From Bryoerythrophyllum caledonicum (taxonomy: Eukaryota > Streptophyta > Bryopsida > Pottiales > Pottiaceae), in the NCBI GenBank assembly GCA_963971425.1, contig OZ020521.1:312501-376500 (forward strand): DNA of 64,000 nt. Direction: 5' to 3'. Every line of letters begins with the position of its first letter. Positions within the stretch are counted from its first letter, which is position 1. The translations under genes and the position numbers were made by a program. Shown in pieces: positions 1 through 64,000 of this stretch. The notes below the pieces were generated by a model, which ran no database searches, had not been told where the DNA came from, and worked only from the letters and a program-made list of their open reading frames with translations.

Positions 1-476
1 CCAAAGTTGTGGATGCGCTGATTGTTGCTTGTAAGGCTTGTCTTTCAATAATAAGGATGAATATCTGGATTTTGGGGGGTGCAACGACTAGTAAGGAGAT
101 CTGCAGATCTGGTATCTAACGCTCAGATTTGGGTGGATCTTGTTTGTAAGAGGTTAACTCAATCTATGTGCCAACACTTGCTCCCATGCTTCTCAGTTAA
201 CGCACACTATAGATCTAAGCCTCATTCACTCAAAAAACCCCAGATCTGCAAGTATGTGAGCTCTTTTCCAACACTATCTGCGTCCCAGACTCTCCTTTTC
301 GAAACTCAAAAACTTGTGGTGAGCTCTCACCAAGGTGAGCCACCTCTTGGTGCCCACAATCTTTGTTGTTCGAAACTAGGTCACACCTCCCCTCACCGGA
401 AATTACGGAGCTCACTCAGTCTTCATGCCTGCTCTCTCATGTGGCAATCAGATCTCTCGTTGTCTCACCTCCGGAG

Positions 477-537
477 TTCCATACTCCATGCTTGCTATCA
501 AAAAACTAGACAAAAAAATCATAACCATGCAAAAATA
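477..537 (+). pseudogene. Short LINE reverse-transcriptase fragment, inverted
   Basis: Read on the + strand this 60-bp stretch encodes YSMLAIKKLDKKIITMQK, which matches the segment YSMPAIKNLDKKIIAIQK of the LINE ORF encoded on the - strand near 12.46-12.5 kb. It directly abuts the - strand LINE fragment that begins near 541, so two pieces of the same LINE family meet head to head. It may be a 5'-inversion junction or a scrap of another copy. Positions 1-476 hold nothing I recognise. Confidence 0.6.
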
Positions 538-540
538 GGT

Positions 541-1193
541 TTCATACGTACATGTAAGTAGCCATGAAAGGACTGTATTTTCTTGTGGTTTGTTGTTGAA
601 GGTTCCGATGTTCATAAGTATGAAGCACCATGATTTATTGGAGGATATTATTAATTTACAGATTTTCCATACCGCTTTGTTATGTCTTTTAATGATTAGA
701 GAGTGTATGTGATGGTTTTGGCATTTGAAGAGTACATGTAGCCATGTGTCTAGATTTGTGGATGGGCATATTATGGATGGAAAGCACTCTATTCCAAAGA
801 ATAATTGTTTGCGGGCATTCCCCATGTATTGTCTAGTACAAAATTTGATAAGGCATGTTTTTTGTGAATCTGTAATTGTGGGATTTTTCCAGAAATTTGC
901 GGAGAGTTCATTGTCAATGTCTTTATTGCCTGTCCATTTGTCTCTGTTAGGAAAATTGTCTGAGATTATGTCTAGGTTGTTAATTTAATCTTATTTATTG
1001 AGGTATTTATCTAAGAGTCTAATGGGACCTTTGTCCGGGGTGTCTTCTATAGAAGGCCAACTTTCTCTTTGGAGGTAGTATGGGGTAATGTGGGCATGTT
1101 CATGCGTATGGTTGGTCTTTCAATGGAATTTATCTAGTCCCTCTTTTGCTAGTTTATCCGCTTGCTCATTTCTTTCTATGTTGATATGTGCTC
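541..1193 (-). pseudogene. LINE copy 3, 3' part (after RNase H)
   Basis: The - strand translation has the same MGNARKQLFFGIE, DTWLHVL and KCQNHHIHSL motifs as the intact LINE copies at 9-10 kb and 31.4-33 kb. It covers the region C-terminal to RNase H. It is diverged and contains stops and frameshifts. Its upstream (5') continuation lies at 3643-4905, on the far side of DNA element A, and the sequence aligns across the insertion once element A and one 10-bp duplication are removed. The 3' end near 541 is truncated: the family hairpin and 3' tail are absent. Confidence 0.8.
1184..1193. repeat. Target-site duplication, left copy (element A)
   Basis: ATATGTGCTC is repeated exactly at 3633-3642 on the other side of element A. 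LINE homology runs up to it on both sides. Confidence 0.85.
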
Positions 1194-1204
1194 CAACGAC
1201 GCTA

Positions 1205-1244
1205 GAATGCGAGCAGTGAGTAGTGAGCAATGAGCAATGAGCCT
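1205..1244. repeat. TGAGCNN heptamer array, left end of A
   Basis: Successive 7-bp units of the form TGAGCAA, TGAGTAG and TGAGCCT follow the CTAG terminus. The same units occur in inverted orientation at 3570-3620. Subterminal arrays like this are often transposase-binding sites; that role is inferred here. Confidence 0.7.
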
Positions 1245-2004
1245 TTTTTTGGTAGGAAATATACTAAAATTGGGAATATTCATATAATATTACTTTAACT
1301 AAACTAATAATAGTAACTTTTTAAACCTATAACCGTGGACTGTGAATTGTCTTTAGTAATAGTAATGTTCTAGATGGCCTCTTACATGACTATACTTTTA
1401 GTCATTTGATTAATATAAGATTAGATTTAGCACCAACTTCGATACCAAAATTCCTCTCTCCTCTTTTAAAGTGGATGATTTTTATTGGATGAAAAATATT
1501 ATGGATGTATAGAATTATAGATAAACAGATTCTGTGGATGAACAAAGTTTAGGCATGAACAAAGTTTATGGATGTGCATCGTTCAATTGACCCCTTACAA
1601 ATTACCTTGATCTTTCTAAAAATTGAAGTGCCATCCGTACAAGATCTCTATGATTAGGAAAATGGCATTATCATACGGAGTGATTTTGGTTGTTCAACCC
1701 AGTAGTTAATTTTGCATGCTCTTTAGTGTTGTTTCATACACCCACTCTTTCAATAAGATACTATCTCATATGCTAAAAAACAACACACATGAACCTCCTC
1801 CCCCAAGTTGTTGTACTCATCGTCAATATGATAATGAAGTCCTCTAATGTTTATTGTAGCAACAACATTTAAGTTAAACAGTAGTCTAGAAAGCACCACC
1901 TATAGTCTTGTGATGCCAGCCTCTCCGCAATTTGCAAACAAAATTCGTCAATTCTACATCCGTCATCTTGCAACTTTCATAATATTATTAATAAATATAA
2001 TTGT

Positions 2005-2375
2005 GTTCAAAATTACTTAAAATTTTGGAGTGCAAAATGGGCACTTTGATACCGAGGTCCCATTTTTCCCTCACTCAAATTATGTAAAGTTTTAGTGGAA
2101 GCAAGAATTTTAGTGTTCAAAATTATCTAACATTTTGGAGTGCCAAATGGGCACTTTGGTATCGAGGTGCCATTTTTCCCCTCACTCAAATTATGTAAAG
2201 TTGTAGTGGAAGTAAGAATTTTAGTGTTCAAAATTACATAAAAGTTTAAAGTGCCAAATGGGCACTTTGATACCAAGGTGTCATTTTAATTTTTTCCCCT
2301 CACTCAAATTGTAGTGGAAGCAAGAATTGTAAAATCATATAAAATTGTAGTGGAAGCAAGAAGTTTTGTATTCAA
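2005..2375. repeat. About 110-bp tandem repeat inside element A
   Basis: Three and a half imperfect copies, each starting at GTTCAAAATTA (2005, 2115, 2226) and containing a segment like AGTGCCAAATGGGCACTTTG. That segment includes the short palindrome GTGCCAAATGGGCAC. No coding potential. Confidence 0.75.
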
Positions 2376-2504
2376 ATTTACGGAGAAGTTTGAAGTGCCA
2401 AATGGGCAATTTGGATAACCCCTTAATGGAGGACAATTTTTTAATATTTTTTAATATACATATATATTTTTTGTACTTTTTTTTTTGGGTTTTTCTTGGT
2501 TTAG

Positions 2505-2815
2505 CCCTCAGGGCGCTCCTCGGTACCGAGGTGCCCCTCGGAAGGTGGTTTTTTTGGTTTTGTTTTGTTTTGTCCTCAGGGAGCTCCTCGGTACCAAGGT
2601 GCCCCACGGCAAGTGGTTTTTTTTTTTTTTGGTTTCGCCCTCAAGGCGCTCTTCAGCACCAAGGTGCCCCTCGGCTGGATTTTTTTAAATTAATTTTAAT
2701 TTTTTAAATTTATTATTATTATTTTAAAAATAATAATTGTGTTTTATTTTTAAAAAAATAGATTTCGCCCTCAGAGCGCTCCTTGGTACAGAGGTGCCCC
2801 TTGGTAGGTTTTAAA
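2505..2815. repeat. Four dispersed CTCGGTACCGAG-type palindromes
   Basis: Four blocks follow the pattern CCTCAGGGCGCTCCTCGG-TACC-GAGGTGCCCCTCGG with point changes, at about 2509, 2575, 2638 and 2768, separated by T-rich spacers. The core differs by one base from the CTCGGCACCGAG palindrome scattered through element B. Confidence 0.7.
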
Positions 2816-3569
2816 AAAAAAATCAATTTCCAACATAGTGAGAGATCAATATTAGAGTTATGTCAGAAGCAGTTTCTATTATGAAGATGTCATGTCAATT
2901 AATGTCAACTCGCCGGTTTGTTTTCAGCTCTGTTTGTCTTGGCTTCTTCTCTCTTCATATAACTAGAGTTTTGGGTCCATGACGACCACTTTAAAGAAAA
3001 TTAAAAATTAAAAACCGAAGTACTTCTAAACTATTTTTTAGTGAAAGAACTTCAAATTTTTTTCTTAATCCAAGTGATTTCATGTTTTTCCAATGAAAAT
3101 TGAATCACTTCTGAATTTTCAAAGTGTGTTGCCACTTTAGCATATTTCTACCACTAGGTACCCCATTAGCTCCGACCATTAGCTCGGACCAAAAGTCAAA
3201 GGTCTTGACGAGAAAGGTGCTATAGACCGCCAATATCAGTGTTGAAATCACATGAAGAAATTATTGCATTCCATGTAGTTGCTTAGCTTTGGTTGAGACT
3301 AAAAAGCTTTTACTAATATTTATAAGTTGTTATATATTTTTAAACTATAAGCTGAGCAATCATTCATCTATATTCAGCTATCTACATTCATCCATCTATC
3401 TACATTCATCCAAATATCCTCCAAACAATTTATTTCCGGGTTTTTTAATCCAATTTTCTCCCATTTTGAACTTTTTTTCATACCATGGAAATAGGTCACA
3501 ATGTTAAATTGTTTCTTGTAAATCACCCAAAATCTGTGGTTATAGGGTGTCCAACTAAAAAAAAAAATT

Positions 3570-3620
3570 GCTTACTGCTCACCGCTCACTGCTCATTGCT
3601 CACTACTCACTTCTCACATT
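3570..3620. repeat. TGAGCNN heptamer array, right end of A (inverted)
   Basis: On the - strand the units read TGAGAAG, TGAGTAG, TGAGCAA, TGAGCAG and TGAGCGG. This mirrors the left end of element A. Confidence 0.7.
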
Positions 3621-3632
3621 CTAGCATTCCTA

Positions 3633-3642
3633 ATATGTGCTC
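3633..3642. repeat. Target-site duplication, right copy (element A)
   Basis: Second exact copy of ATATGTGCTC; the LINE RNase H coding sequence resumes immediately after it. Confidence 0.85.
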
Positions 3643-4905
3643 TAACTTTGTGGAGGGTTGTAGTTTGTGTACAATTTTGTAACATTAGGACCATTGATGT
3701 TAGTATGGCTTGGTTGGAGTGATTATTGTGGAGGGTAGGGTGTCTTATATGTGTGTTTAATAGATATAGGTCATTTATACAATCTCTAAAGATGTGTGTA
3801 GGTTTGTTAGCATGTTGTGTGGTGATAAGTTGGAGGGCTTTATGAAGGGCCATCATTTCGTCTCAAAGGATATTTTGAAGTCCATGTAATCTTTTGGATA
3901 TTTTTATTTCTTTAATTGAGTTGTACATACCATATCCGGTTTTTTCTTTATGACCCAAGCTGGCTTTTATTGGTTCTTTGAAGGAGCCATTTGTATAGTA
4001 ACTATATGTGGGGTCAAATTTTAAGGGGATATGGTTACAACATGTGGAGAGGAGGTGGTGTTATGAGGCGGGTTTGTGTTGTATTGGTATATCTAAGTTG
4101 GGACCATTTTTTATTGCAGTTTACTGGTGTTTCAAGAAGTGTAGGTGGAGATATTTATGTATATTTGGCTTATGTTGAGGCTATTTGTTTATGGAGGTAA
4201 GTGTGACAAGTTGTTCCGCGGTACCAATATTATTATTTTGATGGTGTATGCATAGAATTTGTATGGTAGATGGTTCGAGCTTGGATTTATTTAATAATTC
4301 GGGTGGTAAAATGGGTTCTACATATGGTACCAAGCTGCCTCAAGTAGAGCTATGATGTGTGAGTAAGAATGGGCCTAAGTGTGAATTAAAGTATTGATAC
4401 CAATTGATACCAATTGATACCAATTGTTGTATGGTGTAATGATAATAGTGGAAGTGGATTTTGGATCATATTTGGGTGCAAGTCTTGTCCAATGTATTGC
4501 TTGTTGTGTATCCTCTGTATTGTGAGGGTGTGCAATATCGTTTCCAGTCCATTTGGGGTCAAAAGTGTTTGGCACTAAGCCAAAAATGTTGTCTCTTTTG
4601 AAAGGTGAATGGAACTTGGTAAGTTGGGTTGGGCATGTGACGAGGATGAGAAGTATGAGTGTTGAATGTTGAAGGATGAGATCAGTGAGTCTAGTATGGG
4701 CGTGGATAGTGTATAATGTGCGAGTTTGGGGGGGTCGTTTTTTGGAATGCGGTATTTATATTTTTGATATAGCCAAACCATTTCAATTTCAAATGGTTGG
4801 GTTATTGGTTCTATGTTTGTTGATGTTTGTACTTTGTTATGGTATTGGTTCTAGAACCATTGAAGTGTAGTGACGGGAATAGTGATTAGATGTCTCCCAG
4901 GGTTG
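3643..4905 (-). pseudogene. LINE copy 3, RNase H and upstream part
   Basis: Reading on the - strand, the pieces match LINE copy 1 in order: a segment like the one around DYKWIGNGMAHPQN, the segment LDSLISNFNIEQSYF, then RNase H with HIFRDCINDLYLLNTHI and HPTLHNNHS. Similarity to copy 1 fades near 4905, a normal 5' truncation for a LINE. The copy is full of frameshifts. In the RNase H part the usual TDC aspartate context reads RDC, which keeps the aspartate. It joins 541-1193 across element A. Confidence 0.8.
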
Positions 4906-5160
4906 TCTATCGTGACATCGTGACAGTGACGTGCCGTCATGACGCGGCATGTCGTGACGGACCATCTCGTCACAACACAATAGAGTCAACCTAGGGTCAA
5001 AGATGAACTTTACCCCTATGTATGGTACATTAGTTACCTCGGCGTCGACGTGGCCGTCCGATGTGGCACTGACATCCTACGTATATTTCACCGCTTTTAC
5101 CTTATGCTGTGTAGTATTAGACTTTGAGTGAAAATCAACTTAGTGGGGGGGGGTTTTCGG
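4906..5160. other. Intergenic stretch with no recognised feature
   Basis: Short repeats of CGTGAC and its complement occur around 4905-4975, for example the inverted pair in TGCCGTCATGACGCGGCA. I see no ORF or RNA gene here. Confidence 0.5.
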
Positions 5161-5164
5161 AGGG

Positions 5165-6120
5165 AGCGGTTTAGGAGCGGACTGCACGCGGACATGCGAT
5201 GACTGTCCGCGGACATGGAGCGGACTGCGTGCGGACACTGCCGCAGACTGGCTGCGGATACGCAGCGGACTGAACTTCGACCCGCGAACTGAGTGCAGAT
5301 CCGCGGACTGGCTGCGGATAGAACTTCGACCCGCAGACTCAGTGCCGACCCGCGAACTGAGTGCAGATCCGCGGACTGGCTGCGGATAGAACTTCGACCC
5401 GCAGACTCAGTGCCGACCCGCGGACTGATCGCGGACTGGCCGCGGACACTACCGCGGACTGGCTGCGGATACGTAGCGGGCTGGATGTGGACCCGCGGAC
5501 TGGCTGCGGACTGATCGCGGCTTGGCCGCGGATACTGCTGCGGACTGGATGGGGACACGCGGACTGGCCGCGGACACTACCGCGGACTAGCTGCAGATAT
5601 GTAGCGAGCTGAATGTGGACCGGCGACCTAGCTGCGGATACGTAGCGGATTGGATGGAGACCCATGGATTGAGTGCAGATCCGCGGGCTGGCTGCAAACT
5701 TTGCTGCGGACTGATTGCGAACTCGCCGCGCACACTGCAGCGGACAGGCTGCGGATACGTAGCGAACTGGATGTGGACTCGCGGAGTCGCAGACTGACTG
5801 CGGATACGCAACGGGCTGATGGGGACCTGCGGATATGCAGCGGACTGGATGGGGACCCGCGGATTGAGTGCAAACCCGCGGACTGGTGCTGGACGCTGCT
5901 GCGGACTGATCGCGGACTAGCCGCGGACACTGCCGCGGATTGGTTGCGGATACGTAGCGGAGTAGATGTGGACAGGGTGCAGATACGCATCGGACTGGAT
6001 GTGGACCCGCGGTTTGAGTGCAGACCCGCGGTCTGGCTGCGGATACACAGCGGACTGGCTGCGGAGACTTCTGCGGACTGATCGCGGACACTACCGCAGA
6101 CTTGCACCGGCCTAGGTGTG
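5165..6120. repeat. GC-rich degenerate minisatellite
   Basis: About 950 bp built from variants of GCGGACTGGCTGCGGATA and CTGCCGCGGACTGG. A larger 68-bp period is clear where 5293-5360 repeats at 5361-5428. The array is open in several frames on both strands, producing Ser/Ala/Val/Arg-rich translations of up to 310 codons. These come from the repeat period and not from genes. Base composition contrasts sharply with the AT-rich LINE sequence to its left. Confidence 0.85.
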
Positions 6121-6410
6121 GGGCACCAATGCAATGCGGATTGGGAGTGGGGGAGTGTGGATAGGTAGTTAGGATATTTTTGAATATTGTTATTCCATTT
6201 TTATTTCTGAAGATACAAAGTGCGGGATTGGGAGACCAAATCAAAACGATTTGTACAAAGTTGTTCGTCATTCAAAATTACAGGGAAGTCCAAAAAGACA
6301 TTCTCCTCTTACAAATAACCGAATACAAATTAGACAACACTTCACACCATAGAGATGATGCTACATATCCTACAATATCTAAGGACTATGAAATCACAAT
6401 ACACTATATA

Positions 6411-7441
6411 CTACTCATTGCGGAAGAAATCCCATGGTGTACCTAGGTTGTAGGGCGGTCCTTTCAACAAGTCTACTACATGCGTGATGGTTGATCTCTC
6501 TAGTGGATCGGGTTTCAACAACTCGTCCATAGCTTGCTCAAATCGCTTGGACAATGAACTCGGATCTTTGTTCTTTTGGAACAACCTTGAAGAGCAATCG
6601 CGGTTGTAAATCCTCCTTGCCAAGTACCCCACCGCATACGCCTCAAATCTATGGTTTATTCCCATTCTCCTTGGAATAAAGCATAAAGCATAATCTATGG
6701 TTTATTCCTCGTCATATTTTGAATCAATCCTCTAAATGGATGCTAGTGAGCCACCTTTCCACCATAGCGTATACGACTCGTATGTTCTTCTATCGGAGTA
6801 CTGAATTTTGATAACCCTTGCATGGTCTACTGGACACGCTAGCGCCTCAATTGAACGTTTATCTCGATTTTTTTCACGACTACCCTCCTTCATTGTCTTC
6901 CCCGCAAAGTCCATGTGTACTGGAATGCAACTTACACCCTCAATACTCACACAACGGAAAACTCCAAAGCCTCCTTCATAATTTCTAGTATCCAACGCCT
7001 TTACCTCCGCATGCAGTAGAAGCCAGACTACACCTTCGCGATCTCTACTCGCAACCCGCCAACCAAATCTTGCTCAACCCAATGAATTGTGAGGTTAGAT
7101 CTCCCTTTCGGCTTGATTGCTTCTACCCCATCTTTGAGTCTCTAAAACAATACCTTGACATCCATTGCCTCATTGCTTACATCTTCCTTGTAATAGACAT
7201 CCCAAATAATCTTCACGGGGTTGTGAACAGTTTGTTTGGCAAACAATCTGGGCCATGTGTCCATCGAATGCCTTATTTTATCTTCGCAAAATTCTTCTCC
7301 ATTGGCAATCTTTTGGATAATGAGTACCAATCTTGCCTCCAATATCGCTTCTAGCCCTGTAGCGCCGTTACCCAAGTATCGTTTCTCCAACTTTGATAGA
7401 ACTTTCATTATCATCCAATATAATATATCTGCTACAACCAT
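6411..7441 (-). pseudogene. Decayed protein-kinase-like gene fragment
   Basis: Three - strand segments read in order. The first begins MVVADILYWMIMKVLSKLEK; the second contains EGGFGVFRCV, HARVIKIQYS and YTLWWKGGSLASI; the third contains EAYAVGYLARRIYN followed by LLKPDPLERSTITHVVDLL. The second resembles a kinase N-lobe with a glycine-rich stretch and hinge. The third resembles the C-lobe end, where kinases show a YAxG helix and a DPxxR segment. The catalytic loop expected between them (near 6660-6735) is missing, and stops separate the pieces. I read it as a pseudokinase remnant; the family match is by eye only. Confidence 0.5.
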
Positions 7442-7698
7442 GGCCTTAAATTCCTAGCTCATTGCATCCAAATGGCTTTTTGTCGTAGTACGTGTTGGCA
7501 AGTATTCACATCTTAACACAAAGATACCCTTAAGATAATCGTTCCCACAAAGAATCATTGAGAACTACAACGACTAACAACAAGTTTGGAGCTATACAAG
7601 GTCAAGTATACTACAATAAATACATTAAAAGACAGAGAATAAAGGTTTAGATCACAAAGCCTCGGTATTAACTACACCAATTACCCCGCTCTCCATAG

Positions 7699-7900
7699 CG
7701 TGCCGTCCCCGAGTACGACCTACCTCATACGGGTGGTAAGGACCTTCGAGTACGTCCTACCTCGTACGACCCACCTCGTACGACCTACCTCGTACGACCT
7801 ACCTCGTACTTCCTACCTCGTACGTCCTACCTCATACGTCCTACCTCGTACGTCCTACCTCGTACGTCCTACCTCGTACGTCCTACCTCGTACGGATGGT
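7699..7900. repeat. 14-bp tandem repeat (CCTACCTCGTACGT)
   Basis: About 13 nearly perfect copies of a 14-bp unit, each containing the self-complementary GTACGTAC or CGTACG core. Open in frame only because 14-bp units give a repeating peptide. No function inferred. Confidence 0.85.
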
Positions 7901-8670
7901 AAGGACTTTTTATTAATCAAACTTTGGATTAGATGTGGGGCTTATCTTTACACCTATGCACAATATAAACATCCGGAGTACATGCGTACCCGAAAGGAGT
8001 TATATCACCACGGACGATGATCCGTGGACTCACAGAGATTTTAGTGTTCGACACAAGTACAACTATCCTTCCTCCCATTCTCTCCTTCTAACTCTACTCA
8101 CTCACTTGGATGTTTATGGTGTCACTGGGATCCCCTCGAAGGGGTGTTAGGCCCGTATTACCAAAACTACGAGTGGCGTAATGTAAGTGAGCAGGGGGCC
8201 TACTTGCCCACTATCCTTTTCCCAATTTCCCTCCACATTCGATGCAGCTGGAGGTAGGATGCTTCAGGGAATGATACGAGCCTTCACAATCTACACCAAT
8301 CTGACGCCTGAAGGTCACTCAAGACTCGCTATGACCCTTTCACGTCCGTCACTCCCCCCTCGTCCTTCCCTAGACACTTACAATCTCACCTGTTATTCCC
8401 ACCCACACGGACTAATCTACTTGATGGAACAAGGAAACAACTGTAATTGATAGAGTTAGAGTCACACCCCTACTATCAATCTCCCCACCTCACCTGTTAT
8501 TCCCATCCACACGGACTAACTCTACCTGATGGAACAAGAAACAATGAGTCGACGGTTAGTACGAACTTGACGAGTGGGCTACTTCAAATGACACCGACTT
8601 GAAATGCTTCCGGTAGATGGAAGTTTTCTAAATTTGTTTTCTCAAAATCAAGAAGGAATTTATACACAAA
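7901..8670. other. Non-coding stretch with a 60-bp direct repeat
   Basis: The segment beginning CACCTGTTATTCCCACCCAC at 8388 recurs with few changes at 8488, including ACACGGACTAA and GATGGAACAAG. Otherwise no gene is apparent. Confidence 0.5.
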
Positions 8671-8981
8671 AGAAGAAGAACGCCGGTTTCCAGAGGAAGC
8701 CGGCGTGAATAAAGTGCCTGTTCGTTCCACTACTAAGACCATGCCCACTGGATAAGGAATTAATAAACTGGAACTACTTCCCTCTCTCGAGGATAGACAC
8801 TATGTAACAAGTAGCCAAAGAACCACAAACCAACCCACCAACCAACCAGTCACTAACCAGACAACTAGCCAACGATCCAACCACAAATCAAGCAAGTAGT
8901 CAAGAACCTCAAAACCAACTAGTCATGATACATCGAGGCGGAGGAAGAATTTAAGGGGGGGTCCTGTGTAACGGGGAGGGC
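8671..8981 (-). other. LINE copy 1, 3' UTR with terminal hairpin
   Basis: About 310 bp after the LINE stop codon, closely matched by 31133-31415 downstream of copy 2. On the - strand it ends in a GC hairpin (8681-8705, CGCCGG...CCGGCG) followed by TTC repeats. A 3' stem-loop plus short tandem repeat is a common recognition signal for LINE reverse transcriptases; here that is inferred from conservation between the two copies. Confidence 0.75.
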
Positions 8982-11900
8982 TTAGTTGTTTTCGATTTTG
9001 CGTTTATGTAGAAGAATGGACATGGCATATTGAATAGCTATGATGTTAATGTTTTTGAAGGTGGTTTTAATTGTTTCAATGGGTATCTTGAAGGTATCTT
9101 CTAGAGTTTTCATAGATGGGATAAAGGTGGTGGCACGGGCGCCAGATGTGATTACAATAAGGGGGTCGACATTCCGTCTGAGGGCGATGATGTCGTCAAT
9201 AAGGGGTTGGTATTTATCTATTTTATTTTGGATTGTTTCCAGGGAAAATCTATCATTGCAATATGTGAATTCAATGAATTGAATGGTGTAGTCTTGGTTG
9301 ATGTTATCGGGCGGTGGGTCATTATATGGTAAACCTTTAACACAAAGGATGTCCGGTTTGAGCCTAGCGTTGCAATGACATCTTTGGGTCATACATGAGC
9401 ATGGGAGTAGCCAAGAGGGGACCGTATTTTCTTGTGGATTGTTATTAAAAGTGCCGGCGTTCATTAGTATAAAACATCTCGATTTATTGTAAGAGGTGAT
9501 TAGTTTTCGGACTTCCCATACCGCTTTATTATGTCTTTTAACAATTAGGGAGTGTATGTGGTGGTTTTGGCATTTGAGTAGAACATGTAGCCATGTGTCG
9601 GAGTCCGTTGAGGGGCATATGGGGCATGTTATGGATGGAAATCTTTCTATTCCGAAGAAGAGCTGTTTGCGGGCGTTTCCCATGTATTGACCGGTACGGA
9701 ATTTAATAAGGCATGTTATTTGTGAATCGGTGATGATGGGGTTTTTCCAGAAATTTGTAGAGAGTTCATTGTCTATGTCATTGTTGTTAGTCCATTTTTC
9801 TATGTAAGGAAAGTTGTTTGTGATTGTGTCAAGATTGTTATGTAGGTCTTGTTTTTTGAGGTATTTACTCAGGAATCTAACCGGGCCTTTATCGGGGGTG
9901 TCTTCTTTGGAGGGCCAATCTTCTTTTTGGAAATAGTAAGGGGTGGCGTGGGCGTGTTCATGTGGGTCTTTGGCATTTTTATGTGATTTTTCTCTTCCTT
10001 CTTTTGCAAGTTTATCTGCTTGTTCATTGCCATCAATATTAGCATGGGCTCGGACTTTGTGGATGGTTGTGATTTGTCCTCGTTTTAGTATCATTTGGAC
10101 CATTGATTCTAGTATGATTTGGTCGGGGTGACTATTATGGAGGGTAGGGTGTGTTATTTGGGTGTTTAGTAAATATAGTGCGTTAATGCAGTCTGTAAAT
10201 ATGTGCACTGGTTCATTGTTGTATTTTGTTGAGACGATTTCTAGTGTTTTGTGAATGGCCATTAGTTTGCTCTAAGGATATTTTGCAGTCCATGTAGTCT
10301 TTTGGCTAGTTTGATTTCTTTCGTAGCGTTGAATATTCCATAACCGGCTTTTTCTCTACGCCAAGATCCCGGGCTAATTTGTTCTGGCGGTTTGAAGGAG
10401 CCATCAATATAGTAGCTGTATGCGGGGTTAAATTTAGGTAGGGTGTTAGTTTGATACTCCGGGAGGGGTGGAGGTGTTAGGGTGCAGTTTAGTGTATTGT
10501 TGTTGTAGTGTAGTTTTGACCATCTTTTGTTTTTGTTGACGGGTGTTTGTATTGGCGTTGGTGGGGCCAATTTTGTGAGTATCCGGTGTATATTTAGAGT
10601 CTTTGCTATGGAGGAGAGTTCTTCTAGTTGTTCTTGTGTGCCTAGAGTTTGATTTTGGTGGTGGATGCATATTATTTGTAGAGTGGATGGTTCAATTCTA
10701 GGCTTTTTGTGATCTAGTGGGATAGTGGGTTCTTTGTATGTTATTGGGTCCGCTTCGAATAGTGCAGTGATGTGTGTGTCAGGAAAGGGGCCCGAGTGTG
10801 GGTTAGGATTTTGATACCAGTTTTTGTCAGGGGTTATGATTAGGGTGGAGGTGTGGTTTGGGTCATGTTTGGCCGCTAGGCGGGCCCAATGTAGTGCTTG
10901 TTGTGTTTCTTCTTCATTCTGGGGGTGGGCCATACCATTTCCTATCCATTTGTAGTCGAAGGCTTTACCTAGTGATCCAAATACTTTATCCCTTTCAAAG
11001 GGTGAGTAGAATTTTTTTAGTTTGGTAGAGCATGTGACCGGGGAAGAAAAGTATGATTGTTCGATGTTAAAGTTTGAGATTAGTGAGTCTAAAATGGGTG
11101 TAGGTATTGTGTATTGTTCGTTTTTGAGGGGGTCATTTTTTGGTATTTGGTATTTATATCTTTGGTAGAGCCAGATTAGTTCGGTTTCAAAGGGTTGGGT
11201 CATTGGTTCGATGTTTGTAGGAGTTTGTAGTTTTGTGTTGTATTGATTCCATATCCATTGGAGTCGAGTGACGGGGATAGTGTGTAAGTGTCTACCATTT
11301 TCTTCGTACATATGTGCTTGATTGTAATCCATTTTAATTGTATTTGAGGTTGCTAGGATATCATTTTCGGGGTTACATTCTAGTGTATGGATTTTTAGGA
11401 GTGGAATAGTTATTGGTGGTGTTACCGATCTCGAGTCTAGGAGTTGTTCGTGGGGATGGTGAGCTAGTATGACATCCGAGTAAATTTTATTTTGAGTTTT
11501 TTGGTAGTATTGTTTTAATTTTTTGATGTTGTGGGTGGAGGTGTTGGTGTCGTGTCGTGGAAAGAGGGCTCTTTGGGGAAGCCATTTGTTATATGTAATA
11601 TCATTGTTTTGCCATTGGCATAGGTATTTTGTGTAGTTATTTTGTATATTATTTGTGTCTGTATGTTGGATGTGTTTATGGTGTATGATGTTATTAATGG
11701 GGTATGTGGTAGGGTTTTTGGAGATGTATGTTGGGGGGCGGGGGTGGTGTGGATGTGGGTTATTAGAGGGGTAGACTGGGGGGATATTTCTTGGAGTGAT
11801 GTTGTTCTTGGAGGTGATGAATGAATCTTGAAGTATATAGGAGTATGGGTGTGTGTTGCAAGAGGTGTGACATGTGACGGGGCATGTTGGATGGCAAAAA

Positions 11901-12984
11901 AGTTGTTTAGCAATGTTTAGAGCACTTTTTAGTAATTTGGATGGAGTGAAGTGGTAGGTTTTGAAATCGTTATTGTTCATGATGTGTGTGCCGTTAGGTA
12001 GGGTAATTTGTTTTAGTTCAAAAATATTTTTTGAGAGGAGTTTTTGTAGGAGTTTTTGAGAGAGATGGGTATTAAGTGTGTTGTGTTTTAATGTTTCTTG
12101 TTGCCATAATGTTTCTAGTGATGTGGGCTTAATGAGGAAGTTTGGGAGTGTACTTTTAAGGTGAATTTTAGCTATGTGTTTTAATAAGAAGAATGTTTGT
12201 GTTATTGGCGATCTTATGCAGTCACTTTTTTTAATTTTGGGTATGTTTTCGGCTCCTCCGTATTGGGCAAGGACATAGTAAGTCAGTCCATTATATATTT
12301 TTCCAAGTCTACCTTTGTCGTTTAAAGCATTTTGTAGTTGTTCTCCAATACATCGGAGATATGCGTTTTTAAGGGAGAAAGCTTCAAGCCCAAATAGGTT
12401 ATGTGGGAGTTGGATAATTGCATTTGACATACATTTTGGTAATCCGCATATGGTTTTTTGTATGGCTATTATTTTTTTATCAAGATTTTTGATAGCAGGC
12501 ATAGAGTATGGTACACCGTAGAAACTGTATGCCACCCCTGGTCGTAGTACGGTTTCTACCATTTTTATTTTTTGTTTCATGGTGGCCGGGCATGTTGTTA
12601 GTTCTTTGCATTGTTTGATGAGTTTAGTGGTTGTAGTACGGATTTGGATTTTCCATTTCAGTGAGGGAACAAGATTTGTACCTAGGTATATGTATGGTTC
12701 ATTTTGGTGTAGTATGGGGATCGGTTGATTGCGGTAATTGATGTTGGAAGTTTGCATTAGGGCTTTGAAGGTGGTGGGGTTTAGTTTGGATTTGTTTGGG
12801 CATCCGGTGGCGGCACATTTTGGGACACCTACGTCCATTCCGGTCCATTTGCAATATCTATCAATTTTATTGAGTTGTATTTGGATAGATTTAATTTTGT
12901 TAGTTATGGCGGCGAGGTCATCTGCGCATGCGGCAGAGTTTATTGTGACTTGTGATGTGCCAAAAGTGTATCCATTATTGCCTC
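8982..12984 (-). pseudogene. LINE copy 1, C-terminal half of ORF2 (RT palm to RNase H)
   Basis: The reading frame begins at the break made by element B. It opens with WLERGNNGYTF, then the reverse-transcriptase motif CADDLAAIT near 12.93 kb, a long Asn/Thr/His/Pro-rich linker, and RNase H. The RNase H residues visible are IDGSF, AELMAIHKTLE, FTDCINA and GNEQADKLA. A Cys/His segment ITCPICPSTDSDTWLHVLLKC and the MGNARKQLFFGIE region follow. One frame break occurs at about 10266-10270. There the intact copy at 32.7 kb reads GCAGAACTAATGG and this copy lacks one G, turning LRAELMAI into LRAN-stop. Otherwise more than 1280 codons are open, so the copy is young. The N-terminal half lies at 28394-31132, beyond element B. 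Confidence 0.9.
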
Positions 12985-12994
12985 GTTCTAACCA
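12985..12994. repeat. Target-site duplication, left copy (element B)
   Basis: GTTCTAACCA is repeated exactly at 28384-28393. Removing B and one copy gives a LINE sequence that reads in frame as LLRWLERGNNGYTF on the - strand. Confidence 0.93.
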
Positions 12995-13004
12995 CAGGAT
13001 TGCT

Positions 13005-13067
13005 AGGGCGTGAGCTATGAGCCATGAGCGATGAGCGGTGAGCCGTGAGCGGTGAGCTATGAGCAGT
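13005..13067. repeat. TGAGCNN heptamer array, left end of B
   Basis: Eight or so 7-bp units (TGAGCTA, TGAGCCA, TGAGCGA, TGAGCGG, TGAGCCG and so on) follow the CTAGGG terminus. An inverted counterpart lies at 28327-28375. Confidence 0.8.
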
Positions 13068-13876
13068 GATAGTCACCAAAAAGTATACTATTTTTTTTAG
13101 TACATAATGGAGAATTGAGGAAAAATAGCAGTATGAAAGTCTATATCCGTGGAAAATTTGAACAATCTATATATGATGTAATGCCTATATCCGTGTAAAT
13201 ATGCTCCGTCGTTAAAATTGTGTTAGTATCTATTCTCATTTTAGTCTTACATTGGTCCCTGTATTTTGACAACTCTTTTTAGTACTATCAATTATAAGGT
13301 GATGTGATATATGATTTTACCATTTCATCCTTGTATTTTTTAATATACTTGTTACTTATTTTTTCTATAATTATGGCCTTGCCTTTTATAATATAAATGA
13401 ATTTGACAAAAAAATTGAATTATACATTATTGTTCATTCTTTCCAAAAAAAAAATTCATTCATGAAATTATCCATTTCTCTCTAACCATTATCATATTTT
13501 AAAACACAATAATTGGTATAAATTTCTCCTGCTTTGACTTACGTCTATATAAATTGTAGTATACCTAGAGTCTATGAAATTTGATACTAATAGAATGCTC
13601 TTTAGAGTTTACAAACTAACCATGTAACTTTTTTTTTATTAAAAATTACGATATTTGCTATTTATCTTTCACAAGCTATGCTAATATCTATTGAAAATAT
13701 AAAGTATAGAAATAAAATGGATAATATAATGAATACACGTTACAAGTTTGAAGTTGAGAAGACAATGAAAACATGAAACTGAGTACTAAAAATGAAAGGA
13801 ATACCGCAATGTAAAAGACACGTACCAAGTGAACAAAGAAAATTTAGAAATGAAGAAGTACATGACCATCGCAAAA
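13068..13876. other. AT-rich left arm of element B, non-coding
   Basis: About 800 bp of AT-rich sequence between the left terminal repeats and the 3' end of the methyltransferase gene. No ORF or repeat recognised. Confidence 0.5.
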
Positions 13877-16800
13877 TTAGAAAGTAGAATATAAACTATC
13901 ATCACTATCCTCGCTAGCTTCAATCGCTTCAATGTCTACAAATTGAACAATATGAGGGTCATAACGACGAGTCTCAGACGATGGACTGGGAGATGGTAAA
14001 GTAGCTAATAATTGAGCTAAATCTTCTATATGCGAAGGAAGTAGAAACGGTTTAGGAGGTGAATTGGTGTCCGCCATCAATCTACAATGAATCAAACATT
14101 AATGTCAATAAAACAACTTTAAAATATTTAAAGAATGCAAGAAAATAATAATTCACAACTTACTTACTCAAGCGGTTTTGTTTTGCAACATGACGAAGAG
14201 GAATGTCATCCTCTTCCAAGTCAATATCCGCTTGCAAAGACACAACAGTCTCTTCCAATGAAGGTGCGTCTCGAAGTGGTGCAAGAATGGCCTCAAAAAT
14301 TGCAGGATCCGCCTCAAAAGCAACCAAATGGCGACTTGAGCGGCGGCAAGCGTGAATCGAGGCACCTAAATTTAAGAGGAGAATATTAATGAAACACTAC
14401 ATCATCTATTTTTTCAATATAAAACGTATCAAAATTACCTGTAGAAGCATATGCATCAAGAATGACACCACCTGGCTTGGTTAGAGCTTGAATAAGAAGT
14501 TGCAATAAAATTGGATCTTTCTCCCGGCCTCCTCTCCAAGGAACAATTCCATTCATGATCTGTGATGCTTCTGATACAAAGTTGAAGAGAACATCATCTT
14601 CGCCAAGGTTGGTAGTGCCATCCAATAGTGGTTGGTCTTGTTGAAAGGAGAACTGAAAACTTGATGGTTGCGAATTATGAATAAGGAGGAGGATGCGAAA
14701 ACGTTGTGTCTACCCAAAAACAATAGTATTGTTAAAATAAATAAGTGAGAAAATAACATAATAAAAAGAGTAGAGATAGGGAAACACACCGAGATTGACT
14801 CGTTTGTTGAAGATGTCAATTGGAGCTCATTGATGCCCTACCAATCTTTGAGGATTTTGAAGTCATAAGTCTTTGCATATGTACGTACGTCTGCTCGAAT
14901 GGTCATTGACTCAGGCATAAAGATAAGTAAAAATGCATGAAATTGCAAGTAGTAATGAGCGAATTCGAAGATGGCTTCCAATTCAGACACATTATACGTA
15001 TTCCACTGTGGAATGTCATTCGTCAGAGATGAAATCTTCGGTACCGGTAAACCTTCGGGAATGTCAATCGTCAGAGATGAAATCTTTGGTACCGGTAAAC
15101 CTTCGGGAATGTCAATAATGATGAGATCAAATCCATCATGAGGGCAAGATGCAGAACGCACCTGAGTTCCTCGACCCTTTCCAACCTACAAATTTAAAAT
15201 ATAACAAATATTAATTACCCACTCCAAAAAATTATCACTCTCAAGAAGGCAATAAACCACTCCAAAAATATTTAACAAATTAATTATTAGTTATAGCAAT
15301 GTAAATGATTATGAATAAAGCTACATACCGTTGAAACAAAATCATGCATCTTCTTCATCAGAGGATGATCGCTCCCAGATTCCATCAATGTGAAAATTGA
15401 AGTATTTTCAACAAGAATTTTTGTTGAAGAGACCATGGAGGAAGAAGCAATACACGTAGCATTGACATTTTTCTTGGCCTGAATATTACTCTGATAAACT
15501 TGGATGGCATTGGCGGCCTGAAAAGGAATTGATGAATTTACCAAATTCAATACATTAGGTGGGGCAATCACCCCACTGTCATCCACAGGAATAATAGTCG
15601 CAGTTGAAGCCTGAGTTACCTTTGAAGCTTCAGATGCCTTGGGTGGCTTGGATGACTTTGTTGCCTTTATAGCCTTTGTTGTTGTTTTTGTTGTTGAATC
15701 TGTTGCCTTTGTTGTCGTTGTTGCTTTTCTCTTCCCTTTCTGAGCTGTTACTAGTGCCGCAGCAACTTCGGGGGCATCCAATACATCATCTGCATCGTCT
15801 TCAGGTACAATCGAAGAGACCTTGGCTTTTAATTCTACCTTCTCTTCTTCCTCCTCTGCAGGACAAAACGCAGGTGGACAATCCAAGTACCATGCTCCAT
15901 TCTGTAAATGAGCAAGACTCCACTTTTGAATCTGCATTGGAGTGTAGATACAAAGCGGAGATGCCTTGTCTGTCCAAGAGGATAAAAACGGTGGTAAAGA
16001 TTGTGGAAGTATGGCCTTCTTGGCCACCAACTCCCTACGTAGATATCTATACAAAAAATCAAATAAAATATTAGTTCTTATGAAATGACATAACGTGAAA
16101 TCAAATTCATAAGTTGATAATATTACCTGAATAAGACATGCTTAATAGCTAGAATACCAGTCGCCATATCAACGAGTTTAGATGATTTTGTGAAGGGGGT
16201 CTCAGCTTTAAAGAAAGAAATGAAAGCCTTCTCCCAAACTGCAATCCTCCAACGCTCCACGTATTCACCAATCCTCATAATTCCAGGTGATGCCTCCCAA
16301 TTAATGGGACCAAGATCGGGCGACATATCCTCAAACTTATGCACCACAACATCCTCCAACTAATAATACACAGTAACATATATTGTATTTAGGCAATTTG
16401 ATATCATGTTGTTATTAGAGATGTAAGAAAAACCAAATATATTGTACTCAAAACAGTTTATATAAATGGAACTAACCTCAACCCAAAATGTGGCACGAAT
16501 AAGCCATAGATCAAAGACTGTTTCCTTAACAGCACCAGTTGGAAACCGTAGAGACTCTCAAGTCATCTTCGATGAATTCCACCATTTGAGCCAACGTCCT
16601 TTGAACTCAGCATCAACCATTGCAGTAGCTACCTTTTGTAATTTTTCGAGGGTCATATCCGGTTTTGGAACATTGTTCCAATGTCTTGTGATCTAATAAA
16701 AACAAATACATCACCAAAATAAGATATCAATTCAAAAATAAATACAAGTTGGAAAATATGGATTGAATAGAACTCAATACCTCGTTAAGGAAATTTGATC

Positions 16801-18044
16801 CATTTTTAGGATCTGCCACTGCCAATAACTTTTCAAACTCATGACTACGAATACTTTTGATAAATGCCTTTGCAGCCTTGTCCATTGCTTTCCAAACCCC
16901 TTTAGCAGTTTGCTCCTCAATAGACGTGTTTGCTTTATATTCTTGGCAAGCCTCATCAGATGCAGAAGCAATCTCTCGCTGCAAAGGAAATGATTGTTAA
17001 AAAAAAAATCTAGAAAATGTAATATGAATCAATAAATAGTTGTGCAAATGTACTCACCCAATAGAGGAAAGATATAAACACATTGATGGTCAATGTGTAC
17101 CAAGTGCGAGAATTCCTTTTGAATTTCTCACAAGTCTTGAAATCCGCGTCCCGAATAAGAGTCTTGAAATCAGCCAGAGGTAAAACTCCGAAATGTTGGA
17201 TTCGGTGCAGCTTGTACACTAAATTAGTTTTAACATGATCAAGCTCCGTCGACCTGCAAATAAAGGTAAATAACTAGTTAATTATACTTTCAAATCATGC
17301 AATGAAAGTATAAGAAACAATGCACATCATTAAATTGAATATGAGTTCACTCACCTATTCACATCATTCATAGCATTGAGAAGGGGACCCAAAGCCCCTC
17401 GAGCATCAATACAAATGCATTCAACAGGCCGATAGAAATTGCATTCATAACGGTCTCCCGAATAATTCTTCTCAATATATCTCCACCACGAAGTGAACCG
17501 ATGATTGCCCTCCCAAATGAAAAGCATTTTACCATGAAGGCATGAAAGTTCAGGATCGTTTTTTACTTCTTCATCAAATCGCTCACCGGCATCTTTCCAA
17601 TGGGCACTCCAAGTGGATGAGACCGTTGAAGAGGCTTCATGAAATTAGCCAATCTCATTATAAATGGATACATATAGAGGACGGTCTCCAGAACGGTAGC
17701 CATTCACAAATTCTGCCTCAAGTTTCTTCACATCTTGATCAAGAATTGGTCTTACCAGTGGAAGAGGAATTAGCCGACATAATGGGATCAACATCCTAGC
17801 GTGGGACGGATGAACATGAAGGCTTGAAAGGAAGCCAAACGAATCGGGCTTTCGTTCTTTTCTGACCTGAATCTCAACGGCATCCAAGTCTACCGCCTCC
17901 TCAGGAAATGTTGCCTCTGCAATGTTTGTAATATCTTCCATGTCCTCATGAGTCACATTAGCCTCCTCCGTTGCACTTGATGGCGCTGTAACATCCTCTA
18001 TGTCCTCCGATGGAATTGGACTTATACTTGGTTGCCTCTCCTGA
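13877..18044 (-). pseudogene. ParB-like domain plus beta-class DNA methyltransferase, ten exons
   Basis: Exons on -: 17355-18044, 17058-17253, 16781-16978, 16477-16692, 16127-16359, 15329-16046, 14790-15185, 14439-14709, about 14167-14365 and 13877-14081. Eight introns are GT-AG; the last donor seems to have lost a G. Exon 1 has an acidic N-terminus, then LIPLPLVRPILDQDVKKLEA, a PLYVSIYN segment and FIWEGNHRF. This resembles a ParB domain (basic substrate-contact site, then GHHR-like motif). A Lys/Thr-rich linker follows in exon 6. Exon 7 has FDLIIIDIPEG (DPPY-like, motif IV). Exons 8-9 join as ILDAYASTGAS (FxGxG-like, motif I) then RHLVAFEADP. The order motif IV before motif I is that of beta-class N4/N6 DNA methyltransferases. 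In-frame stops: TAA 17645-17647, TGA 16558-16560, TAG 14838-14840. The true N-terminus may lie upstream of 18044. Domain calls are by motif only. Confidence 0.72.
15012..15115 (-). repeat. 48-bp tandem duplication inside methyltransferase motif IV
   Basis: A 48-bp unit is repeated twice with two differences, so the protein reads DIPEGLPVPKISSLT twice, followed by a third partial start NDIPQWN. The duplication keeps the frame. It falls at the predicted catalytic DPPY-like site. Confidence 0.85.
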
Positions 18045-18528
18045 TAGTACATAAAATTAAAAACCATTAGAATATTAGACTGGACCGCGACACTTAAAGT
18101 GAGTCTGAAAGTCCATCATGCAGATATTAGTTGCCCTCTCTAGACCTCGGTAGTAAGGACGAGAGTGATCAATTGAGGTGAAGAGGGAGTCGGGATAGTG
18201 CGGTCGGCACAGTAAGAGAGAGTCGAAGTAAGAGAGAGAGTGAAAGTGCAAGTTGGAGGAAGGTTCCTCGGGAAGAACGCCGTAAACATAAACTGACGAC
18301 TCATCCAAGATCGTGGGAGAGGCACCGAGACGGTACGCCCTAAACAACTATCTCGGCACCGAGACAGTACGCACAGGCTCTTATCGCCTGTGCTCACATC
18401 GCACAGGCTCCTATCGTCTAATGCGCCTGGTCAACTATCTCGGCACCGAGACGGTACGCATGTGCTCAATATTCATTGTGCACTTTATCCATGTATGGAC
18501 TTTATCGATCGTTGCTTTGGGTGCTGAC
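18045..18528. promoter_or_regulatory. Upstream region of the methyltransferase gene with palindromes
   Basis: Lies between the first recognised exon and the 25-bp repeats. TCTCGGCACCGAGA occurs at 18351 and 18438, each followed by ACGGTACGC or ACAGTACGC. A 5' exon may be hidden here, but I could not define it. The promoter role is inferred from position only. Confidence 0.35.
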
Positions 18529-18713
18529 CAGTGTCGTATGCTCCCCCACCACCCAGTGTCGTACGCTCCCCCACCACCCAGTGTCGTATGCTCCCCCACC
18601 ACCCACTGTCGTACGCTCCCCCACCACCCATTGTCGTACGCTCCCCCACCACCCAGTGTCGTATGCTCCCCCACCACCCACTGTCGTACGCTCCCCCACC
18701 ACCCATTGTCATC
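18529..18713. repeat. 25-bp minisatellite (GTCGTAYGCTCCCCCACCACC)
   Basis: Seven full units and a partial one, starting at 18529, 18554, 18579, 18604, 18629, 18654, 18679 and 18704. They differ mainly at two positions. Repetitive translations in all frames are artefacts of the repeat. Confidence 0.9.
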
Positions 18714-19409
18714 GTAACCCAGGCCAACCGAACAACGCACACCCATCCGAGGGACTCATGTCCCACCACGTGGTGCTCCCCAAAATGTTCCCGCGACACT
18801 CAACCGTCTCCACCGTCACCCCCAAAAAACAATCATTCTCCCGGTCAGCTGCTTCGAGGAGCAGGATATAAGCCACACTTTCAGGTGTGTGCAATGTGAT
18901 GCTACACCGGAGTAGCATCTAAAACAGATGTTGGCGAGCCGAGTCGGGAGTTTGTGCACGTATTAGCTCTAGAAGTACTACGGTTATCAGAGTAGCAAGG
19001 TACCATCAAAGAAACTATAACTGATTTAATGAGCCATTCGCAGTTTCACAGTACAAAAGAGTATATACTTAAACATGCATGGCTTAATCTTTGAGACAAG
19101 CATATGACTACTGGCAGGATCAATCATGTAGCTATTCCTTTCCAAAGTACGGCCTCCCATATATTCCTTCACTCCTTTCATGCCTTTGGCAACCAACATA
19201 TCGAGTCCCCCACCAGTCTATCCCGACTTGCAATATCCCGACTCGGTTCACGCGCCTGGTCTTCAGTATGGGGCATGTAATCGACCTACATGAAAGTGTC
19301 GTGAACCTGGACAGACGCCTTGAACCAGATCCGTTGACTACAGAAAGTTGACGACCTCACGAGCCTCGGGACCTCGTTTTCAAGGGTCTTGGCACCGAGT
19401 CAATTCTTA

Positions 19410-20070
19410 CTAAACGCTCTTGATCATGCGCACCAATACCTGAACGCTCTTATCATGCGCACCGATACCTGAACGCTCTTGATCATCCGCACCGATACCT
19501 CTTGATCATGCGCCGGAGCCCGGTACCTGAAAACGATTAGATCAGGTAGTCTTACTTGTGCGGATTAATCTCTCGCAGCATCGCCAGCGCTGCAAAGTAG
19601 CAGGATTTACGCCTTGAACCTGAAGTGCCAGAAGGCGCTTGAACCTGGCCTTTGTGAAGGCGACTCGATTCCAAATTGACGACCCCAAAAAGCCGATGAT
19701 TTGAACCAAGTTTACGAGCCTCGGCACCTCATTAACAAGGGTCTCGGCACCGAGATACTTCTAAAGTGAGACTCAAGGCACAACTAAAAACTTGAGCCAA
19801 ACTGTAGATCAGGCGAAGATGGGTCTCGTGAATACTGATGTGGCTCGTGAACATTGTAGACCAGATGCGTGGACACTGTAGATCACGCGCGTGGAGACTG
19901 ATTGGTTCGTGAACACTATTGATCAGGCGCGTGAACGCTGTTGATCAGGCGCGCGAACACTATTCATCATGTGGGTGAACACTGTAGATTCTCCGCGTGA
20001 ACACTCAAGATCAGGCGCGACTCGCGAGAATACTCTTGAGGCTCGTGAACACTGTAGACCATTCGCCTCG
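19410..20070. repeat. Two families of about 30-bp repeats in element B centre
   Basis: 19410-19530 has about four copies of GATCATGCGCACCGATACCTGAACGCTCTT-like units. 19800-20070 has repeated GTGAACACTGTAGATCAGGCGCG-like units. Single CTCGGCACCGAG palindromes lie between and after them (19744, 20129). No coding sequence seen. Confidence 0.65.
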
Positions 20071-20179
20071 CTCTCATGGCCCGCAGCTCTGAAGTTCACG
20101 CAAACAGGCACCTCGCTCACAAGTGTCTCGGCACCGAGACAGTTCTATAGTGCGACTCACACAACCAATCTAATCAATC

Positions 20180-21187
20180 GTTGACCTGTTTTCAATGACC
20201 TGTCGACATCTGGTGCGGCTCAACCTGGACAACCTAGTGCGGCTCTTGGGATATTGCTACAGCAAGAATTGTGTTCGAGTTCTAATTTACAAGCTCTAAA
20301 GGTGTATGAGTTCTGCTGCACTGTACAAGCCCCTGGTGCACGAGTTCTAACATACAAGCTCTAATGGTGTGCGAGAACATGAATGGTGTACAAGCCCGTG
20401 GTGTACGAGTTCTCCAGCAAACTATAGTCCTAATGATCCAGTAAATTGGTAGCAGCACAACAAACAAGTATAGAAATCAACACCTCTTGTTAATACCGAA
20501 TCTCGCAAGAAAGAAGTCACAAACTGTAAGAAGATCGCAAGAACCTCAGATTTCCATTCCTCAACAAAAAAACACCTAGTACAGCTGAACGAGATAGTAC
20601 AGGACTGTCCTGTTGAACCTAGTCACGATTGCAGAAGTCCGCAACTACCATTCACGATTGACAGTCCCGGATCTGCCCTCGTGCAACGTGTGTGGTTCAC
20701 CAAGATCCTGATCTTGATGAGGTTGAACGAGAATATGACTTGTTGGACGAGATCTGTTAAGTTGGATGACAATTGGTATATTCTCAGGAATAATTCGGAG
20801 ATACTCTAGACGGCAATGCCTAGTCGATTTTCATTGTGGAAGGAAATCACCATGGCGGTATAATTCAAATATGCGTCTTGTACCGCCGTATTAGACCACA
20901 AACTCTCCATTTTATTCTAAACACATATCATCGTATACTACGGTATTTGTAATGTCGGTTTATGTATAGCTGAATTTTCCAAATGTAATTTGCCCCAAGG
21001 TTTGTTTTAAGTTACAAGAGTTGAATATGTGATACCCATGTATTACCCTGGTGACTTCCGTGCAATGCCTAGGTAATTTCCCATGTGGACATAACATACT
21101 CTAAGGAATAATATATAATTTGTCATGTGGTTCCCAAAATTGACCATTGCACTTGGAATTCACAATTATTTCCACAAAAAATTAGTG
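20180..21187. other. Central region of element B, non-coding
   Basis: Weak repeats of CGAGTTCTAACATACAAGCTCTAA type at 20270-20420. The rest is unique, AT-rich and without a believable ORF. Confidence 0.45.
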
Positions 21188-22261
21188 TCGCGGCACCGAG
21201 ACACCTCATATTTAGCTCTCTAAATTTGAAATCATCAAAAGTGACAACAAACGACTAGGACCTACCACAAAATATTTCATAATTTTAAAGTGATCTCGGC
21301 ACCGAGATACCTCATATTGAGCTCAAAGAATTTGAAAATATCAAAAGTGAGAGCAAATGACTAGGACCTACCACAAAATATTTCATAATTTTAAAGTGAT
21401 CTCGGCACTGAGATACCTCATATTGAGCTCAAAGAATTTGGAAATATCAAAAGTGAGAGCAAATGACTAGGACCTACCACAAAATATTTCATAATTTTAA
21501 AGTGATCTCGGCACCGAGATACCTCATATTGAGCTCAAAGAATTTGGAAATATCAAAAGTGAGAGCAAATGACTAGGACCTACCACAAAATATTTCATAA
21601 TTTTAAAGTGATCTCGGCACCGAGATACCTCATATTGAGCTCAAAGAATTTGAAAATATCAAAAGTGAGAGCAAATGACTAGGACCTACCACAAAATATT
21701 TCATAATTATAAAGTGATCTCGGCACCGAGATACCTCATATTGAGCTCAAAGAATTTGGAAATATCAAAAGTGAGAGCAAATGACTAGGACCTACCACAA
21801 AATATTTCATAATTTTAAAGTGATCTCGGCACCGAGATACCTCATATTGAGCTCAAAGAATTTGGAAATATCAAAAGTGAGAGCAAATGACTAGGACCTA
21901 CCACAAAATATTTCATAATTATAAAGTGATCTCGGCACCGAGATACCTCATATTGAGCTCAAAGAATTTGGAAATATCAAAAGTGAGAGCAAATGACTAG
22001 GACCTACCACAAAATATTTCATAATTATAAAGTGATCTCGGCACCGAGATACCTCATATTGAGCTCAAAGAATTTGAAAATATCAAAAGAGACAACAAAT
22101 GACTAGGACCTACCACAAAATATTTCATAATTATAAAGTGATCTCGGCACCGAGATACCTCAAATTAAGCATTTAGAATATGAAATCATCAAGATTGACA
22201 ACAAAGGTATTGGACCTACCACAAAATAATTCATAGAATTTAGTTGATCTCGGCACCGAGA
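21188..22261. repeat. 106-bp satellite, ten units, each with a CTCGGCACCGAG palindrome
   Basis: The palindrome recurs at exactly 106-bp spacing: 21188, 21294, 21400, 21506, 21612, 21718, 21824, 21930, 22036, 22142 and 22248. Middle units are almost identical, while the outer units are diverged, as expected from unequal exchange. Further isolated palindromes follow at 22374 and about 22613. The array lies between the divergent genes of element B. Confidence 0.95.
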
Positions 22262-22631
22262 CACCTTGTAATTTTAGGAACGTGCCTAAAATCTTTATTG
22301 TCTTTCCAAGTCACCCATGGTTCGTTAGGGGTCAAAATTTAATGTTCCTAAAATGTTTTCATGAGAAAGAGTGTCTCGGCACCGAGACCCTCAATGTCAA
22401 CATCTTAAATTTCCAGAGATTGCAAACACGTAGAGTTCAAACATCAAATCTATTAACATCCAAGGAGAAAACAACATGAGCCGCAAGTATAAGAAGGCAA
22501 TCGAGAACAATTGACTGAGGGACCATTACCAACTTATCCAAACATCCAAAATAGGAAACAACCACGCAAATTTTGAAGACAATCTCTGAATACAATTTCT
22601 TCCAAAATGATTGTCTGGGCACCGAGACCTA

Positions 22632-23222
22632 TTAAATCCAAGCAATTGTGGTCATAAACAAATCTTGAACCAGCATGGTTAGGTCATGAAAAGGCACCTC
22701 AAATCCTTCAGCAACCCTGTCTTCAGCCATTGCCATTGACGCCGCTCCACTAATTGAGCTCTGCTACAATATAACAAAATGGTATTGTTGCGCATGTCAG
22801 TCCTAGAATTCCATCAAATTCAAATGATCAAACTAATCCATTCAATATAGTAAAAGAGAAGTTTTTGAAGTATATCTTATATCGATGCAACGCCCGAGAA
22901 TGTTTGCCGCAGGATTGTCTTTTTCTTCTTCAAAGTGAGACACCTCCACGTCATTCTCAGCATTGTCTTCAAGTATCTGTTCTCCAAAATTGAGCATTTT
23001 AACAATTGCAGTGCATGAAGAACTCGTTCTAGATCTAGTTTTTCTAGATTGCATCCGGGCCCTCTTCAAAGTTTTTCTATCTGAAAAAAATATCCGAGGC
23101 TTCTTCTTCTTCTTCTTCACCTTAGACCTAATAGGCGACCCTAAAGACTTCTCTTCTTCTAGCATCTGAAAAAATCTTGTGTACATGCTACGATCAACAA
23201 CACTCTGAACAAACCGATCCAT
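22632..23222 (-). CDS. Small two-exon basic protein gene in element B
   Basis: Exon 1 starts at MDRFVQSVVDRSMYTRFF (23222) and includes a strongly basic patch KVKKKKKKPR and KTLKRARMQSRKTRSRTS, suggesting nuclear localisation. An acidic tail DNAENDVEVSHFEEEKDN follows. An exon 2 (22760-22632) is supported by a TTGTAGCAG acceptor and an open frame ending in MTTIAWI-stop; the exon 1 donor near 22890 is unclear. I recognise no family. It could be an accessory transposition protein, but nothing in the sequence shows that. Confidence 0.45.
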
Positions 23223-23394
23223 TTGCAGCAGTTTGCAAGAACAAAATATACCACACTACAAGGAAGGCCTTCGTCAATGTGTTTAGATATCGCGACATAT
23301 AGTTAGCGTTCAACTCTAATTTAGACAATGAATTTGAAACTACAGAGTTCAATTTTATTTCTATTTCATTTTGTATAAGATTAGATTAGTTTCC

Positions 23395-23885
23395 AATCTA
23401 TTTTCTTCAATCTAGTGACGGTGCCTAATTTATTGCTTTGCAATGACGTCCTACAGTTCATAGTACAGTCTTCATCTAACTTCTATTTCATTAATAGTAC
23501 AATCTTCACCACAACAAGCGTCATCTATTTTCTTCTCCTCAGTGAGGGTGCCTAAATTATTGCTCTGTAATGGCGTCCTGCAGTTTATAGTACAGTCTTC
23601 ACCAAACTTCTATTTCATTTACAGTACAATCTTCACCAAAACAAGCGACATCTATTTTCTTCTACTCAGTGACGATGCCCTATTTATTGCTCTGCAATGG
23701 CATCCTACAATTTATAGTATAGTCTTCACCAAAGTTCTATTTCATTCATAGTACAATCTTTGCCAAAACAAGTGTACTCTATTTTCTTGATCTCAGTGAC
23801 GGTGCCTAATTTTTCGCTCTGCAATGGCGTCATGTAGCTTATAGTGCAGTCTTCACCAAAGTTGCCAAACTTCTATTTCACAATT
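23395..23885. repeat. About 127-bp tandem repeat upstream of the transposase gene
   Basis: Four imperfect units begin with GTGACGGTGCCTAATTTATTG-like sequence near 23415, 23543, 23669 and 23798. Each contains CAATGGCGTCCTRCAG and TATAGTACAGTCTTCACC. The array ends about 230 bp before the predicted start codon and could carry the promoter. That is inference. Confidence 0.75.
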
Positions 23886-24112
23886 GCTTCCGTCGTCTAC
23901 ACATCATGAAATATCCGTCAGAAGATTCTTTAGCAGTCAAGCTACATTGGTTTTCTTGATTCCTACTTCCACCAAGTTCGATAACCTAGTAACCCCCCTA
24001 CTTTCAAATTTGTCCTCATTTCATAATTTACAGTATGATTTGGTGCCATATCGCTCTTCTCCTTCTCTTGTAGGATCATTTGATTTCTTTAAACCTCTAC
24101 TCTTAGCGCAAC

Positions 24113-27100
24113 ATGAGAATGGCAACATTGAGAGTAGAGGGGCATCCTGTCCCAATCCGAATACCATTAGGATCTGATGGATTTGCTAGAGTCACTTCTC
24201 CACTTCTAGCTATTCGTTTTGGCTTCAATCTAGATACTATCCATGTAGAGGAGGAGGTCTTAGATGCTGCTAGGATTTTATGCTACACCATGCTTCAGCT
24301 CAGTTCAATTGTAGATGAGGGCAAGGCCTGGTTTTTGAGGGAGGGATCATACAAAGTGATAGGTGTGAGTGAATTGCAAATGCAAGCTTCCACCGAGATA
24401 CACACACCAGGAAAATCCAACACTTCTACTGTGAAAGTTGAGAAGCAATCACCAACAAAGAGTGGACCGGATATTCATCACGCTTGGGGAGGGCATAGCA
24501 CACCTCCCACAATTCATTTGGATGATAGCGACGACGACTGCCCTTTGGTGGACATCACTGCGTGTACTCCTCCAACCTTCAGCAAAGCGGCGCCCTCCCC
24601 ATCAAGTCCTCTGGTGCGAGCGGGTACACCATCTTCCATGTCCCGTCCGCCCTTGCACCCTTCTACACAAGGGACTTCTTCTTCCATGTCCCGGCCACCG
24701 CTGCATCTATTCTCCCAAGAACAAACAAGCGTTGTTGCATGTTTAAAGAGACTGGCCTCTAGGCCGGGATCTAAGAACGTACTGAAGAAAATTGACTATG
24801 CTGTCGTACCTCACAAAAAAGTTGAGTTCTTGCCCTCTACTTTTAACGGTGATGTCATATTTGAGTTGCCTCCTGCTTCGTTAAATGCTAGTTCTTCCAA
24901 TGCTCGAAACATGGAAGGTATGGACAAACGGTACGACGGTCATTGCTGGTGTCTAACAAAGACATCGAATATTTCAAATGACATGGGTCTTACCTTCCGT
25001 AGATCTTCATGTGGTGGACACTTGCGTTGTGAGAATCTAGAGTGATTATTTGAAGAGGCTCAATGGTGAAGATCCGTACAATGAGAAGGAGTAGGAGGGG
25101 ACCACATCGATGCCTTTTGTGCCCGGAAGACCAATACCAAAGACCTCGTCGTTGGTATGTAAGGTATGTAAGACTTCACCTAGTGTACTTGCTATGTGTC
25201 AGGCCGTCATTAACTACGTGCAAGGACCTCCTGAGATGACCCGTGCTTGTGTGCACATGGGCATTCATGATCATCCTGTAGCTTTTGGAATTTGCCGTGA
25301 GTCAGAGGCAAAGATTAATAGTCTATTGGGCGAGCATGTGGAGCGCAATCCTACAGGAACGAATTCAACAATTGCCATGTCAGCAAGCAAGAAATTTCTA
25401 GCAGAGTATCTTCTTCGACCCCAAGAATCAGAGATGACTGACTATGGAAGACATGAAGGGCGTGATGGAGAAGTATACTAATTTGGCATCTCCAAATGTC
25501 AAAAATACCATTTCATCCTTCAAGCAAGTTGGACGTACAAGCGCAATGGACGGTATCCGCACAATGAGAGGTTGTACGACTTGGCCATTTGTCCAGCGCA
25601 ACATGTTTCCGGGTCAAGGAGGCGACAAGGACAAAATTTTTGTCTTTAAGATGTGCAAGATTGGCCTTGGTTCAGGAGTTGATCTAGTTTTACGCATGCA
25701 GCCTGGTGGAGACCTTCAAGACACATGGATCATGTTTGATCATGTAAAGCGGGTCAAGAATTGGACCACCACGGCTTGCCATGTGTACGATTCTCCGTAC
25801 TGCAGAGTTATGACTATTGCAGTTTGCGACATGCAATCTGAAGACTCAGAAGCCCAATGCATCATGTGGAGGAGCATCAACGAAGTTATGGGGAGGCACG
25901 GGGTCTAGCACGTCAACTTCAAAGGTTTCATGGCGGATAGCGGAGGAGCAAACTGGAATGCTGTACGGACGGTCTATGGTTCAAGTAATCCCCAAGAGGT
26001 TATGGTAGATCGAGAACGCACATGTCTACTTCATTGGACAACATCCATGAACCGCCACACGGACAAGTATATCAAGAGCGAGTTCCAAGACCAGCACCGT
26101 CTTCTGTGCAATCATATAAGGATGCCAAGAATTTGGCAGACTCTGAGATTCGTTACCTTGCCATTAGAGCTTGGTGGCAATCTTGTGGTGCCCAAAATGA
26201 TGAGGCCCTTAGACAACTTGAGCAGTGGCTTGCCTTTTGGCATTACCGCTATCACCAATGGGGAGCATCTATGGAATTGGTATGAGTTCTATCATATTTG
26301 ATGAATATTTCATTTCAATATACGGTCCAAACAACCATATAAGTGACGTTGTGATTTGTGTTACAGAATCTCACAGATGAAGAGATGGCCGAAATGCCAT
26401 CCTGTAATTTGGCGGAGACTGTCCACAATCGTTGGCTTCAACAATCAGGGAATAGAGGAAATGACCTATACGATGCAACGGTGGACGACTTTCTTCGTGC
26501 GTTTATGCAATGCACGAACTATTATCACTTTTTAAAAGGAGGGCGATCAGGGACCGGCCCTTCCAAGCATGAGTTGCGAATGAGGCTTGCCCAAAGGACC
26601 GGTAAATACGAGAAGGTGATTGAAGCCATGGAGAGCATCCCGGAGGCCAAGGAGTGGTGCACACGCACTCCTCACTTTGAAGGAGAAGAGGTGTTTGGCT
26701 CCAGCAAACGAAAGCTTGATGAACCATTTGGTTTAGACCTTGATAGTCATCGCCCTGATAAAATAAATTACTCCCGTCCGAAGGCCTCTACAAGGTCCAA
26801 GAAGGGACGTCAAGACATTTCTTCTGCAGCGACAGCGTTGCCTCCCACCTCTCAATCTTCATCTTTGGGTGATGTGAAGCTTGTGACACCACCGTAGTCT
26901 CCATCTAAAGTACCTACGGGAGTGAAGCATGTTACAAGTGCTCAACAATCTAAGTGTGACATACATAAATGGCATATTGCAAGGCTCCCAAAGACTTCTG
27001 GTAAGTGTTGTCATACTAAACAGGCCAGGACGGGTATGACGTGCACCGAGAAGATTGTGCGTTTGGGGAAAGACACTCCTGCTCCGACATACACCGGGCT

Positions 27101-27809
27101 CCTCCATGTTCGAAGACTCTTGAAGGACCAAGTTACCGAGTTCTTCCATTGCCCGGATGACATTGAAAGGTGCGTAAAGGGAACTAAGCAGAAGTGGGTG
27201 AATCACCGTCCGCTAGTTCCAGATGTATGGCCTGTGATGAAGGGCACCAACCTTACCAAGGCTGAGATTCTCAGGCTAGAAGAGGCAGGATTTCAACTAG
27301 AAGAGCGACGGGAAGTGTCACCGAGGCGGCTTTTTGGAGATGCTGTCAATCCTACTACGCACGCAGCATCCGTGCCTACACCTGCAGATGCTGACTCTTA
27401 TCCAACATTGCGTAAAGGCCGCCGTATCCGTCGTCAGGCAAAGGTTTCCGTGAAGCAAAAAAATCGATGGGCATCTGCGGACAACCTCAATGTCCGCATC
27501 AACTCCATCTCAATGCTTCTCTACTCCGCCCTCGGATGCATCATTGTACTACAGTAAAAAAAGGGGCAGAAGACGAGTGAATATCGCCTTACTATTGGCC
27601 CTCTCCCAAATTGCACTTGCGGCGACTTCAAAGACATGGTGGTTCAATCCAAGAAGAGAGGTGCTTGGTACCATTGCAAGCATATCTACTATATTTTTCG
27701 AGTGGTATGCAAGCTCAATTGCGAGGACGATGCTTTTGTCCATGTTGCTACCTTAAGCTTCAAGGAGATCAAGAAAGTGCTACAGAGTGGTGTCTTGAAG
27801 CTTCTATGA
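24113..27809 (+). pseudogene. Mutator-like (MULE) transposase with SWIM zinc finger
   Basis: The chosen start opens MRMATLRVEG, followed by a Ser/Pro-rich linker and a Cys-rich segment (HCWCLTKTSN, SCGGHLRCENLE, then CKVCKTSPSVLAMC). The catalytic core has FDHVKRVKNW, MADSGGANWNAV and RTCLLHW, matching the D...D...CxxH layout of MULE transposases. An 87-bp intron (26280-26366, GT-AG, phase 0) precedes MPSCNLAETVHNRWLQQSG. The C-terminus has a SWIM finger, CTCGDF then WYHCKHIYYIF. The frame is broken by stops at 25092-25094 (TAG), 25906-25908 (TAG), 26895-26897 (TAG) and 27555-27557 (TAA). There are also frameshifts near 25043, 25442 and 26115. The 10-bp duplication around element B agrees with the superfamily. 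Confidence 0.82.
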
Positions 27810-28326
27810 TGTGTGGCTTCGAATGTAGGGACATTGCTATATCTCGCTATATTTATAGCCCAGCTTGTATGGATAGTTGCTAAATGTTGTTAGTATATGG
27901 ATAATGTACCTTTTGTTTGTTATAAAATAGAAAGATATTTTTATTCTTATACTGTAGTTCATTTCGTTGTCATATCTGCATTTACTTCACTTGTGTCTCC
28001 ATCACTGTTACAATACTTCACCAACTTAATTATCTACCATCGATTTATATAGTGTATACACAAAATAAGAGTATCGTATGTGTAAAAATCTTCTCTAGGT
28101 CCTAAACTCGTAGTGCCTACAATCTCTCCAATACACCTTCAACTTTGCAAAATAGGAAGATCCAACACTACTTGAATTTGAATGCTATTGGACCTGAAAT
28201 ATTGTAGTCTATTCTAATTGCACGGTTATAGGTACTAAAAATTTACTTAAAATATCCTTAACCAAAATTTTTAGTACATGCATAACATTATTTTTAGAAA
28301 ACAAAACCTATTTTTGGTAAATCAGA
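27810..28326. other. Right arm of element B, non-coding
   Basis: AT-rich sequence between the transposase stop and the right heptamer array. No gene seen. Confidence 0.5.
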
Positions 28327-28375
28327 GCTCACCGCTCATGAAATCTCCGCTCATGGCTCATGGCTCACACCCTAG
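28327..28375. repeat. TGAGCNN heptamer array, right end of B (inverted)
   Basis: On the - strand: TGAGCCA twice, TGAGCGG, a short spacer, TGAGCGG and TGAGCTC, then ACCAAAAA. The left end has CACCAAAAA at the matching place. Confidence 0.8.
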
Positions 28376-28383
28376 CGTCGTTG

Positions 28384-28393
28384 GTTCTAACCA
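28384..28393. repeat. Target-site duplication, right copy (element B)
   Basis: Second exact copy of GTTCTAACCA, followed directly by the LINE reverse-transcriptase coding sequence on the - strand. Confidence 0.93.
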
Positions 28394-31132
28394 TCTAAGT
28401 AGTGGTTCTAAGAATATAATGACAGGTATGGACTAAGGGTGTCCCCTTGTATAGTTCTTCTTTGAATGGGTATAGGTTTTGTTTTCCCGAAGTGTTCGCC
28501 GATGTAGCAAGTGGACGATTGAGAGTAAATGTTTCCAACAAGTGTGGTTGCATCTTTTGGGTAACCAAGGTCCATCATTATTGCTAGTAGTCGGGCATGG
28601 TCTATTGAGCCAAATGCGTTTTTAAAGTCTACGTATAGAATGTATATATCTTGGTTTGTAAATCTTGCATCTTCTAGTGCGGCTATTATAGTTTGTATTT
28701 GACTAAGCGGTGCTTCTTTCTGCTCTAAATCCTTCTTGGCTATCATGTAGGATTTTGAATTTTTCACCATATGAGGATAGTATGGAGGTGAATGTACTAG
28801 TGAAGAGTTTATATATTGTGTTAGCTAGTGCGATAGGTCTGTGGTTGGGTAATATAGATGGATCACCTTTTTTGTATAGTAGAATTGTTGTACTTGATTT
28901 CCATGACGTTGGTATTTGTTTTTGTTTATAACAGTGAGAGAAAAATAGGAATAATAATTTATGGAATCTTGGGGGCATGTTTTTAAGTATTGAGTTTGGT
29001 ATGTGGTCTGGGCCTGGGGCTTTGTTGTTACCAAGATTCCTCAGACATGTGTCATAGGTGGCTATGTTAAAGTATTTGTGTAGTGGGATTTCTGGTTCGC
29101 CTCGTTTGTCAAGGGTAAATCCATCAAGGTCATGCCATGGGTATTGGCGTACTGCACAGGTGCATTCAATTGAGTGTTGTGGTTGGTAATTACATGTTGG
29201 TATTGTCGGTCTATTGCTTTTTGTTTGTTGGTTGAATATTTCATTCGCGATGTCTTCTGGGCTAGTTAGGATATTGTTGTGTTGATCCATGATACAATCC
29301 ATTGGTGGGGATTCAAGGTTTTTAAAGACTTTCTTGCTAATTTTTTTTGGGCTAATTTCATATAGTTGTCTGTATTTTGAGATGGCTTTTTTGATGTTAT
29401 CTTTGGCGTATTTTGAGGTTATTTTTCTGGCTTGTATATTGGCACTTTTTGCAATTAGTGCAATATCTTTTATCCATGTATCGTGAGGCAGGTCTGGGGG
29501 TGGCGGGGTAGGGATTTGGATGTTTTGTAGAGTTAGTAGTTCAGTGTATATGGGGTGGTTACGCCATTGAGGGTTGTTTTTTACTATTCTAATGGTTTTC
29601 CTTATAACATGGTATGTAGTTAGGTGTTGTTTCCAAGTTTTAGAGAGTTTACGAGGGAGATATCCACCTTGTTGAGAGGTTCTGTTTGTCATTTTAGGTA
29701 TCGGGTGGGCTTTACAAGTTTGTTTGAATATATCAGAGATTTTATTGATGAGTTTGTCTAGGGTGTGGCATGCTTCTAGCCATTGTGTTTGTGATAGTTG
29801 ACTGTTGTTTTCAAGAATGTCTGTGAGAGAATCTATTTGTATGGAGTTTTCTTCAAAGAATTTTGTGTTGAAATTTTCTATATTTTCTTTTGGTATAGGG
29901 CTGAGTATGCGTATTGTGTCATTATTTGGTATTGTGGGAGTTCTATTAATTAATATGTTGTCTGGGATGTGCAATTGTATGGGTGAGTGATCAGAGTTTA
30001 GAATAACATCTTTGTTTGTGGTAGAGGTGTATTGCGTATTGTTATTTGTATTTATGTAGAATCCATCTATTAGGCTCCAATCGCTATAATTATAACCACC
30101 TTGTCTGGAGAATTGTGTGTCGGTTTGGATGTAACTGAGGTTTAGGTTTTCTGTGAAGCGGCGCCATTGGTAATCATTATTTTGAGGGGGGGTGTTATGA
30201 TTTCCATTGTGGCAACCGATTAGTGCTATGTCTCTATTGAAGTCGCCACATAGTAGGTATGTGTGATTGGGGTTATTATTAATTTGAAATGTAATAGTGT
30301 TTTGTATGTCTATGATATATCTAGTATCTTCGGGGTGGGATGGCATGTACATGTGGAAGATTAACCATGGTTGTAGTGGGTGGTTAGTGATTTTGATTAT
30401 TTGAAGGTACGGTGATATATGCATTGGGGTGAGAATTTTGTTGATGTTGCCCGGGAAGGCATAGTTTTTGTGTATTAATGTAAGGAGGCCACCACGGCCC
30501 GGTGTGTATGGTCTCCGTTGTTGGATGCATCTTGTAAGTGCATGTGTATTGTTAAATATTAGTTTATAGTTTTGGAATATATTTTGTATATATTTTGTAG
30601 ATTTTGTGGCGGATAGTTTTGTTTCTTGTATGACTATGAAGGATGGTGGCGTGGCTGTGTGCGTGACCAAAGTTTGTAAGCTAGGTAGGGCAGTGTTTAG
30701 AGAGGAGGCATTCCATGTGATTATGTATGTGTTTTCATGATTTAGACTGATATTTTGATTTTGTGGGGGGATGTAGGACGGTGGTGGTGGTGGACAGGTG
30801 TATTCTGGTATAGGATCTAGGCATTTTTGTAGTTCGTTGATGAGATTGTTAGGGAGGTAAGGGAATTTTAGTTTTATTGTTTCATTTGAGGGAGGTATGA
30901 TTTGATTGTGTAGAAAGTCATATATGTTTTTATGTATTGTGTTATCATTGTTTATAATATTTTGGTTGTCTTCAAGAAACTTTATGTATGGGTGCATAGT
31001 GTAGATGTATCTTTCTGGTGGGTTTTGTAGGTTTAGTAGAGTTTGTAGAAGTGTATTGGTCCATGTGGTTGTGTTTGAGTCTTGTGGATTTATGAGATGA
31101 TTGCATTCATCTAGTATGTATAGATGGGTGGT
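28394..31132 (-). pseudogene. LINE copy 1, N-terminal half of ORF2 (endonuclease and RT fingers/palm)
   Basis: The - strand frame has an apurinic-type endonuclease: ITWNASSLN, FIVIQETKLS, GRGGLLTLI, LLCGDFNRD, SLIDGFY and NSDHSPIQL, in the order of the exonuclease-endonuclease-phosphatase family. Reverse transcriptase follows with NNKAPGPDHIPN, RPIALANTIYKLF, SQEGFRAERSTA, YVDFKNAFGSIDH (motif A) and IQGDTLSPYL (motif B). Frameshifts lie near 28718 and 28425. The sequence ends at the element B insertion and continues in frame at 12984. Its 5' end meets the 3' tail of LINE copy 2 at about 31133, so the true ORF start is missing. Confidence 0.9.
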
Positions 31133-31415
31133 GAAGAAGAAGAAGAACGCCGGCCTCCGAAGGAGGCCGGCGTGAATAAAGTGTCTGTTCGTTCCACTAC
31201 TAAGACCATGCCCACTGGACAAGGAATTAGTAAACTGGAACTACTTCCCTCTCTCGAGGCTAGACACTATGTAACAAGTAGCCAAAGAACCACGAACCGA
31301 CCGACCAACCAACAAACATTACTCAAGCAATTAGCCAATGGACCAACCCCAAGCCAAGCAAGTAGTCATAAATCTTAAAACCGACTAGTCATTGTAAATC
31401 AGGACGGGGGGGAGT
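31133..31415 (-). other. LINE copy 2, 3' UTR with hairpin
   Basis: Matches 8671-8981 closely. The hairpin at 31148-31172 is perfect (CGCCGGCCTCC, loop GAA, GGAGGCCGGCG overlap) and is followed on - by TTC repeats that abut LINE copy 1. Confidence 0.75.
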
Positions 31416-33795
31416 TTAAGAGGGGTCCTGCGTATCGGGAAGGGCTTGGTTGTTTTTGATTTTACGTTTATGTAGAAGAATGGACATGGCGTATTGAATA
31501 GCTATAATGTTAATGTTTTTGAAGGAGGTTTTAATTGTTTCAGTGGGTATCTTGAAGGTATCTTCTAGAGTTTTCATAGATGGGATAAAGGTGGTGGCAC
31601 GAGCACCGGATGTGATAACAATAAGGGGGTCGACATTCCAATTGAGGGCGATGATGTTGTCAATAAGGGGTTGGTATTTATCTATTTTATTTTGGATTGT
31701 TTCCGGGGAAAATCTATCGTTGCAGTACGTGAATTCAATGAATTGAATGGTGTAGTCTTGGTTGATATTAACGGGTGGTGGGTAGTTATATGGTAAACCT
31801 TTAACACAAAGGATGTCCGATTTGAGCCTAGCGTTGCAATGACATCTTTGGGTCATGCATGAGCATGGGAGTAGCCAAGGGGGGACCGTATTTTCTTGTG
31901 GGTTGTTATTGAAAGTGCCGGCGTTCATTAGTATAAAACATCTCGATTTATTGTGAGAGGTGATTAGTTTTTGGATTTTCCATACCGCTTTGTTGTGTCT
32001 TTTAACAATTAAGGAGTGTATGTGGTGGTTTTGGCATTTGAGTAGAACATGAAGCCATGTGTCGGGGTCCGTTGAGGGGCATATGGGGCATGTTATGGAT
32101 GGAAATCTTTCCATTCCAAAGAAGAGTTGTTTACGTGCGTGTCCCATGTATTGACCGGTACGGAATTTGATAAGGCATGTGATTTGTGAATCAGTGATAA
32201 TGGGATTTTTCCAAAAATTTGTAGAGAGTTCATTGTCTATGTCATTGTTGTTGGTCCATTTTTCTATGTTAGGGAGGTTATCTGTGATTGTGTCCAGATT
32301 ATTGTATAGGTCTTGTTTTTTGACGTAATTACTCAAGAATCTAACCGGGCCTTTGTCAGAAGTGTCTTCTTTGGAGGGCCAATCTTCTTTTTGGAAATAG
32401 TATGGAGTGGCATGGGCGTGTTCATGTGGGTCTTTGGCATTTTTATGTGATTTTTCTCTTCCTTCTTTTGCTAGTTTATCCGCTTGTTCATTTCCATCAA
32501 TATTAGCATGGGCTCGGACTTTGTGGAGAGTTGTGGTTTGTTCTCGTTTTAGTATCATTTGGACCATTGATTCGAGTATGATTTGACTGGGGTGACTATT
32601 ATGGAGGGTAGGGTGTGTTATTTGGGTGTTTATTAAATATAGTGCGTTAATGCAGTCTGTAAATATGTGCACCGGTTCATTGTTGTATTTTGTTGATACT
32701 ATTTCTAGTGTTTTATGGATGGCCATTAGTTCTGCTCTAAGGATATTTTGTAGTCCATGTAGTCTTTTGGCTAGTTTGATTTCTTTTTTAGTGTTGTATA
32801 TTCCATAACCGGCTTTTTCTCTCCGCCAGTTACCTTGGCTAATTTGTTCTGGTGGTTTGAATGAACCATCTGTATAGTAACTATATGCGGGGTTAAATTT
32901 AGGTGTGGTGTTAGTTTGATACTCCGGGAGGGGTGGGGGTGTTAGGATGTAGTTTAGTGTATTGTTATTGTAGTGTAGTTTTGACCATTTTATGTTTCTG
33001 TTGACGGGTGTTTGCATTGGCGTTGGTGGGGCTACTTTTGTGAGTATCTCGTGTATGTTTAGAGTCTTTGCTATGGAGGAGAGTTCTTCTAGTTGTTCTT
33101 GTGTGCCTAGAGGTTGATTTTGGAGGTGGATGCATATTATTTGTAGAGTGGATGATTCAATTTTGGGCTTTTTTAAGTCTAATGGGATAGTAGGTTCTTC
33201 ATATGGTATTGAGTCTGCTTCGAATATGACAATGGGATGTGAGTCTGGGAATGGGTTATCTTGTTGTTTAAAGTTTTGGTACCAGTTTTTATTCGGAGTG
33301 ATGATGAGTGTGGAGGTGTGGGTTGGGTTTTGTTTGGCAGCAAGTCGTGCCTAGTGGATTGCTTGTTTTATTTCGTCCTCATTGTGAGGATGTGCAATGC
33401 CATTACCGATCCACCTGTGATCGAATGCTTTCCCTAGGGAACCGAATATTTTATCTTTTTCAAATGGGGAATAGAATTTTTTAAATTTAATTGGGCATGT
33501 GACAGGGGATGAGAAATATGATTGCTCTATGTTGAAGGATGATATTAGTGAGTCTAGGATAGGGGTAGGTATTGTGTATTGTGCATTTTTGAGGGGATTA
33601 TTTTTTGGAATGCGGTATTTGTATCTTTGGTATAACCATATTATTTCGGTTTCGAATGACTGGGTTTCTGGTTCAATGTATGTGGGCGTTTGTAGTTTTA
33701 TGTTGTATTGGGTCTATAGCCATTGGAGTCTCGTAATGGTGATGGTTTGTAGGTGCCGGCCATTTTCTTCATATAGGTGTGGGGTGAAAGTCAGC
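31416..33795 (-). pseudogene. LINE copy 2, 5'-truncated, intact RNase H region
   Basis: From 33017 to 31416 the frame is open for 533 codons. It carries YYTDGSF, LRAELMAIHKTLE, FTDCINALYL and GNEQADKLAKEG (RNase H), then the MGHARKQLFFGME and CPICPSTDPDTWLHVLLKC segment. It ends KIKNNQALPDTQDPS. Upstream of 33017 the homology to copy 1 continues to about 33795 but with stops and frameshifts, then ceases. This copy keeps the G that copy 1 lost in LRAELMAI. It was inserted at, or is adjacent to, the 5' end of LINE copy 1. Confidence 0.85.
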
Positions 33796-35465
33796 TAGGG
33801 TTACTCACTTTGGGCAAAAAAATATACCTCCAAGAATATTTTCCCACAGCCCTTTGTAAACCAGCTCGATTAATTAGCACCGTCCATTTCGTGTACCTTG
33901 GCTAATCGTGGCCGTTGAGTTGATCTTAGATGTGACTAAATGGTCAACAACGGCGCATTGAAGTGAACGTATGGTGTATCGACGCATGGCGTGGCAATTA
34001 ATCGATTTGCGCACATTTCGAGGGAGAACTGGCTGGGCCGTTCCTGCTCAGGAGCTCTCATTCTTCGCTGTGCAGCTGTGGGTGTTTGCTCGGTGAAGAG
34101 GGTTTAGAATGTTGCAAGTTTGTCGATCTAAGCTGGACTTCGCGTGTGCGCATTAGGGTTCTGCGGCGTTGGAGGCGTTGGCGAGGCGTTGTACGATCGA
34201 GGAAGAGATTGTAAAGCCCCGACACCTAGCGACTCAGGAATCCTGCAGATTTGGATATGACGAGAGGGTGTGCGTCATGGCTGTGGGCTTCACCTGCGCA
34301 GCTTAGGAGCCAGTCCTAGATGCGCGTTTCAGCCATCACTGTAAGCATCCCTCGCATCTCGTTCTAAATTTCAGCTGTCATGGTGAGTTTCACGTCATTT
34401 TGCTGTAGACAGATGTCAGGAGGTATCGCGGTCTTCATCTTGGTAGGCGGGCTTGCAGTAGGGTTCTAGAAGAGGTTTGATCTGGGTCTATTCCTGAATA
34501 ATTTCCGATTCGGCGCAATATTCTAGAGCAACGGTGGAGCTGACGGTGGAGCAACGGTGGAGCTGACGCTTGTGTGCCTGATTGGAAGGTTTTGTTGTTT
34601 TTGTACTCCAACCGCGTTGGGTAAGTCGTTCTCTTGCTCTAGATTTCTACTCTAGAGTTTAGGGTTTAGGGTGGATGTAGTAGATACTCCTTCGTGTTTC
34701 CTCGTTTACAATCCGCTTGGAAAGCACGGTGAGGGTTAGGGAGACTGTGAGAGGAGAGAGGAAGAGAAGAAGAGGGTTTATTGGAGCGCCATTTTGTCGT
34801 GGATGTCATCTTCACACTATCTATAGGGTGCTATGTACAGGGTTGAGAGCGGCTACAACAACGTGGAAACATGGTCTCCGCAGGGCGGTCAGGTCGGACA
34901 TGTCGAGAGGGTTTAGGGTGGCCTCCAACACTGCCATCGGAAGCTCTACTGTACTCTAGGTGCGCGCTCGGAGGTGCGGGGAGTCTGAGGTTTGTGCTCT
35001 CTTTGTTAACAGGAATTGGTTGTCGAATGATAAAGTTCATCTTCAGTTTTAGGATAACTTCGTGTTGGTGTTGATGTTTCATGTCGCCTATAACACATCG
35101 TAGGGTTTAATTCTGGTCCTTGCCGTCACAAGTTTCTAAGTAGATGGAGATGCTGCATGATCAACCCCGAGTGCTGGTGAGTTCGGCCTAGCATACTTAG
35201 AAGGTGGTGAAGACGAGCTCCACGTGAAGATTCACAAAGTGTTCAGGTATGTCATGACTTTATTGCAATTAGGTACGTGTATGGGCAAAACTAGTTTCTG
35301 TTCCCATTACAACTTAGTATATAGCCATAGAAATATGCATCTAGAACTCAAAGGGTATATAGGCAAGGATGAGTTCATACGTCGGCATGGAAGTGGATGA
35401 GCATGTGGTGTTCAGGGTTTAGGGTGGATGAAGCTGTGATGTTGAGGGTTAACTTGTGACGTGGT
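33796..35465. other. Unique sequence upstream of the SET gene
   Basis: No convincing ORF. TTTAGGG-like doublets occur (34655-34675, 34905, 35412), resembling plant telo-box elements. This may be the 5' leader or promoter of the SET-domain gene; no exon could be fixed. Confidence 0.35.
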
Positions 35466-35810
35466 TGTATAGCCGGGTAGGTACTTTACCTAAGTAGGTT
35501 GTATACCCTGTTAGGTTGTATATCCGGGTAGGTTACATGTCTGGGTTGTTTATCCGGGTTCAGTTGTATACCTGGGATTTTGATGTTACATACGTGGGAT
35601 TGTGATGTTACATATGTGGGGTTGTATACACGGGTACCTTGTATACTTGGGTATGGATGTATACCCGGGTTCGATGTATACTTGCTTATAAATTGTATAC
35701 CCGGATGTATGATGTATACTTGGATATGGGTGTATACCTAGGTTGGATGTTTACCTACTTATAAATTGTATACCCGGGTGTATGATGTATACCCGGGTCT
35801 TTTCTTAGTT
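35466..35810. repeat. Degenerate TTGTATACCCGGGT repeats
   Basis: More than ten variants of GTATACCYGGGT spaced 15-40 bp apart. Related GTATAC-rich repeats recur in the intron at 42150-43020. Confidence 0.7.
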
Positions 35811-35980
35811 GAGGGTGTGTATTCTTCCCTGATGGTGTGTATGCTTTGCTGACGGTGTGTATTCTTTGCTGATGGTGTGTATGCTTCGCTAAGGATGTGT
35901 CATCTTTGCTGAGGGTGTGTATTCTTCGCTGATGGTGTGTATGCTTCGCTGAGGGTATGTCTTCTTTGCTGAGGATGTGG
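35811..35980. repeat. 20-bp tandem repeat (TGTGTATTCTTCGCTGATGG)
   Basis: Eight imperfect copies of a 20-bp unit, alternating ATTCTT and ATGCTT versions. Confidence 0.8.
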
Positions 35981-37522
35981 ACCTTGTTTATGGTGTTTAT
36001 CTAGTAGGGTTGTATCGACTGGGTGTGTATTCGGACGACTGAAAGCATATGAGAGAAAGTAGGAATGTTGCATGGAATATACTCATATACATTGTAGTAT
36101 ACTATATTGCAATAACTTTCTTCCGACACATGTCATTGTAGTATTTTGAGGTCCACTATATGGTGTGATATCAACCTTGTGGGTCGTGATTCTGAGGCGT
36201 TGAAGCACGAGGCAATATGGGAAGGCAGCCGTGATGGTAACGGTTTTAGAAACTAGTCCATATTTCAAGGAGCCTGCGGCGCCGCATTTGGTCAACGCAT
36301 CACCGTGTTTACAATAGTTCCTCTACACCTTCGAGGTAAGCACCAAAGTTTGTACATGGGATGAGTTGCACTTCATTAGTATATTGCTCGTTGAAGTCCT
36401 AAACTTATGAAGTTGTTTCAGATGATAGCCCTTCCATCCCTTGATTGTGAGAGTAGTAATTTACATGTCGTACTCAAACACTCTATTATGGATTACACTC
36501 TTGTATATTGCTGCGTATATGTCACACCCATGTACTCTTAATACTTGGCAGTGTAGTATACTACAGAGTATGCTATGCTTCTCGTAGTTGGTTTCATTTC
36601 GGTCAAAATTTAATAGCTTCCATGTGGTATCAATCTTCAGTTTATAACATCCTCTAAATGTAATTGTAGACGGTGTGAATGAGCAGAGCAACTTTGGTGG
36701 ACAGACATGGGGAGGCAGGAGAAGGACAGGCAGCTGGCCAAGAAGGTAGCACTGTTGATTGCGAGGAGCGACTCCGTCTCGGAGGAGATGAGTGAGAGCG
36801 ATGATGACTCGAAGGAAGAGTCGGAGGAGGAAGAAGAGGAAGAGGATAAGATCGTCAATCTTTACGATAGTGCGGAGGAGAAGGACTCTGCGCTTTAGGA
36901 CATTGACAACGCCTTAGGAGTGTTGTTGAGAGGTCCGCCACCATGTGCGATCACGTACGACATGTTTTGGGACGAATACAAGCTTCACGCTGGTGGTCTG
37001 AATCCACACAAGTTGTGTGATTCCGTTCCCACATGGTGCCGGAAGTTAACCCTAAGTTCCGGCCAAAACACAAAAACTTAATAATTAATTATGATAGATT
37101 GTGCCAGGACACAACCCATAGTCTTCAGGTAGGAATAAGGTCGGATCAACCTGACTGCCAACCCTAATTAAGCCTAAAGATGTTAAAAGCGGAACCGGAG
37201 CAGTTACCGGGATTCTGGGGCAGTCAGTTATCCGGAACCGTCAGCCGGAACTGTCCCCATCAACCGCCATCATGATGCCGTACTAACGGCCAGACTACTT
37301 AAGGTTGAGGTTTGGAGGGATACTCTTTCTTCTCACTTTGTCTTCCCGTGCCTCGGCTTGTTATTTCTTTTCGTCTCGCTCTTACGATTTTCCGAACCGC
37401 TTGCCGTTAGGGTTTGGAGAATCAGACAGTTAGAACGGACGTGTGTCCGTTAGGGAGGGCTTTTGTGAGGACGGTGCGTGCAGGGACAACCTTGAGAGAT
37501 AGTGAGGTGATAGTCTGATTCC

Positions 37523-39580
37523 ATGAAGTCTGTGCCGATGGCCAAGAAGAAGAGAACAGACAGAGACGGGCGCGGCCGGAGAGACGAGGAGCCGGCAGTT
37601 GCACTGCCCCCCTTAACTAGCGTTCTACCGGAAATCCCAGAAGACCCGGAGGAACTCGATATGCTGAAGAACAGCCTGAAGTATATGGGCTGTGAAGGTT
37701 TGCTCGAGGTTCCGTGGGGATTCAGAGATGAGGTCTACATCCGGGAGCTTGTCGAGACGCCGGACGAAAAGTACAAGGGGCTGATGAGAGCCCATCTGGA
37801 AATCTGGGGAGTCCCGGAGTGGTCTCAGGCCTACGATTTCCGGGCTGGCCGCACGAAGGTGGTAGAACGGCGGGATGAGTTCTTGCTGGAGGAGTTCAAA
37901 GGACCAGCAGACCCAAAAGATGGCTACAACCTCCAAGACCTTCGGCACCAGGATGCCCTGCTCGTGCTAGGGTTTTTAAACCCTACATTCCATTCGGAAA
38001 AGCCAAAATGGGTGGTGGCGAAGTGGGCCTGCACTTTCCTCGGAGCACTTCGGGGAAAGATCGTCGTCGACTGGGGAACGTTGATGACCGACCTAATCAA
38101 CCGGTTGGTCGCCAATCTCCAGAAGGTGAAGAAATCGGCAACACCTTTGGCCTCGTACGTGGTGCATCTTTATGCGCACCACCAGCAACCCACTTAAGCG
38201 GAAGTCCGACACTACGACGAAGTGTTTAACTTTCAGAGGTATGGAGGGGATGAGTCGGAGGAAGAGGAGTCTGGAGAAAAGGAGACGGTGCCAGAAGCAG
38301 CAACCACGGGAACTCCGGAGGGCCGGAAGGCTTTCAAGAGACCTCAGGGGAAGGAGCCCAAGGCGGAGAGTCCGAAAATACGCAGCTCCTCGGCATCATC
38401 CGGAGATGACGAGTCCAGACCGTTGGAGGGGACCAACGGGAAGAGGAGAAAGGTCGACAAGGGCGATTCCAAGGATCAGCTCAAACTGATGGATGAGCTT
38501 ACCCGGGATATTAGTTGGAGGGTTGGTCTCCTTAAGGAGACCAACTACATCATCACCACCAGCGTGGAACAAATGTTCCGGAGTCTGGGCGTCGACCGGC
38601 TGGAGGACGCCATCACCAACGTGGAGGAGCTTCGGAACCGGGAGACGGATGCGAAGGCGCTGCATACCCAACTCTCCTCCATGTACAAGGCCAGTACGGA
38701 CATGAAGAAGAAAATGAAGCGGTACCTTGCCGAAGCAGCCCTGGCGGTGACGGCCCAGAAGGAAGCCGAGGCGAAAGCCCTTGCCTCCGCAGCGGCCCTA
38801 ACGGAGGTTTGGGCAGCCTTGCAAATTCCGGTCGACGTGGTCAACCGGAGCTGGCTCTTCACCGAACTGGTGGAGAAGAAGAAGAAGGTCACTAGGGCCA
38901 ACATCATCCGGTTTCTCCTAGACCAAGCGGAGAAAATGGACCGGACTAGGGACCAGATAAAGATGTTGGTGGACAACGTCAGCGTAGAGCCCCCGGAAGA
39001 CCCAGCAGCACCTAGACCAGACAGGACCACGACACCAACACGGACCACAGCCTCTCCGGGACCTCCAGCCAACTCCACTCCAGCTCCGGGCACGTCAGCA
39101 AACCCGGAGTCGCTGGACACTCCGTCACCCCAGACGCCAGCAGAAGGCATCGTGCTTTCCAATCCAAGTACGACTGAGATCTTGAAGACCCTTCCGAATC
39201 TCCTTCGCCACCCAACATGCGTCTGCCAGATCCTCCGACGGAAGGCGGTATCCCTGTCCCACCAAGGTCCGTCTCCCGGAGGTTGGCATCCGGACCAAAG
39301 AGTCCCTCCAGAAGTTACAGAGACTTGGTCCAAGAGACCAGGTGAGCTTCCGCAACGGACATACCATCACCCCCGATTCCGGAAGGATCACCGGAACAGC
39401 CTCCTCCACCTCCGGTTGCCAGTACTCCGGTGGAGGCTGCTCCTCCAACAGCAGGGCCATCGACCCGGAAGACCGACCTTTCGCCTGCAACGTCGAAGAA
39501 GGCGAAGGGCAAGTTGCGCGTTCTGGTGGAGATTTCCTCCTCCCGCCGGAGTGGGAGAAATCGGGGTCTCGGTGCTCCCA
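37523..39580 (+). pseudogene. Gag-like or plant-transposon-protein ORF of the insertion
   Basis: A frame begins at MKSVPMAKKKRTD and runs past an in-frame TAA (38195-38197, between HHQQPT and AEVRHYDE) to about 39210, then needs a frame change. The alternative frame to about 39580 is Pro/Ser-rich, has one TGA at 39343-39345 and ends RNRGLGAPI-stop. Visible features are a globular N-terminal half with FLNPTFHSEKPKWVVAKWAC, an acidic patch DESEEEESGEKE, and a helical region with long Lys/Glu/Ala runs. It lacks zinc knuckles, protease or RT. It resembles ORFs of non-autonomous plant LTR elements in general character; I cannot name the family. Confidence 0.45.
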
Positions 39581-39599
39581 TTTAGGGTTAATTAGGTTG

Positions 39600-40807
39600 T
39601 AAGTTTCTTTTTCTTTTTTTTGTCTCAGAGTTAGAGTCCGGATTAGCAGCGACTAACGATGGGGCCCCAAGTGCACCCGACTGCTACCGGAGTCAATAGC
39701 CTTTTTGTTTTAGTGAAGGAATTCCGGAGGCTGGAACCGTTCCGAGATTTTAGAATCTGAGATCCGATCTGGGGCTTTTCCGGATTTCTCGGATCATTTA
39801 GATAAGATCTCGCGGATTTTCCGTAGGAGTAGGTAGAAGGAAATCTGAATTTAGAGAATTCATAGAGTACTTAGTAGGAAGGGTTTTGGGAAAACCCTTC
39901 ATCTTGTTCTTCTCACTCGGAAATATACGTTAACCTTTGCACTAGACTTGCTACCTTGTGTATTTGTGTGGCGTATGGAACTTGTGAGTGACGGATCCAT
40001 TCTTGAGGGTATGGTTGTGTGAGTAATTCTTCCGGAGTAGGGTAAGTCATCTGTTTTGCCGGAAGGGGAACTATCGAGGTCGGTATCAAGAGATCGCCTG
40101 GGAGAGCTGGAGAGAACTATTGCAGAGGTGTTCCTGGTAGTCTCCAGGGTCCGGAAGTAGCCAGGAGGGGAGGAGATGAACTGCAGAGGTGTTCCTGATA
40201 ATCTCTAGTTCACGGAAGTAACCGTGCTAAACTGGACTCTGGTTGCTGCCGGAGTTCTTCCCTAAGATAGGAAAAAAGCCTAATACCCATATCTTGACAG
40301 AAGAACCATAGTGAACAGTAAGTCTTTGCTACGGAGAATTGCAACCATACCCGCCAGAATGTCGTTGTAGTATGGATTAGTCTCTGTGTGACCGCATCCG
40401 GAAGGCCTTCCGGGTGTCGTGAGAGTAGTTGTCCGGCAGCAGCAATCAAATTACCAGTTAGCAGAGTAGGGAGAGTGGTGTTCGGTCACTATAAGTTCCG
40501 GACAGTGGGTGCCTAGCCACTTTAAGTCACAGGGCAGTGGGAAACCCAGCCACTTACACAAAACAGGGTCAGTGGACTTCGGCCATTCGCTTAAAAACTC
40601 CAGGAGGCTCTCTGAGGAGGAACGGAGACTAATCAAACTATCCTCTAGACTTCCGGATACTACTTGCCGGAAATCACTGTACATAATCCGGAGTCCGGAA
40701 GGATCCGGATCTACCCTACGTAAGTAATGACTATAGCTAACTTATAAACGGATTGCTGGGATATAGTTTAGTAATCCGGAATATTGGGGGAAAGAACATT
40801 AGGTGTC
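39600..40807. other. Non-coding 3' part of the insertion, CCGGA-rich
   Basis: No ORF of note. CCGGA and TCCGG pentamers recur about every 50 bp, and AGTGG...CCACT motifs repeat at 40490-40580. A purine run GGGGGAAAGAAC precedes TGTGGGAAC at 40808, as a polypurine tract would. Confidence 0.4.
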
Positions 40808-42130
40808 TGTGGGAACGAAACCGGAGCGGTTGCTCAGGAAAGCATCTAGTGACGATTGGGTGCATTCCGGAGGGATACTGTCTCTACGAACTGCAACACA
40901 AGTACCATGAGAAGAATGGCGTGTGCGAGAATGATCTTGTTGAGATCTTTGGACCGAAGCGTGGTGGAAAGTCCGGGTATTCTTAACGGAAGGTGTCCGA
41001 CAACGCCATGCTTAAGGCCATTGATAGGTATTACTGTATATGTTATCAGAAGGCTGGGGGCCCACCAGGAAAGCTCGTGGGTCGGCACTTCGCACTCGGG
41101 GTGGTTGCAGAGGTGGTGAAGGGGATGGAGGTGGACTGGGCAGGGTATGCCTTTGTCACCAATACTACTCAGAGGTCTACATGGCGCAAGAAGGTGTTGC
41201 GGTTGGCGAAGGAGAAGGCAAGTCTAACAGGTAAGGGCCTTGCTGAAATTCTCGAGGAAGATGGATTGCTCACGTCTTTGGAAGGGGGAAATTCTTTGAA
41301 GCACAGGGGTGTCGACCCTCTTTCGGGGATGTTGGACGTGAAGCCATCTCAGAGCTCCTCGTCGTGGACATGTCTGAAGAGGAAGGAGGTTCAGGAATTC
41401 CTCACCTTGGTGGAGTTGGAGACTGTAGCTGCTAGGAAGGAGCTGGAAATCGTGAAAAAGGATCACGAGAGTCTCCGGCAGCAGATCCTTGGTCAGGGTC
41501 AGCTGGTTTCTACCATGGAGGCAACAGTGACTGCTGCCAAGAAGCGTATGGGTGACTGCATGGATGACACCCAGATGCAGCACTTGATGCTACAGAACAA
41601 TTTCTACAGCGACATGTATAAGCAAGCTGGCGACCAGCTTAGCATCCTCAAGGCCAACTTGGATTGCAAAGTGGAGTTGATTTCCAAGATGGAATGGAGA
41701 GTTCGAATCTTGGGGACGCAGGCAGAAGGCCTGGTGAAGCTCGGTGGGATGTTAAAGACAGGATATAACGGATTAGGGATTTTTCCACATCCCATGGTGT
41801 ACCTCGAAGAGGTAGATGGTACCTCATGGAATACATTGATGTGGAGGACATGCGTGGTTAGCGACCTTCCCTTTCCTCACAATGACATCCAAGTCTGCGA
41901 TTGCCTGCATGTATATCACCCCTGCTGTGCAACGGTGTGGTTCGAGACGAGTGCAAAATGTGCATCCAAAGATTGCGGACTAGTGCATCCCGAGTGGTAC
42001 AAGAGCAATGGATTTGGAGAGCTGCCTGACGACCTTGATCAGGAGGCTCAAATCCAAAACTATGAGTTGTCGAGAGTTCTGGCGATTTCAGCGCGCACAG
42101 TGGCAGCAAAGAAGACCTGCCCTACAGTTG

Positions 42131-43172
42131 GTAAGTCTTTCCATGTATAACTCTGGTTGATTCTGTCTGTGGTATACTTACATAGGAATGTATACTCGGG
42201 ACGGGTATACTTGGGAGTTCGAGGAATGTAGAATGGGTTCGGGTCTGTAGATAAGGTGGATGCAGTCTGCCTAGATTGTGTTGGGGTATATGATCGGTTT
42301 AGGATATATTGTAAGTGTGGATATTCTCTTCATCTGAGTGTATGCATGGACCTCCGTGGATGTCTAACCGAACGGGGTTAGGAGAATAGTGATGGAGACT
42401 GTATACTTTGATGAAGTATTAGGGTGCGTAGGGTGGGCTATCTAACAGGGCTACGTAGGGAGGGATCAATACATGGGTGGGATATATATATGAACAGTGT
42501 ATATTTGGGTGGGTGTATCCCCTCCGTGGCGTATATTGAATTGTAACGTGTATATATTTAATGGGTGTGTATACCCTCAGAAGGATATATAGAACTATAA
42601 TGGGTGTATATTTTAGAGGGGTTTAGGTTTGAGAGGTGTGTATACCCTCGATGGGGTATATTCAACTGTATCGGGCATGTATTTGATAGGGTTGTATATC
42701 CATGGTGGGGTATATAGAACAGTACGGGGTTAAAATTTGATAGGTGTATATACTCAAGTGGAGTATACAAAACTGCACGGATATACATTTGGGTAGGGGC
42801 GTAACCTTCGGTGGGTTGTACATGACTGTTTCCGGTGTACATAAGATAGGGGTGTATACTCGGGTGGAGTATAGTTTTCTGTACGGGAATGTATACTTGG
42901 GTCATGTCACTTGTACTTGGATGGGGTATTATATTCTACGTACTGTCAACTTCGGTGGAATGTATACCTGGGCTTTATATGCAGGGTGCGTGCCTCGGAT
43001 GTGATGCTGATGGTTGTATACTTGGTTGTAGACTAAAGACTCCGCTGTTTTACATCTCTATGTGTCATAAACTACTTTCATGTTCACAGAATTAGTATAT
43101 TTTGTATGACCCCAGTGATGGAGTGTCTTTAGTTGCTCACGCATGGGTTTTGTTGGACATTGGGGACTGCAG
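42131..43172 (+). repeat. Large intron filled with GGTGTATA/GTATAC repeats
   Basis: Bounded by TTG|GTAAGT and ACTGCAG. The interior has about 25 degenerate units around GGGTGTGTATACCCTC and GGGGTATATA, related to the repeats at 35466-35810. Confidence 0.65.
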
Positions 43173-44703
43173 GTTCATCTCATGTGGAGCATAGCCCCAA
43201 TTCAACCACCACGGGTACACACAAAGCTGGTGAGACTAGCCAGGTCAGGATCAACTCTATGACTAGTTGTGACTCTTGACATCCCTCTCGACCTGGAGGT
43301 ACTCCCGAGTTACCAAAGCTTGACCCTGCTCTTTTCTCAACGGGCGCATTGAAGGACCCCGCCTTACATGATGTAGTTAGCACCCCACGTCGAGTGTTGT
43401 ACAACTCAGAGAAGGACGACATTGTTTTCATCACTCCAACGATCTCGTACCTATCTACAGGTGTCGGGGGTGGAACAACTCCTCGGACAGCTGTGGACCC
43501 TGCCACATAGCCAAATTCATCTCCACCTGACTTTTTGTGTATGTCACCAATGAAGGGTGCAGCCTCACCTGCGCCTACAGCAGTGGACTTCACGAAGCAG
43601 CTTATGCCAGCTGAGCGTCTAGCGAAGGAGGTGAAGTCACCTCTAAGTCATACGGATAGACCCACAGGCGTGGCAACATCCAATAAGAGTACGTGTGTTT
43701 GCCCGAACGAGAAGGAAGTTATCATAAAATCAAGTAGGCAGAGTCCACGAATTGAAGACAAAGAAGCATAGAAAGGTCGTAGCCAGTGGCAAAGACGCTG
43801 CAAATGCGGTTGCAGATACAGATTCTCTTGGCGCACAGACACGGGCAAAGGGGAAGGGCAAGATGCGGACACGCGGCCATAGAGCTGTTGAGGTGGCGGC
43901 CATTGTACATACTACGAAGAAGAAGCCAGGTAAGAGAAAGAATATTGATGCTGCAGGTACTGAGGATGAAGTGGGGGACGAGGCTGGTGGGACGAAAGCT
44001 GGAAAGGTAAAGACTGCAAAGACTAAGTAGCGGTATTAGTACATGTGCCTAATAAGAGTTATTGTAGGCAGTGTATGCGGAAAGGGCATTTTCATATTTT
44101 GTAGCCAGACAATGTGCTATGGCACGTTGCAGAAGTTTTGACTTTAGTTATGGGGAAGTGGTTCTGATCTTAGCCTGGGCAGTATGTATGGAGACGTGAG
44201 GTCGCCATACATACATCGTTTGTATGTCTATTTGCCGAGATTCCATTCGTCTGCTCGGTTCTTGAGTGCAACGCATACACTTTACTCCCTTCCAATTTTG
44301 CGTATTATGTATTGCACTCTAACCAATGGGAGATGGGCGTATTTGATTTGGACTTTTCTATACTTACATGGGCAGGGTTACTTATTCACTTCAATATTGT
44401 AGTATGTTGATGTATTGTGCAGAAGTCTCTATTACACTGCAACAAACTATATCATACTGTAGAACACTATTGTATACTTCAGGTCACTGTCATGTATTGC
44501 AGTATAGTGTAGCGTACAGTAGTGTTCAAGATGTTGCGCTATTTTAGACTTCACTGTGCTCTTGATTTGTACAAGGGATAGAGATCTTGGAGTTCTCTTT
44601 CAATGATGGGCGTCATTCTTAAAATCATTGGCCCTTATCACATCATGGAAGGATACATGCTATGGGTGGTTTTGTAATGCAGATATTGGCTTCATGCATG
44701 CAG

Positions 44704-46138
44704 GGTGTCGGATTTGTACAATGGTCATATGATTTGTCCGGTGGTCGTGAACGGATTCCCATTGTCGTGGTTGTCATAGAAGACCCACCCATGGGACTGG
44801 CACCTTTCGAGTACATCGTAGAAAATTCATTAAGCAAGGTTGTCTGTGTAGACGTGGATGAAGCTATGAAACAATTGGATGGTTGCAAGAGATGTATTTC
44901 TGGGTGCGGTGTGGGGAGGAAGAATGTATGCGGATGTGCTTACTTTGCTGCAGATTGTGCCCCGTACACCGAAGATGGCATCCTTCACGAGCACTATGTT
45001 GATATGGTAAGTTTAAATTGTAGAGAATGCAATTTGTAGTTTTTTGGTCATCTCGGTTCCAAGAATTACAATAGGGATTGTTAACTTTGTCATGTTTGTG
45101 CCTCGAAAAATGTTTATAGACAGGTTGTTGTTGTCTCTTTGCAGGCGATGGAGGAGAGTATTGCATTGGATACCAGATTGTATGAGTACTGTGATAATGT
45201 AGGTTGCTCTAATACGGAGGCTGGGAGATGTATCGGGCATATAACAAGGACTTTCATAAAGGAATGTGGGATTGCATGTAAGTGCAACTCTGATTGTAAG
45301 AATCGTGTTGTCCAGAAGGGAATCCAACGGAAGCTCCAAGTTCGTCATTTCAATATATCCTTGAAGTTGAGTGTCCAATAGTCATGTAATTTTCACTCGC
45401 GGTCTCGGGGATGGAAATCCTAATATTCACATTTCATGCTCAACTTCTCGCAGGTATGTTGGGTGAACCACCAGAAGGGGTGGGGCATAAAGACCTTGGA
45501 GGATTTGCCGAAAGGCACGTTTGTGTTCGAATACGTTGGAGAGGTATTGTACAGCGAGGATGTGGACACCCGAAGTCACAGCCAAGGTAAGTACGCTCTT
45601 GACTTGGACGCGGATTGGAGATTGGAAGGCCAGTGCAGCAACAAGAAGTGCCTCTCAATTGACGCGAGCAGACGTGGAAACGTCTCCAGATTTCTAAATC
45701 ATAGGTCATTGCAAATCTGTGTATCGATGACACACAACTCTATGAAGGTTTTTATTTATTTTGAACATCATCGTTTGCATTTAAATATTATTGTCGTCTT
45801 CTTCAACGCATGTGCTTTGATGCAAACTTGTTGGATGTCCCGGTTATCATTGACTGGCATTTGACAGGCTACTACCACATATGTAACAACCTTCACTTTT
45901 ATTGAGTTTCATGTCTTGATTTGAAGCCTGTGCTAGTACATCTCTATGTTTGACGCTTTCGTTGGTCTGTAAACAGGTAGCGTTTCTTACAAAAGAAAAG
46001 GTGTTGGCGGGGGAAGAACTCACATGGGACTATGGAATTGATTTTGTAGAAACAACCAACGAGGTGCCTAGTTTTTTATGTGCATGTGAAAGCGTTGGTT
46101 GTCGCGACATTCTTACAATTCGGCGAAGATACCTATGA
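44704..46138 (+). pseudogene. Pre-SET, SET and post-SET exons
   Basis: The acceptor ATGCATGCAG begins an exon reading GVGFVQWSYDLSGGRERIPI, like the start of the SUVR catalytic region. Donors and acceptors: 45006 (ATG then GTAAGT), 45145 (TTTGCAG), 45339 (GTTCGT), 45454 (TCTCGCAG), 45704 (AG then GTCATT), 45977 (AAACAG). The AdoMet and catalytic motifs GWG, SRFLNH with C of the next exon, and ELTWDYG are all present. The only faults in this part are the splice sites around 45812-45878. Confidence 0.82.
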
Positions 46139-46718
46139 GTACACCACACTCATTTAGGAAATGCAATTTTGTGTATATCCCTTCCACAGATGTATATTAC
46201 ATACAACATAGAGTAAATTGCAGAGTATACAAACTACAAAACACTGCATTCTCGTATATACACAGCACAGTCAAGTACTGAATTCTACACCCGGGGATAT
46301 TATTTACTCTAGAAAAGTAGTAAACAACTATAGCCAATTGTTTCATACACATGTTCCGGCAAAATGTAACCTAGAAAACGTGGCCGGATAGTATGTAATT
46401 ACTGCGATTCAAATGCCAACTATGATTGATGAAAGAAGGCCAACATACAGCACCATGTTATGTGGTATAATTTATTCTACATTGTATTCCACATTGTCGT
46501 TATCTTCTATGTATAGTGGGAAAAGTATACAACGATTAGGCTACAACATGGATAATGTCACTATACTACAAAGTCGAGCATGCTTGCGGTACCCTATCAC
46601 ACGCAATCTCAAAACTTTCTAGTGAAGTCTTACAGACCTTCCGATATTGTTTTGAGAAGAGGATCCAGACATACGGACCGTGTTTGAAAATGCTAACTAT
46701 TGCCTACGGATTACAACC

Positions 46719-49700
46719 TCAAAAAATCTCCAAAGATGTCCTAATGACATCGATGGTCTCGTCACTAAGTTGGTACACATGATCACCACCTTTGACCCTG
46801 TGTACCGTAGGAACCATCAAGAATTTGCAAGCTACTACTGATTCCGCATCAACATGGGCTACATGCAATTTCCTCAAGAATACATAAGAATTTGGACTGG
46901 TACCCCACTTTTGATAATACGTTCCAGCGATGGTGTGGTGTCCAACATCAAACTCACTGCCCCACTTACAAGTGAACTTCTCTTGAACAATAGATTTCTG
47001 TTGTTGGCACTGGAGGATGTAAAAGTCCACGTCCTCCTTGTTGCCCTCGTCTGCACGTATTGCAAAGTTGTCACCAACATCAACCAACTCTCCAAGGCTC
47101 TCATCTGCACGGTACTCCCATGCATCATCCTCTCCCTCATCGCCTTGTGCGTGCTGCATACTCATTCTCGCAAATGTCACATCTGTCGGTGCTAACTTGA
47201 CCACAGTCCAGGGCTTCACATGCGCACCCCGCTCACAGGATGACCAAATTCCATCCAAGCACGATGGACAGTAACATGTTAAATAACGTACCAACAACGA
47301 CGTCGGGTCGGCAACAGAAACCGCTCGTATAGAGTGGAATTGTCTTGACCCAGGAATGGTATCGCACCAATGTGTGTATCGCCGATCCACTGCATCCACT
47401 ACAAGAAAATGAAAGTATCGCCATGAAACTATTTTGTCGTCACCAACCGATCTCTCCACCAAGCCTCCCAACTTCTCGTGTAGGAAGTCCACCGCATCCC
47501 TCGCATCTTGGAGCTTCCGGGCTGGGCTGTGGAGCTGCTCCATACACAAAGCCCTCTTCACCACCGCCCCAGCTCTGTCCCACTCACCCTTCCCATGCCC
47601 TATACCAAAGAAATTCCACTCCATTTGGCAGCCTCCTGTCAGGGCGGGATATCGACTAACAAAATACATGCACCGTGCCCCCTTAAGTTGTCCTGCAAAG
47701 CCATGGCATGCAACCAAATATGTAAAGTATTGGTAATAATGTTATCTGTGTACAAAATTGAATGGTATCTTAATACAGAAGTATATGAACGAGTACAAGT
47801 ATAGAAGTATATATAGTACTCTTTTAAAGTATGCTAGCTATAGAGTTTGCAAAGTAGAACGACACAGCAGAATACACTTACCCGCACAACCGTCACTCCA
47901 AACCCAATGGCGTCGGACCTCCACACCACGATCGCGAAGCCAATCCCAATGTCTCAGGAAGCAGTGTTGTACATACAAAGTGTCGTGTGTCCTATCATCT
48001 GATATGTAGAAGTGGGACTCCTTGATCACACTATCTGAAGTAGGTACATACCTGTAGGCAATGTGGACTAACACACTAATTTGGCTCGATTGCCAATGCA
48101 TACTTTGAATTTCATTTTGGATCTCAAAGGTGTAGTTTTCCGCAAAATCAACATGCGACAATATAACGTCGCGGGGCAGCTCCTTCATGCTCACCCTGCA
48201 CTGAACGTCTTGCCACCTTGCCACAAAATTGTGAGTGATGAACTTGTGCAATTTAGGCCGCAGGTAGTCAAGTAATTAACTTGGGCTCGTCTCCATGAAA
48301 ACCTCACCGATTCGCTTCCTTGGTCTACCATCGTCACCGACGCCCACCACGTGACTGTCAAAATGCCACCACTTCAATTGATATCCGGAAGCTCCACTCT
48401 CTAGGGGACAGATTGGCAAGGTATGCCCACCACAACTTGAACAATCACACATCAAGCACTCCAGGCGGTGGAATTCTTTGGTTGCCTCTTTTGGGCACAC
48501 AACCATCTCCCACATCTTTGTGACTCCATCAAAGCTGTTCACATGCGCCCTACAGCCCACGTCAACCTCATCGGCACACACCAAACATCTACACTGGCAC
48601 AAGGCCCGAACGTAGAAACCAGTTGATACATCCCTCAATGGCTGTAGAGTTTGACGTAGCATGTCAAGCTCCACATGGTACCTACAACAACATACATTCC
48701 GTTCATTGCACTTCTTCACAAAGTAGGGCCGTAGTCTTTCAAAAGCTTGCACTGAAATGGGCTCGTTTGGATGCAATGCCTTAAATCGATCGTATAAAGA
48801 AGCCTGCGGGATAGAGAAGGGAAGTAAATCTCAGTAATGTGTATAACAAATAGCCACACATGTAGCCTTACAAAAGAAGCTTGGCATCCGACAACAACAG
48901 TGCATCCTATGAGATTAGAAGATACCCTATCGAACTGTATATGAGTATATACTCTGGTATGTACACACAATGTTTCGTACTTCTGAAGTATCTCAGATAC
49001 TTCTTCGAGGTATACTCATAGACCAGGGTTCTGTAATGGGCACTACTGGATACCTTGAGAAAGTATGTAAAATTGGTTGTCATGGGACCCCAATGGTACG
49101 TGAATGTCCTCACATAGTATTATGAATACACTAAACAATAGTATGTTCACAAACATAGGAACTATGCATAAGACCAGTAAGGTTTCATCATAGGCAACGA
49201 CTATTACTCCATTAAATACATACGTGTATATTCTATACTAAAAGACTCTTGGATTCATACTCTATAGTGTGTCCAATACCTACACGTACGATGACTCATG
49301 AGTTTCTATTCTATCACGGCATGTTTGGGCACAAACCCTGTTGACATACCCCGCGAAAGAGTATGCATGCGTGTATATTGGACCTATTCAAGGTATACCA
49401 ACATACTCTGACTCTTAGGTTAGTACTATCACAAGGTCTCCTCACTAAGAAAAAGCCATGTGGACATACCGTATAAAATATTACTAGGGTATAACTGTAT
49501 ATTGGATACCTCTGCAACATACATCAACATAATATGACTCACGGGTCTATACTCTGTCGAGGTATACAGGAGAACAAACCCTTGTAAGTTTCGACATGAC
49601 CACCGTCTATTAGAGTATATGAAAGACGTCTACGAAGTTAATCAATTCTCGAAGGGATTAAGGGCTTTATACCATGTCAAGGTATATAGAGGACAAGCCC

Positions 49701-50386
49701 TGTTGACTTGCTGTAGTTCTTTGGAGTATATCAAATACCTATATGACGTATATCAACATACAAGCACTATGCACAAAAACACCTAAAGAGGGATCTCACA
49801 AGTTTATGAACTGACCATAGTGCTTGTGGAAAGAGGCCCTATACAATATCTAAAAGGCTTCACACACTTGACATGTGCGTTGTGGAATATCGTGTATATC
49901 ACTATCGACCACATGGAATATATCCATAGCAGAGGATGTGTTCAGAAGTACCTGGCTTTCAAGGAGGAGGTGGGTTGCATGCGTCTCGTACACCTTGGGC
50001 CCCATCCGCCTTCTCCTGACGTCCTTCTTGTTAGGGCTCACACGGGTTTCTGTACACCACCAAGATATGACAAGGTCTCTTGCAGCGGCAGATAGACCGG
50101 GCTTCTTTCATCGCTCAGGCAACATGAAAATGGAGGATCTGTTGGACTGTAGGCTTTGACGTCGTTGCACAGCTGCAGTAATACACTTCGGATTTGCTCC
50201 CAAACTCTTTGACAACGCTCGTACGCCTGTCACTTCACTACCAACCGCAGCCTCCAGCAAGGTCTTCTTTCTCACTAGTTTATCCTTTAAACAAGGATTT
50301 TTCAGCAGCCGCAACTCTTTCTTATACGACTCAAGAAAAGCGTGACTATCTCTTACATCAGAGTTACTACGGTAACACTCCGGCAA
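46719..50386 (-). pseudogene. DDE transposase-like gene (DFAENY...SDGC...HGKG family)
   Basis: Exons on -: about 50386-49952, 48803-47882 and 47692-46719, with GT-AG introns; the 5' end is not fixed. Exon 1 has KKPGLSAAARDLVISWW and VSPNKKDVRRRRMGPKVYE. Exon 2 has PYFVKKCNERNVCCCRYHVE, several Cys pairs (CQCRCLVC, CPKE, CLMCDCSSCG), then VDFAENYTFEIQNEIQSMHW. The splice gives WVWSDGCAG|QLKGARCMYF, then WNFFGIGHGKGEWDRAGAVVKRA. The spaced D (DFAENY), D (SDGC) and HGKGEWD motifs look like an RNase H-fold DDE nuclease core seen in widespread uncharacterised transposon proteins. Two in-frame stops break it: TGA 50108-50110 and TAA 48276-48278. It is convergent with the SET gene, 580 bp apart. Confidence 0.65.
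48804..49951 (-). other. 1.1-kb intron of the DDE transposase-like gene
   Basis: Donor CCAG|GTACTT and acceptor CCCGCAG|G keep phase 0 (LLESQ then ASLYDRFKAL). The intron is rich in GGTATACT and GAGTATAT motifs, similar in style to the SET-gene introns. No other coding sequence. Confidence 0.6.
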
Positions 50387-50394
50387 GCAGGGTT

Positions 50395-50480
50395 GTCTAC
50401 ATAGACGGACAGGGGCCCAAAGACAGCGGACGGACGGACAGTAGGACAGACGGACAGGACGGACAACACTTTTTGGCGGA
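50395..50480. repeat. CGGAC/GGACAG short repeat cluster
   Basis: About nine CGGAC or GGACAG units in 80 bp, followed by a poly-A run at 50493. It lies 5' of the DDE gene and may be subterminal repeats of that element; no target duplication was identified. Confidence 0.5.
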
Positions 50481-50579
50481 CAGTTGTATGTAAAAAAAAA
50501 TTACAAACCCTAAATCTAATTTTCAACTTACCCCCTGGTAAAACACGTGTGCACGACCCGTCAGACGGCATTCCACGTC

Positions 50580-50895
50580 ACATCAAGGGGCGGGCGCGTA
50601 CCTTCGGACCGCGCGCGCAGCATTTGGGGCCGGGCGCGTACCAATCTGGACCGGGCACGTTCATGTAGGGCCGGGCGCGTTCCAATTAGGGCCGGGCGCG
50701 TACGATTTAGGGCCGGGCGCATACCCCTAAGGGCCTTGCGCATGCATTTCAGGGCCGGGCGCGTACCGTCAAGGTCGGGCGCGTACCATTAGGGGCCGGG
50801 CGCGCAGCGTCATGGGCCTGGCAAGTTCCATTGTAGGTCGCGCACGCACCTGCCTATCGGGCACGCGCGATTAGGGGCCGGGCGCGCGCGATCGA
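50580..50895. repeat. GGGCCGGGCGCGTACC degenerate tandem array
   Basis: About 13 units of GGGCCGGGCGCG plus a variable 5-10-bp tail. It is very GC- and CpG-rich compared with its surroundings. It lies between the DDE gene and the hAT gene. Confidence 0.8.
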
Positions 50896-51120
50896 ACACT
50901 GCGTCTGCCCCTCAAAAGGGCTGAGGTTTAGAGAATGTGAAAGAATTCAATTGTACCAGGGTGCTCTAACATTAAAATTATTTATTTCAATGTGGTGCTT
51001 TCATGAATGGGCACTCTCAACACCAAGTACATAGTTTAAAACCGCGGTGCTATTGTACCATGCTATCACCACACCACTAAAGTCACTTTTAACTTGTAGT
51101 ACCCTCATGTCCGTCATCTT

Positions 51121-53008
51121 TTAATCATCTGAGCTAGAGGATTCTTCATTGTGTTTTCGCTTTCGTTTTGATCGGCGAACATTTTGGGGAAGAGAAAGCC
51201 CGCGAAGCACCACCGTATTGTCGCCAGGTACCTCATCGCAATCCTCATCGTCTGCATCATCGCCCGATGATGAGAAGTTCTCCGCTGCATTTTCCAAGAC
51301 TGGTGCCACGTACTCCTCAATCTCTGAGGCCAAGTTTCGTAATTGTAGCTCGGCTCCAGTAGTTGATGCGGCGTTCACAAGTCGTTTTACTCGGATATTC
51401 TTCCTTTTGTCTGTTACTCCATCCATGTTTTTGGAGCGGTTGCCTTTGGCCCCAATGACTCTCTCCGAGGTTCCACTTCGCCAAGGTCCCGTGAAGAAAG
51501 GGAGAGTACCATTGTTCTCGCCCCTCCGTGTCCCTAAATGGCTGCTCATAGTAGAGGACCCAACCCTCGCGGAGGAAAGTTGTGGGGTTAGTATTACACG
51601 CTCCACACCACCATTTGGGCCGAGTGCGCTACGGTGGACGGGTGGCCGAACTATTGTTGAAGAGGTCTTTTTCTTTACACGTAAAAGAGTTCTTCCGATC
51701 GATGCGGTACTTTGATCACGGGGCCGCCGAAACAAATCTTGTAGTGGCATGTCTTCCTCTGAGTCCGGTTCTATTGCTTGAGGCAAAACCGGAGAGCTTC
51801 TCACAACTTCAATGGACCCCGTGGTGGCCATTGGCTCATGGGATTCATTATTGTTTCCACCACTGCTCACTTCGTTTCCATCGTGAGGAAATGTATCGTT
51901 TGCTGCAATGCCAATGCCATGACCGTCGAGTTCAGGGCCATCGCCACTAGAAGGGTCCGAGGCGTTAGAGCCGTTTGAGTTGGGAGACTGATTCTCCGAG
52001 ATGTTGTCATCTCCATCAAGATTGCCCCCCAATGCCTACCCATCTTCGTCTGCCCTAGCTTCTTGGGCACGGTCTTCACCCGATAATTCTACTATGGTAT
52101 GGACTGCCGCTCCGTCGACATCATCAAACACAAAAGGATCCACTGGGTCACCGTGGACGTTGTGAAAATGGTCATGTAGTGCATCTCCACCGTGCTCGTT
52201 GTTTGCAGAGTTGTCCCTAGGTGGGCTATGATCAAACACAGGGTTGTTGTCACCGGCAAGGTCTTCCCAATCGCCGCCCATCCAGTTATAACCCTCATCA
52301 TCCGACTCCAAACCCTCGTCCTCTGTGTTTGAAGGAAGTCCCCCATCTGGATCAGACTCCTCCGAATGCACATTCTCCTCATACCATCCAATCGGGTCTG
52401 GACGAGCACGTTCTCGGAGCAATCGACTATTCGTATAGATGTAAACCAAATCTTCGGCTTTCTGCACTCCCAAGCGATTTCGGCTCTTACTATGCATGAA
52501 CGAATACATGCTCCAATTACGCTCACATGACGAGGCCGAGCAGGTTTGTGCTAGTATACGCTTCGCAATGATAGGCAATGATTGCCCGCCCACGCGGTTC
52601 CACCATTGGTGAGGCAAGAGGTTGCTGTTTTCAATTTCCCCAGCTTCCTCTGGTGAATATGGGCCTCGCAATTCTTCATACTCCGTGATTTCGAGCATTA
52701 CTGCCGAAAAAGACACTCCGAGTGGACCACAAAGCGTCATAACAACCTTGTTTAGGGCCCTTTTGGCCTCACCATTGTTTTGAATTTGCAAGTTATTGGC
52801 TAGATAAGGATTCAATAAAGCCCCTGCATAATGGAGATCTGTTGTCATCATCTCCCAACGCCGTAGGAATGATCCTTCAAGGCGAGTTGCAATTCCGTCA
52901 AGCATGTTGAATGGCGCATTGCGCAGCTTGAACACATGCTTCTTTAGCTTGTTCATGGTCACCCAAGCAATTCCCATTGCCGGAGTGTCACCATCAAAAG
53001 TCCGCAAT
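51121..53008 (-). pseudogene. hAT-family transposase, C-terminal part
   Basis: The - strand frame enters from the assembly gap at MRTFDGDTPAMGIAW. It reads through MNKLKKHVFKL to a typical hAT dimerisation region: PHQWWNRVGGQSLPIIAKRI, LAQTCSASSCERNWSMYSFM, HSKSRNRLG and AEDLVYIYTN. A long acidic, Asp/Asn/Ser-rich tail follows and ends in RRSKRKRKHNEESSSSDD. One in-frame TAG (52036-52038) falls between ADEDG and ALGGNLD, and the frame continues for 300 codons beyond it. The tail is longer than in most hAT transposases and may be lineage-specific. Confidence 0.82.
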
Positions 53009-53208
53009 NNNNNNNNNNNNNNNNNNNNNNNNNNNNNNNNNNNNNNNNNNNNNNNNNNNNNNNNNNNNNNNNNNNNNNNNNNNNNNNNNNNNNNNNNNNN
53101 NNNNNNNNNNNNNNNNNNNNNNNNNNNNNNNNNNNNNNNNNNNNNNNNNNNNNNNNNNNNNNNNNNNNNNNNNNNNNNNNNNNNNNNNNNNNNNNNNNNN
53201 NNNNNNNN
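53009..53208. other. Assembly gap, 200 N
   Basis: Exactly 200 unknown bases, which suggests a default scaffold gap size. It sits inside the hAT transposase gene. A hAT transposase normally has a BED finger and most of its catalytic domain between the two flanking pieces, so the real missing length is probably over 1 kb. Confidence 0.95.
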
Positions 53209-53462
53209 GATGACACCCGATGGACATCTCGTCGATCAACGTTCTCTTCAGCTGGAACTCTAGCCACCAACGCCAACTGAAGCGAATTCTCCTCAAGCTC
53301 CCTTCTTCTCGCTCTAAAACGTCGTTGTCTCTCTGTTGCGTTCTCCCTAACACGCGCAGCGTCCTCTTCATCTCTAGGCATCCCCACGCCCGGTCCTTCA
53401 CGTGATGCAAGCGACCGATGCACACCCCTCCGACGATCTCCAGCCCTAGTAGTAACCATTTC
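53209..53462 (-). pseudogene. hAT transposase, N-terminal part
   Basis: Starting at MVTTRAGDRRRGVHRSLASR (ATG near 53460), it continues with an Arg/Glu-rich stretch RVRENATERQRRFRARRREL that is predicted to be helical and basic. It runs into the gap at DVHRVS. Joining it to the part at 51121-53008 rests on strand and position only. An upstream ATG at 53513 is possible but adds no recognisable sequence. Confidence 0.55.
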
Positions 53463-53519
53463 TACAATGCACACATTACCAAAGTAAGCATCATAATGTA
53501 CAAAGCATACCAATATACA

Positions 53520-54215
53520 TTGAACGACTTAACTAAAGCAAAGCCACCCACATTATGCAGATAGTACTATACATTTATTCTAAATAACATAAGTTTAGCT
53601 ACCAATGCATTATATTCAAGTATATGTACGACACAACATGGAGCAGAGACTCCGTTGCACATAGAACGTAGTAGTATGTGTCGTACATGGTTTAGGAAAT
53701 CTATCAATTGTTAACATCAATGCCATGTAGTTATACCTAACACCTCAGTCTTTCCAAGGTTTATACTGGAGATACTAGGACTGTCCCTTCAGATGTAGTC
53801 CACGTCTTATTGTCGATCATGTCCATTAAGTCACCATTAAGTCATGGCATTGATGTTATATTAAGTCATGGCATTGATGTCTTATTGTCGATCATGGCAT
53901 TAATGGTGTATCCAAAGTTGGATTCAGTTTCTTTATATCCCTCTTGTGACTATTGGTTTCTCGACCTGGACCAATGATCTTCTCTCTCAACTTCCATAAC
54001 TACTCGTCTAACTTACTCTTGATAACTTCCTATTGATAACTACTTTTACTAACTTACTTAACCGCCTATTCGTCTTTTTTACACTATTCCGAAAAATTAG
54101 GATAAATGTTCACACTGTTTCATACTATTTGTAAACTAGTACTACTTATAATCCCTATTCACACTGTAAAGACGAATAGTGTTCAAAAAGTAAAATTTCT
54201 GCACTACATAGCCCT
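53520..54215 (-). other. Possible 3' LTR or leader, unconfirmed
   Basis: On the - strand, AAGCTTAAGAGAGGGC near 54215-54230 looks like a polypurine tract and is followed by TGTAGTGCAG. The next 600 bp have a GGATATAAAG TATA-like box near 53935 and the direct repeat AAGTCATGGCATTGATGT (53845 and 53866). This arrangement would suit the 3' LTR of the retroelement ORF at 54333-57545. I found no second LTR copy to confirm it. Confidence 0.25.
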
Positions 54216-54332
54216 CTCTTAAGCTTTTTGACGCCCTCGTGAAAATCTGAACTAGGGTTCTGTCTAGGTTTACTTACAACTTGTCTTCTTTGTTGTTGTT
54301 GTCTGCGCCATCTTGCTTGACAAGTTGTAACC

Positions 54333-57300
54333 CTAGCGCTGTTGATTGAGATTGCGTCGTGCATCTTGTTGTTGCGTTCCGCGCCGAGCGTCCTCAATCT
54401 GTTGCTTGTTGACCGCCTTGCGTATGTCCTCGTCCTCTTGCACTAGTGCTGGATTATTTGTCGCTTGATACCTCAGGCACCGCGCAAAGGGATTCTTCCT
54501 TGTCGCGCCCATCTCATTGATAAGACTCAAGTGTACACCTGAAATGAAATGAGTGATGGACATTACCTCGACTACTCGTTTCCACCTCACTCCACGATAC
54601 TGCAGCTTGAGTAACAGAAGGAACTCCGGTCGCGTTGGATCATACGTGTTGACATCCACCCGCAGCTTGAACTGGGTGCACCATCTCTCTAGAACTCCAC
54701 AGAAATAGGCTGCTCTGAAGCAGACAGGATCTTGATGACCCTTGTGTAACTCGTGGAATACCTGGTACGAATGGGCACATTCTTGCCAGCTCTTGAAACT
54801 GCCACCAATAGTAGGCCAGTTGTACTCGATGGAGTCGATCGTTGCCTCGGGATCCCACTTGCAACGCCTTGGATAGTTGCAAAACCGCGGATCTATGTGT
54901 ATTGTTGTTGGGAGCAACTTAGGGTCCCAATCCTTGGAAACCTCGCGATACGCAATGTCTGCAGAGATGGTGTTGGTAGTTGAAAGACCATAGTCCTCCA
55001 AAATCCACTCCAACGCCTTCCAACTCGCAATGTACTCTGTCTTTGCCTCCGGCGTATCGAATAACTCATTCATGTGTCCAAGGTATCGTACCTTGAGCAC
55101 TGATCCCGCCTTTGGGAGGTCGACAATTAGTCCCTGCGCCACCATTGATTGATATACTCTTGGTGCATAGTGGAATGTTATTGCACTCTGCAGCATCAGC
55201 CGTGGAAGACTATTCGTCCTCAGGGATTGAGCCGTCTGCTGCAACCGATTTACCGCCTTATCTACCGTATAAACATAGTGATTGGCAGATAATTCGCCCC
55301 TCTTCGCCCAGCTCTCGAGCTCCAGCACACATCCTAAAGAGCTGCGCAACAACTGCTGATCCTTGATCTTGACCAGTAGTCCTTCAACTCCAGCTAACCA
55401 AGTCTCGTAATCTTCTGGTTGTATGTCCTTGGTGCGGATCTGCTTCAACATATTTTGATACACCGCCATATCAATATGGCGTGTATCCTCCATGGCATGG
55501 TCCAACTGCCTCTTCCTCTCAATCTGAAGCTCCAGGTCCAGATAGTAAAGGAGTGCTCGGGCTCCCACATCGCCCATGACTATTAGTACCTGTTTGATGT
55601 CTTCTACTAATAGGTCACGACGAGCTATCACCTCAGCCATCAGATTCGGTCTTCCCATCTTCACTGCAGCTTCCCATACCTCTTCAAATTTTGTGGGAGT
55701 CAAGGTGGCTCCTCGCTCGATCTCCACCATTACGAGAAAGAGGTTGCGCTGCAACTCATAAGTCCGGTACAGAGAGTGGGAAGGGGGGTTCGTTGCATCC
55801 AACTTCCATAATCTCTCATGGAGTTGTGCAATCTGGGTCTTCATCATGTCGACTTGGCTATACAAGTCGTCATTGCATGCCGCCAGCTCTCGAAAGTCTT
55901 TCTTCATGACGTCCATCTCCATAAGTTGATAGCTGTTGCTTCCGCCTTAATCGCTTACTGCCAACCTTGGTATACCTGGACTATTTGTCAAACGAAGCTG
56001 CAACTCTTGGATTTGCTTCTCCATTTGAGTCTTATCCTTCAGGTGTATGGCTGCCGCATCCTTGGTATCCTGCAGCAGTGTCGTCACTCTGGTAAACTCT
56101 CGCTCCTGACGAACGAACTCCTTTTGCAACTCGTAATAAGAGTTGGCCTTGAAACGCATGTCTTCTGTGTTCGCCTCAGCCCTCGCTTGATCACGCTCCG
56201 CTTGCAAAATACTAATAGTCTTCTGATGATTCGTACCTTGTAGCGTGAGGTGCTCCACTTGAGCTCTGGAAATGGTGATGACGGCCGCATGCGCTCGTTC
56301 CTGATCTTTGAGCTGAATTGTCAAAGACCTTGCCCTTTCTTCGTTCTGACCACTCGTCTCTTGAGCCTGCGCCAACTCCAGAGTAAGTCGTGCAAGTTCT
56401 TGGTCCTTTTGTTGGATCTTCCCGTTGAGAATCTCCAACCTCCTTCCAAGGAGCTCATCCTCCTCTGCTCCTGACGAATTGTAGTCTTCCTCCTCACGCT
56501 CAGAAACCACGTCGACCTCCTCCTCTTCCAAATCCACTAGTTGGTGCCTTGGGCGTTTCTTCATTCTGCTGCTAGCTTCGCCCTGCTGAATACTTGAATG
56601 AGGTGAAGACGAATTGTTGTGATCTTCTTCCTTGGCCTTCAAGAGCTCGACTCTTGGGCTGCCCACCGCCGATCCTGCCTTAGCGACTAATGGTCTGAGC
56701 GGTATTTCTACCACTTGAACCTTCTCCTTAGTGTCGCTCGTAGTGGCACCTGCGTCTTGGACTACTGGTACGTGAGCCTGTTGTCCCATAAATCCCGGAG
56801 CTACATGGTATACTTCGCAAAGAACACTCAAGTACCCTGCTTGTAACAAGCTCATCGAGTTGCGTATGCTTTTGACGAACAGCTCCCTTCTCATGGCCTT
56901 CATGAGAACTCCAGCCCAATTGTACTCCTTTCCTTGCCATGCTCTAAACGTCATGGCAAGCTCTTGATCCTTCATCGCCTTCTGCAAGTCGAGGAAGAAT
57001 CGCTGGTTGATGTACTCCAACCACTGACCAATGGGACCTCTGATACTACCAATGTACCAGCTATCTCCCTTCGGTCTTGCTCTCTCGGGACCAAGCAGCA
57101 ACGCCAATTCCTCCATAGTTAGAGGTTCAGCCTCGACGATTGGTCCTTCAAAAGGCACAGTGAGTAATTCACCAATGGCCTCCTTGGTGAATGGTATCTT
57201 CACTCCATCCACTGTGGCCAAAGATTCCTGGCCATATCGCGAAGCTCTTACAAATTCTGCCACAATTGGTAAGTCTCCATTCTTACAGTCGTGCCAATCC

Positions 57301-57545
57301 TTCTGAATGTAGTCCCAAAGACCTGCCTTCTGCAGATTCACCATGTTCTTGTCCACCGACATCCTTGCTCCAGGTGGTAGCTCTCGAAAGGGGATGGCCT
57401 TACACCGCAGAGGTATTTCTTCCGCCATCTCTGTTTGACATTCCACATTAGTTTTTTTTTTTTTTTTCATTTTTTTTTTTTGTTTCCTTCTTTCCTTTCC
57501 TGACGACTCGTCTTCTTCTTTAGTCTTCAGGAATTCGTTTGTCAT
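54333..57545 (-). pseudogene. 1,070-codon retroelement-like ORF with one internal stop
   Basis: Two long frames (57545-55947 and 55922-54333) are the same frame, separated only by TAA at 55947-55949. N-terminal features: a Lys run KKKMKKKKK; a domain with WDYIQKDWHDCKNGDLPIV and ATVDGVKIPFTKEAIGELL, which resembles the putative plant transposon protein domain; and an acidic linker DLEEEEVDVVSEREEED. A long coiled coil follows (GRRLEILNGKIQQKDQELAR onward). After the stop the protein is helical and ends in a Gln/Arg-rich tail. It lies downstream of the gypsy pol on the same strand. It could be a third ORF of that element or an independent non-autonomous element. Confidence 0.5.
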
Positions 57546-59139
57546 GGATATGTCATACTTAAACAGCTTACAAAGATGATTTGTAATATCTTCTTATCAG
57601 TTCATTGATATCACCATCGCATTTGATTACTTGTACACTGTTTTTAAACTCTGGTTCGTTCCAATTCGACAACTTGTATCTCTTCATTCGTATACAATTC
57701 CATGATACAATTCGTCCGTAGAATAACATCAGCTTATCTTCAACAGCGTAACTCTTTTTTCTTTTCATTTTATATTTTTTTTTCATCATTTTCAAAGGTT
57801 TTTCGTTTTTTAAGGTCTTGACTACTTGTCCTGAATTCTCTCAACAGGGACAGTCATGAACCTCTCTCATACCTAGTTTTTTCCACTCTTGCAAGATGAT
57901 CATATTGTAAAGGATTCTATCGTCAGTTTCTTAAGAGTTGAGTTTTTTAAGACAATTGGTAATCTGGTTATTAACATCCTCAACTCCTTCTCGTAACAAC
58001 GTATGATAGTATTCTTACCTGAGAATCAGTCCTGTTTCTCTCAACAATTTGTCTACTTCACCTTGAGCTCACTCGTTTCTTCTTCTTGCTTCTATACTCC
58101 CTTCAACTTCTGTTGTACAACTTAGTCATGGCCACTGACTGCATTAGAACAACTCTATCGACGATTGGTACTGAATCAAAGAAAAATGAGCAACCTTGCT
58201 TCGGTTTAGTGATGACAAATTTACCAAATCTCTCGGCAATGGCTAACCCTAACAGTGACGTACCTTGACACCTTGCTATCAACGTGATTCTCAGATTACT
58301 CGTCAACACAATGTGGAAAACATACCTTACCCCAATAACCTTCTTTTGCATGCAACTAACAATTCACACTCGACAATGACCATAACAGAGGTATCGTCAT
58401 ACCTCAAGACAATTTGCCACAGTGTCTCTCTCTCTTTTCTGTCGTTTCTCCACTCGAACGACCAATTATCTCCTCGAGGCTTCCAGTGCTCCCAGCACTC
58501 TCTCAACAAATCTCTACCACTTTGCCTTCCAATTCTCTCGGCATATACACTCAGCTGATTAGTCTCAGATTTCACTTACACACAATTTATTGTGCTGCGC
58601 TCACAATTGGTCATTTGTGCAAACTGTGCAAACCTTCTCTCAAGACTACAGTGCTAGTGCGTACTCACCGAGACTAATTGTCATTAGTGACTTTGTGATT
58701 GCAAGTTTAGTGGTTGATGCTGAAATGATTAACTTTGGGCTTCTTGTTGTCTTGTCTTGATGGATCTGTGGCGTCAGTTTCGACTAATAGTCCTTTACCA
58801 ACAGTCCTATCAATAATTCCCATTAATGCCTAAAGTAGTGGTGTTAAGTTCACTCGTCCCTTTTCCACTCACTACTCCTCTGCTCTTTTCTTATGATTAA
58901 TGGTACATTCAAATTTTATTTTTCAATTTTCAATTTTTTTATTTTTATTTTTTATTTTTTATTTTTTAATTTCAGAATTTCCAATTCTGTAAATGTTAGT
59001 TTATTCAATTTATTTAAATTTGTTTTTTTAAATAATTTTCTGAAAAAATTCAAAAAATATTGAAAATATTTCCAAAAAACTACCATAACTGTCTACACCA
59101 TTTAGCTACTCTGCCCTCTCCTAATCCAATAACTTGCCC
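57546..59139. other. Non-coding region between gypsy pol and the long ORF
   Basis: Contains A/T homopolymer-rich sequence (58910-59080) and, on -, a transcript-like leader with a CTCAG|GTAAGAAT donor near 58020. A purine-rich tract GGAGAGGGCAGAG (59111-59123, - strand) follows the pol stop and would suit a polypurine tract. LTR edges could not be defined. Confidence 0.4.
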
Positions 59140-61187
59140 TCAAGTTATGTAATGTTTGAGACGGTAGCCATTATAACGTGTAGCATGCACATTGCTGGCA
59201 AAATCTTGCAAATCTACCGAACCATTTGGATATGCTTTTAAAATTTTATAAGGACCAAACCAACGCATTTAAATTTTCCAGGGAATTTTTGAAATCGACT
59301 ATCATAAAGCAAAACTAAATCATTATCCTTTAATTGTTTAGGTTGCAATTTGCTATCATAATATGTTTTTCGTTGGTTTTGAATAGCAATCATGTTCAAG
59401 TAGGCTTGGGCTCTAGTTTCATCTAATCTTTCAAGCATAAATACTCGTTGATTTAGAGATTCCACATCATCCATACGTTCGGCAATTGCCACTTTTAAAG
59501 AAGGAACCTCTAGTTCAATGGGTAACATAGCCTCTTGACCATAGACAAGTTGAAAAGGTGTAAACTTAGTGGTAACTTTATAAGCACATCGGTATGCCCA
59601 TAAAGCATCAAAAAGTCTAGCATCCCAATCAACATTAGCTCCCTGAACCGTTTTAGTTATGATTTTACATAATATCCCATTGGTTTTTTCGGTTTGCCCA
59701 TTAGCCCGAGGATGATAAGGTGAAGATTTTCTATATTTAATGAGATATTTAGTGGTTAATAATTGAATAGTCTCATTTAGAAAATGTGTACCTCTATCAC
59801 TAACAAGCTCTTTAGGGCACCCAAAACGTGTAATTATATTCTCATAAATAAATTTAGCAACAATATGTGCATCATCGGTTTTAGTGGCTAAGGCTTCCGC
59901 CCATTTAGTCACATAATCGGTGGCCACTAAAATATATCGTTTTTGACCATTACGACTTGGGGGTTTAATTGGTCCCACAAAATCTATGCCCCATTTTTCA
60001 AAGGGTACTTGTGCTAATATTGGATTTAAAGGCATGGCTTTTGAGGTAGTAGATTTTCCCACCCTTTGACAAGGATCACATTTTTTAGCATGTTGGGCGG
60101 CATCAAAAAACAAAGTTGGCCACCAATATCCAGATTGGAGTGCCTTTTGTGCGGTTACTAAACCGGCAAAATGACCCCCACATGCATCATCATGACACCC
60201 TTGAAGAATAAGGGGTACCTCACTAGGATTAACACACCTTCTCAAAATACCATCTTTGCCTTGTTTATACAACATATGAGAAATAATGGAATAAGGTCGT
60301 GATTTATGAATTAATCTATGTTTTTGTTTATCCGTATATTCTAACGGAAATGTGTTGGTGTTAAGGTAATGTATTATATCCGCATATTCGGAAGGAATGA
60401 CATCTACATGAAAAATATGAGCATCCGGTAAACTATCATCAATAGATGTAGGATTGGTTTCCATGCTCATTCGTGAAAGAAAATCGGCATTCCCATGCTT
60501 TTTTCCGGGTCTTACATTAACAACAAAATCAAATTCTTGAAGTAGTAATACCCAACGGGCAATTCGTCCACTCAATTGAGGTTTGTTAACCATATACTTC
60601 AAGGCATCATGGTCAACGTGAAAGGTAAATTTATAACCCAAAAGATAGTGTCTATATTTTTGAACGGAGAAAATCATTTCAATCCCTTCCCTTTCGGTAA
60701 CGGAATAATTTTTTTCCGCGGCACTTAGTTGCCTACTTGCAAAGTAAATAGGTTGATCGTGTCCTTTTTCATTCTTTTGACTCAAGACGCTACCAATGGC
60801 ATAATTTGACGCAACCACATAAACTTCAAAAGGTTTTTCCCAATTAGGAGGAATTAATACCGGGGCAGTTTTTAAACGTTTTTTAAGTTTATTAAATGCT
60901 TTACTACATTCGGGAGTCCAAACTCCCGATGTATCAGTTTGTTTGGTTAAATGGGTTAAAGGAGCAGCTATTTGGGCACACATATAGATAAATCGTCTAT
61001 AGTAATTAATTGCACCTAAAAATCCCTTTAGGGCGGTCATATGGACCGGTGTAGGATATTTTAAAATAGCGGCCACTTTATCCGGATCTACCGCAATTCG
61101 TGCTTGGGATACTATATGACCCACTAACCTACCACATGGTAAAACAAATTCAGATTTAAGTGCATTTATGGAAATACCATTAATTTT
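59140..61187 (-). pseudogene. Gypsy pol, RNase H and integrase
   Basis: Follows in frame after the TGA at 61188-61190. It reads LVGHIVSQARIAVDPDKVAA (end of RT), then RNase H with YVVASNYAIGSVLSQ, TEREGIEMIF and NADFLSR, then an integrase HHCC finger (CHDDACGGHFAG...CDPCQRVGK). The integrase core has GIDFVGP, VSDRGTHF and ANGQTEKTNG, and the tail a GPF/Y-type module. In RNase H the first catalytic aspartate (normally DAS) is Val. Near 59262 one A is missing relative to the GPF/Y reading WFGPYKIL; past that point the correct frame continues to a TGA at 59140-59142. The copy cannot make intact pol protein. Confidence 0.88.
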
Positions 61188-62144
61188 TCATTTTTCAAAA
61201 CACTTTTTAAGACATTCTTGGTGTTTAGCTTTAGAACTAAAAACACAAAAATCATCTAAAAATATTTCTATGAATTTCCTTAAATACTCTTGGAAAGCAT
61301 GTGTCATGGCTCTTTGAAAAGTAGCATGTGCATTACACAAACCGAAAGGCATCACTTTATAAGCATATGTCCCCCAATCGGTTGTGAATATGGTTAAAGG
61401 ACGATCTTCCGGGGCTATTTCAACTTGGTTATAGCCCGAGAACCCATCCAAGAAGGAACAACATTCATGACCGGCTACCCCATCAAGAATGGCATCCGTA
61501 AATGGAAGTGGAGAATAGTCTTTTTTAGTAGCACTATTCAACTTTCTGAAATCTTGACAAATGCGTAATTTCCCATTTTTCTTTGGTACTACGACAATTG
61601 GTGAGACCCACTCACTATGAGGGACGGGATATATAAATCCACACTCTATCAATTTGTCTATTTCTTCTTTAACCATTAAAGAATATTTGGGATTCATACG
61701 ATATTGTCTTTGTCTTACGGGTTTAGTGTTAGGCTCTAAGATAATTTTATGTTGACACACTTCCGGAGGGATTTCCTTTAAATCCTTATACGTCCAAGCA
61801 AATGTGTCTTTACATCCCATAAAAAAATCATACCAATTATCAAACTCTTGAGAAGACATTTTATCATAAACTTTAATACATTGTGGAATTTTGGAAGTTC
61901 CCAAATTCATTTCTATACAAGTACTTTTAGGTGGTGGTAATTCGGGGAGTTCCAAATTCATTAAATTATCAATTAATTCTTCGGAATCCGTTTCATACGA
62001 AGGTTCCAATTCTGATCCAGAATCAATCATTGAAACATTATAAATAGGGGAATTTTCCCAAGCGATTATTTCATCATCAGATTTTTCTATCTGATGTAAC
62101 GGAGTATCATATTCTCCCATTCCCAAAGGAATTAATTTAGGCAT
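61188..62144 (-). pseudogene. Gypsy pol, reverse transcriptase
   Basis: 318 codons from MPKLIPLGMGEYD with an acidic leader, then KPVRQRQYRMNPKY, SEWVSPIVVVPKKNGKLRIC, DFRKLNSATKKDYSPLPF, FLDGFSGYNQVEIA, MPFGLCNAHATFQRAM and the catalytic FLDDFCVFS (the usual YxDD box with Phe first). It ends at TGA 61188-61190 after CFEK, and translation of the same frame continues as the next feature. The ATG at 62142-62144 overlaps the end of the gag-protease frame. Confidence 0.88.
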
Positions 62145-63957
62145 ATCCTTTTTTTATCAAATTTGTTGTTTCTGTCCCCGAATCATAAGAGTCTTGAGAA
62201 GTGACATCAGTGTCATCTTCTTGTGTCTCTCCATGATATTGAGTAGGAAACATTGGTAAGACTACTTTTTTATTGTCTTTTTCTACAGTTAAGGTTCCTT
62301 TACCCCAATCTTCTCGAGCTTTAGACAATTTAAGCCAAGGTCGTCCTAACAAAATAAGATAAGAGGGTACGGATTCGGTAACCTTAAAAACTATATAATT
62401 CAATTTAAAGTCAAGACCTCCAATAGTAGTTGTTATGTTGTACAACTTCCCTAAAGGTACGACTTGGCTTTGATCGGCCATCCTTAAGATAATAGAGGTT
62501 GAAACCATTCCTTTCATATCAAGTTCTTCCATTGTATCTTTGTTCATTAGATTAACACTAGCCCCACTGTCAACTTGTACACCATCTATAAGTGTACCGT
62601 CGATCATCACATCCAAGGTGGGGGCTCCAGGGTCCAAAGATATATCATTAATTTCCACTAGTTTAGGTCTTTTCCTAACAAGGGAAGAACTTAGTTCACT
62701 TCGACACTTAGGTGCTATAGCCAACAATTGCCTCAAAGAAATTTGAGGTTGAATATTGTCCATGTTAGCTATAACATTATAAGGGTCTATCCCCTCGGCC
62801 AATTTCATGATTCTATTATGTTTTCGTTTTTTAATCCCCACGCTTGTTTCTTTTTGTATCTTTTTAGGGGTTTTATAAAAAGTTGGCCTTTCCAAGGGAA
62901 CTTCCAATTCTATAGGTATTTTATTTATTATAGAATCCGGTACAATGGTTTCCTCAATGATTGGAGGGATGTTATTTTTTACTACTCCCTCTTCTACTTC
63001 CTCAACCTCCTTACTTGGTAAAATAATTTTTTCTCTGGGAAGATCAATTATTTTAGGTTGTGGAAAAGGTAAGTCAATAGATTTTGGAAGTGTTTTTAAT
63101 TTATTTTGATTTTTGTTTTTAATTATAACATCCAAAGATTCACTATCAGAGCTACTCACTTCCTTACTCTCAGTTATTGCACGTTTAGCCTGTGATCTAG
63201 TGATATAAACTTCCTCAATTTTTGCCTTACTAACTTGGTTGACATTTCGGGTGTTATCCGAAGAACTAAATTGAACATGTTTCACCGGGTTAGGTGCAGT
63301 GCAATCATTTGCCGTATGACCATTATTCTTGCACCTTCCACAAAGTGGTACATATCCAACTTGTTTCCTTGGATTAGGACAATCTCTACTCATGTGACCC
63401 AATTCTTGACAATTGAAACATACCGGTATTTTCCCTTGTTGAGGAGGACCATACTGGTGTGTATTAGGATTTGAGGGTGGTCCATTCCAAACCGGAGCGC
63501 CAATATAATTATCATTCCATCTAGGTCTATTATCACCATTTCTATATGGAATGTTAGAATTTGGTCGTGTAAAGGGTCGTTTGGAAGTATAGCTACACGG
63601 TTGTTTAGGAGAATTATTTGGATTGTTATTATTTTTTGCATTTTCATCCTGAAGATTGGAACTAATCGCCGCTACCACTTTACCCAAATTCCAACATTTG
63701 GATACATCATGTTTCCCTCCACAAAAGGTACAACCTCCCCTAGTATTATCATCGATTGGTGTAGGGCATTCATTGGACAAGTGTCCATGTCCTTTACAAT
63801 TAGAGCACCACATATTTGTTCTTTGGTTTGTAGGTTTAGGACGTTTTTCTCTACCATTGGTTACTTGAATAGATAAATCATTTAATTTTTTCTCCAATTT
63901 AGAGACACTATCCATGACCGGATCACTTGGGGGTGCTCTTATTGCTAAAGGTTGCAC
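62137..63957 (-). CDS. Gypsy gag C-terminus with zinc knuckles and aspartic protease
   Basis: 606 codons, open from the start shown; the gag capsid region must lie beyond the right edge. Four zinc knuckles: CSNCKGHGHLSNEC (residues about 51-64), CTFCGGKHDVSKC (76-88, one residue short), CFNCQELGHMSRDC and CGRCKNNGHTANDC. A Lys/Glu/Pro-rich linker leads to a retropepsin with GVQVDSGASVNLM (about residue 466) and ILLGRPWLK. It ends LIKKGYA-stop. The 3' end overlaps pol by 8 nt in another frame, with a run of seven A just before the overlap. No defect seen in this part. Confidence 0.88.
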   Translation of the reverse strand: MQPLAIRAPPSDPVMDSVSKLEKKLNDLSIQVTNGREKRPKPTNQRTNMWCSNCKGHGHLSNECPTPIDDNTRGGCTFCGGKHDVSKCWNLGKVVAAISSNLQDENAKNNNNPNNSPKQPCSYTSKRPFTRPNSNIPYRNGDNRPRWNDNYIGAPVWNGPPSNPNTHQYGPPQQGKIPVCFNCQELGHMSRDCPNPRKQVGYVPLCGRCKNNGHTANDCTAPNPVKHVQFSSSDNTRNVNQVSKAKIEEVYITRSQAKRAITESKEVSSSDSESLDVIIKNKNQNKLKTLPKSIDLPFPQPKIIDLPREKIILPSKEVEEVEEGVVKNNIPPIIEETIVPDSIINKIPIELEVPLERPTFYKTPKKIQKETSVGIKKRKHNRIMKLAEGIDPYNVIANMDNIQPQISLRQLLAIAPKCRSELSSSLVRKRPKLVEINDISLDPGAPTLDVMIDGTLIDGVQVDSGASVNLMNKDTMEELDMKGMVSTSIILRMADQSQVVPLGKLYNITTTIGGLDFKLNYIVFKVTESVPSYLILLGRPWLKLSKAREDWGKGTLTVEKDNKKVVLPMFPTQYHGETQEDDTDVTSQDSYDSGTETTNLIKKGYA

Positions 63958-64000
63958 ATTAAGGGAACGAGGTTGGATGTTTAATGGTGGTTCTAACCAT

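Follow-up and report, generated by a model that had tools for sequence, protein, structure and literature searches.

A ParB-box-like/methyltransferase gene of a MULE-like moss transposon and the family-specific palindromes beside it

We analysed a 64,000-nucleotide stretch of Bryoerythrophyllum caledonicum DNA (contig OZ020521.1, positions 312,501 to 376,500; hereafter the window, whose own numbering is used throughout) and found a gene for a putative ParB-like/methyltransferase protein on a MULE-like transposon. We tentatively interpret it as a conserved accessory gene of a moss MULE-type lineage, whose predicted protein would bind the palindromes of its own element for self-recognition. If true, mobile DNA in land plants would be spreading a self-recognition system, one that includes a conserved methyltransferase domain whose catalytic motif is unusual.

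Results

The transposon and its insertion site

The following features define the element and its target.

12995–28383, no strand assigned: MULE-like transposon, 15,389 bp, delimited by its ends and a terminal alignment
12985–12994, + strand: target-site duplication, left copy, GTTCTAACCA
28384–28393, + strand: target-site duplication, right copy, GTTCTAACCA
13010–13069, + strand: TGAGC heptad array, left end
28703–31240, − strand: LINE ORF, upstream part, split by the element
10262–13072, − strand: LINE ORF, downstream part
24107–27557, + strand: MULE-like transposase, divergent from the ParB-like/methyltransferase gene (ORFs 24107–25045, 25438–25908, 26355–26897 and 26898–27557)

The target duplication is a perfect 10 bp, and the LINE flanks, once joined, read in frame through the insertion site. 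The terminal inverted repeats are short and imperfect, matching at 29 of 36 bases, and five further TGAGC copies at 28327–28367 place the heptads at both ends. Four copies of a related family, e1, showed duplications of 10, 11, 9 and 10 bp as read by eye, giving 9–11 bp in five copies with the window element. A relative, d1, matched the window element in blocks of 88–97% identity; this comparison covered blocks longer than 100 bp, and another comparison step covered pieces longer than 400 bp. The transposase searches gave no match to the MULE Pfam profile. A SWIM match on the homologous e1 transposase was weak (15.2 bits, under the cut-off of 19.6), and the DDE residues were read by eye. The assignment to a MULE-like transposon with its own transposase, inserted in a LINE, is supported, and the structure fits the preliminary description, which had placed the gene on such an element.

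Structure of the gene

The gene lies on the strand opposite the transposase and comprises the following parts.

13878–18052, − strand: ParB-box-like/methyltransferase gene, disrupted copy carrying three in-frame stops
17355–18052, − strand: first exon, encoding the ParB-box-like domain (VRPILDQDVKKLEAEF ... FIWEGNHRF); the ParB fold is a candidate
14790–15185, − strand: motif IV exon (DLIIIDIPEG), aligning to the DPPY motifs of CcrM and the EJ-1 phage methylase
14439–14709, − strand: exon ending in motif I (VILDAYASTG), Pfam PF01555 match
14168–14365, − strand: exon following motif I (ASIHACRRSSRHLVAFEADP), Pfam PF01555 match

The peptides quoted in that description were all found in place on the − strand of the spliced gene. 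Nine exons share one frame with GT/AG borders, read by eye, and the last exon (14081–13878) could not be joined in frame. The spliced product has about 1,100 residues. A long middle region separates the ParB-box-like domain at its N-terminus from a C-terminal domain that is related to bacterial beta-class amino-methyltransferases. Three in-frame stops (TAA at 17645, TGA inside the exon 16477–16692, and TAG at 14838) make the window copy a pseudogene, and its motif IV exon also contains a 48-bp tandem duplication at 15010–15105.

The methyltransferase part

Pfam N6_N4_Mtase (PF01555) matched the window copy at E 1e-5 and 26 bits, just below the cut-off of 26.7; in a related 19-kb family, eight loci exceeded the cut-off with 28.4–30.6 bits. 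Profile matches were also obtained to DpnA (E 5.4e-7) and CcrM (E 6.4e-5), and profile comparison aligned the ParB-methylase of phage EJ-1 over 206 columns (E 1.5e-6). Two PDB chains labelled DNA cytosine-N4 methyltransferase, a reading of the label only, gave weak profile matches (E 0.43 and 0.47). In the alignments used for the PDB, homology and profile-comparison searches, the e1 row contained about 26 surplus residues; judging by relatives P0119 and P0123, e1 exon 7 ends earlier than in that row and the next exon begins at AVLLVKTG.

Motif IV is N-terminal to motif I, the beta order. The profile evidence and this order support a beta-order amino-methyltransferase domain at the C-terminus, in agreement with the beta-class DNA methyltransferase claimed earlier. 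The earlier reading of the motifs stands for their order and fails for the identity of motif IV, which is a DIPE/DQPF variant and not DPPY. The canonical catalytic form (D/N/S)PP(Y/F/W) was absent from all 20 sampled exons of relatives, which had been found using a DIPE query (DIPE in 19, DISE in one), and from the e1 family, which has DQPF. In motif I, STG or ATG replaces GxG in six of eight alignment rows. Paralogues without stops retain both motifs, which speaks for the methyltransferase claim, but in non-canonical form, which speaks against it. Because motif IV is DIPE or DQPF, retained methyl transfer by the predicted protein is doubtful.

The ParB-like part

The first exon holds a ParB-box-like motif, the (D/E)GNHR...A box. 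PF02195 matched none of 64 members at E 1. Weak Pfam matches at this threshold included DUF1015 in four of these members (best 0.028), beside likely chance matches that were equal or better. Profile searches of the PDB with the first-exon region returned no ParB chains. Aligned by hhalign to ten phage ParB proteins, only the box was matched, at a probability of 1.4% that one of 60 shuffles equalled. The ParB assignment was below significance with Pfam, PHROGs, NCBIfam, PDB profiles and the comparison with the ten phage proteins. Of the ParB-like domain proposed previously, the box is present and a significant match is lacking in PF02195, the PDB profiles and the profile comparison; the ParB fold, which would rest on this box, is not established.

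Shared inheritance, relatives and selection

Using tblastn, we recovered the same exons in unlinked loci. Two exons, one of them the first, each have at least 150 scored places in the moss genome, down to 35–52% identity. Comparing 150 listed places of the ParB-like exon with 150 listed transposase matches, we found a transposase match within 25 kb at 25 places (24 genes), where about 2.6 were expected. All 25 listed pairs are divergent and 3.6–9.8 kb apart, and they include, among the matches listed, 11 of the 15 closest places of the window family. The gene and the transposase are co-inherited. The layout of the accessory gene is matched: a ParB-like/methyltransferase gene of about 1,100 residues on the strand opposite the transposase.

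The motif exons are conserved across families. Purifying selection acts on the motif IV exon (median omega 0.14; 70 of 190 pairs, dS 0.1–1.5), and the motif I exon of e1, with few changes and a pN/pS of about 1.1, looks neutral. A search for homologues that used the full-length protein of the window copy found no relatives; alignment-based searches listed 86 and 59 relatives, of which 30 sequences were read. These came from Ceratodon purpureus, the sole organism named in those lists, and from other public contigs. A viral origin was also considered and rejected: two scans of viral contigs using domain alignments found no relative.

Family-specific palindromes

Two features lie upstream of the gene.

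18351–22387, no strand assigned: palindrome TCTCGGCACCGAGA, 14 copies, 0.3–4.3 kb upstream of the gene
21184–22266, + strand: 106-bp tandem array of 10.2 copies, containing nine of the 14 palindromes

Palindromes of 14 bp of the type NNTCKK-NN-MMGANN, with family-specific arms, were present in all eight stretches compared; these represent six families, with the window kin to d1, L068 kin to L070, and L069 the sole independent held-out family. Core sites numbered 60 in the 71.7 kb of these stretches, a count inflated by tandem arrays and made with a core (NNTCKK) fixed after six of the eight had been seen, versus one in 129,984 bp of control DNA. Two further stretches, one of them from a new family, bore out a prediction of palindromes made in advance. 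Outside the element, palindromes of any kind also exceeded the shuffle level (26 versus 12.8).

The arms of L068 and L070 differ at one of 60 positions, versus 283 of 1,206 outside the arms. On the transposase side, L066 and L067 share 1,839 bp at 97.3% identity, yet their ParB-like/methyltransferase genes differ and their arms are one base apart (CTTCGG and CTTCGT). The palindromes beside the gene are family-specific and conserved.

Discussion

Proposed role and alternatives

In the proposed mechanism, the protein would most likely bind the 14-bp palindromes upstream of its gene, probably as a dimer. The bound protein could let the element recognise its own copies, and this recognition might lead to regulation of the element's promoters or to marking of its DNA. 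The presence of the palindromes makes self-recognition of the element more plausible than before. A more specific version, possible but on balance doubtful, is that each MULE family has a recognition pair resembling parS and ParB: the family would have its own palindromes, these would diverge in step with the protein, and a methyltransferase domain of a derived DxPE type would serve in reading or marking the element's own copies. Since the palindromes give every family a specific candidate target, the proposal of transposon self-recognition and marking is testable in a moss.

The palindromes might instead be unrelated to this protein and serve as sites for a host factor or the transposase, or as promoter or hairpin elements. 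Most of them sit between the two divergent genes, the stretch that must contain the promoters, and some in e1 lie near the transposase exons and a third gene. The transposase's place of action, however, is occupied by the terminal TGAGC arrays and not by palindromes, and arms that vary by family are not favoured under a common host factor. The L066/L067 pair, with near-identical transposase sides, different gene families and arms altered by one base, also argues against unrelated sites, and we regard them as rather unlikely. Capture by one transposon of a host or bacterial gene fragment without function for it, as in a Pack-MULE, agrees with the stops in the window copy; it is highly improbable given the many diverged places, the conserved divergent order with the transposase, the purifying selection between families and the relatives found in Ceratodon and in further public contigs. 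A recent capture without element-wide conservation was rejected on the same pattern of diverged places, order and selection.

An active self-methylating enzyme is a further candidate. Its ParB-like part would find the palindromes and its methyltransferase part would add 4mC or 6mA, as protection from silencing or as a label for transposition. The homology to DpnA, CcrM and the phage ParB-methylase and the retention of the motif exons over families are in its favour; the available text of PMC12477816 proposes the same reading for Ectocarpus, and that of PMC8566409 reports 4mC in Marchantia sperm. A working writer of 4mC or 6mA is weakened because motif IV is DIPE or DISE in the sampled exons and DQPF in one family. 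The replacement of GxG in most motif I rows also stands against it, and we consider such an enzyme unlikely.

Comparison with known systems

Among phage ParB-methylase fusions, ORF37 of Streptococcus phage EJ-1 resembles the moss protein in its N-terminal ParB domain (a candidate in moss) and C-terminal beta-order methyltransferase, but it has 421 residues, a canonical DPPY, no long middle region and no introns. DpnA and CcrM are alike in profile match and in having motif IV ahead of motif I. They have the canonical DPPY and an FxGxG-type loop, and are not known to have a ParB-like part.

Among eukaryotes, Marchantia MpDN4MT1a/b, likened here by description, are bryophyte 4mC methyltransferases essential for sperm, according to the text available (PMC8566409). 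Bdelloid N4CMT, as far as its account was accessible, is likewise a eukaryotic amino-methyltransferase of bacterial type and has a link to transposon silencing; unlike the moss protein, it is fused to a chromodomain (PMC8885841).

The closest layout is that of Ectocarpus Sola1-1_Ec32, described in the available text of PMC12477816 as a 1104-residue ParB-like and N4C/N6A methyltransferase protein on a 21.5-kb DNA transposon. Size, both domains and the strand opposite the transposase are shared. The literature already describes fusions of this kind on eukaryotic transposons, for Ectocarpus and for the green and red algae cited in that paper, and its available text names no target site for the algal genes. 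Judged by its description, Sola1-1_Ec32 differs in host and transposon type from the moss element, which is MULE-like and has 9–11-bp duplications. In the moss elements, motif IV is DIPE/DQPF and the palindromes are family-specific. New here are the 14-bp palindromes of one type, with family-specific arms, beside the gene.

Structure of the Window Element and its ParB-MTase Gene

The peptides recognized in the preliminary description were located where it had placed them, in a spliced protein read on the - strand (13878-18052). Nine exons, with GT/AG borders read by eye, were joined in one frame to give 1041 codons including three stops; in-frame joining of a tenth exon (204 bp) was not achieved. 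The window copy is a pseudogene, because of its three stops and of 48 bp duplicated in tandem within the exon holding motif IV. The gene belongs to a MULE-like transposon with the following features:

12995-28383, transposon unit of 15,389 bp, between two identical copies of a 10-bp duplication, GTTCTAACCA
13878-18052, - strand, ParB-MTase gene
18351-22387, 14 copies of the palindrome TCTCGGCACCGAGA upstream of the ParB-MTase gene, nine of them within a 106-bp array
24107-27557, + strand, transposase

Of 36 positions compared between the two ends of the element, 29 are identical. TGAGC heptads occur at either end, and 13 of the 51 TGAGC motifs in the element lie in its outer 500 bp (1.7 expected). 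Upon removal of the element in silico, the joined flanks formed a LINE coding region that is in frame over the junction and has a stop further upstream. Pfam gave no MULE recognition for the transposase, and its homologue in e1, a second element family of this genome, matched SWIM weakly (15.2 bits; cut-off 19.6). Tandem repeats of 127 bp (3.7 copies, 23396-23860) and 25 bp (7.3 copies, 18528-18710) were observed immediately upstream of the transposase and in the interval separating the gene start from the palindrome array, respectively.

Blocks of 88-97% identity connect the window element with a relative, d1 (L029 and L030), that lies on another contig. In d1, five exons of the ParB-MTase gene were seen as stop-free ORFs, and the counterpart of window 25230-27984, most of the transposase, is absent. 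Inverted matches to the DNA adjoining d1 were detected at 35600-41797 in the window, including a RING-like ORF (40987-42150, + strand). We suggest that a second mobile element lies in this region of the window, and a piece of a relative of it seems to adjoin d1. By eye, the window also holds ORFs with a masked N stretch followed by a hAT-like dimerisation region (52036-53528), and pol ORFs of a Ty3/gypsy-type retrotransposon (59238-62153).

The e1 Family and Occurrence in the Genome

A Pfam search of the genome yielded eight loci, all members of the 19.15-kb e1 family. End-to-end comparison of pieces from four copies gave 96.7-99.2% identity, and the flanking duplications of four copies measure 10, 11, 9, and 10 bp by eye. 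The layout is that of the window element, with the ParB-MTase gene opposite in strand to the transposase, plus a third gene (element positions 17519-18775, - strand; 419 residues) with RING-like cysteines recognized by eye in L010 and its neighbours and only weak Pfam matches. Window positions 11001-21000 gave no blastn match to the eight e1 loci at E 1e-5; at the protein level, the ParB exon shows 34-41% identity, the middle region about 23%, and the part around motif I 46-48%. Six exon sets were checked for stops and indels: three copies (L010, L011, L015) are free of both, and four (L009, L012, L014, L016) have one or two stops each; L013 has a 1-bp deletion, and its first exons are missing from the fetched stretch. 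Within this young family, pN/pS is 0.47 overall; from few changes, exons 4-5 have 0.2, exon 6 has 0.85, and the motif I exon has 1.1.

Across the 437-Mb genome, we scored the best 150 of 1718 candidate places for the ParB exon, 150 of 1694 for the motif IV exon, and 151 of 2014 for the transposase; stops are present in some of these places. Considering the 150 best-ranked transposase matches, a transposase lies within 25 kb at 25 of the 150 ParB-exon places, versus about 2.6 by chance; these represent 24 genes, since two places are pieces of one gene. All pairs are divergent, with match starts 3.6-9.8 kb apart. Among the matches listed, 11 of the 15 closest window-family places are paired. The share of MULEs without the gene is not readable from these lists, because ranking follows similarity to the window copy. 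The genome also gave 58 light-harvesting matches, and the nearest structures to one of these proteins are, behind the polyprotein chain 9vfj, chains 8htu and 7xqp of moss photosystems. With two relatives of the gene named as the moss Ceratodon purpureus, these matches mark the host as moss-like.

A Conserved Methyltransferase Domain and a ParB-Box-Like Domain

The proposed fusion of ParB with a methyltransferase was borne out in its methyltransferase half; the ParB label was narrowed to ParB-box-like. The eight e1 loci scored 28.4-30.6 bits against PF01555, and a six-row profile matched DpnA over the motif I region (E 5.4e-7) and CcrM over profile positions 15-227 of 239 (E 6.4e-5) in the PDB. 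Profile comparisons with the ParB-methylase of phage EJ-1 gave E 9.9e-6 and, in another, 1.5e-6 across 206 columns. The DPPY of CcrM and the EJ-1 methylase aligns with moss motif IV, which reads D-I-P-E in 19 of 20 sampled exons, a sample biased by the DIPE query with which its 19 fetched exons were picked up, and D-I-S-E in one. The e1 family has D-Q-P-F. In the public relatives read, which include two named as the moss Ceratodon purpureus (P0085 and P0135), the motif is mostly D-[I/L/V]-P-[E/D], with the exceptions DQPF (P0135), NIPE (P0095), and DILE (P0141). Most relatives have ASTG or AATG as the end of motif I, and P0077, P0080, P0087, P0088, and P0089 have GVG. Pairwise omega of the motif IV exon is low (median 0.14, maximum 0.57; 70 of 190 pairs, dS 0.1-1.5). 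Together with the DIPE-type motif IV, it indicates that the methyltransferase domain is retained by selection, in an unusual form.

In the first exon, PLCR...VR...D...F..GY and, as a separate motif, a (D/E)GNHR...AW box are kept in most of 64 sequences, none of which matches PF02195 at E 1. Four gave a weak DUF1015 match (best 0.028), and the other weak Pfam matches, BC10 (0.0016, one sequence) and Phage_tube_C (0.0035, three sequences), look like chance. Profile searches of the PDB found no ParB chain, the top match of the deep profile being ribosomal eL24 (0.012). When trimmed profiles were compared with ten phage ParB proteins, the aligned part was the box, with a score of 16.6 that was equalled or passed by one of 60 column shuffles (mean 11.3). 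For this putative domain we keep the name ParB-box-like.

Family-Specific Palindromes

The most frequent 12-mers of the window element are parts of its palindrome. One e1 copy contains seven perfect GTTCTG-NN-CAGAAC sites scattered over non-coding DNA, or 14 if GTTCGG or CCGAAC is allowed as one arm. Stretches from three further ParB-MTase/transposase pairs carry [G/C]TTCGG-NN-CCGAA[C/G] (L066, three sites), CTTCGT-NN-ACGAAG (L067, nine), and CGTCGG-NN-CCGACG (L068, five); L067 also has a second palindrome, AACATTCAAATGTT, four times. The family palindromes of the first six sequences all conform, with perfect 6-bp arms, to the core NNTCKK-NN-MMGANN, which was defined after their inspection. 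Dinucleotide shuffles of these sequences contained a mean of 0 to 0.1 core sites (maximum 2). Control DNA (nine stretches, 129,984 bp) held one, CCTCGGTACCGAGG at window 2518-2531, outside the element, and four with one arm mismatch tolerated. Palindromes of any kind are also raised outside the element (26 versus 12.8 in shuffles).

A prediction for further families was written before L069 and L070 (two of three planned stretches, about half length, gene-proximal part) were read. Both agreed with it, showing CCTCGT-AT-ACGAGG seven times and CGTCGG-NN-CCGACG five times, respectively. L069 is the only independent new family, as L070 and L068 are related (77-82% identity); these two differ at 1 of 60 arm positions versus 283 of 1206 in the remainder. 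The total is 60 core palindromes, tandem-array repeats counted in, in all eight stretches (71.7 kb); the five gene-body stretches (L031-L034, L036) contain none.

The transposase sides of L066 and L067 are 97.3% identical over 1,839 bp. Their ParB-MTase genes belong to different families (identity of the motif IV exon to that of L033, 94% and 57%), and their palindromes differ by one arm base. Modules seem to have been exchanged, and the contrast hints that the palindrome travels with the ParB-MTase gene rather than with the transposase.

Comparison with Known Systems

ParB proteins are binders of palindromic sites. From the position of the palindromes, their family-specific arms, and the L066/L067 contrast, we infer a link between protein and palindrome. 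The simplest account would be that the accessory protein recognizes the palindromes of its own element, where it might repress the divergent promoters, mark the DNA, or draw copies together. Activity as a 4mC or 6mA writer, as envisaged in the preliminary description, is possible, with caution because motif IV is altered.

Among the papers listed by a literature search, which covered few subscription titles, none reported such a gene from a moss or from a MULE. The ParB-MTase gene is real: it is a conserved accessory gene of transposons and belongs to a kind described before, for which the host group and the transposon type seem to be new. As read from sequence, the moss gene is distinguished by its altered motif IV and by a new, testable candidate target site.
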